64,000 nt of DNA from Desulfovibrio psychrotolerans (GTDB taxonomy: Bacteria > Desulfobacterota > Desulfovibrionia > Desulfovibrionales > Desulfovibrionaceae): contig NZ_BLVP01000010.1 of assembly GCF_013340305.1 (NCBI RefSeq), positions 124,001 to 188,000 on the forward strand, in the 5' to 3' direction. Below, piece after piece: positions 1 to 64,000 of the stretch. Made by a program: the position numbers and the translations under genes. How positions within the stretch are numbered: the stretch's first letter is position 1; each line of letters starts with the position of its first letter. The notes under the pieces were generated by a model that ran no database searches, was not told the DNA's origin, and saw nothing but the letters and a program-made list of their open reading frames with translations.

Positions 1-972
1 GAGCACTTCGTCCAGCGTGCAGCCGCGCAGGAATTCCACCAGCAGGGAGGCATTGCCGCCCTCTTCATGGTAGCCGTAAACCTGCGGCACAAGATTGGGG
101 AACACTGCGCTCCAGCGATCTATGTTGGCGCGTTCCTGCTTGATTTTGGCGACGGTGCCTTCCTTGTAGATGGAGCCCTGCGTATCTACGCCACGTCGGG
201 TCTGCCCTTCCTTGTCCGGGACGGCGTCCACCTTGCCGATGCGGCAGCCCGAGCGGGTGCCCCATATGGCCTGAAAGTCAATGTCCTGCAATGAGCCCTG
301 AAAGCCGGAGTTTTTCAGCGTGCGCTGGAGGGCGTCGAACTGGGTGATTTTGATCTTCTCTCCCAGCGTGCTGAAGATGAGGGCCTCGCCTATGTTCAGC
401 AGCGAGTCGCCTATGCGCTCCAGATACCGGAAGATGAAGATGACCGTGATGTGGCTCTGCACGTCTCGCCCGGTGCCCAGTTCCGTGAGGACGCGCTCAA
501 ACACATCCTTGTACATGCGGTCCAGTTCAAACTCCGAGCGGCATATGGCCAGTGCCCACGACAGGTCGTCCCGCTCGAAGGCGGGAAGGATACGCTTTAT
601 GGCGTCCTGTATCTGTTCAAAGATGGGCAGATAGTCTGATTCGCGCAGGAAACTCTTGTCCGTGAGGTAGCCCATCTGGCGGATGATGTTCACACAGTGG
701 TCCGCAATGCGTTCCAGATTCACCGATATGGTGTTTATGGCCCGGATGCGGTTTATTTCCTGCTTGTCCAGTTGTCTGTCTGCATGCAGGCGGGAGTAAC
801 ACTTGTTTTCTATGATGGTTTTCAGGTTGTCGATGTAGTCGTCGCGCGATTCTATCTTCTCGAACAACGCCCGCGAAGGGGACCGGAGGAAGGACAGGGT
901 GCTGTTTATCTGTCCTTCCACTTCCAGAATGATGAATTTGAAGTTCTCGCTCAGACCTTCGAAGGTGATCAT
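1..972 (-). CDS. PhoU-like domain fused to a phosphotransferase (APH/choline kinase-like) domain, partial
   Basis: Translated from the minus strand, this reading frame opens with ATG at 972 and runs off the left edge, so the C-terminus is missing. Residues about 1-210 form a helical PhoU-like region with two repeats, recognisable by ERIADH and LERIGD, the signature acidic/arginine turns of PhoU metal-binding bundles. After a short linker the sequence becomes kinase-like: SGCRIGKV, then a YKEG/KIKQE strand, NIDRW and the hinge-type stretch LLVEFLRGCTLDEVL typical of aminoglycoside phosphotransferase/choline kinase folds. The catalytic HxD loop would lie beyond position 1. The start lies 2 bases after the stop of the amphi-Trp gene, so the two are cotranslated. 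PhoU proteins tune phosphate uptake; what the attached kinase phosphorylates is unknown. The fusion is seen directly; function is inference. Confidence 0.7.
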   Translation of the reverse strand, partial: MITFEGLSENFKFIILEVEGQINSTLSFLRSPSRALFEKIESRDDYIDNLKTIIENKCYSRLHADRQLDKQEINRIRAINTISVNLERIADHCVNIIRQMGYLTDKSFLRESDYLPIFEQIQDAIKRILPAFERDDLSWALAICRSEFELDRMYKDVFERVLTELGTGRDVQSHITVIFIFRYLERIGDSLLNIGEALIFSTLGEKIKITQFDALQRTLKNSGFQGSLQDIDFQAIWGTRSGCRIGKVDAVPDKEGQTRRGVDTQGSIYKEGTVAKIKQERANIDRWSAVFPNLVPQVYGYHEEGGNASLLVEFLRGCTLDEVL

Positions 973-974
973 GG

Positions 975-1247
975 CTATTCCGTGCTCACGGAGAGGTTTG
1001 CGTCTGTGACGGTAAGCTGTTTGCGGTTGTCCTTCCATTCAATCTTTATGCTCAGCTTGCTGCTGTCGCCTTTCCGGCGCGCCTTGACCGAAAAATCCAG
1101 AAGGCCCGAAGGGGTAAGCTCGATGCGGTCGCCGTTTGAGGCGAGAACCACCTTCTCGTTCTCGAAACCCTGCATGAGGGATTCCAGAAACACCTTGATG
1201 GACTGAGCGTCCTGCATGGATTCGAACACGAATTTTTCTTCAGCCAT
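975..1247 (-). CDS. amphi-Trp domain protein
   Basis: This 90-residue protein is short, charged and ends in alternating amphipathic strands around LSIKIEWKDNRKQL, the tryptophan-containing pattern that names the amphi-Trp family. A GGAGA ribosome-binding site lies about seven bases before the ATG. The family is known mainly as a small conserved partner in what TIGRFAMs calls the GAK system of Desulfovibrio-like bacteria, and its biochemical role is not established. It sits between the PHP-like gene and the PhoU-kinase gene, with gaps of 18 and 2 bases, so it is part of one transcript. No signal peptide or membrane segment is visible, so it is probably cytoplasmic. Confidence 0.75.
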   Translation of the reverse strand: MAEEKFVFESMQDAQSIKVFLESLMQGFENEKVVLASNGDRIELTPSGLLDFSVKARRKGDSSKLSIKIEWKDNRKQLTVTDANLSVSTE

Positions 1248-1265
1248 TGCTTTCTCCGGTTGGGT

Positions 1266-2432
1266 TTATCCCGCCAGCCGTTCCCTGTAGCGGCGGATAA
1301 CGGTGTTGCGGCTCACTTCGCCTATGATCAGTTTCTTGCGGATGTTCAGGTCATCCCACGCGGGTTGCAGGCCCACCTCGCGAATGGATTTTTCCGGGTC
1401 CTGCTGTTCCAGCGGGCGCGCTTTTTCGCCCAGATGGCAGTCATCACCCATGAAGATGAGCAGTTCGCGCTGCGAGGCGGCGCGTGTGCGGTTGTGGCGG
1501 TTGACCACCTCTATGAGAAATTCCGTATAGCGGCGGGATTGCGGGTTCCACACTTCGTAGCCGTCCACATCGTACCCGCGCAGCAGGATGGGCCAGAATT
1601 CTTCCGGGTGGGGAATGACCACGCAGCCGCCCAGCGAGCGGGTTTCTTCTATGACCTCGGAGGCGCGGTAGAAGTAGTCCAGCGAGAATTCCTGCTTGAC
1701 CAGTTCCTTGACAGCCTTGAGGAAGGCTTGTGCGCGGTCTATGAACAGGTCGCCGTAGCGTGGGCGCAGACCATCGAAAAAGTTGCGCAGAAGTTTGTTT
1801 TTGACCGACATGGGCGGTACGGAAGACCAGTTATCGTCCAGAAGGGTCTGTATCTTGCCCACCATGGCGCACAGAAAGCCCACAAGCTGCTCGTCTGCTC
1901 CGGTGTTGCGGGCTGCCCTGTCCAGCCTGTCCTGATGGGGGCGGGTGAAGCAGTGCATGAATTCGAAAAGCTGGCTGGAGCGGTATTTGAAGGTGTGCGT
2001 GAGAATGGATTTGAGCACGTGGGCTTCTGCCACCCGTTCGTTGGTGAAGTGGAGCAGCAGCTGTACCTTCTGGTTGAAGCCGCTGGAGTAGCAGTCCACC
2101 TCTACGCCCGAATAGGGACCGTAGCTCATGAGTTCGTTGTGCTGCGTGGGAATGATCAGATGGTCCTGCGCATTGGGGAACATGGTCTCTATGCGGCTGC
2201 GGCACATGTCCATGGAGACGAACTCCGGGTGCCAGTGGCAGGCGAGTACGCTTTCCTGCCTGCGGTAGATGGCGGAAGGTTCCAGAATCTGCCGAATCTG
2301 CCAGTCTTCAAGCTCTGTGGAGACCACGCGGAAGAAGAGGTCGCGTTCTTCCTCCGTTATCTCGTCCGGCAGGGCGGCGAGGCGGGCGTCCAGATCTTCG
2401 CACTGGCGTGCGCTTGTCTTGATAAGTTTCAT
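1266..2432 (-). CDS. PHP-like putative metal-dependent hydrolase of the XXXCH/amphi-Trp operon
   Basis: The protein has 388 residues and no signal peptide. I do not recognise a named family with certainty, but histidines and acids fall in the spacing of a PHP phosphoesterase: CHWHPE near residue 65, TQHNE near 97, GVEVD near 109, VVIPHPEEF near 300 and the late GDDCHLG near 350, which resembles the DxH that closes PHP metal sites. The middle is helical. The start is fixed by a GGGAG ribosome-binding site four bases upstream of ATG. It lies 14 bases after the XXXCH gene and 18 before the amphi-Trp gene. A hydrolase beside a PhoU-kinase fusion suggests phosphate or phosphoester handling, but that is inference. 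Confidence 0.55.
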   Translation of the reverse strand: MKLIKTSARQCEDLDARLAALPDEITEEERDLFFRVVSTELEDWQIRQILEPSAIYRRQESVLACHWHPEFVSMDMCRSRIETMFPNAQDHLIIPTQHNELMSYGPYSGVEVDCYSSGFNQKVQLLLHFTNERVAEAHVLKSILTHTFKYRSSQLFEFMHCFTRPHQDRLDRAARNTGADEQLVGFLCAMVGKIQTLLDDNWSSVPPMSVKNKLLRNFFDGLRPRYGDLFIDRAQAFLKAVKELVKQEFSLDYFYRASEVIEETRSLGGCVVIPHPEEFWPILLRGYDVDGYEVWNPQSRRYTEFLIEVVNRHNRTRAASQRELLIFMGDDCHLGEKARPLEQQDPEKSIREVGLQPAWDDLNIRKKLIIGEVSRNTVIRRYRERLAG

Positions 2433-2446
2433 GTTGCTCCCGTTCC

Positions 2447-3226
2447 TTACTTATACCGCTGGTGGCAGTCGGTCTTCAGGTGGTTGAGGGCGTCCACGGC
2501 AGCGTGCAGGGCGGGGATGTCCTGTGTCTGCCACGCAGCTTCAAAGGCGTTTACCGCCGTATCATAGGCCGCGTAGTACGGATCACCATAACCGGGATAT
2601 TGCACCATGAGACGAGATTCCGCCACAAAAGCCGCCACGGCGTCACCGGAGGGCAAACGCCCTGCATGCACGGCCTGATAGACGGACTTGAAGCTGGAAC
2701 GCATGCGCTTTTTCAGAGATTTGTACGAAGGCATGCCGCCGGGAAGGGTGCCGCCGCAGGCGCAGTCCGGTGCTTCCAGATCGCCGAGGTCGGAGCGGAA
2801 CTTGATCTTGACGCTCACCTGCCCGAACTCGTCCTTGACCGAGAGCTTCATTTTACGGAAGCCGGACAGGAGCGTGAGGGCATCGGGCGAGAATCCGTTG
2901 GCTTGCTGCTGCACCGTTCCTGCCGGGCAGTCGCAGTGAACCGGCATTGCCTGCAGGGGGACAGGATCGGACTGCGGAGGCATCGGCTCGGTATGCGTGG
3001 CGGAATGTGCATCGGCATATGCAGCGGCAGCGGCATTCCCTGCGGGTACAGGGGGGGAAGACGTGCCGGAGTTTCCGGCCTGTTCAGCCTTTTCAGATTG
3101 TTCGGACAGTTCGGAGGGTTTGGAGGCAGGGGGCGGTGCGGTGCGTGCTTCCAGCGCGTCTGCCAGAGCGCGGAACAGGCCGGGCAGTTCCTCCCGTGTG
3201 CAGTGAAAGTCGATTTTGCTGCTCAT
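2447..3226 (-). CDS. XXXCH domain protein
   Basis: A 259-residue protein whose last residues read TDCHQRYK, the Cys-His signature after which the XXXCH domain is named. The N-terminal 30 residues (FHCTREELPGLFRALADAL) are a compact helix, followed by a long low-complexity linker of Ala, Ser, Glu and Pro (about residues 32-100) with repeats of the type SEQSEKAEQ. The conserved C-terminal half begins around FSPDALTLLSGFRKMKLSVKD and carries helical repeats up to the CH motif. Known only as a family tied to the GAK gene set; role unknown. It is the first gene of the minus-strand operon and lies about 80 bases downstream of a good promoter. Linker composition resembles the inserts seen in other genes of this window. 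Confidence 0.72.
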   Translation of the reverse strand: MSSKIDFHCTREELPGLFRALADALEARTAPPPASKPSELSEQSEKAEQAGNSGTSSPPVPAGNAAAAAYADAHSATHTEPMPPQSDPVPLQAMPVHCDCPAGTVQQQANGFSPDALTLLSGFRKMKLSVKDEFGQVSVKIKFRSDLGDLEAPDCACGGTLPGGMPSYKSLKKRMRSSFKSVYQAVHAGRLPSGDAVAAFVAESRLMVQYPGYGDPYYAAYDTAVNAFEAAWQTQDIPALHAAVDALNHLKTDCHQRYK

Positions 3227-3302
3227 GATGTTCCACCCCTTTTTGTGGCGTAGCGGTGCGCAGCGGCGAAAGCCGTGCGCCCAGAGAGATATGCATCACG
3301 TT

Positions 3303-3332
3303 ACACACTACATGACGGCAACAGTGTGTCAA
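3303..3332 (-). promoter_or_regulatory. promoter with overlapping inverted repeat for the XXXCH operon
   Basis: On the minus strand TTGACA (3327-3332) is followed 16 bases later by TAGTGT (3305-3310), a near-consensus housekeeping promoter. A seven-base inverted repeat, ACACACT at 3303-3309 and AGTGTGT at 3323-3329, overlaps both boxes, which is where a repressor operator would be expected. The regulator is unknown. Confidence 0.6.
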
Positions 3333-3387
3333 TTGCGTGTCGCGGGCTTTGTGACGTCGGAATGGGTGTGACAGCAGACGCCCGAAC

Positions 3388-3415
3388 GCAAAAAGCCCCC
3401 GCTTGCGCGGGGGCT
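3388..3415 (-). terminator. intrinsic terminator of the rpoBC operon
   Basis: Just past rpoC on the minus strand a nine-base-pair GC stem (AGCCCCCGC with GCGGGGGCT, 3394-3415) is followed by a T run. This is a textbook intrinsic terminator closing the rpoBC transcript before the XXXCH operon promoter. Confidence 0.93.
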
Positions 3416-3449
3416 GTGATGCTTCTGTAACGCGGGCTGCCGAATGCGG

Positions 3450-7622
<4,173 letters not shown>

Positions 7623-7688
7623 GGTTGATACCCCACCCAAAATGGTTTGTATGCGGGTTTCGGGAACCTGTATCAGTATTTCTGAACC

Positions 7689-7721
7689 GGGCCCGCAGCT
7701 GTTGGGTGCCGCCGCGGGCCC
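7689..7721 (-). other. intercistronic hairpin between rpoB and rpoC
   Basis: GGGCCCGC and GCGGGCCC form an eight-base-pair inverted repeat spaced by 17 bases. There is no following T run, so this is more likely an mRNA processing or stability hairpin than a terminator. Confidence 0.5.
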
Positions 7722-7727
7722 GTAAGG

Positions 7728-11837
<4,110 letters not shown>

Positions 11838-12177
11838 GTTTTCACCTCAGGGGAGAAGGTTTGCCATTGATGCGGTTGGACGGCAGGGCCGCATCAACAG
11901 GCGACGGCAGTTGCGAGACCGTTGCTGGCGGTGTTCGGGAACGGACGAACAAAAGCGGAACTCAGCCGACACGCGCGCATGACAAGCGCTGCGGGGCCGG
12001 CCGGGGAAGGGATGCCGCTGTTGCTGGGCAACGGCAACGAGAAACAGAGCGCGTCCGCCAGAATGCGCTCTGCGTTTTTGCAGGAAATTCGGGGTATTAT
12101 GCGTCCGAAAAGGGTGTGCAACGTATCGCCCGATATGGATTTACGTTAGGAATACGGAGAGGTCGACCAAAATTTGC
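11838..12177 (-). promoter_or_regulatory. long rpoB 5-prime leader, no gene seen
   Basis: Between the rpoB promoter and the rpoB start there are roughly 330 bases without a supported gene. A 75-codon minus-strand frame (11894-12121) exists but has no ribosome-binding site or family signature, so I treat the whole stretch as untranslated leader. It may carry structure used in regulating rpoBC. Confidence 0.45.
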
Positions 12178-12206
12178 AGAGTAGTTTGACTAACGTAAAT
12201 TGGCAA
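12139..12206 (-). promoter_or_regulatory. rpoBC promoter flanked by an 11-base inverted repeat
   Basis: On the minus strand TTGCCA (12201-12206) and TACTCT (12178-12183) are 17 bases apart, a good sigma-70 type promoter for rpoBC. A perfect 11-base inverted repeat, ATTTACGTTAG at 12139-12149 and CTAACGTAAAT at 12190-12200, has one arm inside the promoter spacer and the other in the early transcribed region, 40 bases apart. Confidence 0.6.
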
Positions 12207-12246
12207 GTGGTTTTTTTGGAAACTGCCGTGATTTTTTTAGTCGAAG

Positions 12247-12277
12247 AAGCGCGGGCAGGTATGGCCTGCCCGCGCTT
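12247..12277 (-). terminator. terminator or attenuator after rplL
   Basis: A 13-base-pair perfect stem (arms 12247-12259 and 12265-12277, five-base loop) lies 25 bases past rplL on the minus strand, followed by TTCG and an A-rich stretch rather than a T run. It probably partially terminates ribosomal transcripts before the separate rpoB promoter, as the L12-rpoB attenuator does in enteric bacteria. Confidence 0.65.
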
Positions 12278-12302
12278 GCATTCAGTAAACCCGAGGCCGA
12301 AA

Positions 12303-12686
12303 CTACTTGATTTCGACTTCTGCGCCAGCTTCTTCCAGCTGCTTCTTGGCAGCTTCTGCGTCGTCCTTGGACACGCCTTCCTTCAGGGAAGCAGGAGCGC
12401 CGTCAACCTTGTCCTTGGCTTCCTTCAGGCCCAGGCCGGTAAGAGCGCGCACAACCTTGATGACAGCGATCTTGTTGGCACCGGCGCTCTTCAGGATAAC
12501 GTCGAACTCGGTCTTTTCTTCAGCTTCTTCAGCAGGAGCTGCGGCAGCGGGGCCTGCAACCATGGCAGCAACGGGAGCGGCAGCGGAAACGCCGAACTTC
12601 TCTTCGAGTTCCTTGATGAATTCGGAGAGCTGCAGCACGGTCATATTGGAAATGAACTCAACAACCTGTTCTTTGGTAACGGACAT
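12303..12686 (-). CDS. rplL: 50S ribosomal protein L7/L12
   Basis: The 127-residue stalk protein recruits translation factors to the ribosome. The N-terminal dimerisation helix ([26 protein letters not shown]), an Ala/Pro-rich hinge around residues 35-55 and the C-terminal domain ([24 protein letters not shown]...LGLKEAKD) are all present in normal order and length. It follows rplJ after 40 bases, as expected since four copies of L12 bind L10. The gene ends at a strong hairpin. Confidence 0.98.
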
Positions 12687-12726
12687 GGTAATCTCCTTAC
12701 AATGATTTGGCTTGTTTTTGTGCGGG

Positions 12727-13248
12727 TTACGCTGCTTCCTTCTGTTCCTTGATGGCGTTCAAGGCATACAGGAAGGTACGCAGGATGTTGGCGAAAAGGC
12801 CAACGAAGTTGGTGGGAACGGCGTTCATTGTGCCAAGAGCCCTGGCGAGCAGTTCCTGCTTGCCGGGGAGCTTTGCCAGATCACCCACCTGCGCGTCGCT
12901 GAGGAACGAGCCCTCAAGGGATGCGAAGCGGATGGAGAAGGTTTTGCTCTTCTTGGTAAATTCAACAAGCGCCTTAGCCACTGCAACGGGGTCTTCGAAC
13001 CCAAGGGCGACAGCGCAGTTCTCCTTCAACTTGGAAGAAAGAACTTCATGCTGGCTGCCAGTGAACGCGATGCCTGCAAGGGTGTTCTTCACGACGTGGT
13101 ATTCACCACCGATATCGCGAAGCGCGCACCGAAGCTCGGTCATCTTTTCCACCGGCATGCCCTTGAAGTCGGTCACAACCGCAATGCTCGCGTTTTCAGC
13201 ATGAGACTTCAAACGCTCAATGATCGCGGCTTTATCAGACCTGTTCAC
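12727..13248 (-). CDS. rplJ: 50S ribosomal protein L10
   Basis: The 173-residue L10 anchors L12 dimers on the ribosomal stalk. The sequence begins [13 protein letters not shown] and shows the typical [17 protein letters not shown] region that binds rRNA, with the C-terminal helix that carries L12. It lies downstream of a roughly 170-base leader with the features expected of the L10 autoregulatory mRNA site and upstream of rplL. Confidence 0.97.
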
Positions 13249-13254
13249 GGTAGT

Positions 13255-13410
13255 CTCCTTGGACTAAGGGGTGCCAAGTGGAAGCTAAGCCAATCGTCTC
13301 GGCAGGGCTTGCTCCTTGCGGATGCCTGCTGTCTGCGACTTAGATTCCAGTCCTCTTGCCAAAAGACTTGGGAGGCAAAAGCCCCCCAAGCCGAAAGTCA
13401 TTCGAAGTGC
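13255..13410 (-). ncRNA. ribosomal protein L10 leader (autoregulatory mRNA element)
   Basis: The 169-base stretch between rplA and rplJ is unusually long for this operon and is GC-rich with several short complementary arms, including CTTGGGGGGCTTTTGCCTCCCAAG-type pairing near 13365-13392. In many bacteria this position holds the RNA that binds L10(L12)4 to repress rplJL. Assignment rests on position and pairing, not on a covariance search. Confidence 0.6.
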
Positions 13411-13417
13411 CTTGCGG

Positions 13418-14125
13418 CTAGCCTTCGAGGAATTTCTTAATCAGAGTGGTGTCAACCTTGTAGCCGGGGCCCATGGTGCTGGAAACGGACATGGCGCGCA
13501 TGTAAGATCCCTTGGCGGACGAAGGCTTGAGGCGGTTGACGGTTTCGAGCAGGGTCTTCAGGTTGCCGAGAAGCTTCTCGGGACCGAAGGAAACCTTGCC
13601 GATGGGGGCATGCAGAACACCGGCCTTATCGACCTTGAATTCCACACGACCAGCCTTTACTTCCTTGACCGCGCCGGAAACGTCGAACGTGACGGTGCCG
13701 GTCTTGGCGTTGGGCATAAGGCCGCGGGGGCCGAGCACACGACCGACCTGACCCACAAGGGCCATGCAGTCGGGGGTGGCGATGGCGCTGTCGAAGTCCA
13801 GCCAGCCGCCCTTGATCTTTTCGACCAAGTCTTCAGCGCCCACTACGTCGGCACCGGCTGCGGTGGCTTCTGCCTGCTTTTCGCCCTTGCAGAACACGGC
13901 AACACGCACGGTCTTGCCGAGGCCGTGGGGCAGGGCACAGGCACCGCGCACCATCTGGTCGGAATACTTGGGGTCTACACCCAGATTCAGCGCAACGTCC
14001 ACAGTCTCGTCGAATTTGGCGAACGCCGAAGCTACGGACTTAGCCACAGCCTCTTCAACGGGCAGGCGGTCGAGGAGCGAAGCGCCCTCTACGGCCTTGC
14101 GATATTTCTTCCCATGCTTGGGCAT
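13418..14125 (-). CDS. rplA: 50S ribosomal protein L1
   Basis: The 235-residue L1 protein of the ribosomal E-site stalk, also a translational repressor of its own operon in many bacteria. It begins [18 protein letters not shown] and contains the conserved [23 protein letters not shown] block and the late [12 protein letters not shown] loop. It follows rplK after 123 bases, the usual L11-L1 order. Confidence 0.97.
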
Positions 14126-14248
14126 TGTCTGCCTTCCTTTGTCTTGTTCTGTGAGAATCTCCTGCCGTTCAATGCTATGCGAACACTGCTGCGCCTGCCC
14201 CGTGAAGAGCTATGGCCAGCGAACGGCAGTCCGACTGATTTCCAGAAA

Positions 14249-14671
14249 CTACTTGATGTCAACGCCCATGCTGCGCGCGGTGCCCATGATGGTCTTTTTG
14301 GCAGACTCAAGGCTCGCGGCGTTCAGGTCGGGCATCTTCAGCTTTGCAATCTCTTCCACCTGCTGCATGGTCAGGGAGCCCACCTTTTTACGGTTGGGTT
14401 CGCCGGAACCACTCTTCACGCCGACCTCGCGCAGAATAAGAACAGACGCGGGAGGAGTCTTGGTGATGAAGGTGAAGGTACGGTCTGCGTATACGGTGAT
14501 GACCACGGGGATGATAAGTCCCTTCTGGTCCATCGTTTTGGCGTTGTATGCCTTGCAGAATTCCATGATGTTCAGACCGTGCTGACCCAGCGCAGGGCCG
14601 ATGGGCGGGGAGGGGTTAGCCGCACCAGCAGGAATCTGAAGCTTGATTTTTGCTACTTCTTTCTTAGCCAT
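14249..14671 (-). CDS. rplK: 50S ribosomal protein L11
   Basis: The 140-residue L11 protein of the GTPase-associated centre. The N-terminal proline-rich block ([21 protein letters not shown]) and the C-terminal rRNA-binding block ending [10 protein letters not shown] are intact. Length is normal. It lies between nusG and rplA, the canonical order. Confidence 0.98.
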
Positions 14672-14725
14672 TCCACTATACCTCTATGGCAGTCGCTGTT
14701 TGGCAGCGAAAATGCACGATGTACG

Positions 14726-15280
14726 CTATCCCTTGTCCACCTGAACAAAATCGAGTTCGACAGGTGTTTGCCTGCCGAAAATGGACACGGAAACGCGAAG
14801 TTTGCCCTTGTCAAAATTGACGTCCTCAACAAGGCCGTTGAAGCCGCCGAAGGGACCGTCAATGACCCGGACCTCATCCCCACGCTCGAAGTTGAACTTC
14901 GGCCTGGGCTGTTCCTGTCTGGACTCCATCATGGCGAGGATGCGCACGGCTTCGGAATCCCGCATGGGGGTGGGACGGTTCTTGCCGCCCACAAAGCCGG
15001 TTACCCGCTGGATATTGGAGACCAGATGCCATGAAAAATCGGTCATGACCATTTTGACCATGACGTACCCGGGGTAGAACTTGCGGGTAGACGTTCTTTT
15101 TTCGCCCTTTACAAGCTCCACAACCTTTTCAGTCGGTACAACGACTTCTTCTATCTGGCCCTGAGCTTCGTTGGTGCGGATCATCTGGTTGATGGTCTGC
15201 TCCACACGCTGTTCAAAACCGGAATAGGTGTGGATTATGAACCAACGAGCCTTAGGAGCGGGGGTCATTTCCTCGGTCAT
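14726..15280 (-). CDS. nusG: transcription termination/antitermination factor NusG
   Basis: The 184-residue NusG binds RNA polymerase and links it to Rho or the ribosome. It has the N-terminal NGN domain ([33 protein letters not shown]) and a C-terminal KOW domain with [22 protein letters not shown] choose ATG 15280; an upstream in-frame TTG at 15292 has no better ribosome-binding site. It starts 15 bases after secE. Confidence 0.96.
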
Positions 15281-15294
15281 GGGTAAGTCCAATG

Positions 15295-15543
15295 TTAGGA
15301 AAGGATGTATTCAACGAGTTTCGTGAGGCCAAGGTCTATCACACCCAGAAAAATAGACATGACAACCACAAGCACCAGCACTGCTACGCCTGTGGTCACA
15401 GTTTCCTTCCGGGAAGGCCATACGACCTTCTTGATTTCAACCTGGGACTCTTCGAAGAACTCTTTGAGCTGTGTAATCTTGCTTTCAACACCCACCTGGG
15501 AGTCGTTGGCCTTATCAGCTTTCTTTGAGTGCTTATTCGCCAT
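15295..15543 (-). CDS. secE: preprotein translocase subunit SecE
   Basis: A short (82-residue) SecE with the conserved amphipathic helix and KKVVWPSRKET motif (residues 39-49) followed by one membrane segment (about 50-75). SecE stabilises SecY in the Sec translocon. The protein is the one-TM form found in most bacteria rather than the three-TM enteric form. It sits between tRNA-Trp and nusG. Confidence 0.95.
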   Translation of the reverse strand: MANKHSKKADKANDSQVGVESKITQLKEFFEESQVEIKKVVWPSRKETVTTGVAVLVLVVVMSIFLGVIDLGLTKLVEYILS

Positions 15544-15578
15544 GGTCGCCTCACCGAAAAGGGGGTAAGAAGAAAAAA

Positions 15579-15655
15579 TGGCAGGGGTGGAGGGATTCGA
15601 ACCCGCAACATCCGGTTTTGGAGACCGGCGCTCTAGCCGTTGGAGCTACACCCCT
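15579..15655 (-). tRNA. tRNA-Trp (CCA anticodon)
   Basis: A 77-base cloverleaf including encoded CCA. The acceptor arms AGGGGTG and CACCCCT pair, the T-loop reads GTTCGAATC and the anticodon loop CTCCAAA gives anticodon CCA. It lies between rpmG and secE. Confidence 0.96.
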
Positions 15656-15672
15656 GCACTATGGAAAACTAC

Positions 15673-15822
15673 CTATTTGGTTTCGCGATGGAGCGTGTGT
15701 TTCTTGTCCCAGGGACAATACTTCTTAAGCTCCATGCGACCGGTAGTGTTCTTCTTATTCTTGTCGGTCGCGTAGTTGCGCCGCTTGCACTCGGTGCAGG
15801 CGAGCTGAATGTTTACGCGCAT
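15673..15822 (-). CDS. rpmG: 50S ribosomal protein L33
   Basis: A 49-residue L33 beginning [17 protein letters not shown]. The first zinc pair CTEC (residues 9-12) is present; at the second pair the sequence is YCPWDKKHT, so only one cysteine remains and an aspartate stands where the fourth ligand is expected. Zinc-ribbon L33 forms have four cysteines and zinc-free forms none, so this is an intermediate state. It starts three bases after the tuf stop codon and precedes tRNA-Trp. Confidence 0.95.
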
Positions 15823-15825
15823 GAC

Positions 15826-17019
15826 TTACTCCACGATCTCAGAAACAACACCTGCGCCAACGGTACGGCCACCTTCGCGGATAGCGAAGCGCAGGCCCTT
15901 TTCCATGGCGATGGGGTTAATGAGTTCCACGTTGAAGACTGCGTTGTCGCCGGGCATAACCATTTCCACGCCTTCATCCAGGGCGATAACGCCGGTGATG
16001 TCGGTGGTACGGAAGTAGAACTGGGGACGGTAGCCGGTGAAGAAGGGAGTGTGGCGGCCGCCTTCGTCCTTGGAGAGCACGTACACTTCTGCCTTGAACT
16101 TGGTGTGGGGCTTGATGGAACCGGGCTTGCAGAGAACCTGTCCGCGTTCCACTTCATCGCGCTTGATGCCGCGGATGAGCAGACCCACGTTGTCGCCGGC
16201 CTGACCTTCGTCAAGCAGCTTGCGGAACATTTCAACGCCGGTGCAGGTGGTCTTCTGGTTGGGGCGGATGCCCACGATTTCCACTTCTTCGCCGACCTTG
16301 ATCACGCCGCGCTCAATACGACCGGTAACAACGGTACCACGGCCGGAGATGGAGAACACGTCTTCGATGGGCAGCAGGAAGGGCTTGTCGATTTCGCGCT
16401 GGGGCTCAGGAATGAAAGAGTCGCAGGCGTCCAGAAGTTCCTTGATGCAGTTGGTGGCCGGATCGTCGGCGCTGTCGGCTTCCAGAGCCTTCAGAGCGGA
16501 ACCGCGGATAACCGGGATGTCGTCGCCGGGGAAGTCGTAGGAAGAAAGAAGTTCGCGAACTTCCAGTTCAACCAGTTCCAGCAGTTCTTCGTCGTCCACC
16601 ATGTCGCACTTGTTCATGAACACGACGAGGGACGGCACGCCAACCTGACGGGCGAGCAGGATGTGCTCACGGGTCTGGGGCATGGGGCCGTCGGTGGCTG
16701 CCACAACGATGATACCGCCGTCCATCTGGGCTGCGCCGGTGATCATGTTCTTGATGTAGTCGGCGTGGCCGGGGCAGTCAACGTGCGCATAGTGGCGCTT
16801 GGGGGATTCGTATTCGACGTGGGCGGTGGCGATGGTGATGCCACGTTCCTTTTCTTCGGGGGCCTTGTCGATTTCGTCGAATGCGATGGCCTTGCCGCCG
16901 CCCATCAGGGCTGCAACCTTGGTGATTGCTGCGGTGAGGGTGGTCTTACCGTGGTCAATGTGGCCGATGGTGCCGATGTTAACATGCGGCTTGTTACGAG
17001 TAAATTTTTCCTTACCCAT
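15826..17019 (-). CDS. tuf: elongation factor Tu
   Basis: A 397-residue EF-Tu that delivers aminoacyl-tRNA to the ribosome. All GTPase motifs are visible: GHIDHGKTT (residues 18-26), the RGITI switch-I element, DCPGHADY, and NKCD. Domains II and III follow in normal order. It is cotranscribed with four upstream tRNA genes and with rpmG downstream, mirroring the enteric tufB operon. Confidence 0.98.
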
Positions 17020-17068
17020 GAGTAATTCTCCCTGGCAATGTTGTTCTCGATGTTACACCGAAAAGAAA

Positions 17069-17144
17069 TGGAGCCCACAAGCAGGATTGAACTGCTGACC
17101 TCGTCCTTACCAAGGACGCGCTCTGCCGACTGAGCTATGTGGGC
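17069..17144 (-). tRNA. tRNA-Thr (GGT anticodon)
   Basis: A 76-base cloverleaf with encoded CCA; acceptor GCCCACA pairs with TGTGGGC; anticodon loop TTGGTAA gives GGT. It is the last tRNA before tuf. Confidence 0.96.
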
Positions 17145-17180
17145 CAATATACTCAACTGTAGGGAGAACTCAGGCGGAAA

Positions 17181-17256
17181 TGGAGCGGGAAACGAGACTC
17201 GAACTCGCAACCCTCAGCTTGGAAGGCTGATGCTCTAGCCATTGAGCTATTCCCGC
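17181..17256 (-). tRNA. tRNA-Gly (TCC anticodon)
   Basis: A 76-base cloverleaf with encoded CCA; acceptor GCGGGAA pairs with TTCCCGC; anticodon loop CTTCCAA gives TCC. Confidence 0.96.
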
Positions 17257-17314
17257 ATAGTATGCCGTAGTTCTCCGACGCATGTCTCCTACAGCCTGTC
17301 AGCGCTTTTCGTCG

Positions 17315-17400
17315 TGGTGGAGGGGGGAGGATTTGAACCTCCGAAGTCATACGACGACAGATTTACAGTCTGTTCCCTTTGGCCACTCGGGAACCCCTCC
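17315..17400 (-). tRNA. tRNA-Tyr (GTA anticodon)
   Basis: An 86-base class II tRNA with encoded CCA; the acceptor GGAGGGG pairs with CCCCTCC, the anticodon loop contains TGTAAA (GTA) and a long variable arm follows. Confidence 0.96.
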
Positions 17401-17403
17401 ACG

Positions 17404-17479
17404 TGGAGCTGGCGATGGGACTCGAACCCGCAACCGGCTGATTACAAATCAGCTGCTCTGCCAGTTGAGCTACGCCAGC
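17404..17479 (-). tRNA. tRNA-Thr (TGT anticodon)
   Basis: A 76-base cloverleaf with encoded CCA; acceptor GCTGGCG pairs with CGCCAGC; anticodon loop TTTGTAA gives TGT. It is the first gene of the tRNA-tuf operon. Confidence 0.96.
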
Positions 17480-17779
17480 CAACGGAGATGAGTGTTTATA
17501 CGCGGCGTGAACATTTGGCAAGCGAAAAATGGTGATTCAGGTACTTTTTTTCCTGAATCTCCCATAACAGCCCATGGGATAGGTCCCGAGGGCCGCTGTC
17601 GGCACCGATGCGCCCGCCAATGTCCGGGAGCCGAGCTAACCTCCGCGCTTCCGGCTGTAGGTAGGGGTTGTATACAACGGGGACCAAACCCGCAAGGATA
17701 ATTCGGCGCAGTGTGCCTGTGTGTTGTGGGTGAGGCGTATGTGGGGGTGTGGGGCGGCATACGGCAGCGGAGCATATAT
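17480..17779 (-). promoter_or_regulatory. tRNA-tuf operon upstream region with a candidate promoter
   Basis: No gene is supported here. On the minus strand TTGCGG (17690-17695) precedes TATACA (17669-17674) by 15 bases, a possible but short-spaced promoter about 190 bases before tRNA-Thr. An eight-base inverted repeat GATTCAGG/CCTGAATC (17534-17559) lies 55 bases before the first tRNA and may form in the precursor RNA. Confidence 0.35.
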
Positions 17780-17812
17780 AAATGAAAGGGCCGCCCCGAT
17801 GTGGAGCGGCCC
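17780..17812 (-). terminator. intrinsic terminator of lpxC
   Basis: GGGCCGC and GCGGCCC (17788-17812) form a GC-rich stem, followed on the minus strand by TTTCATT. It lies about 55 bases past the lpxC stop. Confidence 0.8.
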
Positions 17813-17868
17813 GGATAATCAGAATGTGGTCGCGCGCTTCGCGGCAATGCCGCGCAAATAGACTATTG

Positions 17869-18783
17869 TTAGGCGGCGACGGGCTGGCCTGCGTGCTCCC
17901 GTGCAGGCACGGCTTCCGGGCGGAAGGCGTCCATCTCCACGGTTTCCAGATAGATGTCTGCGTGCTCCTGAATCGTGCGCAGGAACTGGTTGTTCAGCGC
18001 GTGCCCGGAGGCGAATACTTCGAAGTGGCCCTGCAAGGGGGCACCCAGCATAGACATGTCGCCGATGAAGTCGAGAATCTTGTGGCGCACGAATTCATCG
18101 TCAAAGCGCAGACCGTCTTCGTTCAGCACGCCGTATTCGTCCAGAACGATGGCGTTATCCAGCGACCCGCCGAGGGCGAGGCCGTTCTTGTGCAGATACT
18201 CCACCTCGCGCAGAAAGCCGAAGGTACGGGCCTTGGCTATTTCTCGCGTGAAGGTGGCGGGGGTGACTTCCACGCTCATGGTCTGTCTGCCGATGAGGGG
18301 GTGGTCGAAATCTATGGTGTAATCGATGCGCAGACCGGCGTACGGGGAGGCGGAAATGTACTTGCCGTCGCGTTCGAAGTGGATGGGCTTGGTGATGCGC
18401 TGCACCGTGCGGGTGCGGTTTTGCACTGCAATGCCTGCATCGCGGAGCAGGAAGACGAAGGAGGCTGCGCTGCCATCCATAATGGGCACTTCGCCGCCTT
18501 CTATGTCTATGCGGATATTGTCAATCTGCAAACCGGCAATGGCTGCGAGCAGGTGCTCCACAGTGGCCACGGAGGTGCCGTCCAGTCCCAGCGTAGTGGC
18601 AAGGCCCGTTGCGATGACCGCATGCGGCTCGGGGGTGATGACTTTGCAGCCGTTCTCGCCGTGGATGTGGAACACGATGCCCGTGTCTTCCGGTGCGGGA
18701 GAAAGGGAGAGTCTGACCACCTTGCCGCTGTGCAGGCCGATGCCGGAGCAGCCTATGGCTTTTTTGATTGTCGATTGCTTCAT
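17869..18783 (-). CDS. lpxC: UDP-3-O-acyl-N-acetylglucosamine deacetylase
   Basis: LpxC performs the committed zinc-dependent deacetylation of lipid A synthesis. The 304-residue protein begins MKQSTIKKAIGCSGIGLHSG; the metal-binding TVEHLLAA helix near residue 78, the PIMDGSA turn, the HKILDFIGD motif with its metal aspartate, and the catalytic GHALNN histidine near 265 are all present. The start at 18783 is set by a GGAGG site; longer frames upstream read into the prmC end and lack signature. The gene shows the cell has a lipopolysaccharide outer membrane. Confidence 0.96.
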   Translation of the reverse strand: MKQSTIKKAIGCSGIGLHSGKVVRLSLSPAPEDTGIVFHIHGENGCKVITPEPHAVIATGLATTLGLDGTSVATVEHLLAAIAGLQIDNIRIDIEGGEVPIMDGSAASFVFLLRDAGIAVQNRTRTVQRITKPIHFERDGKYISASPYAGLRIDYTIDFDHPLIGRQTMSVEVTPATFTREIAKARTFGFLREVEYLHKNGLALGGSLDNAIVLDEYGVLNEDGLRFDDEFVRHKILDFIGDMSMLGAPLQGHFEVFASGHALNNQFLRTIQEHADIYLETVEMDAFRPEAVPAREHAGQPVAA

Positions 18784-18895
18784 GATGCCTCCGTTCAGCT
18801 TGTAAGCAAAAGACGTGCCTTGATTGGGCAAGGTTTTAATATACTGGAATAGAAGAAGTTTTTTGGTTTTGCGAGGTGGGTGAGAGTGTGTGCTT

Positions 18896-19801
18896 TCAGC
18901 ACTGTGTTGTTTTTTCGCACTGATAAGCGGAGCGCGTGGCAACGGCCAGCCGATCCAGTCCCGCAAGGTCGCGGACGATGCGGGCGTCTTGCCATGTCCG
19001 GGGTGGTTCGTTGAGTGCGGCAAGGGCATAGGGCCCCTGCGAGCAGCCCATTTCCATGACAAAAAGGCCGCCGGGCCTGAGCCAGCAGGCTGCGGAAGGA
19101 ATGAGGATATCGGCGTGCTCCGTGCCTGCGGCCCCCGGAACAAGAGCCGAAGCAGGTTCGAAGTCGCGCACCTCGCTGCTGAGCTGCGCGTGTTCCGCCG
19201 CGCTGACGTAAGGCGGATTGGTGGCCACGCAGTCAAGGCTGCCGGGGCGGAACAGGCAGGAGGTGAAGTCGCCCTGCACGAAGAGAATGCGGTCTGCCAC
19301 ACCGTGCCTGCGGGCATTGCGTGCAGCCACAGAGAGCGCATCGGCACTGCGGTCCACGGCTATGCCGCGCGCGTGGGGCAGTTCGGCGGCGATGCTGACG
19401 GCAATGCAGCCGCTGCCGGTGCCCAGATCCGCGAAGGTGAAAGGGCCCGAGCGGGCAAATTGGCGGACCACTTCTTCTACGATATGTTCCGTTTCCGGTC
19501 TGGGGATGAGGGTGGCCGGGGAAACTGTGAACTCGCGCCCGAAAAATTCGCGCGAACCGATGAGATAGGCCGCAGGCTCGCCCTGCCCCCTGCGCAGCAC
19601 AAGAGACAGCATGGCTGCCCACTGGGAGTCGGTTACGGGCTGATGCGGATTAGTGAGCAGGTGCAGGCGGTCCTTGCCCAGCACGTGCATGCAGATAAGG
19701 CCTGCGGACAGGCGGGGAGAATCAACGGCCTTCCCGGACAGGTAGTCCGAGAAGGCCGCAATGACCGTGCGTATGGTGCAGGGGGCGGGTCTGGAGACCA
19801 C
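18896..19801 (-). CDS. prmC: peptide chain release factor N5-glutamine methyltransferase
   Basis: A 301-residue SAM-dependent methyltransferase that methylates the GGQ glutamine of release factors. It has an N-terminal helical substrate domain, the motif I strand FADLGTGSGCIAVSIA (about residue 120-135) and the signature catalytic NPPYVS near 192. It starts six bases after the prfA stop codon, so it is translationally linked to its substrate gene, the usual arrangement. Confidence 0.95.
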   Translation of the reverse strand: MVSRPAPCTIRTVIAAFSDYLSGKAVDSPRLSAGLICMHVLGKDRLHLLTNPHQPVTDSQWAAMLSLVLRRGQGEPAAYLIGSREFFGREFTVSPATLIPRPETEHIVEEVVRQFARSGPFTFADLGTGSGCIAVSIAAELPHARGIAVDRSADALSVAARNARRHGVADRILFVQGDFTSCLFRPGSLDCVATNPPYVSAAEHAQLSSEVRDFEPASALVPGAAGTEHADILIPSAACWLRPGGLFVMEMGCSQGPYALAALNEPPRTWQDARIVRDLAGLDRLAVATRSAYQCEKTTQC

Positions 19802-19807
19802 GATGGC

Positions 19808-20878
19808 TTAGGCCTGAGCCTGCGCCTGCAGGGCTTCAGTCTGGTCGTGGGTGACAAGGGCGTTCAGCAGATCGTCCAGATCGCCTTCCATAATGGCTTC
19901 CAGCTTGTAGAGCGTGAGGTTGATACGGTGGTCTGTGCATCTTCCCTGCGGGAAATTGTAGGTGCGGATGCGTCCCGAACGGTCGCCGGAACCCACCAGC
20001 AGCTTGCGCTGCTCTGCCTGCTGGGCATGCTGCTTATCCTGCTCCAGCTGGAGGAGCCGGGAAGAAAGAATTTTCAAGCCCTTGGCCTTGTTTTTATGCT
20101 GCGACTTTTCGTCCTGACAGCAGACCACAAGGCCGGTGGGAATGTGGGTGACGCGTACGGCGGAGTCCGTGGTGTTCACCGACTGTCCGCCGGGACCGGA
20201 GGAGCGGTAGACATCGAAGCGCAGGTCTTCAGGCCGGATGTTCAGGTCCACCTCGTCTGCCTCGGGCATAACGGCCACGGTGGCCGCAGAAGTATGGATA
20301 CGTCCCTGCGTTTCCGTGGCGGGCACGCGCTGCACGCGGTGAATGCCCGATTCGAACTTGAGGCGGCTGTATACCTTGTCGCCCTTGACGATGGCGATGA
20401 CTTCCTTAAGGCCCCCGGTGCCTGTTTCGCTGGATTCCAGAATCTCCAGCCGCCAGCCCGTTGTTTCGGCGTAGCGGCTGTACATGCGGAACAGGTCTGC
20501 CGCGAACAGGGCTGCTTCTTCGCCGCCGGTGCCTGCGCGGATTTCGAGAATGCAGTTCTTCTCGTCCATGGGGTCTTTGGGCAGGAGCAAAATCTTCAGG
20601 TCTTGCTCAAGCACAGGCAGAGCCTGCTCAATGCTTTTGATCTCCTCGCGCGCCATCTGAGCCATTTCCGGGTCGCTGTCGTGCAGAAGGAGCTTGTTTT
20701 CCTCAAGGTCGCGCTTCATGTCGGTGTACTTGCGGAAAGCATCGACCACCAGTTTGAGATCGGAATGGGTTTTGGTCAGCTGCCGGTAGCGGTCCTGATC
20801 GTTGAACACTTCCGGTGAGCTGAGCTGCTGTTCCAGATCTTCGAAACGGCGCTCAAGATTCTCTAGCTTGGAAAACAT
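19808..20878 (-). CDS. prfA: peptide chain release factor 1
   Basis: RF1 (356 residues) terminates translation at UAA and UAG. The stop-codon recognition tripeptide PAT is visible in [10 protein letters not shown], and the catalytic GGQ in [17 protein letters not shown]. Total length and the [10 protein letters not shown] tail are typical. It overlaps the stop of the upstream DUF1385 gene at 20878 and precedes prmC. Confidence 0.97.
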
Positions 20879-21960
20879 CAGTTTTTCTCCGAAACAGTGT
20901 AGGCGGGGGCGTGCACTTCTTCAGTGGCTTCCGGGCCCAGAGCTTCCTTCAGCGCCACAATGGCCACTTCCAGTTGCGGGGTATCCGGCTCATGGGTGGT
21001 GAGCATCTGGAGCAGCATGCCGGGGGCGCTGAGAAGGCGGCCCCATATGGTCTCGTTCACTCTGGCGGAATACTTGATGGCCTCATACGCTATGGCACTT
21101 ATGGGAGCCATGAGCGCGAGCTTGAACAGAATGATCATGCTGTGCTTGAAGAGTGTGCCTTCCGGCTTCCAGACCAGCAGCAGCGCGGGGACGAGCACCG
21201 TGTGCAGGATGATGGCGATGGAGAGCACGAACAGCAGAAAAGTGGTGCCGCACCGGGGGTGCAGCCTGCTGCGCAGGCTGGCGGAGCCGGTGGTTACGGC
21301 GTTGCCGTCTTCATAGGTCCAGATAACCTTGTGCTCCGCCCCGTGATATTGGAAGACGCGGCGGATATCCGGGATGAATGAAATGCCCAGAATGTAAGCC
21401 AGAAATATGCCGAATTTGAAGATGCCGTCCCAGACGTGAAAGCTCAGTCCGTCGGCATCGCCGCCCAGTCCCAGCATGTTCATGCCCATGGAGAACAGGT
21501 GCGGCAGCACCACGAAAAGGCCCAGCGCAAGCATTATGGATGCCGCAAGCGTTGCGGCAAGGTGCCACGGCTTCAGTTCGCCTTCCACTTCCTCGTCCAC
21601 AGCCTGCGTGGCTGAGTAGTTCAGGGCCTTGATGCCGTTTACCAGCGTCTCGATAAGAATGGGAAAGCCGCGCACAAAGGGGCGTTTGAGAAAGTCGTTT
21701 CCCGTGAGGGTGAACCACGGACGGTTTTCCACCACGATGGAGCCGTCCGGCCTGCGCACGGCAATGGCAAGACGGTCCTTGTTGCGCATCATCACGCCTT
21801 CCATGACCGCCTGTCCGCCCACGGTGCACCGGGCGGACGCAGCCAGAGCGGCTGCGAACACCCTGCCGGGGCGGCATGCGCGCTGCTTGTCAGCGTCAGA
21901 GGCAGGGACAGGAATAGTTGCGCCACCGGGGCCGCCTGCGGCTTTGGAACGTTCTTTCAC
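20878..21960 (-). CDS. DUF1385 family membrane protein
   Basis: A 360-residue protein with the family signature [23 protein letters not shown] near residue 50, then several membrane segments (around [54 protein letters not shown] and a further C-terminal helix). DUF1385 proteins are sporadically called YqhQ-like and have no firm function. A GTG start at 21960 is supported by GGGAG six bases upstream; a longer frame reaching 22113 would run through a GC hairpin. The gene sits between rpmE and prfA, a context common in anaerobic bacteria. Confidence 0.88.
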
Positions 21961-21989
21961 ACAGTCTCCCGCTGTAGCAATAGAATACT

Positions 21990-22019
21990 CCTCCCCGGAA
22001 ACCGCTGTTCCCGGGGAGG
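21990..22019 (-). other. hairpin between rpmE and the DUF1385 gene
   Basis: CCTCCCCGG and CCGGGGAGG form a perfect nine-base-pair stem with a 12-base loop. The T run lies before, not after, the stem on the coding strand, so it does not look like a standard terminator. Confidence 0.5.
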
Positions 22020-22072
22020 AAAAAACGTTGCCCGGCACATCCGGACCACGAACCGTACGCCGTAGAAAACGG

Positions 22073-22282
22073 CTACTTCTGAAGGCCGGCGTATTTCTTG
22101 CGGAAACGGTCAATGCGGCCGGCGGTGTCCAGAAGACGCTGCTTGCCGGTGTAGAAGGGGTGGCACTGCGAGCATATTTCCAGTGCCAGATGTTCGGCCT
22201 TGGTGGTGCGCAGTTCGGATTCGTAACCGCAGGCGCAGGTTACCTTGGCCAGATACACTTTGGGATGGGTGTCTTTCTTCAT
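22073..22282 (-). CDS. rpmE: 50S ribosomal protein L31
   Basis: A 69-residue L31 of the zinc-binding type: the first half carries TCACGYES and the second [14 protein letters not shown], giving the CxC and CxxC ligands. It begins [14 protein letters not shown] at ATG 22282, with GAGGAG nine bases upstream; the frame extends further but without signature. It heads the rpmE-DUF1385-prfA-prmC run. Confidence 0.95.
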
Positions 22283-22318
22283 AACTGTAAACTCCTCACG
22301 GAAGATGCGGAACGGATG

Positions 22319-22347
22319 CTCATACTGCAAACAGGTGGGGAAGGCAA
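22319..22347 (-). promoter_or_regulatory. rpmE promoter
   Basis: On the minus strand TTGCCT (22342-22347) and TATGAG (22319-22324) are separated by 17 bases, about 37 bases before the rpmE start. No other candidate in the divergent 22283-22515 stretch is better. Confidence 0.5.
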
Positions 22348-22515
22348 GGAATTATTTGTTGTGCCGCATGTGCCGTTGGTGTAGTTGTCTGGGTTTGCGC
22401 TTGTCTGCGGGCCGGGTTCCGGCTGCCGGCGCATCCCCCCCGGAACGGTTTCCGGTCTGGAATTTCCCCGGCCTTGTCGAGGTATGCCTCATGGGCCGTG
22501 ATGTCAAGGTAAGGT

Positions 22516-23271
22516 ATGGCGAAAAAGGAACGGGCAGATCAACTGCTGCACGAGGCAGGACTGGCTGAAAGCCGTGAGAAGGCCAAGCGCTACATAATGG
22601 CCGGGCAGGTATATCTTGTGCGCAACGGCGTGCCCGAGCCGGTTGCCAAGCCGGGGCAGAAGCTGGATACGGACGCCGTGCTGGAACTGCGCGGGGTGGA
22701 CCGGTTTGTGAGCCGGGGAGCCTATAAGCTGCTCACGGCGCTGGAGCATTTCGGTATTGCCGTGGCAGGCAAGGTGGCGCTGGATGCCGGGGCTTCCACG
22801 GGCGGATTCACGGACTGCCTGCTCCAGCACGGTGCCGTGCGGGTGTATGCTGTGGACGTGGGCTACGGCCAACTGCACGAGAAGCTGCGGCAGGACGCAC
22901 GGGTGGTCAATCTGGAGCGTACCAACCTGCGCATTGCGCCCGAAACGCTCATACCGGAACCGGTTGATCTGGTGGTGGCCGATGTCTCCTTCATTTCCCT
23001 TACCCTTGTGCTGCCGCCATGCGTGCGGTTTTTGCGTCCGGGCGGCGAACTGGCTGTGCTTATCAAGCCACAGTTTGAGCTTGGGCCGGATATGACCGAC
23101 AAGGGCGTGGTGCGCGATGCGGACCTGCACCGGCAGGCCGTGGACAAGGTGTGTGATTTTGCGCGCGATGTGCTGGGTCTGGAGGTGGTGGGGGTGGTTG
23201 CCTCTGCCATTAAGGGCCCCAAGGGCAATCAGGAATTCATGGCGTACATGTGCAAGGGAACGCTCCGCTAG
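22516..23271 (+). CDS. TlyA family RNA methyltransferase
   Basis: A 251-residue protein with an N-terminal S4 RNA-binding domain (RADQLLHEAGLAESREKAKR) followed by an FtsJ-like Rossmann methyltransferase: VALDAGASTGGFTDCLLQ is the SAM-binding motif I and DLVVADVSFISL carries the catalytic aspartate region. Proteins of this family methylate ribosomal RNA 2-prime hydroxyls (and are called hemolysin-like in older annotation). It stands alone on the plus strand, divergent from rpmE. Confidence 0.92.
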   Translation: MAKKERADQLLHEAGLAESREKAKRYIMAGQVYLVRNGVPEPVAKPGQKLDTDAVLELRGVDRFVSRGAYKLLTALEHFGIAVAGKVALDAGASTGGFTDCLLQHGAVRVYAVDVGYGQLHEKLRQDARVVNLERTNLRIAPETLIPEPVDLVVADVSFISLTLVLPPCVRFLRPGGELAVLIKPQFELGPDMTDKGVVRDADLHRQAVDKVCDFARDVLGLEVVGVVASAIKGPKGNQEFMAYMCKGTLR

Positions 23272-23285
23272 ATTCGCGCCTGCGC

Positions 23286-25820
23286 TTACTGCACTGCCTG
23301 TGTCTGCGGCTCCCCGCCAAGGGAGCGGACAGAATGGATGAGCATGGCCAGATCCTTCTTTTTGAAGGGCTTGGTAATGTGGAAGTCGCAGCCTGCGTCA
23401 AAGCATTCCTGCCGGTATTCGGGCAGGGCATGGGCGGTTATGGCGGCAATGGGGGTGCGCGGTCTGCCCTGTTCGTCTTCCATTCTGCGGAATTCCCGTG
23501 TGGCGGTGAGTCCGTCCATGCGGGGCATTTCCACATCCATGAGCACCAGATCGTAGCGTGTTTCTCTGAACATGCGCACCGCCTGCTCCCCGTTCTGGGC
23601 AAACTCCGCCGAGTGGCCCGAATTCTTCAGATACAACTCCACCAGTTTGCGGTTGGATTCATTGTCTTCCACCACCAGCAGCCGTAGTCCTTGCTCAGGA
23701 TGATTCGGCTCGCCTTCTCGCGACAGGGCATTATGTGCAGCAGGGTGCCGGGCGGCGTCTCGCGCCTGCGTGCCAAGCAGACCGGCAAGGGCAAAGGCGG
23801 CAGAGAGGTCGGCGTGCAGAACAGGCATGCGCAGGGTGATCATGTCTGCCGAGGCGGCGCAGGTTTCGCTTTCCGCCATGCCACGGGTCAGGCGTATGAG
23901 CGCGGGGCGTGCAGGGAAAGGGCAGAGAGGCTCGCACTCTCCTTCACCGGATTGCGCCGGGGCGGGTTCCAGAGTCAGCTGCTCCAGTTGTACGCATTGG
24001 TCATAGGCAAGGCTGCTGTCCAGAAAGAGCAAAGATACGGGGGCAGACTGGCGGAGCAGGGCCACGGCTTCTGCGTGGCAGGCAGCCTGAAGGCATTCCG
24101 CGCCATGTTCCGCAAGCATGGCGACGAGGAGCGTGCGGGAAAGTTCGTGCGGTTCCACCACAAGGGCGCGGTGTCCTGCGGGTAATGGGGCAAAGCTGTC
24201 TGTGGATTCGTCACATTCCAGCATCATGCGCACTTCAAAGGTGCTGCCCGCTCCCGGTGAGGATTGCAAGTGGATGCCGCCGCCCATCTTTTCGCAGAGC
24301 AGCTTGCTGATGGTAAGCCCCAGTCCTGTTCCGCCGTATTCCCGGCTGGTGGAGGAGTCTGCCTGCGTGAAGCGTTCGAACACCGCCTGCTGCTGCGCCT
24401 GCGGAATGCCTATGCCCGTGTCGCGCACGAAGAAGCGGAGCAGGGCGGAGGGGGGGGCTTCCACTCCGTGCAGCACCTCGCAGTGCAGGCGCAGTTCCAC
24501 TTCGCCCTTGTTGGTGAACTTGGCGGCGTTGCCCAGCAGGTTTACCAGAATCTGCCGCAGCCGTTTGGGGTCGCCGTATACGGTTTCGGGAAGGGCGGGC
24601 GGTACGGATACGCCGAAATCCAGCCCCTTGCGCAGGATCGGGTGCGCGGAAAGGCGCACGGCATCGTCCACGCATTGGCGCAGGTTGAAGGGAATGCGCT
24701 CAAAAGGCATTTCTTCCGCCTCTATGCGCGAAAGGTCCAGAATGTCGTTGATGATGGCGAGCAGATTTTCACCCGCGTTGCGGAAGATATCCACATACTG
24801 CCTCTGGTCGCGGGTAAGCCGCGTTTCCCACAGCAGGTCCGCCATGCCGAGAATGGAGTTGAGCGGGGTGCGTATTTCGTGGCTCATGGAGGCGAGGAAG
24901 CGGCTCTTGGCCATGCTTGCCTGCTCTGCCTGCTCCGCAAGGCTGCGCTCGCGCTGATAGGCGGTGCGCAGTTGCTGGTTGGCCAGCGAAAGGCTTTCTG
25001 TACGTTCATGCACCTTGCGTTCCAGGTCGTCGTAGAGGTCTTTCAGGGCGGTGCTCATGTTGTTGAAGTCGCGGGTGAGCTGGCCCACCTCGTCATCGCG
25101 GGCGGGCTGTTCCAGCGTGCGGAACCGCCGCTGCGAGATGTCGCGTGCCAGTTCCGCCAGCCGGGACACAGGCGTGATGAACATGCGGTTCAGAAATGTA
25201 TTGATAATAACGGAGGAGACGACCAGAAAGAAGACGAAAAAGATCGTGAGTTGTGTGGCCCGGACGAAGAGTACGTCGCGCAGGTGGGAGGTGTGCAGTC
25301 CTATATGTACCAAACCAACGGTATCGCCGGAATCGTTGCTGATGGGGGCGGAGACCCGCAGCACCTGCCCTGCCAGCGTGGGCAGGGCGTTTTCCGCAGG
25401 GGCGAACATGAGGTTGCGGATGGCGGAACGTGGTTCGGGCGGCGTTGCGGGAGGTGCCGCATTAGGCAGCGCGCCCTGCGACAGCTTGGTCATGGGCACT
25501 ACTCCCGCCGGGGAATCGCCCGCGCGCACAAGGCTTTTGCCTTCGGCATCGGTTATGTCGCAATAGGCCACATGTGCAGATGCCTCAACGGACGAGGCAA
25601 GGCCTTCCAGCAGGTAGAAGCTGTATTTTTTAATGTATTCCGCGCTGGTTCTGGCAACCACCTGTGCCATGTGGTTGCCTTGGTCTTCCAGAGTGCGTAC
25701 AAGCTGGGTGTGCTGGGCAGAAAGGACAAAGGTTCCCAGAATGAGCAGTCCGCTGCCGAGAATAAGGATGAGTCCTGCGTTGACCCGTATGCGGAGGCGG
25801 TTTCCCGTGATGCGTTTCAT
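23286..25820 (-). CDS. hybrid sensor histidine kinase/response regulator
   Basis: An 844-residue membrane sensor: one TM near residues 13-35, a periplasmic domain to about 190, a second TM near 190-212, HAMP to about 268, then HisKA with the phosphoacceptor H314 in [10 protein letters not shown] and an HATPase domain ending in GGTGLGL near 497. Two receivers follow. The first (about 550-680) lacks the usual acidic pair (VVEPHELS) though an LFLDSS aspartate exists near 601; the second (about 712-835) has VVEDN and the phosphoacceptor D762 in [10 protein letters not shown] start at M of MKRITGNRL; upstream in-frame codons add a non-family tail. Signal and partner are unknown. Confidence 0.9.
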
Positions 25821-25963
25821 GCTGTGTATATCGTATAAGCGTAGTCTATCGGCAGTTTTGCCTTTTGCCAATGGCATCTTTGGGGGAGCGGGAGTGAAAT
25901 TTTTACCGGACACGGAAAGATTCGGTGTGTATTGCCGGAACGGACTGAAAGGAGGACGCCGCC

Positions 25964-26524
25964 ATGCCATGCGGTGACGCGCGCGGGGGCAGAGTGGTGT
26001 TTGTAAGCCACTGCCTGCTTAACGCCAATGTGAAGGTCTGCGGTCTGGCTGCCTATGCCGGGGCGCACCGTCCTGTTTGGGAGACGCTTCTGCCCGCCGG
26101 GGTGGGGGTGGTGCAGCTGCCGTGCCCGGAATTTCTGCATATGGGGCCTGCGCGCTGGTGGCAGACCCGCAGCCAGTATGACACGCCCGCCTATCGTGCC
26201 CTGTGTTCCGCGCTGGCGGACAGCGTGGCTGATCAGGCTCTTATGTACCGGGGGGCGGGAGTGCGCCTGCTGGCGGTGCTGGGGGTGGAGGGCAGCCCCA
26301 GTTGCGGCGTGAACCGGGTGTATGACCACGCGGAATGGGGAGGACGCCCGCGTGATGTGGACCCCGCCGTTGCAAAACGGGCAGGAAAGGGCGTTTGGAT
26401 GGAAGTGCTGGAGCAGGTTTTTGCGCAGCGGGGCGTAGCCCTGCCGCCTTTGCTGGGCGTGGGGTCCGCACGGGACGCTGCCGGAGGCGGGCTGGCCGCG
26501 CTGGAAGAGCTGCTGCGCGGCTAA
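25964..26524 (+). CDS. TudS-related putative desulfidase (DUF523-like)
   Basis: A 186-residue protein with the hallmark blocks of the thiouracil desulfidase superfamily: [14 protein letters not shown] near the N-terminus, LPCPEF around residue 44 and [12 protein letters not shown] near 110, each with a cysteine expected to hold an iron-sulfur cluster. TudS enzymes remove sulfur from thiouracil-type bases; this variant resembles the group annotated as CD3072-like. GGAGG lies 6 bases before ATG. It is monocistronic and divergent from the hybrid kinase. Confidence 0.8.
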
Positions 26525-26550
26525 CACCCTGTGTCCGGCGGCTGTGCTTG

Positions 26551-27774
26551 TCAGGGGCGCAGGTCGGTAACGACAATCTTTCCGTCGATGATGGCCTGCC
26601 GGAGCGATTCCAGTTCCTCCACCACCGGGGCGGAGATGATGTCCCGCGTGTGCCGCATGTCCGTAAGGCTTACGCCGCCGGAAACAAGGCCGAAGTCCGC
26701 GACGCCCATCGTGAATCTGCCCTGTACAGCCTTGGAGACCTCTGCGTAGGTGGCGGTGTCCAGCCGTTTGACCATGCTGGTAAGCACCTTGCCTCTGGCC
26801 ATGTCGTCCTGATCCGAATCTACGCCTATGACGTAGCGGTTTTCCGTCCTGCGTGCCGCCTCTATAACCCCGTTGCCCGTAAGGCCCGCCACGGCGAAGA
26901 TGATATCCACGCCGTCTTCGAACATGGCAGCGGCCATGGTAAAACCTGCGTCGGGGTTGTCGAATCCGGAAAAGTCTCCCGGCCCGCTTACGTGGTGTAT
27001 TTCCACCACCACATCGGGAGCCACGTGGCGTACCCCTTCCATGAATCCCTGCGCGAAGGCGGCCACGGGGGGAATGTCCGTGCCGCCCAGAAAGCCCACC
27101 CGCCGGGTTTTGCTCACGCGGCCTGCCAGTGCTCCGGCAAGGAAAGAACCTTCGTGCTGGCGGAAAAGGATGGACGCCAAGTTGGGAATGCCGGAGACTT
27201 TTTCCTCATAAAAGATGAACTTTTTTTCCGGGAACTGTTCGGCAAAGACGCGGGCATGGCCCGTGTGCTGTGCGCCGAGCAGCACCATAATGTCGCACTG
27301 CCGCACAAGATGAGCCACAGCCTCTGTCTTGGCCGTGCCTGTGGCGTCGGCTTCCAGCACATTGAGGGCGAAGCCCAGCTCCTGCTGAGCCTTGCGCAGG
27401 CCGCCGTAGGCCATGTCGTTGAAGGACATATCGCCGAGTCCGCCCGCGCCGGTGACAAAACCGACGGTTATGGCGCGGGGATCGGGAGCGGAGGTGTCTG
27501 CAGACATCGCGGACATTGCGGACGGTGCGGCGTGCGCACGGTGAACCGGAACCGTCAGTACCAGAAGGGCAGCAAGCAGGCAGGTCGCGATGGACAGCAC
27601 GCCGGGTCGGGGGAGCCGGGTGCACCGTGAGAGGATTGCGGCCACTGGCTGCGGTGCGCTGAATGAACTGTGTGCGGGCCGCATGACGCGTGACGACGGG
27701 GTGAACCGGGGCAGCAGAGTGAGCAGGGCAGATCGGGCGGGCGTGGCACGGAGCCGGAATTCCTTGTTCCTCAT
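26551..27774 (-). CDS. BMP family ABC transporter substrate-binding protein
   Basis: A BMP (PnrA/Med) type periplasmic protein that usually binds purine nucleosides. The mature core starts near ITVGFVTGAGGLGDMSFNDMAYGG and keeps GSFLAGALAG, DIIFAVAGLTGNGVIEAA and VIGVDSDQ, all family landmarks. The N-terminus is unusual: the first ATG gives about 75 residues before a Sec signal core (LSIATCLLAALLVLTVPVHRAHA), so the true start may be internal (for example M31). No permease or ATPase genes adjoin it, so the transporter would have to be elsewhere. Confidence 0.85.
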   Translation of the reverse strand: MRNKEFRLRATPARSALLTLLPRFTPSSRVMRPAHSSFSAPQPVAAILSRCTRLPRPGVLSIATCLLAALLVLTVPVHRAHAAPSAMSAMSADTSAPDPRAITVGFVTGAGGLGDMSFNDMAYGGLRKAQQELGFALNVLEADATGTAKTEAVAHLVRQCDIMVLLGAQHTGHARVFAEQFPEKKFIFYEEKVSGIPNLASILFRQHEGSFLAGALAGRVSKTRRVGFLGGTDIPPVAAFAQGFMEGVRHVAPDVVVEIHHVSGPGDFSGFDNPDAGFTMAAAMFEDGVDIIFAVAGLTGNGVIEAARRTENRYVIGVDSDQDDMARGKVLTSMVKRLDTATYAEVSKAVQGRFTMGVADFGLVSGGVSLTDMRHTRDIISAPVVEELESLRQAIIDGKIVVTDLRP

Positions 27775-27843
27775 GAAGAACCCCTTTGCGGCAGTGCGCC
27801 GCCTGTTGCCGTTATGCCGCACCCTTCCGGGCATGGCCGGTTT

Positions 27844-28428
27844 TCATCCGAAAAATGCCGTGAAGACGCCGCGTTCCGCAAGAATCTTCACGCCAATGAG
27901 CAGCAGCACGCAGCCGCCCGCCACCTCCGCCACCTGTCCGAAACGGGAGGCTCCGGCGATGAGGCGGCCGATATGCAGACCTGCCGCCGTGAAGATAAGG
28001 GCTATCAGACCGATGATGAGGGCGGGGTACCATATGGATATGCCCAGCACGGACATGGAAAGCCCCACAGCCAGTGCGTCTATGCTGGTGGCCACGGAAA
28101 GCATGATAAGCGACATGCCCCGCGTGGGGTCGCAGCGTTCCCCTTCCTCGCAGTCCGCTTCAAAGGCTTCGCGCAGCATGCGCACTCCTATCCACGCCAG
28201 CAGGGCAAAGGCTATCCAGTGGGCGTACGATTCGATGAATCCCCGCACGGTGAGGCCCAGTGACCAGCCGATAATGGGCATGATGGCCTGAAACAGGCCG
28301 AAGTGCCACGCCAGGCGGAAGGTCTGGCGCGAATCCACGCATTTGAGCTGCACGCCCGTGGCAATGGCAACGGCAAAGGCATCCATGGCAAGCGCCACGG
28401 CTATGGCAACGAGTTCAAGTCCGTTCAC
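27844..28428 (-). CDS. mntP: manganese efflux pump MntP
   Basis: A 194-residue, six-TM protein beginning MNGLELVAIAVALAMDAFAVAIATG, the MntP signature with the DAFAV aspartate, and a second MSLIMLSVATSIDALAVGLS repeat in the C-terminal half carrying the matching aspartate. MntP exports Mn2+. It immediately follows the MarR-type gene (two bases), so the two are probably cotranscribed. Confidence 0.92.
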   Translation of the reverse strand: MNGLELVAIAVALAMDAFAVAIATGVQLKCVDSRQTFRLAWHFGLFQAIMPIIGWSLGLTVRGFIESYAHWIAFALLAWIGVRMLREAFEADCEEGERCDPTRGMSLIMLSVATSIDALAVGLSMSVLGISIWYPALIIGLIALIFTAAGLHIGRLIAGASRFGQVAEVAGGCVLLLIGVKILAERGVFTAFFG

Positions 28429-28430
28429 GG

Positions 28431-28880
28431 TCAGAAAGCCTTGTTCATAATGTGCAGGCAGTGGCGCAGGGTTGCGCGTTCTTCATCACTCAGGCTGGCG
28501 GTGAGGGTTTCCGTCAGTTGCATGTGCAGCCTGTCGTGTTCCTCGAAGAGTTCCCTGCCCGTTGCTGTCAGTTCCACGATGATGGAACGGCGGTCGGATT
28601 CGTGGGGGCGGCGGCGCACGCAGCCTTTGTCGGAAAGTCTGTCCACAAGCACGGTCAGCGTGCCGGTGGTGATGCCCATGTGCGCGGCAAGCTCTTTCAT
28701 GGGCATGGAGCCGTGAATGCCCAGCACTTCCAGCGTGTGCACCTGCGGCAGGGTGAGCCCCTTTTCCCGCACCACATCATGCTCCCACGATGAGAGCCGC
28801 TCGTAGAATTCGATGATGAGATGGTTCAGTCTGGTATGGCAGCACGGGTCGTGCTCATTGCCGTGGTCCGTATCGTTCAA
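28431..28880 (-). CDS. MarR family transcriptional regulator
   Basis: A 149-residue winged-helix regulator: LTLPQVHTLEVLGIHGSMPMKELAAHMGITTGTLTVLVDRL is the helix-turn-helix with the wing at RRRPHESDRRSIIVELT. I choose a TTG start at 28880 because GAGGGG lies seven bases before it; the much longer frame upstream runs through repeats and the opposite end of the EcfT gene without signature. It lies just before mntP and may control it or the EcfT gene. Confidence 0.85.
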   Translation of the reverse strand: MNDTDHGNEHDPCCHTRLNHLIIEFYERLSSWEHDVVREKGLTLPQVHTLEVLGIHGSMPMKELAAHMGITTGTLTVLVDRLSDKGCVRRRPHESDRRSIIVELTATGRELFEEHDRLHMQLTETLTASLSDEERATLRHCLHIMNKAF

Positions 28881-28992
28881 AGCGGTTCCCCTCAAATCTG
28901 TTCCCGCAGAGAGGTTCTTTTGGGTGCCTGCGGGTAGAGAAGGCGGCAGCCGGGTTGCGGCAGTTTCTGACGTTGCGCGTTCGCCGTGCTCC

Positions 28993-29040
28993 GGCCAGGC
29001 AGCATGCGCCGGAATAGGCCAGGCGGCATGCGCCGGAATA
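28993..29040. repeat. 24-base tandem repeat, two copies plus a partial
   Basis: Two adjacent copies of a 24-base unit beginning GGCCAGGC and ending CCGGAATA differ at one position; a third partial copy (GGCCGGATGCGC) follows. They lie in the roughly 280-base gap between the MarR gene and the EcfT gene. Confidence 0.85.
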
Positions 29041-29158
29041 GGCCGGATGCGCAAGGCATCTGGGGTTCTATAGATGGTAACGGTGATGCCTGCAAGTGCC
29101 AAGGCCTTGCCCGGTTTTGCCCTTCGCGGGCGGTATGGCGGATTGAGGTCGCACAGGC

Positions 29159-29902
29159 TCAGAGATAGAGCAGGGCAAGGCCCATGGCCGCCACAAGGCA
29201 TCCGCCCGTCCATGCAAGGGGCTGCGGGGGAAAGCTGGGCACCCATGCTTCCGGCGTGTCCAGCCCGCGTGCGGCCACAGCCACGGTCTGGGTCCATGTT
29301 TTCTGCGCAAGCACGCGTAGCACCGCCTGCGGAACCAGCAGGAAACACTGCCACCGCGACCGCCTGGGACGGCGCAGGCGCATGGATTCGCGCACCTGCA
29401 TGAGGGTGCGTTGGGCAAGGGGCAGAAAATGGATCATGAGTGCCAGAGACAGAGCTGTTTTCCAGCTGTTGCGCCCCAGCAGGGGCCGCAGGAACCATGA
29501 CAGGGCCAGTCCCAGTTGGCGGGGGGAGCTGCTGAGCGCGAGAATAAGCCCCAGTGCTATGAGAATGCCCAGCCTCCCCGCCAGCAGGCCCGCATCCGCC
29601 GCTGCCTGTCGAAGCAGGGGAGCGTAGGGGGGCGGCGTGTGCAGCAGGGCCATGGCATCCAGCCCGAATTTGAGCAGGCCCCATAACAGCACGAACATGC
29701 CGTAGGAGCGCAGCATGGGCCAGTGGGTGCGTGAGAAGAATTCTGCCCTGAGGCAGAGAATCCACAGGCAGGTGCCCAGTATGGCCAGTGCCGCGGGGGA
29801 AAGGTGCCATGCGAGCACGCCGAAGCAGCCCGCGAGAAGTATCTTCAGGCGCGGGTCGACAAGGGCTATCCAGTGGGGAGGCGGCGTGTGTTGCAGGGGC
29901 AT
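29159..29902 (-). CDS. ECF transporter T component (EcfT/CbiQ-like)
   Basis: A 247-residue membrane protein with about five hydrophobic segments and two cytoplasmic Ala-Arg-Gly type motifs: QVRESMRLRR and AVAARGLDTPEAW, the coupling helices that contact the energising ATPases. T components couple the ATPases to vitamin- or cobalt-binding S components. Here no A or S gene adjoins it, so it must work with proteins encoded elsewhere. It is divergent from umuD. Confidence 0.75.
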   Translation of the reverse strand: MPLQHTPPPHWIALVDPRLKILLAGCFGVLAWHLSPAALAILGTCLWILCLRAEFFSRTHWPMLRSYGMFVLLWGLLKFGLDAMALLHTPPPYAPLLRQAAADAGLLAGRLGILIALGLILALSSSPRQLGLALSWFLRPLLGRNSWKTALSLALMIHFLPLAQRTLMQVRESMRLRRPRRSRWQCFLLVPQAVLRVLAQKTWTQTVAVAARGLDTPEAWVPSFPPQPLAWTGGCLVAAMGLALLYL

Positions 29903-30082
29903 GGTGTCCTGACCGGCGGCGGGACTGCCGGATTATTTGTTGCATAGGGTGGCTGCACTGCCCGCAGTTCAGGAGCGGACATCAGTCCGTGTTGCTCTCG
30001 CGCTCCGTGTACCGGCGGTGTATGGTCTTTCATGGGGTCCCGCCGGGCGGGGCCGTTTTTCGTCCGTACAGGGAGATGGCGT

Positions 30083-30520
30083 ATGACACAAGTACAATCT
30101 GCATCCGGCATGGTACCGGAACACGGAACGGGCGGGCGGGGATGCCCGCTGTTTCTCAATCCCGTTGCAGCGGGGTTTCCCTCTCCGGCGGAGGACTATG
30201 TGGAACGTCCGCTGGACCTTAACGAACACCTTGTGCGCAACCCGGTTGCCACCTTCTTTGTCCGCGCGCAGGGAGATTCCATGACCGGGGCGGGCATTCT
30301 GGACGGGGACATTCTGGTGGTGGACCGCTCCGTGGCCCCTGTGCATAACCGCATCGTCATTGCCGCCGTGCATGGGGAACTTACGGTAAAGCGCCTGTAT
30401 CTGCGGGAAGGTGCCGTGCTGCTCATGCCCGAAAACGAGAACTATCCGCCGCTGGATGTGACCGGACAGGAGGACGTGACCGTGTGGGGCGTGGTAACGG
30501 CAGTGGTGCGCACCCTGTAG
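30083..30520 (+). CDS. umuD: UmuD-type LexA-like protease subunit
   Basis: A 145-residue UmuD. Self-cleavage at Ala-Gly (PVAAGFPS, residues 30-31) is followed by the catalytic serine in GDSMTGAG and the lysine in VKRLY. ATG at 30083 follows GGGAGA; an upstream frame start is unsupported. UmuD processed by RecA becomes part of DNA polymerase V. The gene precedes umuC by 14 bases. Confidence 0.92.
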   Translation: MTQVQSASGMVPEHGTGGRGCPLFLNPVAAGFPSPAEDYVERPLDLNEHLVRNPVATFFVRAQGDSMTGAGILDGDILVVDRSVAPVHNRIVIAAVHGELTVKRLYLREGAVLLMPENENYPPLDVTGQEDVTVWGVVTAVVRTL

Positions 30521-30534
30521 GCAAGGAGACGGAG

Positions 30535-31872
30535 ATGGCTGCCGTTTTTGCCCTTGTGGACTGCAATAATTTCTACTGCTCCTGCGAGCGGGTCTTCCGC
30601 CCGGACCTTGAAGCGCGCCCGGTGGTGGTGCTTTCCAACAACGACGGCTGCATCATAGCCCGCTCGGCGGAAGCCAAGAAGCTGGGCATAGGCATGGGCG
30701 AGCCGTACCATAAGCTCAAGGGGGCGTTGCTCCGGCAGGGGGTGACGGTGTTTTCCTCCAACTACGCCCTGTACGGCGACCTGTCTGCCCGGGTCATGCG
30801 CGTGCTGGAGATGTTCAGTCCCATGGTGGAAGTCTATTCCATTGACGAGGCTTTTCTGCGGCTGGAAGGCGTTGCCGGGCAGAAGCGCACGGAACATGCC
30901 CGCCGCATGCGGCAACAGGTGCGGCAGTGGACGGGCATACCTGTTTCCGTGGGCATGGGGCCCACCAGAACCCTTGCCAAGCTGGCAAGCCGGGTGTGCA
31001 AATCCATACCCGCCTGCGATGGTGTGTTTGACCTGACGCGCTATGCCGGGGATGCCGCAGCCATGAACCGTATTCTGGATACGGTGGCGGCGGGAGATGT
31101 GTGGGGCGTGGGCAGACGCTATGCCGCCATGCTGGAGCGCCACGGCGTGCTTACCGCGCGGCAACTGCGGGATATGCCCGACGACTGGGTGCGCCGACGC
31201 ATGACCGTTGTGGGTCTGCGTACGGTGCTGGAGTTGCGGGGTATTTCCTGCGTGGAGCCGGAGGACGTGCAGCCCCGGCGGTCCATTCTTTCTTCCCGCT
31301 CCTTCGGCACGCCGGTGAAACTGCGCGCCCATGCGCACGAGGCTCTGACGGCGCATATCACCCGCGCGGCGGAGAAGCTGCGCCGGGAAGGGCTGGTGGC
31401 GCATACGGCGGGCGTGATGATCCGGGCGTATGACAGCCTTGCCGCAATCGCCCGCACTGCTGACGAAGATGCCGGCGGGGAAGACAGACCCTATGCCGAC
31501 TTCGCCACCCGTCACCTTGTCCGCGCCACGGACTACACGCCCCACCTGCTGCAGGCGGGGCGCGAACTGCTGGATGCCGTATTCCGTGAGGGGCTGCGCT
31601 ACAAAAAGGTGGGGGTGCTGCTTACAGGGCTGGAGGGCAGACACGCGGGGCAGCACAGTCTGCTGGACTGCATGACCGGAGAATCGGCCCGCGACAAAAC
31701 GCGCGATGCCCTGATGCGCACGGCAGACAGCATTAACGCCCGCCACGGGCGCGGCACCCTGCGCTATGCCGCAGAAGGGGCGGATGAAAAGGCCCCGTGG
31801 CACATGCGGCAGCGTTTCCGTTCGCCGGGTTACACCACGGCATGGAAGGAGCTTGCCCGGGTACGCGGGTAG
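30535..31872 (+). CDS. umuC: DNA polymerase V catalytic subunit UmuC
   Basis: A 445-residue Y-family translesion polymerase. MAAVFALVDCNNFYCSCERVF carries the first metal aspartate; VYSIDEAFLRL the second pair near residue 100. The little-finger domain and C-terminal clamp-binding end look complete. ATG 30535 has GGAGACGGAG before it. Forms an umuDC operon; the SOS operator is not obvious by eye. Confidence 0.95.
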   Translation: MAAVFALVDCNNFYCSCERVFRPDLEARPVVVLSNNDGCIIARSAEAKKLGIGMGEPYHKLKGALLRQGVTVFSSNYALYGDLSARVMRVLEMFSPMVEVYSIDEAFLRLEGVAGQKRTEHARRMRQQVRQWTGIPVSVGMGPTRTLAKLASRVCKSIPACDGVFDLTRYAGDAAAMNRILDTVAAGDVWGVGRRYAAMLERHGVLTARQLRDMPDDWVRRRMTVVGLRTVLELRGISCVEPEDVQPRRSILSSRSFGTPVKLRAHAHEALTAHITRAAEKLRREGLVAHTAGVMIRAYDSLAAIARTADEDAGGEDRPYADFATRHLVRATDYTPHLLQAGRELLDAVFREGLRYKKVGVLLTGLEGRHAGQHSLLDCMTGESARDKTRDALMRTADSINARHGRGTLRYAAEGADEKAPWHMRQRFRSPGYTTAWKELARVRG

Positions 31873-31963
31873 CAGCAGAAAATGCTCGGCGTTTCGTACA
31901 TCATGGCCGGAATCAGTGCGGGTACACGGGTGCAGGTCACGGGCGCGGTGCGCCGGTCAGTCG

Positions 31964-33460
31964 CTAGCTGCCCAGCAGGGCGGCGGCAAAGTCCGCGCCG
32001 TTGAAGGGGCGCAGGTCTTCCATCTTTTCTCCGAGCCCGATGTGCGAAATGGGTATGCCAAATTCCATGGCTACGGCGACCACAATCCCGCCCTTGGCGG
32101 TGCCGTCCAGCTTGGTGAGAATAATCTCGTCCAGCTTGCACGACTCGTTGAAAATCTTGGTCTGCGAAAGGGCGTTCTGTCCCGTGGTGGCGTCTATGGT
32201 CAGGATGGTGCGGTGCGGTGCGCCGGGATGTTTTTTGCCCAGCACGTTACGTATCTTCTGCAGTTCCGCCATAAGGTCCACCTTGGTCTGCAACCTGCCC
32301 GCCGTGTCTACAAAGAGTACATCATACCCTTCCTTTACGGCCAGCTCCACAGCTTCATAGGCAACGGCGGCGGGGTCTGAGTTCGGGCCCTTGGCATAGA
32401 AGCCTGCGCCCACGCGGTCCGCCCATACCTGCAACTGCTCTATGGCGGCGGCGCGGAAGGTGTCGCTCGCCGCAATGAGCACCTTTTTTCCCTGCATGCG
32501 GGCGCGGTAGGCGAGTTTGGCAATGGTGGTGGTCTTGCCCACGCCGTTTACGCCGATCATGAGCACCACTTCCGGCAGGTTCACGGCCTTGATGCGCGGC
32601 GGCATCTTGAAAATTTCCTCAAGCTCCTCGCGCATAAGGGCCTTGAAGTGTTCGGGCTTGTCCGTGCCGGATTTGCGTACCCGTTCGCGCAGGCGGTTCA
32701 CCAGCTTCATGGTGGGTTCAAAGCCCACATCCGCCATAATGAGTATTTCTTCCAGCTCCTGCCAGAAGCCTTCGTTCATGGTGGCGTGGGAAGAGAGCAG
32801 CCCGTCTATCTGGCGGGTAATCTGCTCCTTGGTCTTGGTAAGCCCCTCGGAAAGCTTGAGGAGCAGGCGCGAACGCTCGTCCTCCTCGTCTTCCAGATCA
32901 AGGGCAAGGGCAAGGCGGTATTGTAGTTCGGAGCGGAAGTCGCCCACGTGGACGTATTCCATAACATCCAGCCAGCGGGAGAATTCAGCGATGAAGGCAT
33001 CCGCTTCCGCTGCGGGGGCGTCCAGCGCGGAGAAGAAGAAGCGCAGACGTTCCCACAGGGTGTCGTCCGCCTTGTCCACTCCGCCGAGCACATGCTCCAG
33101 CCAGACAGAAAGGCGGGGTTCCGCGCCGCGCAGGGCAAGGGTGAGATCCTTCTGCCACTGGGGCGAGTCTGCCCGTGCCGTTGCCTGTGCCGGTTGCTGT
33201 GCCGGTTCCTGAGCAGCCGGAGCCTGCACGCGTGAAGGCGCGCCTTCCGCCGGAGTGTCAGGCGATGCCGTGGTCTGTTTTTCCGGTTCTGCCTGCGTTA
33301 TCTGTTCCGGCAGTTCCGACAGTACCGGCAGTTCTTCCGGGGCAGCCTGTCCCGGTGCCTGGGCATCGGTCGGCTGTGCAGCGGTTTCTGCCGGAGCGGC
33401 TGCCGTATCGTCAGTGGTCTCGCCGGACCACAACCGTTTCAACTTGGAAAAAAAGCCCAT
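31964..33460 (-). CDS. ftsY: signal recognition particle receptor FtsY
   Basis: FtsY (498 residues) docks SRP-ribosome complexes on the inner membrane. Residues 1-110 are an acidic, Ala/Pro/Glu-rich low-complexity A domain (many PAEEL/PVPA-like repeats), then the N domain and the NG GTPase with GVNGVGKTTTIAKLA, DTFRAAAIEQL, DTAGRLQ and TKLDGTAKGG. The A domain length is longer than average. It is convergent with umuC and divergent from the next kinase. Confidence 0.95.
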   Translation of the reverse strand: MGFFSKLKRLWSGETTDDTAAAPAETAAQPTDAQAPGQAAPEELPVLSELPEQITQAEPEKQTTASPDTPAEGAPSRVQAPAAQEPAQQPAQATARADSPQWQKDLTLALRGAEPRLSVWLEHVLGGVDKADDTLWERLRFFFSALDAPAAEADAFIAEFSRWLDVMEYVHVGDFRSELQYRLALALDLEDEEDERSRLLLKLSEGLTKTKEQITRQIDGLLSSHATMNEGFWQELEEILIMADVGFEPTMKLVNRLRERVRKSGTDKPEHFKALMREELEEIFKMPPRIKAVNLPEVVLMIGVNGVGKTTTIAKLAYRARMQGKKVLIAASDTFRAAAIEQLQVWADRVGAGFYAKGPNSDPAAVAYEAVELAVKEGYDVLFVDTAGRLQTKVDLMAELQKIRNVLGKKHPGAPHRTILTIDATTGQNALSQTKIFNESCKLDEIILTKLDGTAKGGIVVAVAMEFGIPISHIGLGEKMEDLRPFNGADFAAALLGS

Positions 33461-33771
33461 GGCGTTCCCCGACTGAAGCGGGACGTATCCCGTCTGTATT
33501 GAAAAATAAGCGCGACCAATGGTGCATCTGCCGCGATGTGGGTTTGATGAACCAGTCTTTCTTGCGCATTACGCGCACGGAGTCAAGTGCGGGAGGTTGC
33601 GCAGAGGCGGGAAAACGTGCAATATTTACCTTTAAGTCAGCACGTACTTATGCTATGTCCCTTATGGCACAGGCTGTTACGTTTTGTCGTTCGTGGCGGT
33701 TCGTTTGAGCATGCGGCGCGGTGTATCTTTCATACTGGCCCTGCTGGCAATACGGGCAATACAGGTTGAGC
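33461..33771. promoter_or_regulatory. divergent promoter region, ftsY and PAS kinase
   Basis: About 310 bases without a gene. On the plus strand TTTACC (33627-33632) and TATGCT (33651-33656) are 18 bases apart and could serve the kinase gene; for ftsY no convincing boxes were found by eye. Confidence 0.3.
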
Positions 33772-36078
33772 ATGCAGGAAAAGGTTGCTTCCAAACGTGC
33801 GTATTCACCGGTGAACCTCTTCAGGGGGCGCTCTATATCGCGTGATCTGACCATAAGCCTTATGGTCATGATCCTGCTTGTGGTGGCTTCCACGCTTTCG
33901 TGGCAGTATCTGCGCAATTCGCAGGCCATGCTCCGCGAAGTGGAAAGCAAGGCCGATGAGTACATAACCCGCCTTTCGGATATTCTGTCTGTTCCCATCT
34001 GGAATTTCGACACCCGCACCATTGATCAGATAGGCACCGTGTTCGCCCAGTACGACTTGGTGAACGAGGTGCGCATAATGGACCCGCTGGGCAAGGTGCT
34101 TTTCAGCACCGTAAAGCGTGATGACGCGGATGCCCGGGTCTACCGCGAGCGCGACATCATGTACGAGGGCGAGGTGATAGGCCACGCCACGGTGGTGCTC
34201 ACTCTTGCCGGATACAAGAAGGACTTATCGCGTCTTGTCACCACCAACCTGCTGGCACTGAGCGGCGTGCTGGTGGTTATTCTTGTGGCCACGGGCATTC
34301 TGCTGCGCATCCATCTGCGCAAGCCGCTGGAAGAGCTGCTCCGGGGCATGGGGCAGGTGGCGCGGGGCGACTTCAAGTTCGACTTCAGCGTCATTCAGAA
34401 CGCGGAACTGGGGCTTATTGCCGACAACTTTGCCGTTATGGCGGCAGAGGTGGCGGCGCGCGAAAAGCAGCTTGTGGAAATGAACCGCCAACTGGAAGCC
34501 CAGATACGCGAGCGCGAACGGGCAGAAGCCGCCCTGCGGCAGAGTGAGGAACGTTATTCGCTGGCTGTTATCGCCACCAACGACGGCATATGGGACTGGG
34601 ACCTGCGGCAGGACCGGGTGTATTATTCCACCCGCTGGAAAGCCATTATCGGGTATCAGGACGCCGAGATAGACAATAATCTGGACGAGTGGCAGGGGCG
34701 TATGCATCCTGCCGATCTCGACAGGGTGCTGCGCGCGCAGGACGATTATCTGAGCGGCGTGACGGAGCAGTTTGAGGTGGAATACCGGATGCGCCACAAG
34801 GACGGCGAATACCGCTGGATACTTGGGCGCGGCATGTGTGTGCGTGACGAATCGGGCGAACCCTACCGCATGGCGGGCGCACACACGGATATTACCCAGC
34901 GCAAGCAGGCGGAACGTGAGCTCTGGGAAACCAAGAACACCCTAGACAACATCCTCAACTCCATGCCCTCCACCATTGTGAGCGTGGACAAGGACGCGCG
35001 CATAACCCAGTGGAACAAGACGGCGGAAGAAGTGACGGGCATTGCCGCCGCCGAAGCCTACGGGCGGCCCTTTGCGGACGTGCTGCCCCGCTACGGGTTC
35101 CTGCTCTCACACATTACGGAATCCATTGCCACGGGAACCAATATTTCTCTGGAAAAAGAAGCTGTTACCGAAGACGCGCGCACCCGGTATTTTGACATCA
35201 TCATCTACCCTGTTGTCACGCGGGGAGAGTTTTCCGCCGTTATCCGGCTGGATGACGTAACGGACCGCTTCCGCATTGAGGAAATGATGGTTCAGACTGA
35301 GAAGATGCTTTCCGTGGGCGGGCTGGCGGCAGGTATGGCGCACGAAATCAATAACCCGCTCGGCGGAATTTTGCAGGGCACACAGAATATCAAACGCCGC
35401 ATTTCCATGGATTTTCCTGCCAACCACAAGGCGGCGGAAGAAGCAGGATGCCCGCTGGAGAACATCCGCACCTATCTGGAGAGCCGGGGAATCATCCGTT
35501 TTCTGGAAGGCATTACCGAATCCGGCAGGCGCGCAGCAGATATTGTGAGCAACATGCTGGAATTCAGCCGCCGCAGCGAGGCGCGTCGCTCGTCTGTGAA
35601 TCTTGGCGAACTGATAGACAAAACCATAGAGCTGGCCGCCAATGACTATGACCTGAAAAAGAAATATGACTTCAGGCACATTGAGATCGTCCGCCAGTAC
35701 GATCCTACCCTGCCGCAGGTGCTCTGCTCGCCGCAGGAGGTTGAACAGGTGCTGCTGAACCTGCTCAAGAACGCCGCACAGGCGATGGTGGAACGCGGCG
35801 ATCGGAGCGATGCCCCGCGCATTGTCATAACCACCAGCCTTGACCGGGGGCGCGCCCGCATAGACGTGGCCGATAACGGTCCCGGCATGGACGAGGAAAC
35901 CCGCAAGCGCGTGTTCGAGCCGTTCTTCACCACCAAGGCGGTGGGCGAAGGAACGGGGCTTGGGCTTTCCGTCTCCTACTTCATCATCACCACCAATCAC
36001 GAAGGTCAGTTCACCGTGGACGCAGAACCGGGACGCGGCACTACCTTCACCATCCGGCTGCCGCTGGGCAGGCGGTAG
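33772..36078 (+). CDS. PAS-PAS sensor histidine kinase
   Basis: A 768-residue membrane kinase. TM near residues 26-46, a periplasmic domain (VPIWNFDTRTIDQI near 73-88) and a second TM near 160-180, HAMP to about 230 with a coiled coil (QLEAQIRERERAEAALRQSEERY), PAS/PAC 1 around 260-380 (YRMRHKDGEYRWILGRG), PAS 2 around 390-500, HisKA with H524 in MAHEINNPLGG, and an HATPase ending with GEGTGLGLSVSY. No receiver domain is attached, so a separate regulator must exist. Start M at MQEKVASK has only weak GGTTGAG before it. The gene ends at the boundary of the A+T-rich island. Confidence 0.9.
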   Translation: MQEKVASKRAYSPVNLFRGRSISRDLTISLMVMILLVVASTLSWQYLRNSQAMLREVESKADEYITRLSDILSVPIWNFDTRTIDQIGTVFAQYDLVNEVRIMDPLGKVLFSTVKRDDADARVYRERDIMYEGEVIGHATVVLTLAGYKKDLSRLVTTNLLALSGVLVVILVATGILLRIHLRKPLEELLRGMGQVARGDFKFDFSVIQNAELGLIADNFAVMAAEVAAREKQLVEMNRQLEAQIRERERAEAALRQSEERYSLAVIATNDGIWDWDLRQDRVYYSTRWKAIIGYQDAEIDNNLDEWQGRMHPADLDRVLRAQDDYLSGVTEQFEVEYRMRHKDGEYRWILGRGMCVRDESGEPYRMAGAHTDITQRKQAERELWETKNTLDNILNSMPSTIVSVDKDARITQWNKTAEEVTGIAAAEAYGRPFADVLPRYGFLLSHITESIATGTNISLEKEAVTEDARTRYFDIIIYPVVTRGEFSAVIRLDDVTDRFRIEEMMVQTEKMLSVGGLAAGMAHEINNPLGGILQGTQNIKRRISMDFPANHKAAEEAGCPLENIRTYLESRGIIRFLEGITESGRRAADIVSNMLEFSRRSEARRSSVNLGELIDKTIELAANDYDLKKKYDFRHIEIVRQYDPTLPQVLCSPQEVEQVLLNLLKNAAQAMVERGDRSDAPRIVITTSLDRGRARIDVADNGPGMDEETRKRVFEPFFTTKAVGEGTGLGLSVSYFIITTNHEGQFTVDAEPGRGTTFTIRLPLGRR

Positions 36079-36205
36079 GCCTTCCCGTACCCCTCCCGCC
36101 CTTAATGTTTCCGGGCTGTTGAGCCTCCCCCCCCTGCAAGCATACGAATGATAATGGGTTATGCCCCTGCGCCTGTGTGTGAAGCAGGGGTGGAGCAGCC
36201 TTGCG

Positions 36206-37411
36206 TCAATCAGCCCGTAGCGCATCTGTAGGGTTCAGTTGAGACGCTCTCATCGCGGGGTAGATGCCGGCGCATAGTCCTGACGCAAGCGATGTGGCGC
36301 ATCCTATCCATAACGCTTCTTGCGGAATTGAATAGAGCAGGTTGTATAAGAGTGCGGTGCTTTTGGTTAGCGTAATGCCTACTGCTATGCCTAGAATCCC
36401 GCCTACTATGCACAGAATGACAGATTCCATGACAAATTGCAGTATTATGTCGGTTTGCGTTGCTCCAATTGCTCTGCGTATGCCAATTTCTTTTTTTCTC
36501 TCCGTGACAGCGGAGAGCATGACATTAACTACGCCTATGCCTCCTACTGTAAGTGAGATTATGCAGACAAATATCATTAGATTGCTTAACGTCGTGTTTT
36601 GTTTGGAAGAGAGTTGAAGTATCTCTTCTGCCTTAAGAATGGATGTTTGTTTAAAGTTGTTCTGCTTTAGGTAGTTATTAATAGCTGTTTCCGCTAGATG
36701 TATGTCTCCTTGTGTAGTCACGAGTGTTGTCATTGACTTGTTGATTCCGAATATTTTGTACAGACTGGCAAGTGGAAGAATGATTGTGTTGTTGATTTGT
36801 TCATATGAATTGGCGATTGCTGAGGCGCCTGACTTTTCAAGCTCGCCTATGATTTCAAGGTGATACCCGTTGATAGCGATATGTGTTCCGATAATAGGAG
36901 TTGATTCGCCGTACCTTAGTGCACGGGCTATGTCCGAGCCGAGAACGCAAACTAACAGGCGATCTTCCAAATGGTGTAAGAAGCGTCCTTCTCGCACTTC
37001 TAGCCGGGCGGCTCTCAGTAGGTCGGGTGTTGCTCCGAGAAAAGAGGTAGTTTTGGGTTGTCCCTGCAGCTTTAGAAAGCCGCTTTGCATGGACACAGGT
37101 GCGACAGTTAGCACCCCGGAGCAATGGGAGGGGATGTTTTGTAAAATATCCATGTGGGCATAAGGGGCGGCGTGGGGGATGTCGTATAAGGTCTTGATGG
37201 TCAGCGTGTTTTTGCCCATTTCTTCAAAGCGAGACATGGCCGTGTTTTTGATCATGGCGGTGCTTGCCACCATGGAGATTACCGATCCTATGCCTACCAT
37301 GATGCCAATTAATGCAAGGGCAGAGCGAATTGGATACAGAGTCAGGTTTTTTAAGGCGTCATAAACAATTGTTTTGACGGGCGGCATGTGTGTTCTCAGT
37401 AAGGGCATCAT
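36206..37411 (-). CDS. MacB/FtsX-type ABC permease, second of two
   Basis: A 401-residue permease: N-terminal TM (LIGIMVGIGSVISMVAS), a large periplasmic MacB_PCD domain (residues about 50-270), then three FtsX-type TM helices (LMIFVCIISLTVGGIGVVNVMLSAV, then ILQFVMESVILCIVGGILGIAVG, and a last helix near 370) with the conserved RRAIGAT motif. No ATPase domain is fused, unlike E. coli MacB. A shorter start at M9 (MPPVKT) is equally possible. Overlaps the neighbouring permease start by four bases. Base composition is clearly A+T-rich versus the flanks. Confidence 0.85.
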   Translation of the reverse strand: MMPLLRTHMPPVKTIVYDALKNLTLYPIRSALALIGIMVGIGSVISMVASTAMIKNTAMSRFEEMGKNTLTIKTLYDIPHAAPYAHMDILQNIPSHCSGVLTVAPVSMQSGFLKLQGQPKTTSFLGATPDLLRAARLEVREGRFLHHLEDRLLVCVLGSDIARALRYGESTPIIGTHIAINGYHLEIIGELEKSGASAIANSYEQINNTIILPLASLYKIFGINKSMTTLVTTQGDIHLAETAINNYLKQNNFKQTSILKAEEILQLSSKQNTTLSNLMIFVCIISLTVGGIGVVNVMLSAVTERKKEIGIRRAIGATQTDIILQFVMESVILCIVGGILGIAVGITLTKSTALLYNLLYSIPQEALWIGCATSLASGLCAGIYPAMRASQLNPTDALRAD

Positions 37412-38595
37412 CGGGTGTTTATCGCAACGGCAGGATTAAGGCGCGCAGCCCGTATTGCAGGGTAGGTGCCAGCACATAGACCAGCTCCGAACGATGCACC
37501 GCATCCGGCCCAGAAGGCGAGCATTGGAATCATGAATGGAAGATTGAAAATTATGGCAATAGCAAGACTCATTAGTGTTCCAATTGCGATGCCCAGTGAT
37601 CCGCCAATAAGGCAAAGGATTATTGATTCGAGCATGAACTGAAGTAGGATAGCTTGCCGTGTCGCGCCAAGTGCTCTTCGTATGCCTATTTCTTGTGTTC
37701 GTTCTGTTACCGAGGCAAGCATGATGTTCATAACACTAACACTGCCAACGATAAGAGAAGTGGCTCCAAGAATGCATAAAAGCTGTATGAGCAGGCCATC
37801 TTGTTGTGATCGTAAATTCAGTAAATCATCGGCGCATCGTACGTTAATTCGTCGATAGTCTTCTTGAATAAAATAAGATTCTATTTTCTTCTTTACGTCT
37901 TGTGGGGTGTTGTGAGTTGAAAGTATAGTGATAAGAGTTCCTGTGTCTCTTTCAAAAAGCCTGTATCGTGTGGAAATGGGAATGACAACGCCGTTGCTCA
38001 GTTGAGCTGGTCGAAATTCAGATGAACTTTCGGTGCGTTGGAGTACGCCTATAATAGTCAATGGACGCCCGTCTAAACGAAGTTGACTCCCTACTATGGA
38101 GGCGTGCCCGGAGCTGCGTAATTTTTCGGCAAGAGAAAAGCCGACAACGCAAACCATCTCCCCGTGATCCAGCGGGTGAATAAAACGCCCTGTCTCAAGC
38201 GAAAGCATTGTGACAGAAGCTAGTTCAGGTGATGCGCCAATAACGTGCGCTACGCTATTTTTTCCATTAAAAACAACGGTTGCTTGAGGGCCAGAAATAT
38301 AGGAAGCCGCCTGGTTGATTTCAGGAAAGATATCAGGAAGCTTTTGCAGGGTTTCGAAAGTAACTGGTTTCTTATGTGTTTCAGATGGGTTTTTTACCAC
38401 GATGATAGATATTGCATCAGTCCCCATTTCTGAAAATGCGGAAAGCGCCTGTTCTCTGATCATAGTGGTTCCGGCAAGCAACGCAATAACAGATCCAACG
38501 CCTGTTATGATTCCCGTAAGGGCAAGAAGTGACTTAAGCGGAGACGCAGATAGGTTTCTGAAAGCTCCATAAATAATGGTTTTAAGCGGGCTCAA
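37408..38595 (-). CDS. MacB/FtsX-type ABC permease, first of two
   Basis: A 395-residue permease with the same plan as its neighbour: N-terminal TM (LLALTGIITGVGSVIALLAG), periplasmic domain, and three C-terminal TM helices with RRALGATRQAILLQFMLESI. The periplasmic domains of the two permeases differ widely, so the pair probably forms a heterodimer. It overlaps the ATPase gene by about 14 bases, which implies translational coupling. Families of this type move peptides, lipoproteins or antibiotics from periplasm or inner membrane to TolC. Confidence 0.85.
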   Translation of the reverse strand: MSPLKTIIYGAFRNLSASPLKSLLALTGIITGVGSVIALLAGTTMIREQALSAFSEMGTDAISIIVVKNPSETHKKPVTFETLQKLPDIFPEINQAASYISGPQATVVFNGKNSVAHVIGASPELASVTMLSLETGRFIHPLDHGEMVCVVGFSLAEKLRSSGHASIVGSQLRLDGRPLTIIGVLQRTESSSEFRPAQLSNGVVIPISTRYRLFERDTGTLITILSTHNTPQDVKKKIESYFIQEDYRRINVRCADDLLNLRSQQDGLLIQLLCILGATSLIVGSVSVMNIMLASVTERTQEIGIRRALGATRQAILLQFMLESIILCLIGGSLGIAIGTLMSLAIAIIFNLPFMIPMLAFWAGCGASFGAGLCAGTYPAIRAARLNPAVAINTR

Positions 38596-39250
38596 TGACG
38601 CCGTCCTGCATTCTGAAACGAATATCGCATGTTCCTGCTACGGCAGGGTCGTGCGTGATAATGACAAGTGTGGTGCGCTCTTCTCTGTTTAGGCGTAAGA
38701 AAAGGCTCATTATGTCTTGTCCGGTCTGCTGGTCTAGTGCTCCTGTCGGTTCGTCAGCCAATACAAGCTTTGGTTTTGCGACAAGAGCTCTTGCCACCGC
38801 TACCCGTTGTTGCTGGCCCCCAGACAGTCGGGAAGGAAGTTGGTTCTGCCAGGCAAGCATGTCTACGCGGTCAAGCATCGCGCTGACCATTTCTTTTCGG
38901 TCTGCCTCGCCAACGCCGCCATAGACTAAGGGCAGGGCGATGTTTTCAAAAACCGTCAGCCTGGGCAAAAGATGGAACTGCTGGAATACGAAACCAATTT
39001 CGCGGTTCCGAATGCGCGATGCGTTTGCATCGTTGAGGCCAGAGGTCGCCTGGCCATTAAGGAGATATGTTCCGGAGTCCGGAGTTTCCAGCAGGCCAAG
39101 AATGTTCATTAAGGTGGATTTGCCACATCCGGAGCGGCCCACCACAGACACGAGCGAACCGGAATGAATCTCAAGATTAATGTTCTTGAGAACCTTCAGG
39201 GGGCTGTCGCCTAAAACAAATGTTTTACAAATGTCCTTAAGGTGGATCAT
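38582..39250 (-). CDS. LolD/MacB-type ABC transporter ATP-binding protein
   Basis: A 222-residue ATPase. Walker A is GRSGCGKST near residue 38, signature RLSGGQQQRVAVARAL and Walker B LVLADEPTGALD follow, with the D-loop and H in IITHD. It is a stand-alone nucleotide-binding subunit, so the system resembles LolCDE or heterodimeric antibiotic exporters rather than fused MacB. It overlaps hlyD stop by 4 bases. Confidence 0.93.
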   Translation of the reverse strand: MIHLKDICKTFVLGDSPLKVLKNINLEIHSGSLVSVVGRSGCGKSTLMNILGLLETPDSGTYLLNGQATSGLNDANASRIRNREIGFVFQQFHLLPRLTVFENIALPLVYGGVGEADRKEMVSAMLDRVDMLAWQNQLPSRLSGGQQQRVAVARALVAKPKLVLADEPTGALDQQTGQDIMSLFLRLNREERTTLVIITHDPAVAGTCDIRFRMQDGVIEPA

Positions 39251-40608
39251 GGGAGTTTTTTGTGTGCAGGTGACACGATGAATATTTCCTGGCCATGCTC
39301 AATGCCGTCTGCAACCTCAACAAAGTTGCCGGAAACACGGCCTGTAGAGATGGGGTGGTCAATGATGTTGCCCGTGCGACTATCAAGAATTTTTACCGTT
39401 CTCTGTGATCCGGCCACGGTAACTGCTTGTATGGGAATAACAAGTGCTGCGGGATTTTCGTACGTGATTATCTTTAGCGTTGATGTCATTCCCAGGCGCA
39501 ATTTTGACTGAAGCTCTGCTGGTACATTTTCTATAACGGCAACAATCTCAAATTTAGCACCTTCAGCTGGCATTCCGTATGATCTTTCATTTTTATCCGA
39601 TGGCGCTGCATTGGAAGAAATGTGTCGGATAGTGCCTTGCATGATAAAATCAAACCCATCTCCGGAAACTTCTACCCGTTGCCCCAAATGGATATTGTTA
39701 ATGTCTGCCTCATCAGCTCGGGATTTGACAGATAAACCGGTAATATTGCCTATAGTGAAGAGAAGTTCGCCTTGATCGACGGAGCGCCCCGGTTCTAGCG
39801 TTTTGGTTGAATCGCCGGAAGCTTCGAGTATTACCCCGTCAACAGGGGCAATAATCTTCTCGTTGTCCAGTTTTCTTGTGAGTGATTGCAAGAGGGTTTG
39901 TGCATTGGTGAGTTCAAGTCGTGCCATCTCTATGTTGTCGCGGCTGCCTTGAGCCAGTGTTGTTTTAAAAGACTCTTCAGCCTCAAGCAGGGTAGATTCT
40001 CTGTCGTTATAATCCTGTTCTGATGCGCGCAACTCGTTTCCGGAAATAATCCCCTTTTCAAAAAGGAATTTATTTTCTTGAAGTTTCAGATGCGCATTCT
40101 CAAGGCCGATTTTAGCTTTTATACAGGATCTGCGTGCAGATATTACTTCTGGCCCTCTTTCCCAATTTTCTAGTTCCTTTAGTTTTTGCGCAGATTTGAT
40201 TTGCTCTGCCTTTGTCGTGCGTAGTTGTCTTTCAATTTCGTCAGTTTCCATGGCGGCAAGAAGCGTGCCTTTCGTTACTTTGGTGTTGTATTCAAAAAAA
40301 ACTTTTTTTAAAATACCTTGAAATGGTGCGGTAATAGGCACATCTTCGAGTGGTGCAAGCCTTCCACTTAGCAAAATATTGGTTGAAAATTTTCGAGTTG
40401 TCACTTTGACAGATGAAAGACTATTATGATCGTTTGTAGATGTGGAAAATGCAGACTCATTAACCCATAAATATGCTGCTGTTGCCGCTAAAGTGACTGC
40501 TAAAAGTGTTGAGATAAGGAGGTGCTTCTTAAGTTTGTGAAGGGCCCTTCGTATTAATACGCTCGTCAGTTTGTGGTTGGTTGCATTGTTAGGCGTGTGT
40601 CCAGCCAT
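39247..40608 (-). CDS. MacA/HlyD-type periplasmic adaptor
   Basis: A 453-residue membrane-fusion protein: a TM anchor near residues 28-48, lipoyl half-domains around PITAPFQGILKKVFFEYNTKVTKGTLLAAM and KIIAPVDGVILEAS, a long coiled-coil hairpin between them, and a beta-barrel C-terminus (LRLGMTSTLKIIT). It links the permease to TolC. ATG 40608 is chosen because AAGGAG sits eight bases upstream, giving a 43-base overlap with the tolC-like gene. Confidence 0.88.
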   Translation of the reverse strand: MAGHTPNNATNHKLTSVLIRRALHKLKKHLLISTLLAVTLAATAAYLWVNESAFSTSTNDHNSLSSVKVTTRKFSTNILLSGRLAPLEDVPITAPFQGILKKVFFEYNTKVTKGTLLAAMETDEIERQLRTTKAEQIKSAQKLKELENWERGPEVISARRSCIKAKIGLENAHLKLQENKFLFEKGIISGNELRASEQDYNDRESTLLEAEESFKTTLAQGSRDNIEMARLELTNAQTLLQSLTRKLDNEKIIAPVDGVILEASGDSTKTLEPGRSVDQGELLFTIGNITGLSVKSRADEADINNIHLGQRVEVSGDGFDFIMQGTIRHISSNAAPSDKNERSYGMPAEGAKFEIVAVIENVPAELQSKLRLGMTSTLKIITYENPAALVIPIQAVTVAGSQRTVKILDSRTGNIIDHPISTGRVSGNFVEVADGIEHGQEIFIVSPAHKKLP

Positions 40609-42101
40609 CTGCCGTGCTCCTTATTATATTCCACCTGCCATGTCTCAAGGGTGGTATTCAGCGTTTCATCAAGCGTAGTGAGCGCATTGTGATGATTGAT
40701 GAGAGCATTAAGTTCTTGGGTTTCTCGCTCTACCAACTCGTTTTGAAAAGAAACAACCTGAAAGCTGTTAGAACGGCCTAGAGACAGCTTTTCTCTTTCG
40801 ACTTCCAGTTTTCTTTCTGACAGGTTGCGTGCTTTTGTTGCCAGTTGCAGTTTGGTCTTTGTGTTCTCAACGTCTCTGATGGCGTTAATTACTTCCAGCG
40901 TTATGTTCTCGCGAGTTTCAGTCAGTGCGATTTCAGCTTGTTTAAGGTTGGCATCTGCCCTGCGCATGTTTTGTTCTCGGGTAAGGTCGCCGTACAGTGG
41001 AATACGCAAGTTTACGCCTGCTTCCCATCTGTGTGTGCCTGTGTCTTTAGTGAGCGGACTGAGCTGCGAGGCACCTTTGTAGCTGGCATCTAGACTTAGG
41101 TCCCATTGTGCGTTGTTCTTGGCAAGCATGAGATTGATTCGGGCGCGCTCAACGTTCATTTCTGCCTCGAGGTGGTCTGCCCGTTTCTTCAAAGCAATTT
41201 CAATACATTGTTTAAGGTCTGGGTGGGTTGACGTGGGTTGTTGGTTTTCTCTGGGTATTATTCGTGTAGTGTTCGGCAGGTCTAAAACACCCAGCAGTTG
41301 AAGTCGCGCTTTGTCCACATTGTCAAGCGAGGATTGGTAAGCGTATTCCTGATTTGCAAGTTGTGATTCGCTTTGTATAATTTCATTTGCAGGAATGCGG
41401 CCTAGTTGTACAAGTAATTGATTAGACTCTAAGCTGTCTCTGGCGCGTTTAAGAGCAGATGCGTTAATTTCTAGTTGCTGAATGGTAGAGTAGTAGTGTC
41501 TGAATTGTCTTATTGTTTGGTTAACTGTGTTTGTTGTCTTCTTTTTCAAAGAGAGAAGGCTTGATTGTTCAGACATTTCTGCTAAAACAATAGATGCAGT
41601 GTTAACCTCTTGTCCGGCACCTTTTAAAAGTGGTTGGGAAAAATTTACTGACCAGCTGTTGCCGTTGTTGTCAGATCTTTTTCCAGAGGTATCAGCATAG
41701 CGATCCCAAGAGAATATTACTTTAGACCCTGTGCTGAATAGCTGTGTTACTTCTACTCCAGGTGTGACAGATGACTGCGATTGTATTCTAGATGCTTTGT
41801 CTGATAGGTTCTGTCCCCCGGAATATGTATTGCCTATGTCAAAATTAACGTCGGGCTTAAATTTATCGTGTGCGACTTCTAGGTCGAATTTGTCTGCGAG
41901 TCGTTCAATGTTTGCCATGGTTACGGTTCGATTGGTTCGTAGTGCAAGAGCAACAGCTTCATCTAAGTGTAGCTCGACCGGTTCCTGGCTTGGGAGAGAG
42001 GTGTCTGCATATGCATCTTTGCTGAAAAAGAAAATGAAAATTGAAATTGCTAAAAATGTAGCTGTGGTAATTGTTTTAAAAGTCGTCTTTTGGATGGGCA
42101 T
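40566..42101 (-). CDS. TolC-type outer-membrane efflux protein
   Basis: A 511-residue TolC family protein: signal peptide to about ADTSLPS (residue 36), then the duplicated alpha-barrel repeat (LDEAVALALRTNRTV; later LKQCIEIALKKRADHLEAEMNVERARINLMLAKN) and long coiled coils with ETRENITLEVINAIRDVENTK. It is the first gene of the transporter set and lies downstream of a hairpin and a candidate promoter. Confidence 0.9.
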   Translation of the reverse strand: MPIQKTTFKTITTATFLAISIFIFFFSKDAYADTSLPSQEPVELHLDEAVALALRTNRTVTMANIERLADKFDLEVAHDKFKPDVNFDIGNTYSGGQNLSDKASRIQSQSSVTPGVEVTQLFSTGSKVIFSWDRYADTSGKRSDNNGNSWSVNFSQPLLKGAGQEVNTASIVLAEMSEQSSLLSLKKKTTNTVNQTIRQFRHYYSTIQQLEINASALKRARDSLESNQLLVQLGRIPANEIIQSESQLANQEYAYQSSLDNVDKARLQLLGVLDLPNTTRIIPRENQQPTSTHPDLKQCIEIALKKRADHLEAEMNVERARINLMLAKNNAQWDLSLDASYKGASQLSPLTKDTGTHRWEAGVNLRIPLYGDLTREQNMRRADANLKQAEIALTETRENITLEVINAIRDVENTKTKLQLATKARNLSERKLEVEREKLSLGRSNSFQVVSFQNELVERETQELNALINHHNALTTLDETLNTTLETWQVEYNKEHGRWLDTRLTMQPTTN

Positions 42102-42130
42102 GTGTGTACCGAGGGTGGCTTCTAGTGTAT

Positions 42131-42158
42131 AATATAATGTGGTTTTAGCCTATTGCTA
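42131..42158 (-). promoter_or_regulatory. candidate promoter of the TolC-type operon
   Basis: On the minus strand TAGCAA (42153-42158) and TATATT (42131-42136) are separated by 16 bases, about 30 bases before the tolC start. The -35 box is poor, so the transporter may instead be cotranscribed with the small membrane genes. Confidence 0.35.
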
Positions 42159-42193
42159 CGGATTGTCTTGCAGTGATGTGAGGTCTGTTAGCT

Positions 42194-42227
42194 CTGGTGG
42201 CATTGGTTGTATGGCCAATGCCACCAG
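42194..42227 (-). repeat. hairpin repeat, copy 1
   Basis: A perfect 13-base-pair inverted repeat (arms 42194-42206 and 42215-42227) with an eight-base loop. A second copy at 43289-43322 differs in only two bases. Both lie about 75 bases past a small membrane gene on the coding strand and have no T run, so they are not plain terminators. Confidence 0.75.
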
Positions 42228-42299
42228 GGTTTCAGTTTGGTGTGATGGTGGTTGCGTGTGATCAGTTTCTGTTTCTGCGTGTTGAATTGCCTTAAGGAT

Positions 42300-42620
42300 T
42301 TACCATCTTCCTAGAAACATAAAGAATGAGAAAAGAGAGATAATTCCAATTATGCTAGTTTGAATTAATTTTAGTGTTATAAACTTGTTTTTCGGTTCAT
42401 TGGTGATTACGTTATTTGAATTGCCTTTTTTGTTTTCAGTAATCTTTGTTTTATCGTCTATGATTTCGATTAGCTGTGCGACAAAAGCAAGTACAGACAC
42501 TATTAAGAATGAGTATCTGTATATCGCATACGGTCCTGTGATTTGACGGGTCATGAGATAATAGAGAAGAAGACTGAAAAAAGCCGTGACTAGTGCGAAT
42601 AGGATTGATTTTGCATTCAT
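42300..42620 (-). CDS. small three-TM membrane protein, paralogue 3
   Basis: A 106-residue hydrophobic protein of unknown family: TM near residues 5-25, a second at 33-53 (YRYSFLIVSVLAFVAQLIEI), a hydrophilic Asn/Lys-rich loop near 55-83, and a C-terminal TM with LFSFFMFLGRW. It shares opening (MNAKSILFALVTAFFS) and layout with 43398-43715 (MNARHILLAFLTASLS). AAGGA lies about ten bases before ATG. Function unknown; it sits upstream of the exporter in the same direction. Confidence 0.7.
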   Translation of the reverse strand: MNAKSILFALVTAFFSLLLYYLMTRQITGPYAIYRYSFLIVSVLAFVAQLIEIIDDKTKITENKKGNSNNVITNEPKNKFITLKLIQTSIIGIISLFSFFMFLGRW

Positions 42621-42689
42621 GTGGCTACTATCCTTTTGAATACGTTTTGTATTGTGTTTTCAATTATGATATGCTCAAAAGTTTCTGTT

Positions 42690-43010
42690 TCATGCTTTTA
42701 GAAACATCGTGAAGCAAAAGATGAATGCTACGGAAAGTAGCAGGTTGCGAATAATATTGCGATTTATCTGTTCTGTGTCGTTGTTTATTGGTTTGAATGA
42801 AGTGTCGTTTTCGTTCTTTTGTGCAATTTGCTCAGATGTAGAATCATCTTTTGTATAAACAAACATGGAGGACAGGGTGATCATGGACACAAGCAGGTAT
42901 CCATATTTTAAGGCAGCTTGCCTTCCTTCTGGCAGGTTAAGCATGGCATAGCAAAGAAGTATTCCGAAAAGGTTTGCAACAATGCCTGTAATTAAAAGTT
43001 TCATTTTCAT
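42690..43010 (-). CDS. small three-TM membrane protein, paralogue 2
   Basis: A 106-residue protein beginning MKMKLLITGIVANLFG with TM segments near residues 5-24 and 34-52, an Asp/Asn-rich loop about 53-85, and a closing TM ending CFTMFLKA. Layout matches its two neighbours but sequence is more diverged. AAGAAGG lies five bases before the start. Function unknown. Confidence 0.65.
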   Translation of the reverse strand: MKMKLLITGIVANLFGILLCYAMLNLPEGRQAALKYGYLLVSMITLSSMFVYTKDDSTSEQIAQKNENDTSFKPINNDTEQINRNIIRNLLLSVAFIFCFTMFLKA

Positions 43011-43288
43011 TTTTTGCCTTCTTGTTCGTTAGTTATGAGTCATGTTGGATAGCATAAAAATCATGTTTGTCATATTCAGCATTGTCGGTATCGATGATGT
43101 TTTTTATGAAAACTTTGCATTGAATGCAGGGTATGTAGTGTCGAATGCTATCGACACTTCTTCGGTGTGTTTTGTAGTGTTATGTGTTGTTTTGTTGTCT
43201 GCTTGTATTGGTCAAAAGCGTAAAGAATGAGCTGGGCTACTCTCGATAGATATGGCTTGTCTTGTAATGCTGTGAAGTCATTACAGTT
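43011..43288. other. gap between small membrane genes with a perfect hairpin
   Basis: No convincing gene. The stretch contains a perfect inverted repeat GTGTCGA/TCGACAC at 43137-43156 with a six-base loop. A 62-codon plus-strand frame (43042-43230) exists but has no ribosome-binding site; I do not call it. Confidence 0.4.
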
Positions 43289-43322
43289 CTGTTGGCATTG
43301 GTTGTATGGCCAATGCCATCAG
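43289..43322 (-). repeat. hairpin repeat, copy 2
   Basis: Same sequence as copy 1 apart from two substitutions, one of which leaves a single mismatch in the 13-base stem. The similarity extends another 30 bases (43257-43288 against 42163-42193) and into the adjacent gene, so the hairpin was copied together with the gene. Confidence 0.75.
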
Positions 43323-43397
43323 AGATTCAGATTAATGTAATGGTGGGAGCGTGTGGCCTTGACTTATTGTGGTGAACAGACTCGCCTCAGTGGCTCA

Positions 43398-43715
43398 TTA
43401 TTTTCCGAAATACATAAAGCATGAGAAAAGAACAATAACGGTAAGTATGCTGGATTGGGTTGTGTTTTTAGTTAAAAAATTCTTTTTAAAGAAGCTTGAC
43501 TCATTTTTATTAGTACTTTTAATGTCAGTATTAATGTTTCTTGCTTTTTCTTCTCCGGCCGTGGCTAGCTGGGCGATAAGTGCAAGTAGTGCTACAAGCA
43601 AAAAAGAGTGTCTATATGTTGTCAACTTGTCTGCAGCTTGATGGGCGATGAGGACATAGAGAATAAAGCTTAATGAAGCTGTAAGAAACGCTAGCAGTAT
43701 ATGTCTTGCATTCAT
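43398..43715 (-). CDS. small three-TM membrane protein, paralogue 1
   Basis: A 105-residue protein beginning MNARHILLAFLTASLSF with the same three-TM plan: TM 6-26, TM 34-54 (YRHSFLLVALLALIAQLA), a Lys/Asn/Ser loop, and TM near 85-103 ending SCFMYFGK. AAGGA precedes ATG by about ten bases, and upstream bases resemble those before 42620. Function unknown; first of the three in transcription order. Confidence 0.7.
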   Translation of the reverse strand: MNARHILLAFLTASLSFILYVLIAHQAADKLTTYRHSFLLVALLALIAQLATAGEEKARNINTDIKSTNKNESSFFKKNFLTKNTTQSSILTVIVLFSCFMYFGK

Positions 43716-43877
43716 ATGGTCACTTTTCCTTAATCTATTCTAAAAGGGTGTCTTGCCGGTATATTCCGCATTGCAGTAATGAAAATTCCAGTTCTTACGT
43801 CGAAAAGCCTCATCCTCCCTGTCTTCGCGTTACGTTACTGGTTTGAATTTGCATTTCATTCTCAATGGGATCTTGAA

Positions 43878-43905
43878 AAAAAACAACGTGGATCCGTTGT
43901 TTTTT
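43878..43905 (-). terminator. bidirectional intrinsic terminator
   Basis: An 11-base-pair perfect stem (AAAAAACAACG with CGTTGTTTTTT, six-base loop) with T runs on both strands. It closes the glycan operon on the minus strand and insulates the A+T-rich island. Confidence 0.9.
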
Positions 43906-43974
43906 ATGCACCTGCCAAGTGCCCCTGAGAAGTTAATGCACACCTTGACAATAAGTGTCAATATAAACTTGCCG

Positions 43975-45042
43975 TTACATCGTAGACGCAGGCACCCCCA
44001 TAAGGAACACTCCCTCGCCAATCCACAGGCCATGGTAGGCACGCCACGCATCCCGCTCTTCAGGTAATATGATGTGCTCCACCGCTATGGTGTAAGGCTG
44101 AGGAAGCAGGGCGCGCACTGCCGGGCCCAGGCGGGGAAGATCGCTTTTTTCCAGAGTCACGGGCAATTCTATTGTGCTGTGCTGATGCAGCACTTCGTTT
44201 TGGATGAGCTCCGAGAGCTGCGACCACAGGTCGGGCGTGTGCTGTGATGCTGGCGGTTGCTGGTGACCGTTGAGCCGCAGGCGGAAATCAAAATGGGTGG
44301 TCTGCCTTGCCAGTGCCGGTCTGGACCGTATGTACCTGTTGTTGCACAACTGTTCATGACGCATCACGGCGGAGTTGCACTGGTCGTGCACACGGTAGAA
44401 ATAGAGGCGCTCCGGTATGAAGTGTACCTTATCCGGCCCGGCAAGCTCTGCCATGGGCAGGTAGAGCGAAAGGTCGCCAGCCGCGCGGAAGTATCTCCCG
44501 CTTTCATCGCGGAACGTGGCATCGTCCAGAAGCCCGAACAGGTAAGCTTTGAATGAGCGTAGCTGCGAGAAGCACCATGCCTGTTCGCGAACAGGCACGC
44601 CGCGCAGCAGCGGGCCGCCGATGGAGTGTTTCTGTCTCTCAATGGTCTCATCGGTATACACAATGTCGTAGCCCTGCTGATGGGCATCCCACAAGCGTTG
44701 CAGGCAGTCCGGGCGGATAAAATCGTCCCCGTCCAGCACGGCCACCACATCGGATGGAGCAAGGTGGAGTGAACGCAGCGTGGCCAGCGTGTTGCCCATG
44801 AGCCATGCCCGCTGGAAGCCCGAATGCACCGTTATGCGCGGGTCATCGGCTGCGTGGCGGGATGCGAGGCGTGCCGTTCTGTCCTGCGAGGCATCGTCTG
44901 CAACCAGGGCGGTCCATTGTGTAAAGGCCTGATTCCGCAAAGAATCAAGGCAGATATCAATGTAGCGCTCGCAGTTGTAGCACGGGATGACCACATGGAA
45001 CCGGCTCGGGGCAAGGGCGCTTTTCGGTATGGTGTCAGGCAT
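43975..45042 (-). CDS. family 2 glycosyltransferase
   Basis: A 355-residue GT-A fold enzyme. The nucleotide-binding start FHVVIPCYNCERYIDICLDSLRNQ and the DxD-type VVAVLDGDDFIRPDCLQRLW are typical of GT2. The C-terminal half is variable. No TM, so it acts at the cytoplasmic face. It is the last gene of the glycan operon, 58 bases after the previous one, and lies against the terminator at 43878. Confidence 0.88.
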   Translation of the reverse strand: MPDTIPKSALAPSRFHVVIPCYNCERYIDICLDSLRNQAFTQWTALVADDASQDRTARLASRHAADDPRITVHSGFQRAWLMGNTLATLRSLHLAPSDVVAVLDGDDFIRPDCLQRLWDAHQQGYDIVYTDETIERQKHSIGGPLLRGVPVREQAWCFSQLRSFKAYLFGLLDDATFRDESGRYFRAAGDLSLYLPMAELAGPDKVHFIPERLYFYRVHDQCNSAVMRHEQLCNNRYIRSRPALARQTTHFDFRLRLNGHQQPPASQHTPDLWSQLSELIQNEVLHQHSTIELPVTLEKSDLPRLGPAVRALLPQPYTIAVEHIILPEERDAWRAYHGLWIGEGVFLMGVPASTM

Positions 45043-45100
45043 GGCGTTTACTCCTGAGGATGTGGGGGATTGCGGAGGGCGGTTGTCCGGTGTCAGCGGC

Positions 45101-46360
45101 TCAGCGAGGCGTTTCCTGTACCGCAGCCTGAAGCACCTGCGTCAGTGCCGCAAGCTGCCTTTCCCTGTCGTAGCAGGCCTGCACGTGTGCCCTTCCGGCC
45201 GCGCCCAGCGCGGCGGCAAGCGCAGGAGAGCGGGCCATGCGGCGCATGTGGTCGGCCATGGTGGCGGCATCGTGTTCATGGCACAGCAGGCCGGTGTGCT
45301 CATGCACTACGGCTTCGCGGATACCTGCATGATACGTGGCCACAACAGGCAGGCCCGAGGCAGCCGCCTCCAGCACGGCGTTGGGCGTGCCTTCCTTGTC
45401 GCCGGTGGGGGCGGTGACGGAATGCTGCACAAAACAGCGCGCCCCGCGCATAGCCTGCGCAACCTCGTCATGGGAAACGGCTCCGGGAAAAGACACGGCG
45501 TGCGCCACACCAAGGCAGGCGGCAAGGCGGATGCACGCCGGACGCAGCACACCATCACCCAGCATGACCAGAGTGGCATCGGGTATGTCGGCGTGCACGG
45601 CGGCAAAGGCCGCAAGCACCGTTTCCGGGGCCTTTTTGTCTACAAATCGCCCAACGCTGACGAACCGGGGCGGGGCATCCTGCGGCGAAGCAGCAGTGAA
45701 CATGGACGCATCTACACCGTAGGGGATGACGTGCAAGCGGTCTTCGGGCGCGCCAAGGCGCAGCAGGTCCTGCCGCATTTCCTGCGAAACGGCTATAACG
45801 GCGGCGGCGTGCTCAAAGAGTGCGGCGTAGCCCGCAGCGTACTTGGCAAGCACAGGGCAGAGCGAAGCGTCGTAACCATGGAAGTGCGCCACCAGCGGAA
45901 TTTGGGCCTCACGGCAGGCTGGCAGCAGGGCCACTCCCGTGGGGCCGTATTGCGCCAGCACCACATCCGTGCGGCCGGAGCGCAGAAACCGGGCCATGTT
46001 CATGGCAGCCTGCCCGTGCGTCTGCGTTTCCGCCTTGCCCGAGGGGGAGAAGAGCTGCGCAGGTTCCTGCGGCAGGCCGGGGTGTAGCACGTTGTCCGCA
46101 GTATCCCGCAGGGCCATGTGGCCTCCGTGCAGCACGGCGTGCACGCCGGATAATCCCCGGATATGGGCACGGATGAACGTTTCGCATTCCGGTCCGGGAT
46201 TGGGGTGCGCAAGGCAGATGCGCAGTGCGGCACCGGAGACGCGCCCGGCGGCGGATTCCGCCTGCGGAGCGGTGCGGGGCGCATGGGCTGTTTCGGTCAT
46301 GCCAGTTCCCTTTATGCCAGTTCCATTCGTGCTTGTGCCATGTATGAATGTTCCGGTCAC
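45101..46360 (-). CDS. family 4 glycosyltransferase
   Basis: A 419-residue GT-B enzyme. The C-terminal half shows the GT4 pattern FVSVGRFVDKKAPETVLAAFAAV, then AGAVSHDEVAQAMRGARCFVQHS and EGTPNAVLEAAASGLPVVATYHAG. The start is uncertain: a GTG at 46360 overlaps the upstream stop, but the first 20 residues are a Gly-Thr repeat (HGTSTNGTGIKGTG), so MTETAH at 46300 may be the real beginning. Confidence 0.85.
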   Translation of the reverse strand: MTGTFIHGTSTNGTGIKGTGMTETAHAPRTAPQAESAAGRVSGAALRICLAHPNPGPECETFIRAHIRGLSGVHAVLHGGHMALRDTADNVLHPGLPQEPAQLFSPSGKAETQTHGQAAMNMARFLRSGRTDVVLAQYGPTGVALLPACREAQIPLVAHFHGYDASLCPVLAKYAAGYAALFEHAAAVIAVSQEMRQDLLRLGAPEDRLHVIPYGVDASMFTAASPQDAPPRFVSVGRFVDKKAPETVLAAFAAVHADIPDATLVMLGDGVLRPACIRLAACLGVAHAVSFPGAVSHDEVAQAMRGARCFVQHSVTAPTGDKEGTPNAVLEAAASGLPVVATYHAGIREAVVHEHTGLLCHEHDAATMADHMRRMARSPALAAALGAAGRAHVQACYDRERQLAALTQVLQAAVQETPR

Positions 46361-48411
46361 GACTGTTCGGGTGCGGCGGGAGTGCAGGCATCAGGCAGGG
46401 GAGAAGCGCACCCGCGCTCGCCGTGCCGGGCTTCCGGTGCCGGGGTTCCTGCGTCCGCATGGGGCGCAAAAGAGGGCTTGCGGGCGGTGGCCCACAGGCC
46501 GGAGCACATGAGCCCTTCATGAAAATGGCTCGGGGGATTGTCCTGCGCGGTGAGCAGCCGGACAACCGGAGCGGCGGCGAAAGAGAGCAGGGGGCGCAGA
46601 ACGCGCAGGTAGCCGCTCTGCAGGGAACGGCGGCGGATGTACAGGCCCAGCATCTGAGCCATGGCCGCATCGAACCCGCCCAGCGGCCGTACCTGCACAT
46701 CGGCAAAGCCAGTTGATTGCAGCAGGCGCTCCAGCGTCCACGGGGTGTAGCGGTAGGCATCACAGGGCACATCGTGCAGGGGCCAGAGAAAGGGCACGGT
46801 CAGGAAAATCAGGCCGCCCGGTGTAAGAACGCGGTGCGCCTCTGCCAGTACGCGGGCCGGGTCCGGGCAGTGTTCCAGCACCTCGGTGAGCACCACGGCA
46901 CCTGCCTTGCCCGGTTCCATGGGCAGGGTGCGTCCGTCCCATGGCATATCCCACGGCGGCGGGGCGTCATGGGGCATATCCTGAGGACCGTAGCCGCCCT
47001 GCGGCATGTCTGCCGTCAGATAGCGGGTGACGGCGGGGGCATCCAGAAACAGCGTGCGGTACGGGGCGCATCCTGCCCCCATGTCCACCACCGTTCCCCG
47101 GAACTGGGGCAGGGTGTGCGTGAGGGCGGCAAGGATGCTGCGGCGGACGGTATACAGGTCCACAAAGCCGGGGCGGCAGCGGGGGCGCAGAAACGGGTGG
47201 TGCGGGGGCAGCAGGCTGGCTGCGGCTGCCGTGAGCGCCCGGAAAGGGGTTGCGCGGTCATCCTCGCGGATGCCGACAGACGGGGGCAGGCAGAGCCTTA
47301 CGGGCATGCGGACGGGCTGCGGGCGGGCAGATGCACCCTGCGTGGCGATGAGGTGCGCCCACGCATCGGCACAGGCATCGGGCGAAAACCGTTCCCGCAC
47401 AAGGTCGCGGGCGTTGCGGGAAAGACGGGCAAAGGTGTGCGGGTCGCGCAGGGCACGGGCCGCTTCTTCAAGATCGCGTTCCGGTTCATGGAGCAGAAAA
47501 CCGGTTTCTCCGTGGCGGATAAGTTCGGGCACGCCGCTCTCCACGGGGGTGGAAAGAGGCACAAGGCCGTGGGCCATGCCTTCCAGAAGGCACAGGGGCA
47601 TTCCCTCGTATTCCGACATGAGCAGCACCGCATGGTGGGTGCGCAGCAGGGCGGGCATGTTCGCGCTGTCCTGCGGAGGCAGCAGCGTGACGCGGGCATT
47701 TGGGTGGGCGGCGAGAATAGCTTCCACCTCTGCGCGCTGCGGTCCGTTGCCCGCTATGGTTGCCTGCGTGTCCGGGAGGGTGTGCGTGAGCCTGCACAGG
47801 GAGCGCGTAACAAGGCTGATGCGTTTCTGGGTGTCGGCGAGCCTTCCGGAATAGAGGATGCGCAGGGGCTGGTCCGGGTGCATGCGCGGCAGAAAATCGT
47901 CATGGGGAAAGACCGCGCTGGAGGGAATCTGCACCACACAGGGGGTGTGTTGCTCCACCATGCGTTTGAGATGGTCGGAAACGGCAACCCACGCATCCAT
48001 GGCCCGCTCCTGCGATGTGCGCAGGAAGAGTTGGGCCAGTTGCCTGTGGAACCCGTCGTCCGAGCGCAGCACGCCTATGCAGCGGATGCCGCGCCGTTTC
48101 AGGTGCATGGCGGCGTAGTAGGCGGCGGGCACGATGTTGGGGACAAACACGGCGGGCGGGCGTTGCTGCACGGCGGAGAGTATCCAGCGCACACGCTCTT
48201 CCGTGGTGGCGTGGTAGGGGGCGTGCTGGCACGGCACGCCCGACCTGTGCAGAGCGTTTAGCGTGGGGCAGGCGCGTACATCCCCGAAGGTAAGCAGCAG
48301 GCATTCCGCCTCTATGCCGCGCTCCCGCAGGGCGGGCAGCAGGCGGCGCAGTCCGGCGTTGGGCCCGCCCACATAGCCGGGGCGGTCGTAGGTGCAGAAC
48401 AGGGCTTTCAT
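46357..48411 (-). CDS. glycosyltransferase-methyltransferase fusion
   Basis: A 684-residue protein with two enzymes in one chain. Residues 1 to about 350 are a GT4 glycosyltransferase (SGRLADTQKRISLVTRSLCRL; EYEGMPLCLLEGMAHGLVPLS). Residues about 400-640 are a class I SAM methyltransferase with GTVVDMGAGCAPYRTLF and VVLTEVLEHCPDPARVLAEAHRVLTPGG. This points to coupled transfer and methyl capping of a sugar. It overlaps both neighbours by four bases. Confidence 0.85.
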   Translation of the reverse strand: MKALFCTYDRPGYVGGPNAGLRRLLPALRERGIEAECLLLTFGDVRACPTLNALHRSGVPCQHAPYHATTEERVRWILSAVQQRPPAVFVPNIVPAAYYAAMHLKRRGIRCIGVLRSDDGFHRQLAQLFLRTSQERAMDAWVAVSDHLKRMVEQHTPCVVQIPSSAVFPHDDFLPRMHPDQPLRILYSGRLADTQKRISLVTRSLCRLTHTLPDTQATIAGNGPQRAEVEAILAAHPNARVTLLPPQDSANMPALLRTHHAVLLMSEYEGMPLCLLEGMAHGLVPLSTPVESGVPELIRHGETGFLLHEPERDLEEAARALRDPHTFARLSRNARDLVRERFSPDACADAWAHLIATQGASARPQPVRMPVRLCLPPSVGIREDDRATPFRALTAAAASLLPPHHPFLRPRCRPGFVDLYTVRRSILAALTHTLPQFRGTVVDMGAGCAPYRTLFLDAPAVTRYLTADMPQGGYGPQDMPHDAPPPWDMPWDGRTLPMEPGKAGAVVLTEVLEHCPDPARVLAEAHRVLTPGGLIFLTVPFLWPLHDVPCDAYRYTPWTLERLLQSTGFADVQVRPLGGFDAAMAQMLGLYIRRRSLQSGYLRVLRPLLSFAAAPVVRLLTAQDNPPSHFHEGLMCSGLWATARKPSFAPHADAGTPAPEARHGERGCASPLPDACTPAAPEQS

Positions 48412-49535
48412 GAACGTGTTCCGTGGGCTGTCTGCGCGGAAGGACGACGGGAATAAGCCGGGGCGGGCAAAGCCTTCCTGACAGATTCTGCCGCCTGAGG
48501 AACCGGTGTGGCTGGTTTGGCTTGCGCGACTGGTGATGCTGGTGATGCTGGCGATGCTGGCGAAACTGGTACAGCTGGCGTGCCGTGCGAATGGGGCGAA
48601 TGCGGCACAAGAGGCCCGTCCGCAACAGCGTTCGGGTGCGCGGCGTGGCAGGGAGCGGGGAAGGGGTGCAGCAGCCGTTCCGCATCCTGCTCCGTCAGGG
48701 ACCAGTGTACGGGCTGGTCCGGATGAAGGTCGAACAGGGGCAGGGCGTAGAGCAGGGGCAGGGATTCTCCGTCTGCGGTTATGCTGCCGGGGATTCCCAT
48801 AACGCCAAGGGAAGTCTCGCCCCCTGTTTTATAGGCCACGCGGGGCGGTGCATCATTCTCAGATCGGGCGTCCGAGCAAGGTTCAGGCCCGTCGCCTGCC
48901 CACAGGGTGTCGGTACGCAGATAGGCCACCGCGCCGTCAAAATGCTGGAACGGAGGAAGCCACTGGCTGCCCGCAGGCTTATCCCACGGGGTTTCGCCGT
49001 CTTGCCCGCGTAGCCGTGCCCCGCCGGACGTTTCGGTCTGGAACGGCATGGTCACGCTAGGGGCGGATGCCGGAACGGACGGGGCCGTGTGCAGCCACGC
49101 GGGGTTGCAGTTGACCGGGGTAGGCAGCAGGGAGAGCAGGGCGTCTGCATCTGCACCTTCGCAGTGCGCCGCCAGCAGGCTGCGTATGCGCGTGGCGGTT
49201 ACGGGGCCAAGCCCCGGAGAAACGGCCAGTATGCGACGGGCAAGGGCCGCTCCTTGCGGCAACGCTGTGCGCAGGTGACGGCGGATGGCCCAAAGGGCCG
49301 AAACCGTATCCGTGCCGGTGTCGTCTGCGGGAAGGGGTACGACATGCACGGGAATGCCTGCCCTAAGGAAGGCTTGCTCCCGTCCGGGCAGCACAATGGC
49401 CAGCGGGCGCACGGCACCCAAGGCCGCGAGCACGCGCGCGGTATGGGCCGCAAGGGCAGGGCCAAGCGGGGACTGCTCGAACAGAAAGCGTTCTGCGGCG
49501 CTGGCGTGGCAGGCGAGAATGCAGGCATCCATCAT
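48408..49535 (-). CDS. unknown protein of the glycan operon, possible nucleotidyltransferase-like N-terminus
   Basis: A 375-residue protein I do not recognise. The first 150 residues (PLAIVLPGREQAFLRAGIPVHVVPLP) have the look of a Rossmann-like or sugar nucleotidyltransferase fold but lack a clear signature. The C-terminal 60 residues are Pro/Ala/Ser repeats (SPASPASPASP) caused by a short tandem DNA repeat. It overlaps neuA and the fusion gene by four bases each, so it is translated with them. Confidence 0.6.
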   Translation of the reverse strand: MMDACILACHASAAERFLFEQSPLGPALAAHTARVLAALGAVRPLAIVLPGREQAFLRAGIPVHVVPLPADDTGTDTVSALWAIRRHLRTALPQGAALARRILAVSPGLGPVTATRIRSLLAAHCEGADADALLSLLPTPVNCNPAWLHTAPSVPASAPSVTMPFQTETSGGARLRGQDGETPWDKPAGSQWLPPFQHFDGAVAYLRTDTLWAGDGPEPCSDARSENDAPPRVAYKTGGETSLGVMGIPGSITADGESLPLLYALPLFDLHPDQPVHWSLTEQDAERLLHPFPAPCHAAHPNAVADGPLVPHSPHSHGTPAVPVSPASPASPASPVAQAKPATPVPQAAESVRKALPAPAYSRRPSAQTAHGTRS

Positions 49536-50485
49536 AGCGGAATCCCGAAATCATACAGGTTTGCGGCAACAGCGCTGTGCGCAAGGGCAAGGTCGTGTTC
49601 CGTGTCGATATCTATCAGTTCCAGCGGGTTGGAGACGAATTCCATGTGCTTGTGCGTAATGTGCGCGGGAAAGACGTTGCGGCCCGAAAAGTGGCCCAGC
49701 GGTTTGAAAAAGGTCTGCTCCGGGTCATGCAGGTGTACACGGCGTGGGGGGGACTTGGGGGCATGCCCCTGTGCTGTACCCGTTTGCGCCGCACTGTCTG
49801 CATGGTTGGTCCCATGGGCAGCTTTCGCACTGCCCATGCCTCCTTCATCAGCCGCATCAGTCGTATCATCTGCATCAGCTGCATCATTCCCATCAGTCCT
49901 GCCATTCTTGCCGCTCTTGGAGGCGTCTTCAGTATCCGCGTCACAGGGGCGGAACAGCGCCGTGCGGGAGGTGGGCGTGCGGAAGGCGGATTGCACAGAA
50001 CCGCATTGCTGCGTCAAGGACACCAACCGCGCTAGATGGTCCCTGTTGCGGAACGGGTTGGTGGGGGCAAGGGTGATGATGGTTCTGACCGGGTACTCCT
50101 CATCCACCAGGTGACGCAGCAGATAAAAATAGGCCCAGTAGGAGCTGCACCGGGCGGTGGCAAATTCCGCCGGTCTGAGGAACGGAACCTCCGCCCCGTA
50201 GTGGCGTGCGATTTCGGCGTAGCGGGGGCTGTCTGTGTTCACGACAACCCTGTCCACTCCGGGCAGGGCACGGGCGATGAGGATGCTGTACGCCATGAGG
50301 GGCAGGCCGCAGACCTCGCGGATATTCTTGTCCGCCACCCGCGTGGAGCCTGCGCGGGCGGGAATCTGAACCACGGTTTTCGACAGGCCGCCGGAGAACC
50401 GGGCACGCCAGTCCGTGAGCGGCATTTCCGTGTTGCGGAAGTAGTGGTTCACCACCTCCTGCTGGCGTCGTTTCATATCTGACAT
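49532..50485 (-). CDS. neuA: acylneuraminate cytidylyltransferase-like protein with low-complexity insert
   Basis: A 317-residue NeuA-like enzyme that would activate a nonulosonic acid as a CMP sugar. VVQIPARAGSTRVADKNIREV (N-terminal nucleotide loop), VVNTDSPRYAEIARHYGA and LAPTNPFRNRDHL are characteristic. In the middle, residues about 170-240 are an Asp/Ala/Gly/Thr-rich insert (DAADADDTTDAADEGG) with no counterpart in the family. The C-terminus DIDTEHDLALAHSAV closes the fold normally. Confidence 0.75.
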   Translation of the reverse strand: MSDMKRRQQEVVNHYFRNTEMPLTDWRARFSGGLSKTVVQIPARAGSTRVADKNIREVCGLPLMAYSILIARALPGVDRVVVNTDSPRYAEIARHYGAEVPFLRPAEFATARCSSYWAYFYLLRHLVDEEYPVRTIITLAPTNPFRNRDHLARLVSLTQQCGSVQSAFRTPTSRTALFRPCDADTEDASKSGKNGRTDGNDAADADDTTDAADEGGMGSAKAAHGTNHADSAAQTGTAQGHAPKSPPRRVHLHDPEQTFFKPLGHFSGRNVFPAHITHKHMEFVSNPLELIDIDTEHDLALAHSAVAANLYDFGIPL

Positions 50486-50619
50486 GCGGCTACCTGTGAC
50501 TACCTATGGCTATCTGCGGCTGCCTGTGGTTGTGGCGGGCGCGGGGAAAAGGCGCGTGCCCGTAGGTGTTGCGTCTGCTGCCCGTGCATATGTCCTCGGC
50601 GTCCGTTCTTCGTGCATTT

Positions 50620-50684
50620 GGCCTTCGCATCTGGTTTTTGCGTCAGGCTTTCGCGTCTGGCTTTCGCATTTGGCCTTCGCGTCT
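50620..50684. repeat. 13-base tandem repeat, five copies
   Basis: Five consecutive copies of a unit of the form GGCYTTCGCRTCT occupy 50620-50632, 633-645, 646-658, 659-671 and 672-684. The surrounding 260-base gap between neuA and the decarboxylase gene holds nothing else recognisable except a second, weaker CTACCTGTGA-type repeat near 50487-50530. Confidence 0.85.
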
Positions 50685-50745
50685 GGTCGGGGTCGCTGCC
50701 GTGGCCTTCCTGTGAACCGGTTCGTCCCGGAAGCGTTCAGAGTGT

Positions 50746-51708
50746 TCAGGGCGTTGCCGTCCTTTCAGAAAGCAGCGCATCAAAATAGGCTATGGTCCTG
50801 TCCAGTCCGGCCTCCAGTTGCACAGAGGGGAACCAGTCCAGTTTTTCCTGCGCAAGGGCGATATCCGGCTTGCGCTGCATGGGATCATTGACCGGCAGCG
50901 GCCTGAATTCTATGGACGAGGCACTGCCCACCTTGGCTATGACCGTGCGGGCAAGCTCCAGAATGCTGAATTCCACAGGATTCCCCAGATTCACGGGGCC
51001 GGTAAAGCCATCGGGCGTGTGTTCCATCATGCGGATGAAACCTTCGATCATGTCGTCAACGTAGCAGAAGGAACGTGTCTGGGAACCGTCTCCGTAGATG
51101 GTGAGGTTTTCCCCTTTAAGCGCCTGCACGATGAAATTGGAAACCACGCGCCCGTCGTCCGGGTGCATGCGTGGGCCGTAAGTGTTGAAGATGCGCACCA
51201 CCTTTATGTCCAGCCCGTACTGGCGGTGATAGTCGAAGAACAGCGTCTCCGCGCAGCGTTTGCCCTCGTCATAGCAGGCGCGCGGGCCTATGGGGTTCAC
51301 GTTGCCCCAGTAGGATTCCGTCTGCGGGTGCATGGCGGGGTCGCCGTATACCTCCGAGGTGGATGCCTGAAAGATGCGCGCGCCGGTGCGCTTGGCAAGC
51401 CCCAGCATGTTAATGGCACCGTGGACCGAGGTTTTAACCGTCTGCACGGGGTCGTACTGATAGTGCACGGGCGAAGCGGGGCAGGCCAGATTGTAGATTT
51501 CGTCCACCTCCACATAGAGGGGAAAGGTGACATCGTGTCGCAGCACCTCGAAATAGGGGTTCTCCAGCAGGTGGATGATGTTTGGCTTGTTCCCTGTAAA
51601 AAAATTGTCCACGCACAGCACGTCGTGACCTGCCTCCAGCAGGCGTTCGCACAGGTGGGAGCCGAGAAAGCCCGCGCCGCCGGTGATGAGAATGCGTTTT
51701 CTGTTCAT
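50746..51708 (-). CDS. NAD-dependent sugar epimerase/decarboxylase, UDP-glucuronate decarboxylase-like
   Basis: A 320-residue extended short-chain dehydrogenase. [16 protein letters not shown] binds [21 protein letters not shown] (catalytic Tyr-Lys) and [22 protein letters not shown] match UDP-glucuronate decarboxylases that form UDP-xylose. It overlaps the next glycosyltransferase by four bases. Confidence 0.85.
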
Positions 51709-52919
51709 GGCCTTTCCTGTTGAATGGGGGGATACGCCTCGTCCGTGTGGTTCCCTGTCGTGCCTGTTTCAGTCGTGTCGCGGGCCAGTATTTCCCGTTC
51801 TGCTTCCCGCGAAAGGCGTACCTGTGCGCGCTGCTGCACCATGCGTTCCCCATGGAGCAGATCCGGCAGGGCAAGGGCGAAGAATCTGTGCGCCCCCTCA
51901 AGGGCCAGTTCCTTCTGCCGCACCACCGATGCAGGATCGTGCGCCAGCAGGGTGTATGCCTCGTCCAGATGGTGCACCATGCGGGCGCAGGACCAGCGGT
52001 TTTCCATAAAGGCGCGGCCCGCCGCACCTACTTCTTCCGCTTCTTCCGGGTGGGTGAGCAGGTGGCGTAGCACGGGGGCGGCGTCTTCCAGCCGTATGTT
52101 GACAAACGGCACCTCCGCAGTGCCCGAAAAATGTTCAAAGACACGGCGGGTGCGGTCGTCCAGATGGGTGAGCACGGGCTTGCCCTGACTCAGCCCTTCC
52201 AGCCCCGTGAGGTGGTAGCTGCCCGTGACCATGTCGTCCGCCACCACGCGTGAATCCCGCTTGAGGGCAAGGGTGCGCAGAAGCGGCGTTTTGTGCGCCA
52301 GCGCCCATGTGCCCCCGGTGTGCCTGCACACCTGCGTGATCATCTCCAGCATCTGCGGTGCAGCCTTGGTGTTCCAGCGGCAGTCCCACGCCCCGCGCAG
52401 GTTGGTGGGGCTGCAAAACACATGGAACCGTGGCGCACGTTGCGTCTCCCCGGCGGCAAAGGGCAGATAGGCGGGGTGTGTTTCCGGAACAAAGTTGGGC
52501 ACCACGCGGGAGCGGGGGTAATAGCGTTCCTGAAACTGGGCGATGACCAGTGAGGGAATGCGCTGCTCCAGCAGGGTTTGCGGCGATATGCCCATGCGCC
52601 CTGCCACCAGTTCGGGGTGACTGTGAAAATGGCGGATGAACAGGGTGCCCCTGGCAGCCAGCGCGCGGAAGCGGATGGGGGCAAAGTGGGGGCTGTCCAT
52701 GTCCAGATAGTTGTGAAAGTGGATGATGTCCGCCTGCTCCGCCAGTTCAATCGCCCGTTCCGGCTGCTCGGCAAAGACCACGTCCTGCCCGAAGTCCTCG
52801 GTGCCGTAGCGGCACAGGTCTATGAGCCGCGCCGAGTGGCCGGTGTGGGCGTTAATGGCCTGCACCAAACGCAGGGGGGCACCTGCGAGAGGGGTGACGG
52901 CAAAGTGGACAATCCGCAT
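51705..52919 (-). CDS. putative glycosyltransferase
   Basis: A 404-residue protein beginning [18 protein letters not shown], with [18 protein letters not shown] and [18 protein letters not shown], features of family 4-like glycosyltransferases. A C-terminal [16 protein letters not shown] resembles the nucleotide-sugar site. Acceptor unknown. Confidence 0.65.
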
Positions 52920-52934
52920 GGCGTGTTGCCTCCG

Positions 52935-54017
52935 TCAGGCTGCGCCGTTCAGGCGCATGGCCAGCATTTCCGGCAGAATCTGTTCGTCCTTGGACACATC
53001 ACGGGTAAGGGTGTTGCCGATAACATTATCCCATGTATCCGGGCCAAGGCCGGTGCCGGGGCTTTTTACGGCAAGGTCCGCCTCGGTGACCACCGTGCCC
53101 GCAGGCAGGTCGCGGGCCGCCACAATGGATTTGCGCAGCTTGCAGGCGGCCTCCGCCTCGCCGGGGAAGATGCGTTTTTCCGTGCCCTGCATGGCGCTTT
53201 CCACCTCTCTGATCATGCGCACCAGTTCGGCCAGTTGCGCCGGTTCCAGCGAAACCTGATGGTCCGTGCCGCGCATGGTTCTGTCCAGTGTGATGTGGCG
53301 TTCCACCAGCACTGCCCCCAGCGCCACGGCGGCAAGGGTGGGGGCTATGCCCCGCTCGTGTCCGGAATAGCCCGTGGGCAGTCCGTAGCGTGTGCGCAGC
53401 GAGTGCATGACAGGCAGGCATATCTGGTCTTCCGGGCAGGGGTAGGAAGAGTTGCAGTGCAGCACGATGATGTTGTCGTGGTAGCGGCGCAGTTCCGCCA
53501 CGGCGCGGTCGGTCTGGGCAAGGCTGCTCATGCCCGTGGAAAGGACCACCGGGGTGTTCATCTCGCCGCAACGACGCAGGTAGGGCGTGTTCACCAGATC
53601 GGCGGAGCATATTTTGATGAGTTCCGGGCGCAGGGTGTGCATGGCTTCAAGGCTGTCCATGTCCCACGCCGAGGCGAAGAAGACCATGCCCAGCGATTCC
53701 GCAAAGGCCTTCAGTTCGGCCATGTCGTGCATGGAAAGTTCCAGTGCTTCTCGGTGTTCGCCGTAGGTGGGGCCAAAGCTGTTGGGGCCGGAATAGGGGG
53801 CGCGCATGCCCGCTTCCGTAAGCAGGGCGGCTGTGCTGCGCTTCTGGAACTTCACGGCGTCCGCGCCTGCGCGGGCTGCTTCTTCCACCATGCTGCGGGC
53901 AAGGGAAAGGCTGCCCTGATGGTTATTGCCCACCTCGGCAACGATAAAGCACGGCAGTCCCCGGCCTATTGCGCGTCCTGAGCGCAGGGTAACGCAGGTG
54001 TTTACTGGGCATCTCAT
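52935..54017 (-). CDS. neuB: N-acetylneuraminate synthase-like enzyme
   Basis: A 360-residue NeuB condensing PEP with an acylated hexosamine to give a nonulosonic acid. The PEP-barrel shows FIVAEVGNNHQGSLSLARSMV and KFQKRSTAALLT, then GYSGHERGIAPTLAAVALGA and the C-terminal SAF antifreeze-like domain after VAARDLPAGTVVTEADL. Start at 54017 gives a four-base ATGA overlap with the regulator gene. No NeuC/epimerase gene follows. Confidence 0.88.
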   Translation of the reverse strand: MRCPVNTCVTLRSGRAIGRGLPCFIVAEVGNNHQGSLSLARSMVEEAARAGADAVKFQKRSTAALLTEAGMRAPYSGPNSFGPTYGEHREALELSMHDMAELKAFAESLGMVFFASAWDMDSLEAMHTLRPELIKICSADLVNTPYLRRCGEMNTPVVLSTGMSSLAQTDRAVAELRRYHDNIIVLHCNSSYPCPEDQICLPVMHSLRTRYGLPTGYSGHERGIAPTLAAVALGAVLVERHITLDRTMRGTDHQVSLEPAQLAELVRMIREVESAMQGTEKRIFPGEAEAACKLRKSIVAARDLPAGTVVTEADLAVKSPGTGLGPDTWDNVIGNTLTRDVSKDEQILPEMLAMRLNGAA

Positions 54018-54628
54018 AGTGTGAATATCTTCTTTTCCCGCATGGCGGGCATGGCGGCAAGCTGCCGGTATATGTCGTCCTGCCGGGCGAACGACGTGAT
54101 AATAACGGCCTGCGCGTCCAGATGGGCGAGAGATTCGGGGGGCAGAACAGTGTGATCGTGAAAGCGGGTGCCCTGTTTGCGCGAGGCGTTGTCCAGAATG
54201 CCCACAACGGTGCATCCGCTGCCCTGCAGGGCGGTGAGAACCACCTCGCAGGTTTCGGCTGCGCCGAAGAGAGCCACTCTGGTTATGCCTTCTTCCGTCA
54301 GCGGCTCAAGCCGCCTGCGGACTATCTGCTTGAGCGAGGCGTATGCCTGCACCATTTCCGAGCAGTAGGTCTCCATGAGTGTTTTTCTTTCCGCCACTCC
54401 CTTGGGAGTGAGAGCATACATGTAGCTTTTCTTGTCCACGGGCTGAAAATCCACAAGGCCCTGCCCCTGCATTTCAGCCAGATATTTGTGCACCATGGCG
54501 CTGCTGGTATGGCAGAATTTTCCCAGCCGGGTCTGGCTGAGCCGGCTGTTTTCCGAAAGAGCCTGCAGCAGGGCCAGGATGCGCAGCTTCACGGTGGGTT
54601 TTATGAATTGCTTGCCGAGAAAAAACAC
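54014..54628 (-). CDS. winged-helix regulator with Rossmann-like C-terminal domain
   Basis: A 204-residue protein. Residues 15-80 (LRILALLQALSENSRLSQTRLGKFCHTSSAMVHKYLAEM) are a MarR-type winged helix like EPS-associated regulators; residues 115-190 (VALFGAAETCEVVLTALQGSGCTVVGILDN) read as a nucleotide-sugar-sensing Rossmann fold. GTG start has AGGGA six bases upstream. It heads the glycan operon and probably senses a sugar nucleotide to control it; this is inference. Confidence 0.7.
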   Translation of the reverse strand: MFFLGKQFIKPTVKLRILALLQALSENSRLSQTRLGKFCHTSSAMVHKYLAEMQGQGLVDFQPVDKKSYMYALTPKGVAERKTLMETYCSEMVQAYASLKQIVRRRLEPLTEEGITRVALFGAAETCEVVLTALQGSGCTVVGILDNASRKQGTRFHDHTVLPPESLAHLDAQAVIITSFARQDDIYRQLAAMPAMREKKIFTL

Positions 54629-54669
54629 TGTCGGTCCCTTTTCATAAACGTTTAGTAGGTTTGTGATTG

Positions 54670-54698
54670 ATGTTAGAGAAGCGATCCGGCTCTGTCAA
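54670..54698 (-). promoter_or_regulatory. glycan operon promoter
   Basis: TTGACA (54693-54698) and TAACAT (54670-54675) are exactly 17 bases apart on the minus strand, 42 bases before the regulator start. This is the strongest promoter seen in the window. Confidence 0.75.
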
Positions 54699-54794
54699 CA
54701 TCACGAAAAAGGGGTGCGGTCTTCCCGGGGGCGTTCACTGCACCCGGCAGGCTGTGCCGCGCGGGGTATGCGGTATGTTTTCACTACAAATAAT

Positions 54795-54827
54795 GCAAAC
54801 GGCGTTCCAGCAGGGAACGCCGTTTGC
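54795..54827 (-). terminator. hairpin terminator after the YbhB-like gene
   Basis: A perfect 14-base-pair stem (arms 54795-54808 and 54814-54827) with a five-base loop, followed on the minus strand by ATTATTTG. The tail is only moderately T-rich. Confidence 0.65.
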
Positions 54828-54894
54828 GAAAAGGAGTGTGTTCAGCCGGGACGTCTGAATGGGGTCGTCCCCGCCGCCGGATAGGCGTACCGGT

Positions 54895-55395
54895 TCAGCG
54901 GGGCAGAATGCGCACCATCAGCCGCGCGGTGGCAAGGATGTGTCCTTCCATGGCGCGCTGCACCTGCCCTTTGGTGGCTCCGGGCTTAATGCTCACGCGG
55001 GCGTCCAGCGCATGCAGCGTGAACTGACACATGCGGGCCTTGCCCGTGGGTTTAGGCCCGTCATAGCTGGCGTTGCCGCAGGAGTTCAGCCCGTGTCCCG
55101 CGCCGGGAAAGGGATCAAATTCCCTTGCCACGCCTTCCTCCAGCCCGGTCATGGTGGCGGGGAGGTTATAGAGCAGCCAGTGGTCCTGCGTGTCCGTTTC
55201 CGTCATCTGCTCCGCCTGTTCTGCCTGTTTTGTCTGCCGATCTGTGAGCAGTGCCGAATCGCAGATAAGTGTCAGGTATTTGGCCTGCGGGGGAACATCC
55301 TCCCATGCCAGCGGGGGCGAAAGGTTCTCGCCGTCTGCCGCATGGCGCAGGGGCAGGGTGTCGCCGTGGGCAAAGGCAGTGCTTGTTATGCGCAT
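54895..55395 (-). CDS. YbhB/YbcL-like phosphatidylethanolamine-binding protein, degenerate
   Basis: A 166-residue PEBP-fold protein recognised by MRITSTAFAHGDTLP, ENLSPPLAWEDVPP, DHWLLYNLPA and NASYDGPKPTG. The ligand-site DPDAP of the family is absent, replaced by an insert (TDRQTKQAEQAEQMTETD), and the later HRY is not conserved. It lies two bases after the MoeA-like stop. Function is probably altered. Confidence 0.75.
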   Translation of the reverse strand: MRITSTAFAHGDTLPLRHAADGENLSPPLAWEDVPPQAKYLTLICDSALLTDRQTKQAEQAEQMTETDTQDHWLLYNLPATMTGLEEGVAREFDPFPGAGHGLNSCGNASYDGPKPTGKARMCQFTLHALDARVSIKPGATKGQVQRAMEGHILATARLMVRILPR

Positions 55396-55396
55396 A

Positions 55397-57364
55397 TCAG
55401 GACTCCTTGCCCTTCAGTCCGTAACCGGCCTGCATTATCTGTCCGGTGAGGGTGGTTTCGTATCCGCCCATCGCCTCTATGCGGGCGCGGAAGGTGGGAG
55501 AACGCAGCAGCTTCAGCACCGCCTGCACGCCCGGTGTTTCCATAAACCTGTTGGGGATGATGAGGTCGTAGCGTTCGCGGGCAAGGGGAACAAAGTCCAG
55601 TTCCAGCGCGCGCGCCGCCGCGCGGATGCCCAGCCCCGTGTCTGCCGCCCCCGTGAGCACGTTCACCGCCACCGCCATGTGGGTGAACTCTTCCTTGTCG
55701 TAGCCGTTCACAGCATCGAAAGCTATGCCCGCCTGTTTGAGGTGGTAGTCCAGCAGAATGCGTGTTCCCGCGCCGCGCTGCCGGTTCAGAAACCGTACTG
55801 TGCCGTCCGCAAGGTCCTGAATGCTGCGTATCCCGCGCGGATTGCCCTTGGGCACAATGAATCCCTGATGCCGTATGGCAAGGTTCACCAGCGTAACCTC
55901 GTTCTTCGCAAGCTGCTCCGGGAGGTATTTTGCCAGAAAGGGAAAGTTGTAGTCATCGCATTCCGGGTCAAAGAGGTGGGCGCCGGCAAAGTGGCAGGAG
56001 CCGTTCTTAATGGCAAGGATGCCGCCCATGGACCCCACGTGGCTGGAGGTGAGGCGAACGGGCGAATCCAGTCCCATGAGCTCGTCCGCGAGGACATCAA
56101 GGGTGTTGTCGTGGCTGCCCACGCAGACCAGCACGTTCCGCACCGCTTCTTCCGATACCATAAGCTCAGCGGCAACGGCGGTATGCTGTTCCAGCCCTTC
56201 CGCCTGTGCGGGTATGCGGGCCAGCGCCTGCGCCCGCGAAAGCGTGGTGATGCAGCCCGCCCCGCGAGCCAGCGGGGTAGCCACATACTTATCGCCCACC
56301 TTGCCCACGGCAAGGCGCAAAAATTCTTCCATACCCAGCTTGGAGGGAACCTTGCGTGTCAGTTCCACCTGCACCGGCTGGCGGCGGGGTGTTTCCGTCC
56401 GTCCCAGCCAGCATATGAGCGGGGCGAGCAGTTCTTCGAAACACACCACGGCGCTGACAGGATACCCCGGCGCGCCCGCCACCAGCTTGCCCCGGCATAC
56501 CCCGAGCAGCGAAGGCTTGCCGGGCATGGCCGCGATGCCGTGCACCAGCACCTCGCCGAAGGCGGCAATGGTGTCCCGCGTGTAGTCCTTTGTTCCGGCA
56601 GAAGACCCCGCGCAGATGATGGCGATGTGGGCTTCTGATTCAAGGGCGTCCTGCACTGCCTGCCGCAGAGCCTCAGGGTTGTCGGCTACGGGGGGAGTGC
56701 GGGTGACGGTGCAGCCCAGCCGGCGTGCAAGGGCGGCAAGAACCTGCGAGTTACTTTCCACCACCTGACCCGCGCCGGGCGTGGGGCGCGTGGTAAAGTC
56801 CAGCACCTCGTCCCCGGTAGGAATAACGGCAACCCGCACAGGTTCCCAGACGGGAACGTCCCACAGCCCTGCGCTGAGCAGCGCGCCTATGTCGTAGGGG
56901 CTTATGCGGTGGTTGCGGGGAAAGAGCAGTTCCGTGGCCACGATATCCTCACCAATGCGGCGCACATGCTGCCATGGGAAGGCGGGGGCTTCCGTGGCAA
57001 TGGCGTCCGGACCGGATTCCGTCACGTTTTCTATCATGATGACCGCATCGCACCCTTCCGGCAGGGGGTGGCCGGTATTCACCGCGAAACAGTCCGTTCC
57101 CTTGCGCAGCACCTTGGGGCTGCCCTCGCGTGCGCCGAAGGTGGCCTGCGCGGTAACCGCATAGCCGTCCATGGCTGCGCTGTGCACGGTGGGGGAAGAG
57201 AAACGGGCGAAGACGGCCTCGGAGAGCACGCGGTCCGCCGCCTCGTTGGCGGGTACGGTGACGGAGCGGACAAGGCGTTCGCGGTCCAGCGCGGCGCGGG
57301 CTATTTCTACGGCTTCAGGGATGGGGATGGTCTTCAGGTATACGTTGCGCTTGGGTGCGGTCAT
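55397..57364 (-). CDS. MoeA-type molybdopterin synthesis protein with periplasmic-binding-like tail
   Basis: A 655-residue fusion. Residues 10-400 are MoeA (molybdate insertion): ANEAADRVLSEAVF, SSPTVHSAAMDGYAV and VIPTGDEVLDF are landmarks. Residues about 425-640 form a substrate-binding-like domain (VLVCVGSHDNTLDVLADEL; LVNLAIRHQGFIVPKGNPRG; RFLNRQRGAGTRILLDYHLKQ) as in molybdate-sensing proteins. The same fusion exists in other anaerobes. Molybdopterin supports formate and other oxidoreductases. Confidence 0.88.
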   Translation of the reverse strand: MTAPKRNVYLKTIPIPEAVEIARAALDRERLVRSVTVPANEAADRVLSEAVFARFSSPTVHSAAMDGYAVTAQATFGAREGSPKVLRKGTDCFAVNTGHPLPEGCDAVIMIENVTESGPDAIATEAPAFPWQHVRRIGEDIVATELLFPRNHRISPYDIGALLSAGLWDVPVWEPVRVAVIPTGDEVLDFTTRPTPGAGQVVESNSQVLAALARRLGCTVTRTPPVADNPEALRQAVQDALESEAHIAIICAGSSAGTKDYTRDTIAAFGEVLVHGIAAMPGKPSLLGVCRGKLVAGAPGYPVSAVVCFEELLAPLICWLGRTETPRRQPVQVELTRKVPSKLGMEEFLRLAVGKVGDKYVATPLARGAGCITTLSRAQALARIPAQAEGLEQHTAVAAELMVSEEAVRNVLVCVGSHDNTLDVLADELMGLDSPVRLTSSHVGSMGGILAIKNGSCHFAGAHLFDPECDDYNFPFLAKYLPEQLAKNEVTLVNLAIRHQGFIVPKGNPRGIRSIQDLADGTVRFLNRQRGAGTRILLDYHLKQAGIAFDAVNGYDKEEFTHMAVAVNVLTGAADTGLGIRAAARALELDFVPLARERYDLIIPNRFMETPGVQAVLKLLRSPTFRARIEAMGGYETTLTGQIMQAGYGLKGKES

Positions 57365-57428
57365 GCGGATTCTCCGTGGGTATGACGCGGTTACGGCGGC
57401 GGTGTCGTCAGGGCGTGTCCGGTCAGTG

Positions 57429-58547
57429 TCAGTCGGTGCTTGCGGGGGGCAACTGCTGCTCTATAGCCTGCTTGTGCCTGCGGTACAACCCGCGAAACTG
57501 GTGATAGGTGAGTCCGAGCAGGTCTGCGGCCTGCCGCTGGTTATGCCGTGCGCGGAGCAGTGCCTGCCGCAGCGAATGCAGTTCCAGCCGCCGTATGGCC
57601 TCCGGAAGTGGCTCGGCAAGGACTGTGCGGGGCTGTGTTTCTTCCGGCCAGGCTTCCTGCGGCAGCGGGCGGGCTGTGCTGTCACAGGCGGCTGTTCTGG
57701 GGGCGGACTCCGCGAACTCCGTTACAGCGTTGGGCTGCCAGGGTGAGCGGAAAGGGTTGACCGGAAGCTCGGCAAGATGCAGTCCCTGCCGGAAAACAGC
57801 CCGCTCCACCGTGTTCTTGAGCTCACGGATGTTTCCCGGCCACGGATGGCGATGCAGTGTACGCAGGGCGTCCGGTCCGAATTCCGGCGTGCCGTTCAGT
57901 TCCAGTTCCATCGCCATGGACGACGCGAAACGCTGCGCAAGGAGCAGTATGTCTTCCCCGCGTTCGCGCAGAGGCGGCAGGGTCAGCACCTCAAAGCTCA
58001 GCCGGTCCAGCAGGTCGTGCAGAAATATGCCCCGTGCCGCCAGTTGCGGCAGGTGGGCGTTGGTCGCGCCCACAATGCGCACATCCGTGTGCACAGAGCG
58101 GGAGCCGCCCACCCGTTGCAGGGTGCCGTATTCCACCGTGCGCAGAATGCTCTCCTGCATGCGTCTGGGCATGGCGGCAATTTCGTCCAGAAAAAGAGTG
58201 CCTCCGTCTGCCTGTTCAAACCGCCCTGCGCGGCGCACTGTGGCACCGGTAAAGGCTCCGGCCTCGTGACCAAAGAGTTCCGACTCCAGCAATGTCTCGG
58301 AAAGAGAGGCACAGTTTACCGTGACCAGCGGCTTGCGCCAGCGGCGGGAAAGGTAGTGCAGGCGTACGGCGGCCAGTTCCTTGCCGGTTCCGCGTTCTCC
58401 GATGATAAGGACGGGCCGGTCCACGGCTGCCACACGGGAGAGGTGCTCCTGAAAGGACAGAAATGCCTCGGACGTGCCCATGGCTTCGGTATGGGCGGAC
58501 GGGAGCGGCAGGGAATGGGTGTCGTTGTCCATGGCCGAACATGGCAT
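57429..58547 (-). CDS. pspF: PspF-type sigma-54 activator
   Basis: A 372-residue enhancer-binding protein with an AAA+ domain and no receiver: GERGTGKE (Walker A), GAFTGAT (sigma-54 contact), [11 protein letters not shown] (Walker B) and an HTH at the C-terminus ([30 protein letters not shown]). Lack of a sensory domain and divergence from pspA identify it as PspF, which PspA restrains. Start at 58547 or 58532 cannot be told apart. Confidence 0.88.
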
Positions 58548-58671
58548 GCATTGGTAAAAAAATCCATTGTTTGGTTTAATCTGCTATTTATTGGCATAAA
58601 AAGCCATGAAAGAATTTGGATGGTGCGAGCGGTTTTCCCGTAATTACGGCATGTTGAAAAGGTGTCGTGGC

Positions 58672-58686
58672 TGGCATGGATTGTGC
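58672..58686 (+). promoter_or_regulatory. sigma-54 promoter of the psp operon
   Basis: TGGCATGGATTGTGC has GG at -24 and GC at -12 separated by ten bases, the sigma-54 pattern. It lies about 140 bases before pspA and on the same strand. Confidence 0.7.
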
Positions 58687-58828
58687 CTTATGACGGGCAG
58701 GCTACGACATGTACAGGACACGACTTGTACAGGTTACGCGTGTACTTTTTCGCCCGTCCCGGAGCGCTTCCGAGCACAGCAGAGCATCAGGGACGCGGGC
58801 GGTAACAGCACAGAAACCGGAGGACGGT

Positions 58829-59506
58829 ATGGGCATATTCACCCGTTTTCACGACATTATTTCTTCCAATCTCAACGCCATGCTGGACAAGGCGGAAGAC
58901 CCGGAAAAGATGATACGCATGATGATCCGCGAGATGGAGGAAACCCTTGTGGAGCTGAAGGCCAACTGCGCCGCCACTATGGCCGAATGCATGCGCATAC
59001 GGCGCGAGCGTGATGCCGCAACCGCAGCCACGGACAAGTGGCAGCAGCGCGCGGAACTTGCCATGGGCCGGGGGCGCGAGGACCTTGCCCGTGAAGCCCT
59101 GCTGGAAAAGCACCGCGAACAGGAGCGGGCAGACGCGTTGGGGCGCGAGCTTGCCGGATGCGAAAGTCTGGTGGCGCAGGCGCAGGAGGACCTGACCGTG
59201 CTGGAAGGCAAGCTGGCTTCCACCAAGGAGAAGCAGGGTCTGCTGGTGCAGCGCAGAACGCACGCGGTAACACGCAAGCAGGCGCGCATGGACGTGCACA
59301 GGGCGGGCGGTTATGACGCAGTGCGCCGCTTTGAGGAACTGGAGCAGCGTGTGGAGCGCATGGAAGCAGAGGCCGATGTGGCGGGCGTGGCAATGCGCGC
59401 AGGGTCGCTTGAATCGCGCTTTTCTGATCTGGAGGGCGCGGGCCGGGTGGAAGAGGAGCTTGCGGCACTCAGGGCACGCATGGGCGGCGGCAATACGGGT
59501 CGGTAA
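58829..59506 (+). CDS. pspA: phage shock protein A
   Basis: A 225-residue all-helical, coiled-coil PspA/IM30 family protein: MGIFTRFHDIISSNLNAMLDKAEDPEKM (membrane-binding amphipathic helix), MIREMEETLVELKANCAATM and the FEELEQRVERMEAEAD hairpin. It maintains membrane integrity and inhibits PspF. ATG 58829 has GGAGGA seven bases upstream. Confidence 0.94.
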   Translation: MGIFTRFHDIISSNLNAMLDKAEDPEKMIRMMIREMEETLVELKANCAATMAECMRIRRERDAATAATDKWQQRAELAMGRGREDLAREALLEKHREQERADALGRELAGCESLVAQAQEDLTVLEGKLASTKEKQGLLVQRRTHAVTRKQARMDVHRAGGYDAVRRFEELEQRVERMEAEADVAGVAMRAGSLESRFSDLEGAGRVEEELAALRARMGGGNTGR

Positions 59507-59792
59507 TCTGTCTGCGCGGCCCCGATGTTCCCTTGCTGTTGATGCCCCGGTCATGTTTCGATGCTGCTCTGATACGGTCCAGGTACTGTTCTGGTACTGT
59601 TCGCAATCCCAATCCGGCGCGGCGGTGCAATGAGAGCCATCGTTGCAGGGCCCCCTGCCGCCGGGAGGCGGCATCCGGCAATGTGGCCAGCTATGCAGGC
59701 TGTACAGGGACGCATGGCACTTGTTCGACCGTCCGCAGTGCGGTAAAGAAGAGGGACAACGGGGGTACAGAATGCACATAACGGGAGATTTC
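59507..59792 (+). other. pspA-pspB gap, no gene seen
   Basis: A 286-base stretch with no supported gene. It contains a direct repeat GGTACTGTTC at 59582-59591 and 59593-59602. The downstream psp genes could be served by read-through from pspA. Confidence 0.4.
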
Positions 59793-60065
59793 ATGCCTCA
59801 CGGTCCATTCTTTTTCTTCTGGCTTATTATTCCGGCCATCTGCCTTATCGTGGTGTATAAGTTGCTGCGCGAGAGGCGCAGGCCCGAAGACGAGCCGCAG
59901 GCTGTGGATGAAGCCCGCATGATTCAGGAAATGTACCGCTCTTTGGCGCGCATGGAAGAACGTGTGGAAACGCTGGAGGCCCTGCTCGCCGATGTGCAGT
60001 CGCAGCGGCGCGGAGCAGAATGGCCCGGTCAGGAAACTGGTAAGGAACCCGGCAAGGACAGGTGA
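59793..60065 (+). CDS. pspB: phage shock protein B
   Basis: A 90-residue protein: MPHGPFFFFWLIIPAICLIVVYKLLRERRRP (single TM near residues 5-21) followed by a coiled coil (RMIQEMYRSLARMEERVETLEALLADV). PspB with PspC senses membrane stress. I choose ATG 59793 because GGGAG precedes it by five bases; ATG 59772 is possible. The stop overlaps a GTG for the next gene. Confidence 0.85.
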   Translation: MPHGPFFFFWLIIPAICLIVVYKLLRERRRPEDEPQAVDEARMIQEMYRSLARMEERVETLEALLADVQSQRRGAEWPGQETGKEPGKDR

Positions 60066-60070
60066 AGACC

Positions 60071-60601
60071 ATGTACGGCGGTAATGGCGGAAACGGCAGA
60101 GAAGGCCGGTGGCGGCGCGATGGTGATCGGACCTGCGAATATGGCGGGCATGGCGGATACGGCGCGCGCGGCGGCATGGGCTGCGGAAACGGATTCCCTG
60201 AAGGCGGAGGCGGCTATGGGTCGTTCGCGCATGGGGGGGGGCGTCCGCTCTACCGCGCCCGGGACGGAAGGTTCATGGGCGTGTGCAAGGGGCTGGCGCG
60301 CCACTTTGATGTCCGCGTCAGGTATGTGCGCCTTGCCTTCATACTGGCGGCGGTGTTCAGCGCCTTCTGGCCCGTTCTGGCCGTGTATATTTTTCTGGGG
60401 CTGATCATGAAACCCGAACCCGTGCTTATGCCGCAGGATGAGGGAGAGCGCGATTTTTATTCGGCCTATGTCGGCTCAAGGGCAGAGGCGGTTTCGCGTC
60501 TGCGGGAAAAGTTCGGCAATCTGGAAACACGCCTCCGCCGTATGGAAAGCGTGGTCACGAGCCGGGAATTTGATTGGGAGCGGCGGTTCCGCGACCGGTA
60601 G
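60071..60601 (+). CDS. pspC: phage shock protein C
   Basis: A 176-residue protein: a glycine-rich N-terminus (many Gly-Gly-Met-type repeats, residues 2-58) then the PspC domain RPLYRARDGRFMGVCKGLARHFDVRV with a TM near 88-112 (LAFILAAVFSAFWPVLAVYIFLGL) and a C-terminal coiled coil. ATG 60071 follows AGGTG six bases upstream; GTG 60062 overlaps the pspB stop and is an alternative. Confidence 0.85.
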   Translation: MYGGNGGNGREGRWRRDGDRTCEYGGHGGYGARGGMGCGNGFPEGGGGYGSFAHGGGRPLYRARDGRFMGVCKGLARHFDVRVRYVRLAFILAAVFSAFWPVLAVYIFLGLIMKPEPVLMPQDEGERDFYSAYVGSRAEAVSRLREKFGNLETRLRRMESVVTSREFDWERRFRDR

Positions 60602-60644
60602 CCGCTGCTTTTGCTCCGGCAGGGGCAAGATCAATCCTCAATCT

Positions 60645-61442
60645 TCAATCCAATTGACGGACCGCCGTGCCGGTGGAGCGCACCACGTCATGCTTGTCCA
60701 GCACGGCATCATACACACCTTTTGAACGTACCGCGTTCATCCCCTCGTTGAAGATATTCCGCAGCTGCCTGCCCCTGCTGGTGGGCGCAAAGGCCATATG
60801 CAAACTTTTGGTGTGCAGCGGCGGGTCCATGAAGACGACCTCGTGGCGTTCTTCGGCAGGCAGGCTGTCCAGCATCCGTTCCAGCGTTTCCCGCGTGTCC
60901 AGCATCATGTCAATGCGTCCGGCCACCAGCTTGCGGTAGTTTTGGATTTCGTGCGGAACCTCTTCCACCAGAAAGATGCCCAGATCGGCCAGATTCTTCT
61001 TGTAGGAGGTATGCTGCACCGTGCCTATGCGCCAGCCTTGCAGGTTCTGCGGTGTGGTGTAGGGAATCTCCACTTCCTTCAGGCGCATGAACACGGAATC
61101 CACATCCAGAACGGATTCACTCAGGTGATAGCGCTTCAGGTTGTTCCCCGACATATACACAGGCAGCAGCGCGTCCGTCTCTCCCTGCTGCATCATGGAA
61201 ACGGCCCGTGCCCACGGCACGATGGTGAACTGTGCCTCCAGCCCCTGTAGCTGCAGGGCAATCTTGGCTATTTCTGCCAAGGCTCCGGAGTCCGGCAGGG
61301 TCGCCGTGGTGTAGGGAACCCATTCGCACATGACAATGCGCACGGCTGCATTGCGGTTTTTTTGCGCTGCAGCGGGAGCCACGACAGACAGAACCAGAAT
61401 AATGGCAAGCAGCAGTGCGGAACATATTCGTGTAACGGTCAT
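60645..61442 (-). CDS. periplasmic substrate-binding-like protein
   Basis: A 265-residue protein with a signal peptide (MTVTRICSALLLAIILVLSVVAPAAAQ) and a PBP type II fold: RIVMCEWVPYTTATLPDSGALAEI, FTIVPWARAVSMMQQGETDALLPV and LHMAFAPTSRGRQLRN. No transporter genes adjoin it, so it may be a sensor-associated or orphan binding protein. GGGGAGA four bases before ATG. Confidence 0.75.
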   Translation of the reverse strand: MTVTRICSALLLAIILVLSVVAPAAAQKNRNAAVRIVMCEWVPYTTATLPDSGALAEIAKIALQLQGLEAQFTIVPWARAVSMMQQGETDALLPVYMSGNNLKRYHLSESVLDVDSVFMRLKEVEIPYTTPQNLQGWRIGTVQHTSYKKNLADLGIFLVEEVPHEIQNYRKLVAGRIDMMLDTRETLERMLDSLPAEERHEVVFMDPPLHTKSLHMAFAPTSRGRQLRNIFNEGMNAVRSKGVYDAVLDKHDVVRSTGTAVRQLD

Positions 61443-61538
61443 CGTCTCTCCCCTTCCGATGCCGGAAAATGCGGTGCGCCGTGCGAAAAGCCGGAGCCGG
61501 AATCTCCTCCGGGCTTCGCGCACAACCTCGTGCTGGCG

Positions 61539-62159
61539 TTACTGCGTGATGATGCGGTACTGCAGCAACTCATCCTGCGTGAGAATGTGGTATTCTCCCT
61601 TGGGTGCTGCCTGTAGTGAGAACCAGTAGAAGTCGTCCGGAATGCCGTGGTCGCGGTACCACGCCAGATAGCCGAAATGCAGGCTGTGGTGGCGGGGCAG
61701 GTCGGCGCCGTATGTCTGGCCGTCATACCATGAACTCACGGCTATGCGCGCGCCCGAGGCCGCAGTGCGCTTCCATCCGCCGATGAAGAAGTCCAGACCT
61801 TCCGGCGAAATGTAACCGTCTGCCGGAACGTGTGTGGCGAGGCGGTAATCTTTGAGCATGCGTGCGGCTTCCCGGTTTTCCCGGTATCCGGTGGAGCCGG
61901 GCACATGCTGCATGACAATGGTTTTGACGGATTCGTTTTCGCTCATCATGTCCAGAAGAACCGTGGAGGTGTTTCTGTCAATGACGCCGCGCATCAGGGC
62001 TATGCTGCCCTGGGGGGTGAACGAGGCGGAGTCCGTGTCAGGGTTGCCGGTCCCCATGCCCATGCATCCGGAAAGGGCCGTTGCCCACAGCAGGCAGCAG
62101 ACGGTCAGCAATAGGGAAACCCGCCCGGTGCGGGGAGTCGTGGTGGTGGTATGATGCAC
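61539..62159 (-). CDS. putative lipoprotein of unknown function
   Basis: A 206-residue protein with a lipobox (ATALSGC near residue 27) after a short signal and a soluble domain of no recognised family (LMRGVIDRNTSTVLLDMMS, GYISPEGLDFFIGGWKRTAASGARIAVSSWYDG). GTG 62159 is chosen because GGAGG lies five bases before it. It lies upstream of the binding-protein gene on the same strand. Confidence 0.65.
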   Translation of the reverse strand: MHHTTTTTPRTGRVSLLLTVCCLLWATALSGCMGMGTGNPDTDSASFTPQGSIALMRGVIDRNTSTVLLDMMSENESVKTIVMQHVPGSTGYRENREAARMLKDYRLATHVPADGYISPEGLDFFIGGWKRTAASGARIAVSSWYDGQTYGADLPRHHSLHFGYLAWYRDHGIPDDFYWFSLQAAPKGEYHILTQDELLQYRIITQ

Positions 62160-62243
62160 CGTTTCCTCCGAATGTACGCGATGGGGCGTATGATAGCGCA
62201 GCGCGGGGCAAAATCCAAGAAAATCCGGCATGCCCGGCCTGAA

Positions 62244-62291
62244 TATACGTTAGGACATACGCCAGGGCATACGTCTGGCCATACCCGTGGC
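62244..62291. repeat. 12-base tandem repeat, four imperfect copies
   Basis: ATATACGTTAGG, ACATACGCCAGG, GCATACGTCTGG and CCATACCCGTGG follow one another in the gap between leuB and the lipoprotein gene. They share ATAC at positions 3-6 and GG at the end. Confidence 0.8.
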
Positions 62292-62327
62292 TGTGCCACT
62301 TGGCCCATTCGCGCCGGTTGCGAACAG

Positions 62328-62364
62328 CCCCGGAGCACCGGAACACATCCGGCACTCCGGGGCA
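62328..62364 (-). other. GC hairpin after leuB
   Basis: GCCCCGGAG and CTCCGGGGC form a nine-base-pair stem around an inner CCGG pair, 62 bases past the leuB stop. There is no T run, so a Rho-dependent or processing role is more likely than an intrinsic terminator. Confidence 0.5.
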
Positions 62365-62426
62365 CATTAGATGCACCGTATGCGCAGCCTGCGCAAACAG
62401 GCTTAAAGGGCGCGCTCCGTGTCCGG

Positions 62427-63500
62427 CTAAATGCGCTCCGCCACCAGATTGCCCATGGTGTTGCAGCCCACAAGGCTTTTGCCTTCTTCCATGATGTCGC
62501 CTGTGCGGTAGCCTTCCTGCAGCACGCGCTGCACGGCGTTTTCAATGGCTTGTGCCTCGTCGTTCAGGCTGAAGGCATAGCGCAGCATCATGGCCACGGA
62601 AAGGATGGTGGCCAGCGGGTTGGCCTTGTTCTGGCCTGCGATATCCGGCGCGGAACCATGGATGGGCTCGTACAGGCCGGGACCGCCCGCGCCCAGAGAG
62701 GCCGAGGGCAGCATGCCTATGGAACCGGTGATGACTGCCGCCTCGTCGGAAAGGATGTCGCCGAACAGGTTGCCCGTGACAATAACATCAAACTGGTTGG
62801 GGTTGCGTACCAGCTGCATGGCGGCGTTATCAACATACATGTGGGTGAGTTCCACTTCGGGATACTCCTTGGCAACCTCTTCCACCACCTCGCGCCACAG
62901 GCGGGAAACTTCCAGCACGTTGGCCTTGTCCACCGAGCAGAGACGCTTTTCGCGCTTCATGGCGGCGTCAAAGGCAAGGCGGGCGATGCGGCGCACTTCT
63001 TCTTCATCATACACCATGGTGTTAAAGGCGGTCATCTTGCCGTCGCGCATTTCGCGGCCCACGGGCTGCCCGAAATAGATGCAGCCTGTGAGTTCGCGCA
63101 CCACCATAACGTCAATGCCGTCCTTCACAATGTCCGGGCGCAGAAAGCAGGCCTGTGCCAGTTCGGGGAACAGCTTGGCCGGACGCAGGTTGGCAAACAG
63201 CCCCAGCGCCTTGCGGATGCCCAAAAGGCCCTTCTCGGGCCGTCTGTCTCCGGGCAGGGTATCCCATTTGGGACCGCCCACCGCGCCCAGCAGCACGGCA
63301 TCGGCTGCCTTGCACGCGGCCACGGTTTCGTCCGGCAGCGGGTTTCCCGTGGCGTCTATGGCCACGCCGCCGATGAGCGCGTTGCTGTATTCCACGGTGT
63401 GACCGAATTTTGCGGCCACCTTGTCCAGCACAGCCACCGCCTGTTCCACAATTTCAGGGCCTATGCCGTCACCCGGCATCAGGCATATCTTCATATTCAT
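62427..63500 (-). CDS. leuB: 3-isopropylmalate dehydrogenase
   Basis: A 357-residue NAD-dependent enzyme of leucine synthesis. [36 protein letters not shown] and [15 protein letters not shown]-type blocks are typical, with the [20 protein letters not shown] signature. ATG 63500 has GGAG six bases upstream; the frame extends four codons further without need. It follows leuD. Confidence 0.97.
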
Positions 63501-63637
63501 GACCGACTCCAACGAAGAAGAGTGAGTTTTGTACTTATGAGTTTGTGTAATGCCTCCGGCGGACAGGGCAGAGCCCTGAACGCGAAGTGCGGAGTTGTCC
63601 GGCAGAGGCGTTCTTCCACAATAACCCTTCCGCTACG

Positions 63638-64000
63638 TTACGCGTTCAGCTTTTCCCTGACGTAGGGGATGAGTCCGCCCTTGTCGAGAAACTCGCGCAT
63701 AAACGCGGGCAGCGGCGGATAGGTTATCTCCGTGCCCGTGGTCCTGTTGGTGATGACACCCTTTTCAATGTCCACGCTTATGGTGTCGTGGTCGTTGATC
63801 TTGTGTATGTCATCGCCGATTTCTATGAGCAGAAGCCCCATGTTGAAGCTGTTGCGGTAGAAGATACGGGCGAAGGAGTGGGCGATAACCACCGGAATGC
63901 CCGCGCCGAGAATGGAAATGGGCGCGTGCTCGCGGGAAGAGCCGCAGCCGAAGTTCTCTCCGCCGACCATTATGTCGCCTTCCTTGACGCGCTTAACCCA
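63638..64000 (-). CDS. leuD: 3-isopropylmalate dehydratase small subunit, partial
   Basis: The 3-prime end of leu[21 protein letters not shown] is the signature loop; [21 protein letters not shown] and the C-terminal [10 protein letters not shown] complete the gene. The upstream codons run off the right edge (the frame continues beyond 63970). Isomerises isopropylmalate together with LeuC; leuD-leuB order is standard. Confidence 0.92.

What the first reader, a model, noticed from the sequence alone, without database searches (positions are those of the whole stretch)
42300..43715. Three paralogous small membrane proteins directly upstream of the exporter
Proteins of 105-106 residues with three TMs, a hydrophilic loop and similar start motifs occur side by side in the same direction as the exporter. 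They match no family I know and could be immunity, cargo-recognition or export-accessory proteins of an undescribed system.
Basis: partly seen in the sequence, partly recalled or inferred. Interest (0 to 1): 0.7.

Follow-up and report, generated by a model that had tools for sequence, protein, structure and literature searches.

The report
Private small membrane-protein trio beside exporter
Three related, previously unclassified small membrane proteins sit just ahead of the genes for a pump that spans both bacterial membranes; they may serve that pump or its cargo, but no relative was found elsewhere and what they do is unproven.

Summary
ORFs A (42300-42620), B (42690-43010) and C (43398-43715), - strand, are real, related genes: A-C 37% and A-B 26% identical, far above segment-preserving shuffles; B-C alone is weak. 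A and C have three hydrophobic segments, B two clear ones. They match no family above cut-off in Pfam or NCBIfam, and nothing significant in PHROGs, PADLOC or PDB.

They lie 198 nt upstream of a five-gene MacB/Lol-type exporter (TolC, adaptor, ATPase, two permeases). Both lie in a low-GC block that two sister species lack beside the same kinase gene.

The trio was found in this genome only: 0 of 198 other family genomes, nothing credible in 347 class and 394 phylum genomes, and in 0 of 24 related exporter loci. So its link to the exporter rests on one locus. In 8 of 24 of those loci the slot upstream of TolC holds small signal-peptide proteins instead, a weak enrichment (P 0.04-0.07).

Best reading (0.35): inner-membrane partners of the pump, working like YknW. 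Passengers, immunity proteins and cargo remain open.

The parts
43398..43715 (-). small membrane protein C, 105 aa, three hydrophobic segments
42690..43010 (-). small membrane protein B, 106 aa, two clear hydrophobic segments and a weaker middle one
42300..42620 (-). small membrane protein A, 106 aa, three hydrophobic segments
43254..43355 (-). repeat element with stable hairpin, downstream of C
   Evidence: 80% identical to the element after A over 101 query bases, 71-nt core 85%; fold z -4.3
42160..42262 (-). repeat element with stable 13-bp hairpin (42194-42227), downstream of A and upstream of TolC; no T run follows it
   Evidence: no terminator-like site listed there
40566..42101 (-). TolC-family outer-membrane channel
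   Evidence: Pfam OEP 1.9e-42
39247..40608 (-). HlyD/MacA-type periplasmic adaptor, without the PAS domain seen in 7 of 8 relatives scanned
   Evidence: HlyD_3 5.5e-12; RND_mfp 9.9e-31; relatives
38582..39250 (-). ATPase, LolD/MacB-like
   Evidence: ABC_tran 3.8e-36; LolD 2e-69, below that model's cut-off
37408..38595 (-). MacB-type permease 1
   Evidence: MacB_PCD 8.2e-27, FtsX 3.6e-21
36206..37411 (-). MacB-type permease 2, 37% identical to permease 1
   Evidence: MacB_PCD 9e-23, FtsX 4.9e-20; identity

Best explanation
A, B and C are three diverged copies of a private family of small inner-membrane proteins that work with the neighbouring MacB/Lol-type trans-envelope exporter. Shown: they are real paralogous genes, they lie upstream of and on the same strand as a TolC-adaptor-ATPase-two-permease operon, and trio and exporter share a low-GC block absent beside the same kinase gene in two sister species. 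Inferred: each spans the inner membrane about three times and acts beside the permease pair, helping the pump assemble or handing it a membrane-associated substrate, as YknW does and AS-48E may do for other MacB-type pumps. The copies would differ in the substrate or state that they serve. Also inferred: the hairpins after C and A let the small proteins be made in larger amount than the pump.
For: Paralogy and coding character. Position and shared low-GC block. Absence of trio and exporter beside the matching kinase gene in two sister genomes. MacB-type operon. In 8 of 24 related exporter loci the same slot holds small signal-peptide proteins, in some loci several; enrichment over control is weak (19 of 109 control stretches; one-sided P 0.07 with 24 loci, 0.04 with the 21 that have enough upstream DNA). 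Hairpin elements after C and A. Precedents read in passages: YknW modulates assembly of the MacB-type YknXYZ (PMC4887032); AS-48E and AcrZ (PMC5985334).
Against: No homologue of the trio in any of 24 related exporter loci (tblastn, E<=1e-3) or 4 plasmid loci, so relatives of the pump occur without such proteins. 198 nt and a hairpin separate A from TolC, while the five exporter genes overlap one another, so joint transcription is not shown. YknW is a Yip1-family protein and AS-48E has four predicted helices; A, B and C gave no Yip1 match.
Confidence: 0.35

Rival explanations
1. They are passengers: orphan genes of a strain-specific low-GC block in a variable glycan locus, with no working link to the pump.
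For: The slot next to the kinase gene holds quite different genes in two sister species. The adjacent glycosyltransferase is found at E<=1e-30 in 1 of 10 genomes of the genus, the window's own. No recurrence beside other exporters. Separate hairpins and gaps.
Against: Same strand, adjacent, and sharing the low-GC character of the exporter rather than of the 59-67% GC stretch upstream.
Confidence: 0.27
2. They are immunity proteins: each sits in the inner membrane and protects the producer from a membrane-active peptide that the exporter carries out, as MceB does for microcin E492.
For: Size and three-segment layout resemble MceB (95 aa, three hydrophobic domains; passages of PMC8021565). A and C coding DNA is 59% identical although their downstream elements are 80-85% identical, which fits fast change of the proteins. 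A MacB-type pump takes part in resistance to a bacteriocin in AS-48EFGH (passages of PMC5985334).
Against: In the gaps between the genes, 28 start-to-stop frames of 20+ aa were listed and only one (32 aa, + strand, inside the hairpin element) has a Shine-Dalgarno-like word; frames overlapping A-C were left out. Of nine proteins scanned none is a peptide-maturation enzyme. No match above cut-off to any immunity family in Pfam or NCBIfam.
Confidence: 0.23
3. They are the cargo: hydrophobic small proteins put into the membrane, then pulled out of it and released through TolC.
For: MacB-type pumps take small Sec-exported proteins from the periplasmic side (STII) or export a 10-kDa protein (dispersin) (passages of PMC5985334). 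8 of 24 related exporter loci have small signal-peptide proteins in the same slot.
Against: By a crude rule B and C have no signal-peptide cleavage site and A only an implausible one inside its first hydrophobic segment. No precedent known to me (recalled) for three-helix membrane proteins as MacB cargo.
Confidence: 0.1

Closest known systems
YknWXYZ of Bacillus (YknW accessory membrane protein)
   Same: A membrane protein encoded with a MacB-type permease, separate ATPase and adaptor; modulates assembly of the pump (passages of PMC4887032).
   Different: YknW is one Yip1-family protein in a Gram-positive cell; here three paralogues of about 105 aa without Yip1 match, with a TolC partner.
AS-48EFGH of Enterococcus
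   Same: Membrane protein of unknown role with a MacB-like pump (passages of PMC5985334).
   Different: AS-48E is predicted to have four helices; it belongs to a known bacteriocin cluster.
MceB, microcin E492 immunity protein
   Same: 95 aa, three hydrophobic domains, integral membrane (passages of PMC8021565).
   Different: No sequence comparison with MceB was made; its toxin gene and exporter type differ from anything here (recalled).
Aat/CexE composite secretion system
   Same: TolC + adaptor + LolD-like ATPase + LolC/E-like permease, with the small substrate gene within 400 bp upstream in 18.4% of the systems of that study (sections 5 and 8 of PMC7943197).
   Different: The substrate there is a Sec-exported, glycine-acylated surface lipoprotein (abstract); no acyltransferase AatD among the nine proteins scanned here.
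VarACDEF of Vibrio cholerae
   Same: MacB-type tripartite pump with two separate permeases and a separate ATPase (passages of PMC5595328).
   Different: No such small membrane proteins among the parts named in the passages read; varB is described as a 40-aa adaptor remnant.

Membership tests
MacB-type tripartite exporter (the operon, not the trio) | FtsX/MacB_PCD permease | tested here: met
   both permeases above Pfam cut-offs
MacB-type tripartite exporter (the operon, not the trio) | adaptor and TolC channel in the same operon | tested here: met
   overlapping ORFs; transcription not tested
YknW-like accessory (trio) | Yip1-family membership | tested here: not met
   no Yip1 row for A, B or C in Pfam at E<=10, within HMMER's filters
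YknW-like accessory (trio) | changes assembly of the pump | not testable with these tools
   needs a bench experiment
Microcin/bacteriocin immunity protein | small integral membrane protein | tested here: met
   hydropathy and helix predictions; B less clear; location not shown by experiment
Microcin/bacteriocin immunity protein | adjacent bacteriocin gene | tested here: not met
   no credible small ORF in the gaps of 42102-43974; frames overlapping A-C and the rest of the genome were not examined for one
Microcin/bacteriocin immunity protein | sequence match to a known immunity family | tested here: not met
   Pfam and NCBIfam scans, nothing above cut-off
Aat/CexE system | AatD (Lnt-like acyltransferase) | tested here: inconclusive
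   none among nine proteins; the gene may lie elsewhere, not searched
Aat/CexE system | small cargo with cleavable signal peptide | tested here: not met
   crude rule: none in B and C, implausible site in A
LolCDE | works without adaptor and TolC | tested here: not met
   adaptor and TolC genes present in the operon
LolCDE | LolD equivalog score of the ATPase | tested here: not met
   233.5 bits against a cut-off of 307.75

The most novel reading that the evidence does not exclude
A clade of MacB/Lol-type exporters in this phylum keeps, just upstream of TolC, a 'partner slot' with quickly replaced, often multiple small envelope proteins: soluble signal-peptide proteins in some species, three-helix membrane proteins here. 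Each set would be the dedicated cargo or cargo-handler of its pump, and the window's trio would be a Gram-negative, multi-copy counterpart of YknW.
Probability: 0.13. Interest if true: 0.6.

Novelty: new variant of a known kind. Interest (0 to 1): 0.34.

Why it matters
If the trio serves the pump, it gives a TolC-linked MacB system with dedicated small membrane subunits. A 2018 review says that such a subunit (YknW) is not found in conventional Gram-negative tripartite systems, and leaves open whether small membrane proteins affect MacB (passages of PMC5985334). If the partner-slot pattern holds, gene neighbourhood would give a way to find unknown cargo of MacB-type exporters. If the trio is a passenger, it is one more set of orphan genes in a variable locus.

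Tried and rejected
Homologue searches that found nothing: genome contigs with the trio alignment (352 stretches matched a pattern, none confirmed) and with the adaptor (74 stretches, none confirmed), viral contigs with the trio (457 stretches, none confirmed), plasmids with A only. The pattern scans depend on short conserved stretches and can miss distant relatives. The phylum search listed 17 other genomes at E 0.004-0.1 (14-18.5 bits, against 150-165 for the trio itself), mostly partial matches, inside longer frames or with stops; I treated them as chance and did not read them. The class search listed two others at E 0.003 and 0.006, each with two stops inside.

Fold search of the low-confidence model of C against the PDB gave nothing at E<=0.001; NINJ2/NINJ1 filaments and diacylglycerol kinase were among the top rows at E about 2-3. 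I drew nothing from that. Weak library hits (for example TIGR04370 E 0.0025 for A, conj_pls20_p028 E 0.0019 for C) are far below cut-offs and differ between the paralogues.

A known RNA for the hairpin elements: two Rfam hits in 42000-44000, both far below gathering score. A factor-independent terminator: no such site listed at the elements. A genome-wide repeat: two copies, one palindrome self-match and three matches at E 4-8. An integron attC site was considered by eye only, not tested.

The 62-aa + strand ORF at 43042-43230 was rejected as a gene: no ribosome-site word, coding score 1.2 against 20-31 for A-C. A fourth decayed copy between B and C: not seen by eye in the three - strand frames. 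tRNA-targeted insertion: the five tRNA genes of the window lie at 15.6-17.5 kb. Exact direct or inverted repeats of 11 nt or more between 36060-36320 and 43700-44300: none printed.

The signal-peptide count in relatives uses a crude home-made rule with unequal filters (the exporter slot was filtered somewhat more strictly than the control). Control stretches lie upstream of any open frame of 300+ aa in the same loci, not only of true genes. A second control, the opposite strand of the same slots, gave 2 of 24 loci (L088, L096). 3 of the 24 loci (L073, L089, L094) have less than 2.6 kb upstream on the contig. Relatedness between the small proteins of different loci was judged by eye. The window itself does not fit the signal-peptide pattern: only A gave a hit, an implausible one.

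Full report
What is there. On the - strand, in order of transcription, lie C (43715-43398), B (43010-42690), A (42620-42300) and, 198 nt further, TolC (from 42101), an adaptor, an ATPase and two permeases. The five exporter ORFs overlap one another by 43, 4, 14 and 4 nt. The small genes are separate: 387 nt between C and B, 69 nt between B and A. All three have Shine-Dalgarno-like AAGG(A). The block has low GC: 37-39% over 42-44 kb and 43-49% over 36-42 kb, while the 44-50 kb stretch upstream runs 59-67% and the window average is 59%.

Are they real and related? Shuffling the 42102-43974 stretch with dinucleotides kept gave three or more ORFs of 95+ aa in 7 of 1000 cases and three such with two or more hydrophobic segments in 0 of 1000. 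Pairwise BLASTP gives A-C 37% (5e-15), A-B 26% (4e-9) and B-C only 0.014. Shuffles that keep the membrane/loop pattern give Z 12.2, 8.0 and 2.3; 0, 0 and 57 of 2000 reach the observed score. So B is tied to the family through A. Codon positions are conserved in the order 2>1>3 in each pair, which argues for coding. A and C have three hydrophobic segments by a 19-residue window; B has two and a weaker third. AlphaFold2 gave three long helices for C and A at low confidence (mean pLDDT 63.3 and 66.5; pTM 0.37 and 0.51). Charges do not fix the topology: the long loop carries 6 K/R and 4 D/E in A, 4 and 7 in B, 7 and 4 in C.

Do they belong to a known family? No match above any curated cut-off in Pfam or NCBIfam, only E>=0.03 in PHROGs and PADLOC, one chance-level row in the PDB by sequence (E 4.1) and nothing at E<=0.001 by fold, from a low-confidence model. 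By genome: 1 of 199 in the family at E<=0.01, the window's own; in the class 3 of 348 at E<=0.01, where the two others score 18-19 bits with stops inside; in the phylum 18 of 395 at E<=0.1, where the 17 others score 14-18.5 bits against 150-165 for the trio. The sets overlap. I read the weak rows as chance without following them up. Public genome contigs and viral contigs (trio) and plasmids (A only) gave none.

The exporter. Both permeases carry MacB_PCD and FtsX, the ATPase is LolD/MacB-like, the adaptor is HlyD/MacA-like, the channel is OEP. The two permeases are 37% identical to each other. A pump with two separate MacB-type permeases is not new: VarACDEF has this (passages of PMC5595328). 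Relatives of the adaptor at 31-38% identity occur in 8 of 198 other family genomes (E<=1e-20), 14 of 347 other class genomes (E<=1e-60, the same 8 included) and 10 of 394 other phylum genomes (E<=1e-50). I fetched these 24 loci (8 + 6 + 10). All 24 show one permease place for the window's two permeases, and none holds A, B or C at E<=1e-3. Four plasmid loci with weaker adaptor matches, of seven such plasmid records, also lack the trio.

A pattern in the slot upstream of TolC. In 8 of the 24 loci the same-strand stretch within 2.6 kb upstream of TolC encodes small proteins with a signal peptide by a crude rule, several of them in some loci. Control stretches upstream of other open frames of 300+ aa in the same loci gave 19 of 109; the opposite strand of the same slots gave 2 of 24. 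One-sided Fisher P against the 19 of 109 is 0.07 for 8 of 24, and 0.04 for 8 of the 21 loci with enough upstream DNA. So this is a hint, not a result. Of eight such small proteins scanned in Pfam, one has a domain above cut-off (Lcl_C). The MacAB-TolC pump exports a small protein, STII, that Sec first brings to the periplasm, and related pumps export dispersin and CexE (passages of PMC5985334; abstract and sections 5 and 8 of PMC7943197), so these could be cargo. The window's trio lies in the same slot but is predicted to stay in the membrane.

Genome context. The upstream neighbour is a glycosyltransferase found at E<=1e-30 in 1 of 10 genomes of the genus, the window's own; the neighbour beyond the exporter is a kinase gene that is about 86% identical in two sister species. 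In those two species I read 15-17 kb beyond that kinase: tblastn at E<=1e-5 found neither exporter nor trio there, but other genes, among them sugar-nucleotide and glycosyltransferase-like ones. Whole-genome searches of the nine other genomes of the genus also gave no trio (E<=0.01) and no adaptor relative (E<=1e-20). The stretch is thus a variable locus. This supports joint gain or loss of exporter and trio, but also fits the passenger reading, since many other genes vary there.

The repeat element. After A and after C lies a roughly 100-nt element, 80% identical, with a 71-nt core at 85%. It folds into a stable hairpin on the coding strand (z -4.9 and -4.3; 0 of 200 shuffles as good in each case). 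Coding DNA of A and C is 59% identical, so the non-coding element is better conserved than the genes. That suggests constraint on the element, recent exchange between its copies, or fast change of the proteins; I cannot separate these. No T run follows, and no terminator-like site was listed there. An RNA processing or attenuation role is inference.

How it most likely works. I favour small inner-membrane partners of the pump (0.35), with passengers (0.27), immunity (0.23) and cargo (0.10) as rivals. The accessory reading rests on position, joint absence in sister species and precedent: YknW modulates assembly of a MacB-type pump (passages of PMC4887032), and AS-48E and AcrZ are named as similar cases (passages of PMC5985334). 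It is weakened by the lack of any second locus. Immunity has a resemblance in size and layout to MceB (passages of PMC8021565), but no toxin gene was seen in the gaps nearby.

Novelty. The pump is a known kind. The trio is a family without relatives in what I searched. A full-text search for 'PAS domain' + 'membrane fusion protein' + 'HlyD' + 'MacB' and one for 'Desulfovibrio' + 'MacB' + 'TolC' + 'small protein' returned no paper; the genus name in the second was my guess, as no call names the organism. The paper library holds only open-licence papers, and these two searches do not show that nothing is in print.

Noticed in passing
L015:8410-10182, L016:8416-10179, L017:8478-10253, L018:7839-9608, L019:8357-10126, L020:8702-10459, L021:8521-10263: In 7 of 8 exporter relatives scanned (of 24 fetched), the periplasmic adaptor is fused to an N-terminal PAS domain, which would lie in the cytoplasm (inference): a sensor built into the pump adaptor. 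L022 and the window's adaptor lack it. One paper search with four terms found none.
   Followed up: partly
L019, L020, L021, L022, L072, L076, L077, L093, upstream of TolC: Small signal-peptide proteins, in some loci several and by eye paralogous, precede TolC in 8 of 24 related exporter loci; possible cargo. Enrichment is weak.
   Followed up: partly
window 42160-42262 and 43254-43355: A hairpin element downstream of A and C is better conserved (80-85%) than the coding DNA of those genes (59%) and was found as two copies only in the genome.
   Followed up: partly
window 36206-38595: Two MacB-type permeases, 37% identical, where all 24 related loci examined show one permease place.
   Followed up: partly
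window 36206-54215 against L060 and L061: The stretch next to the kinase gene at 33721-36078 holds different gene sets in two sister species, apparently a variable surface-glycan locus.
   Followed up: partly
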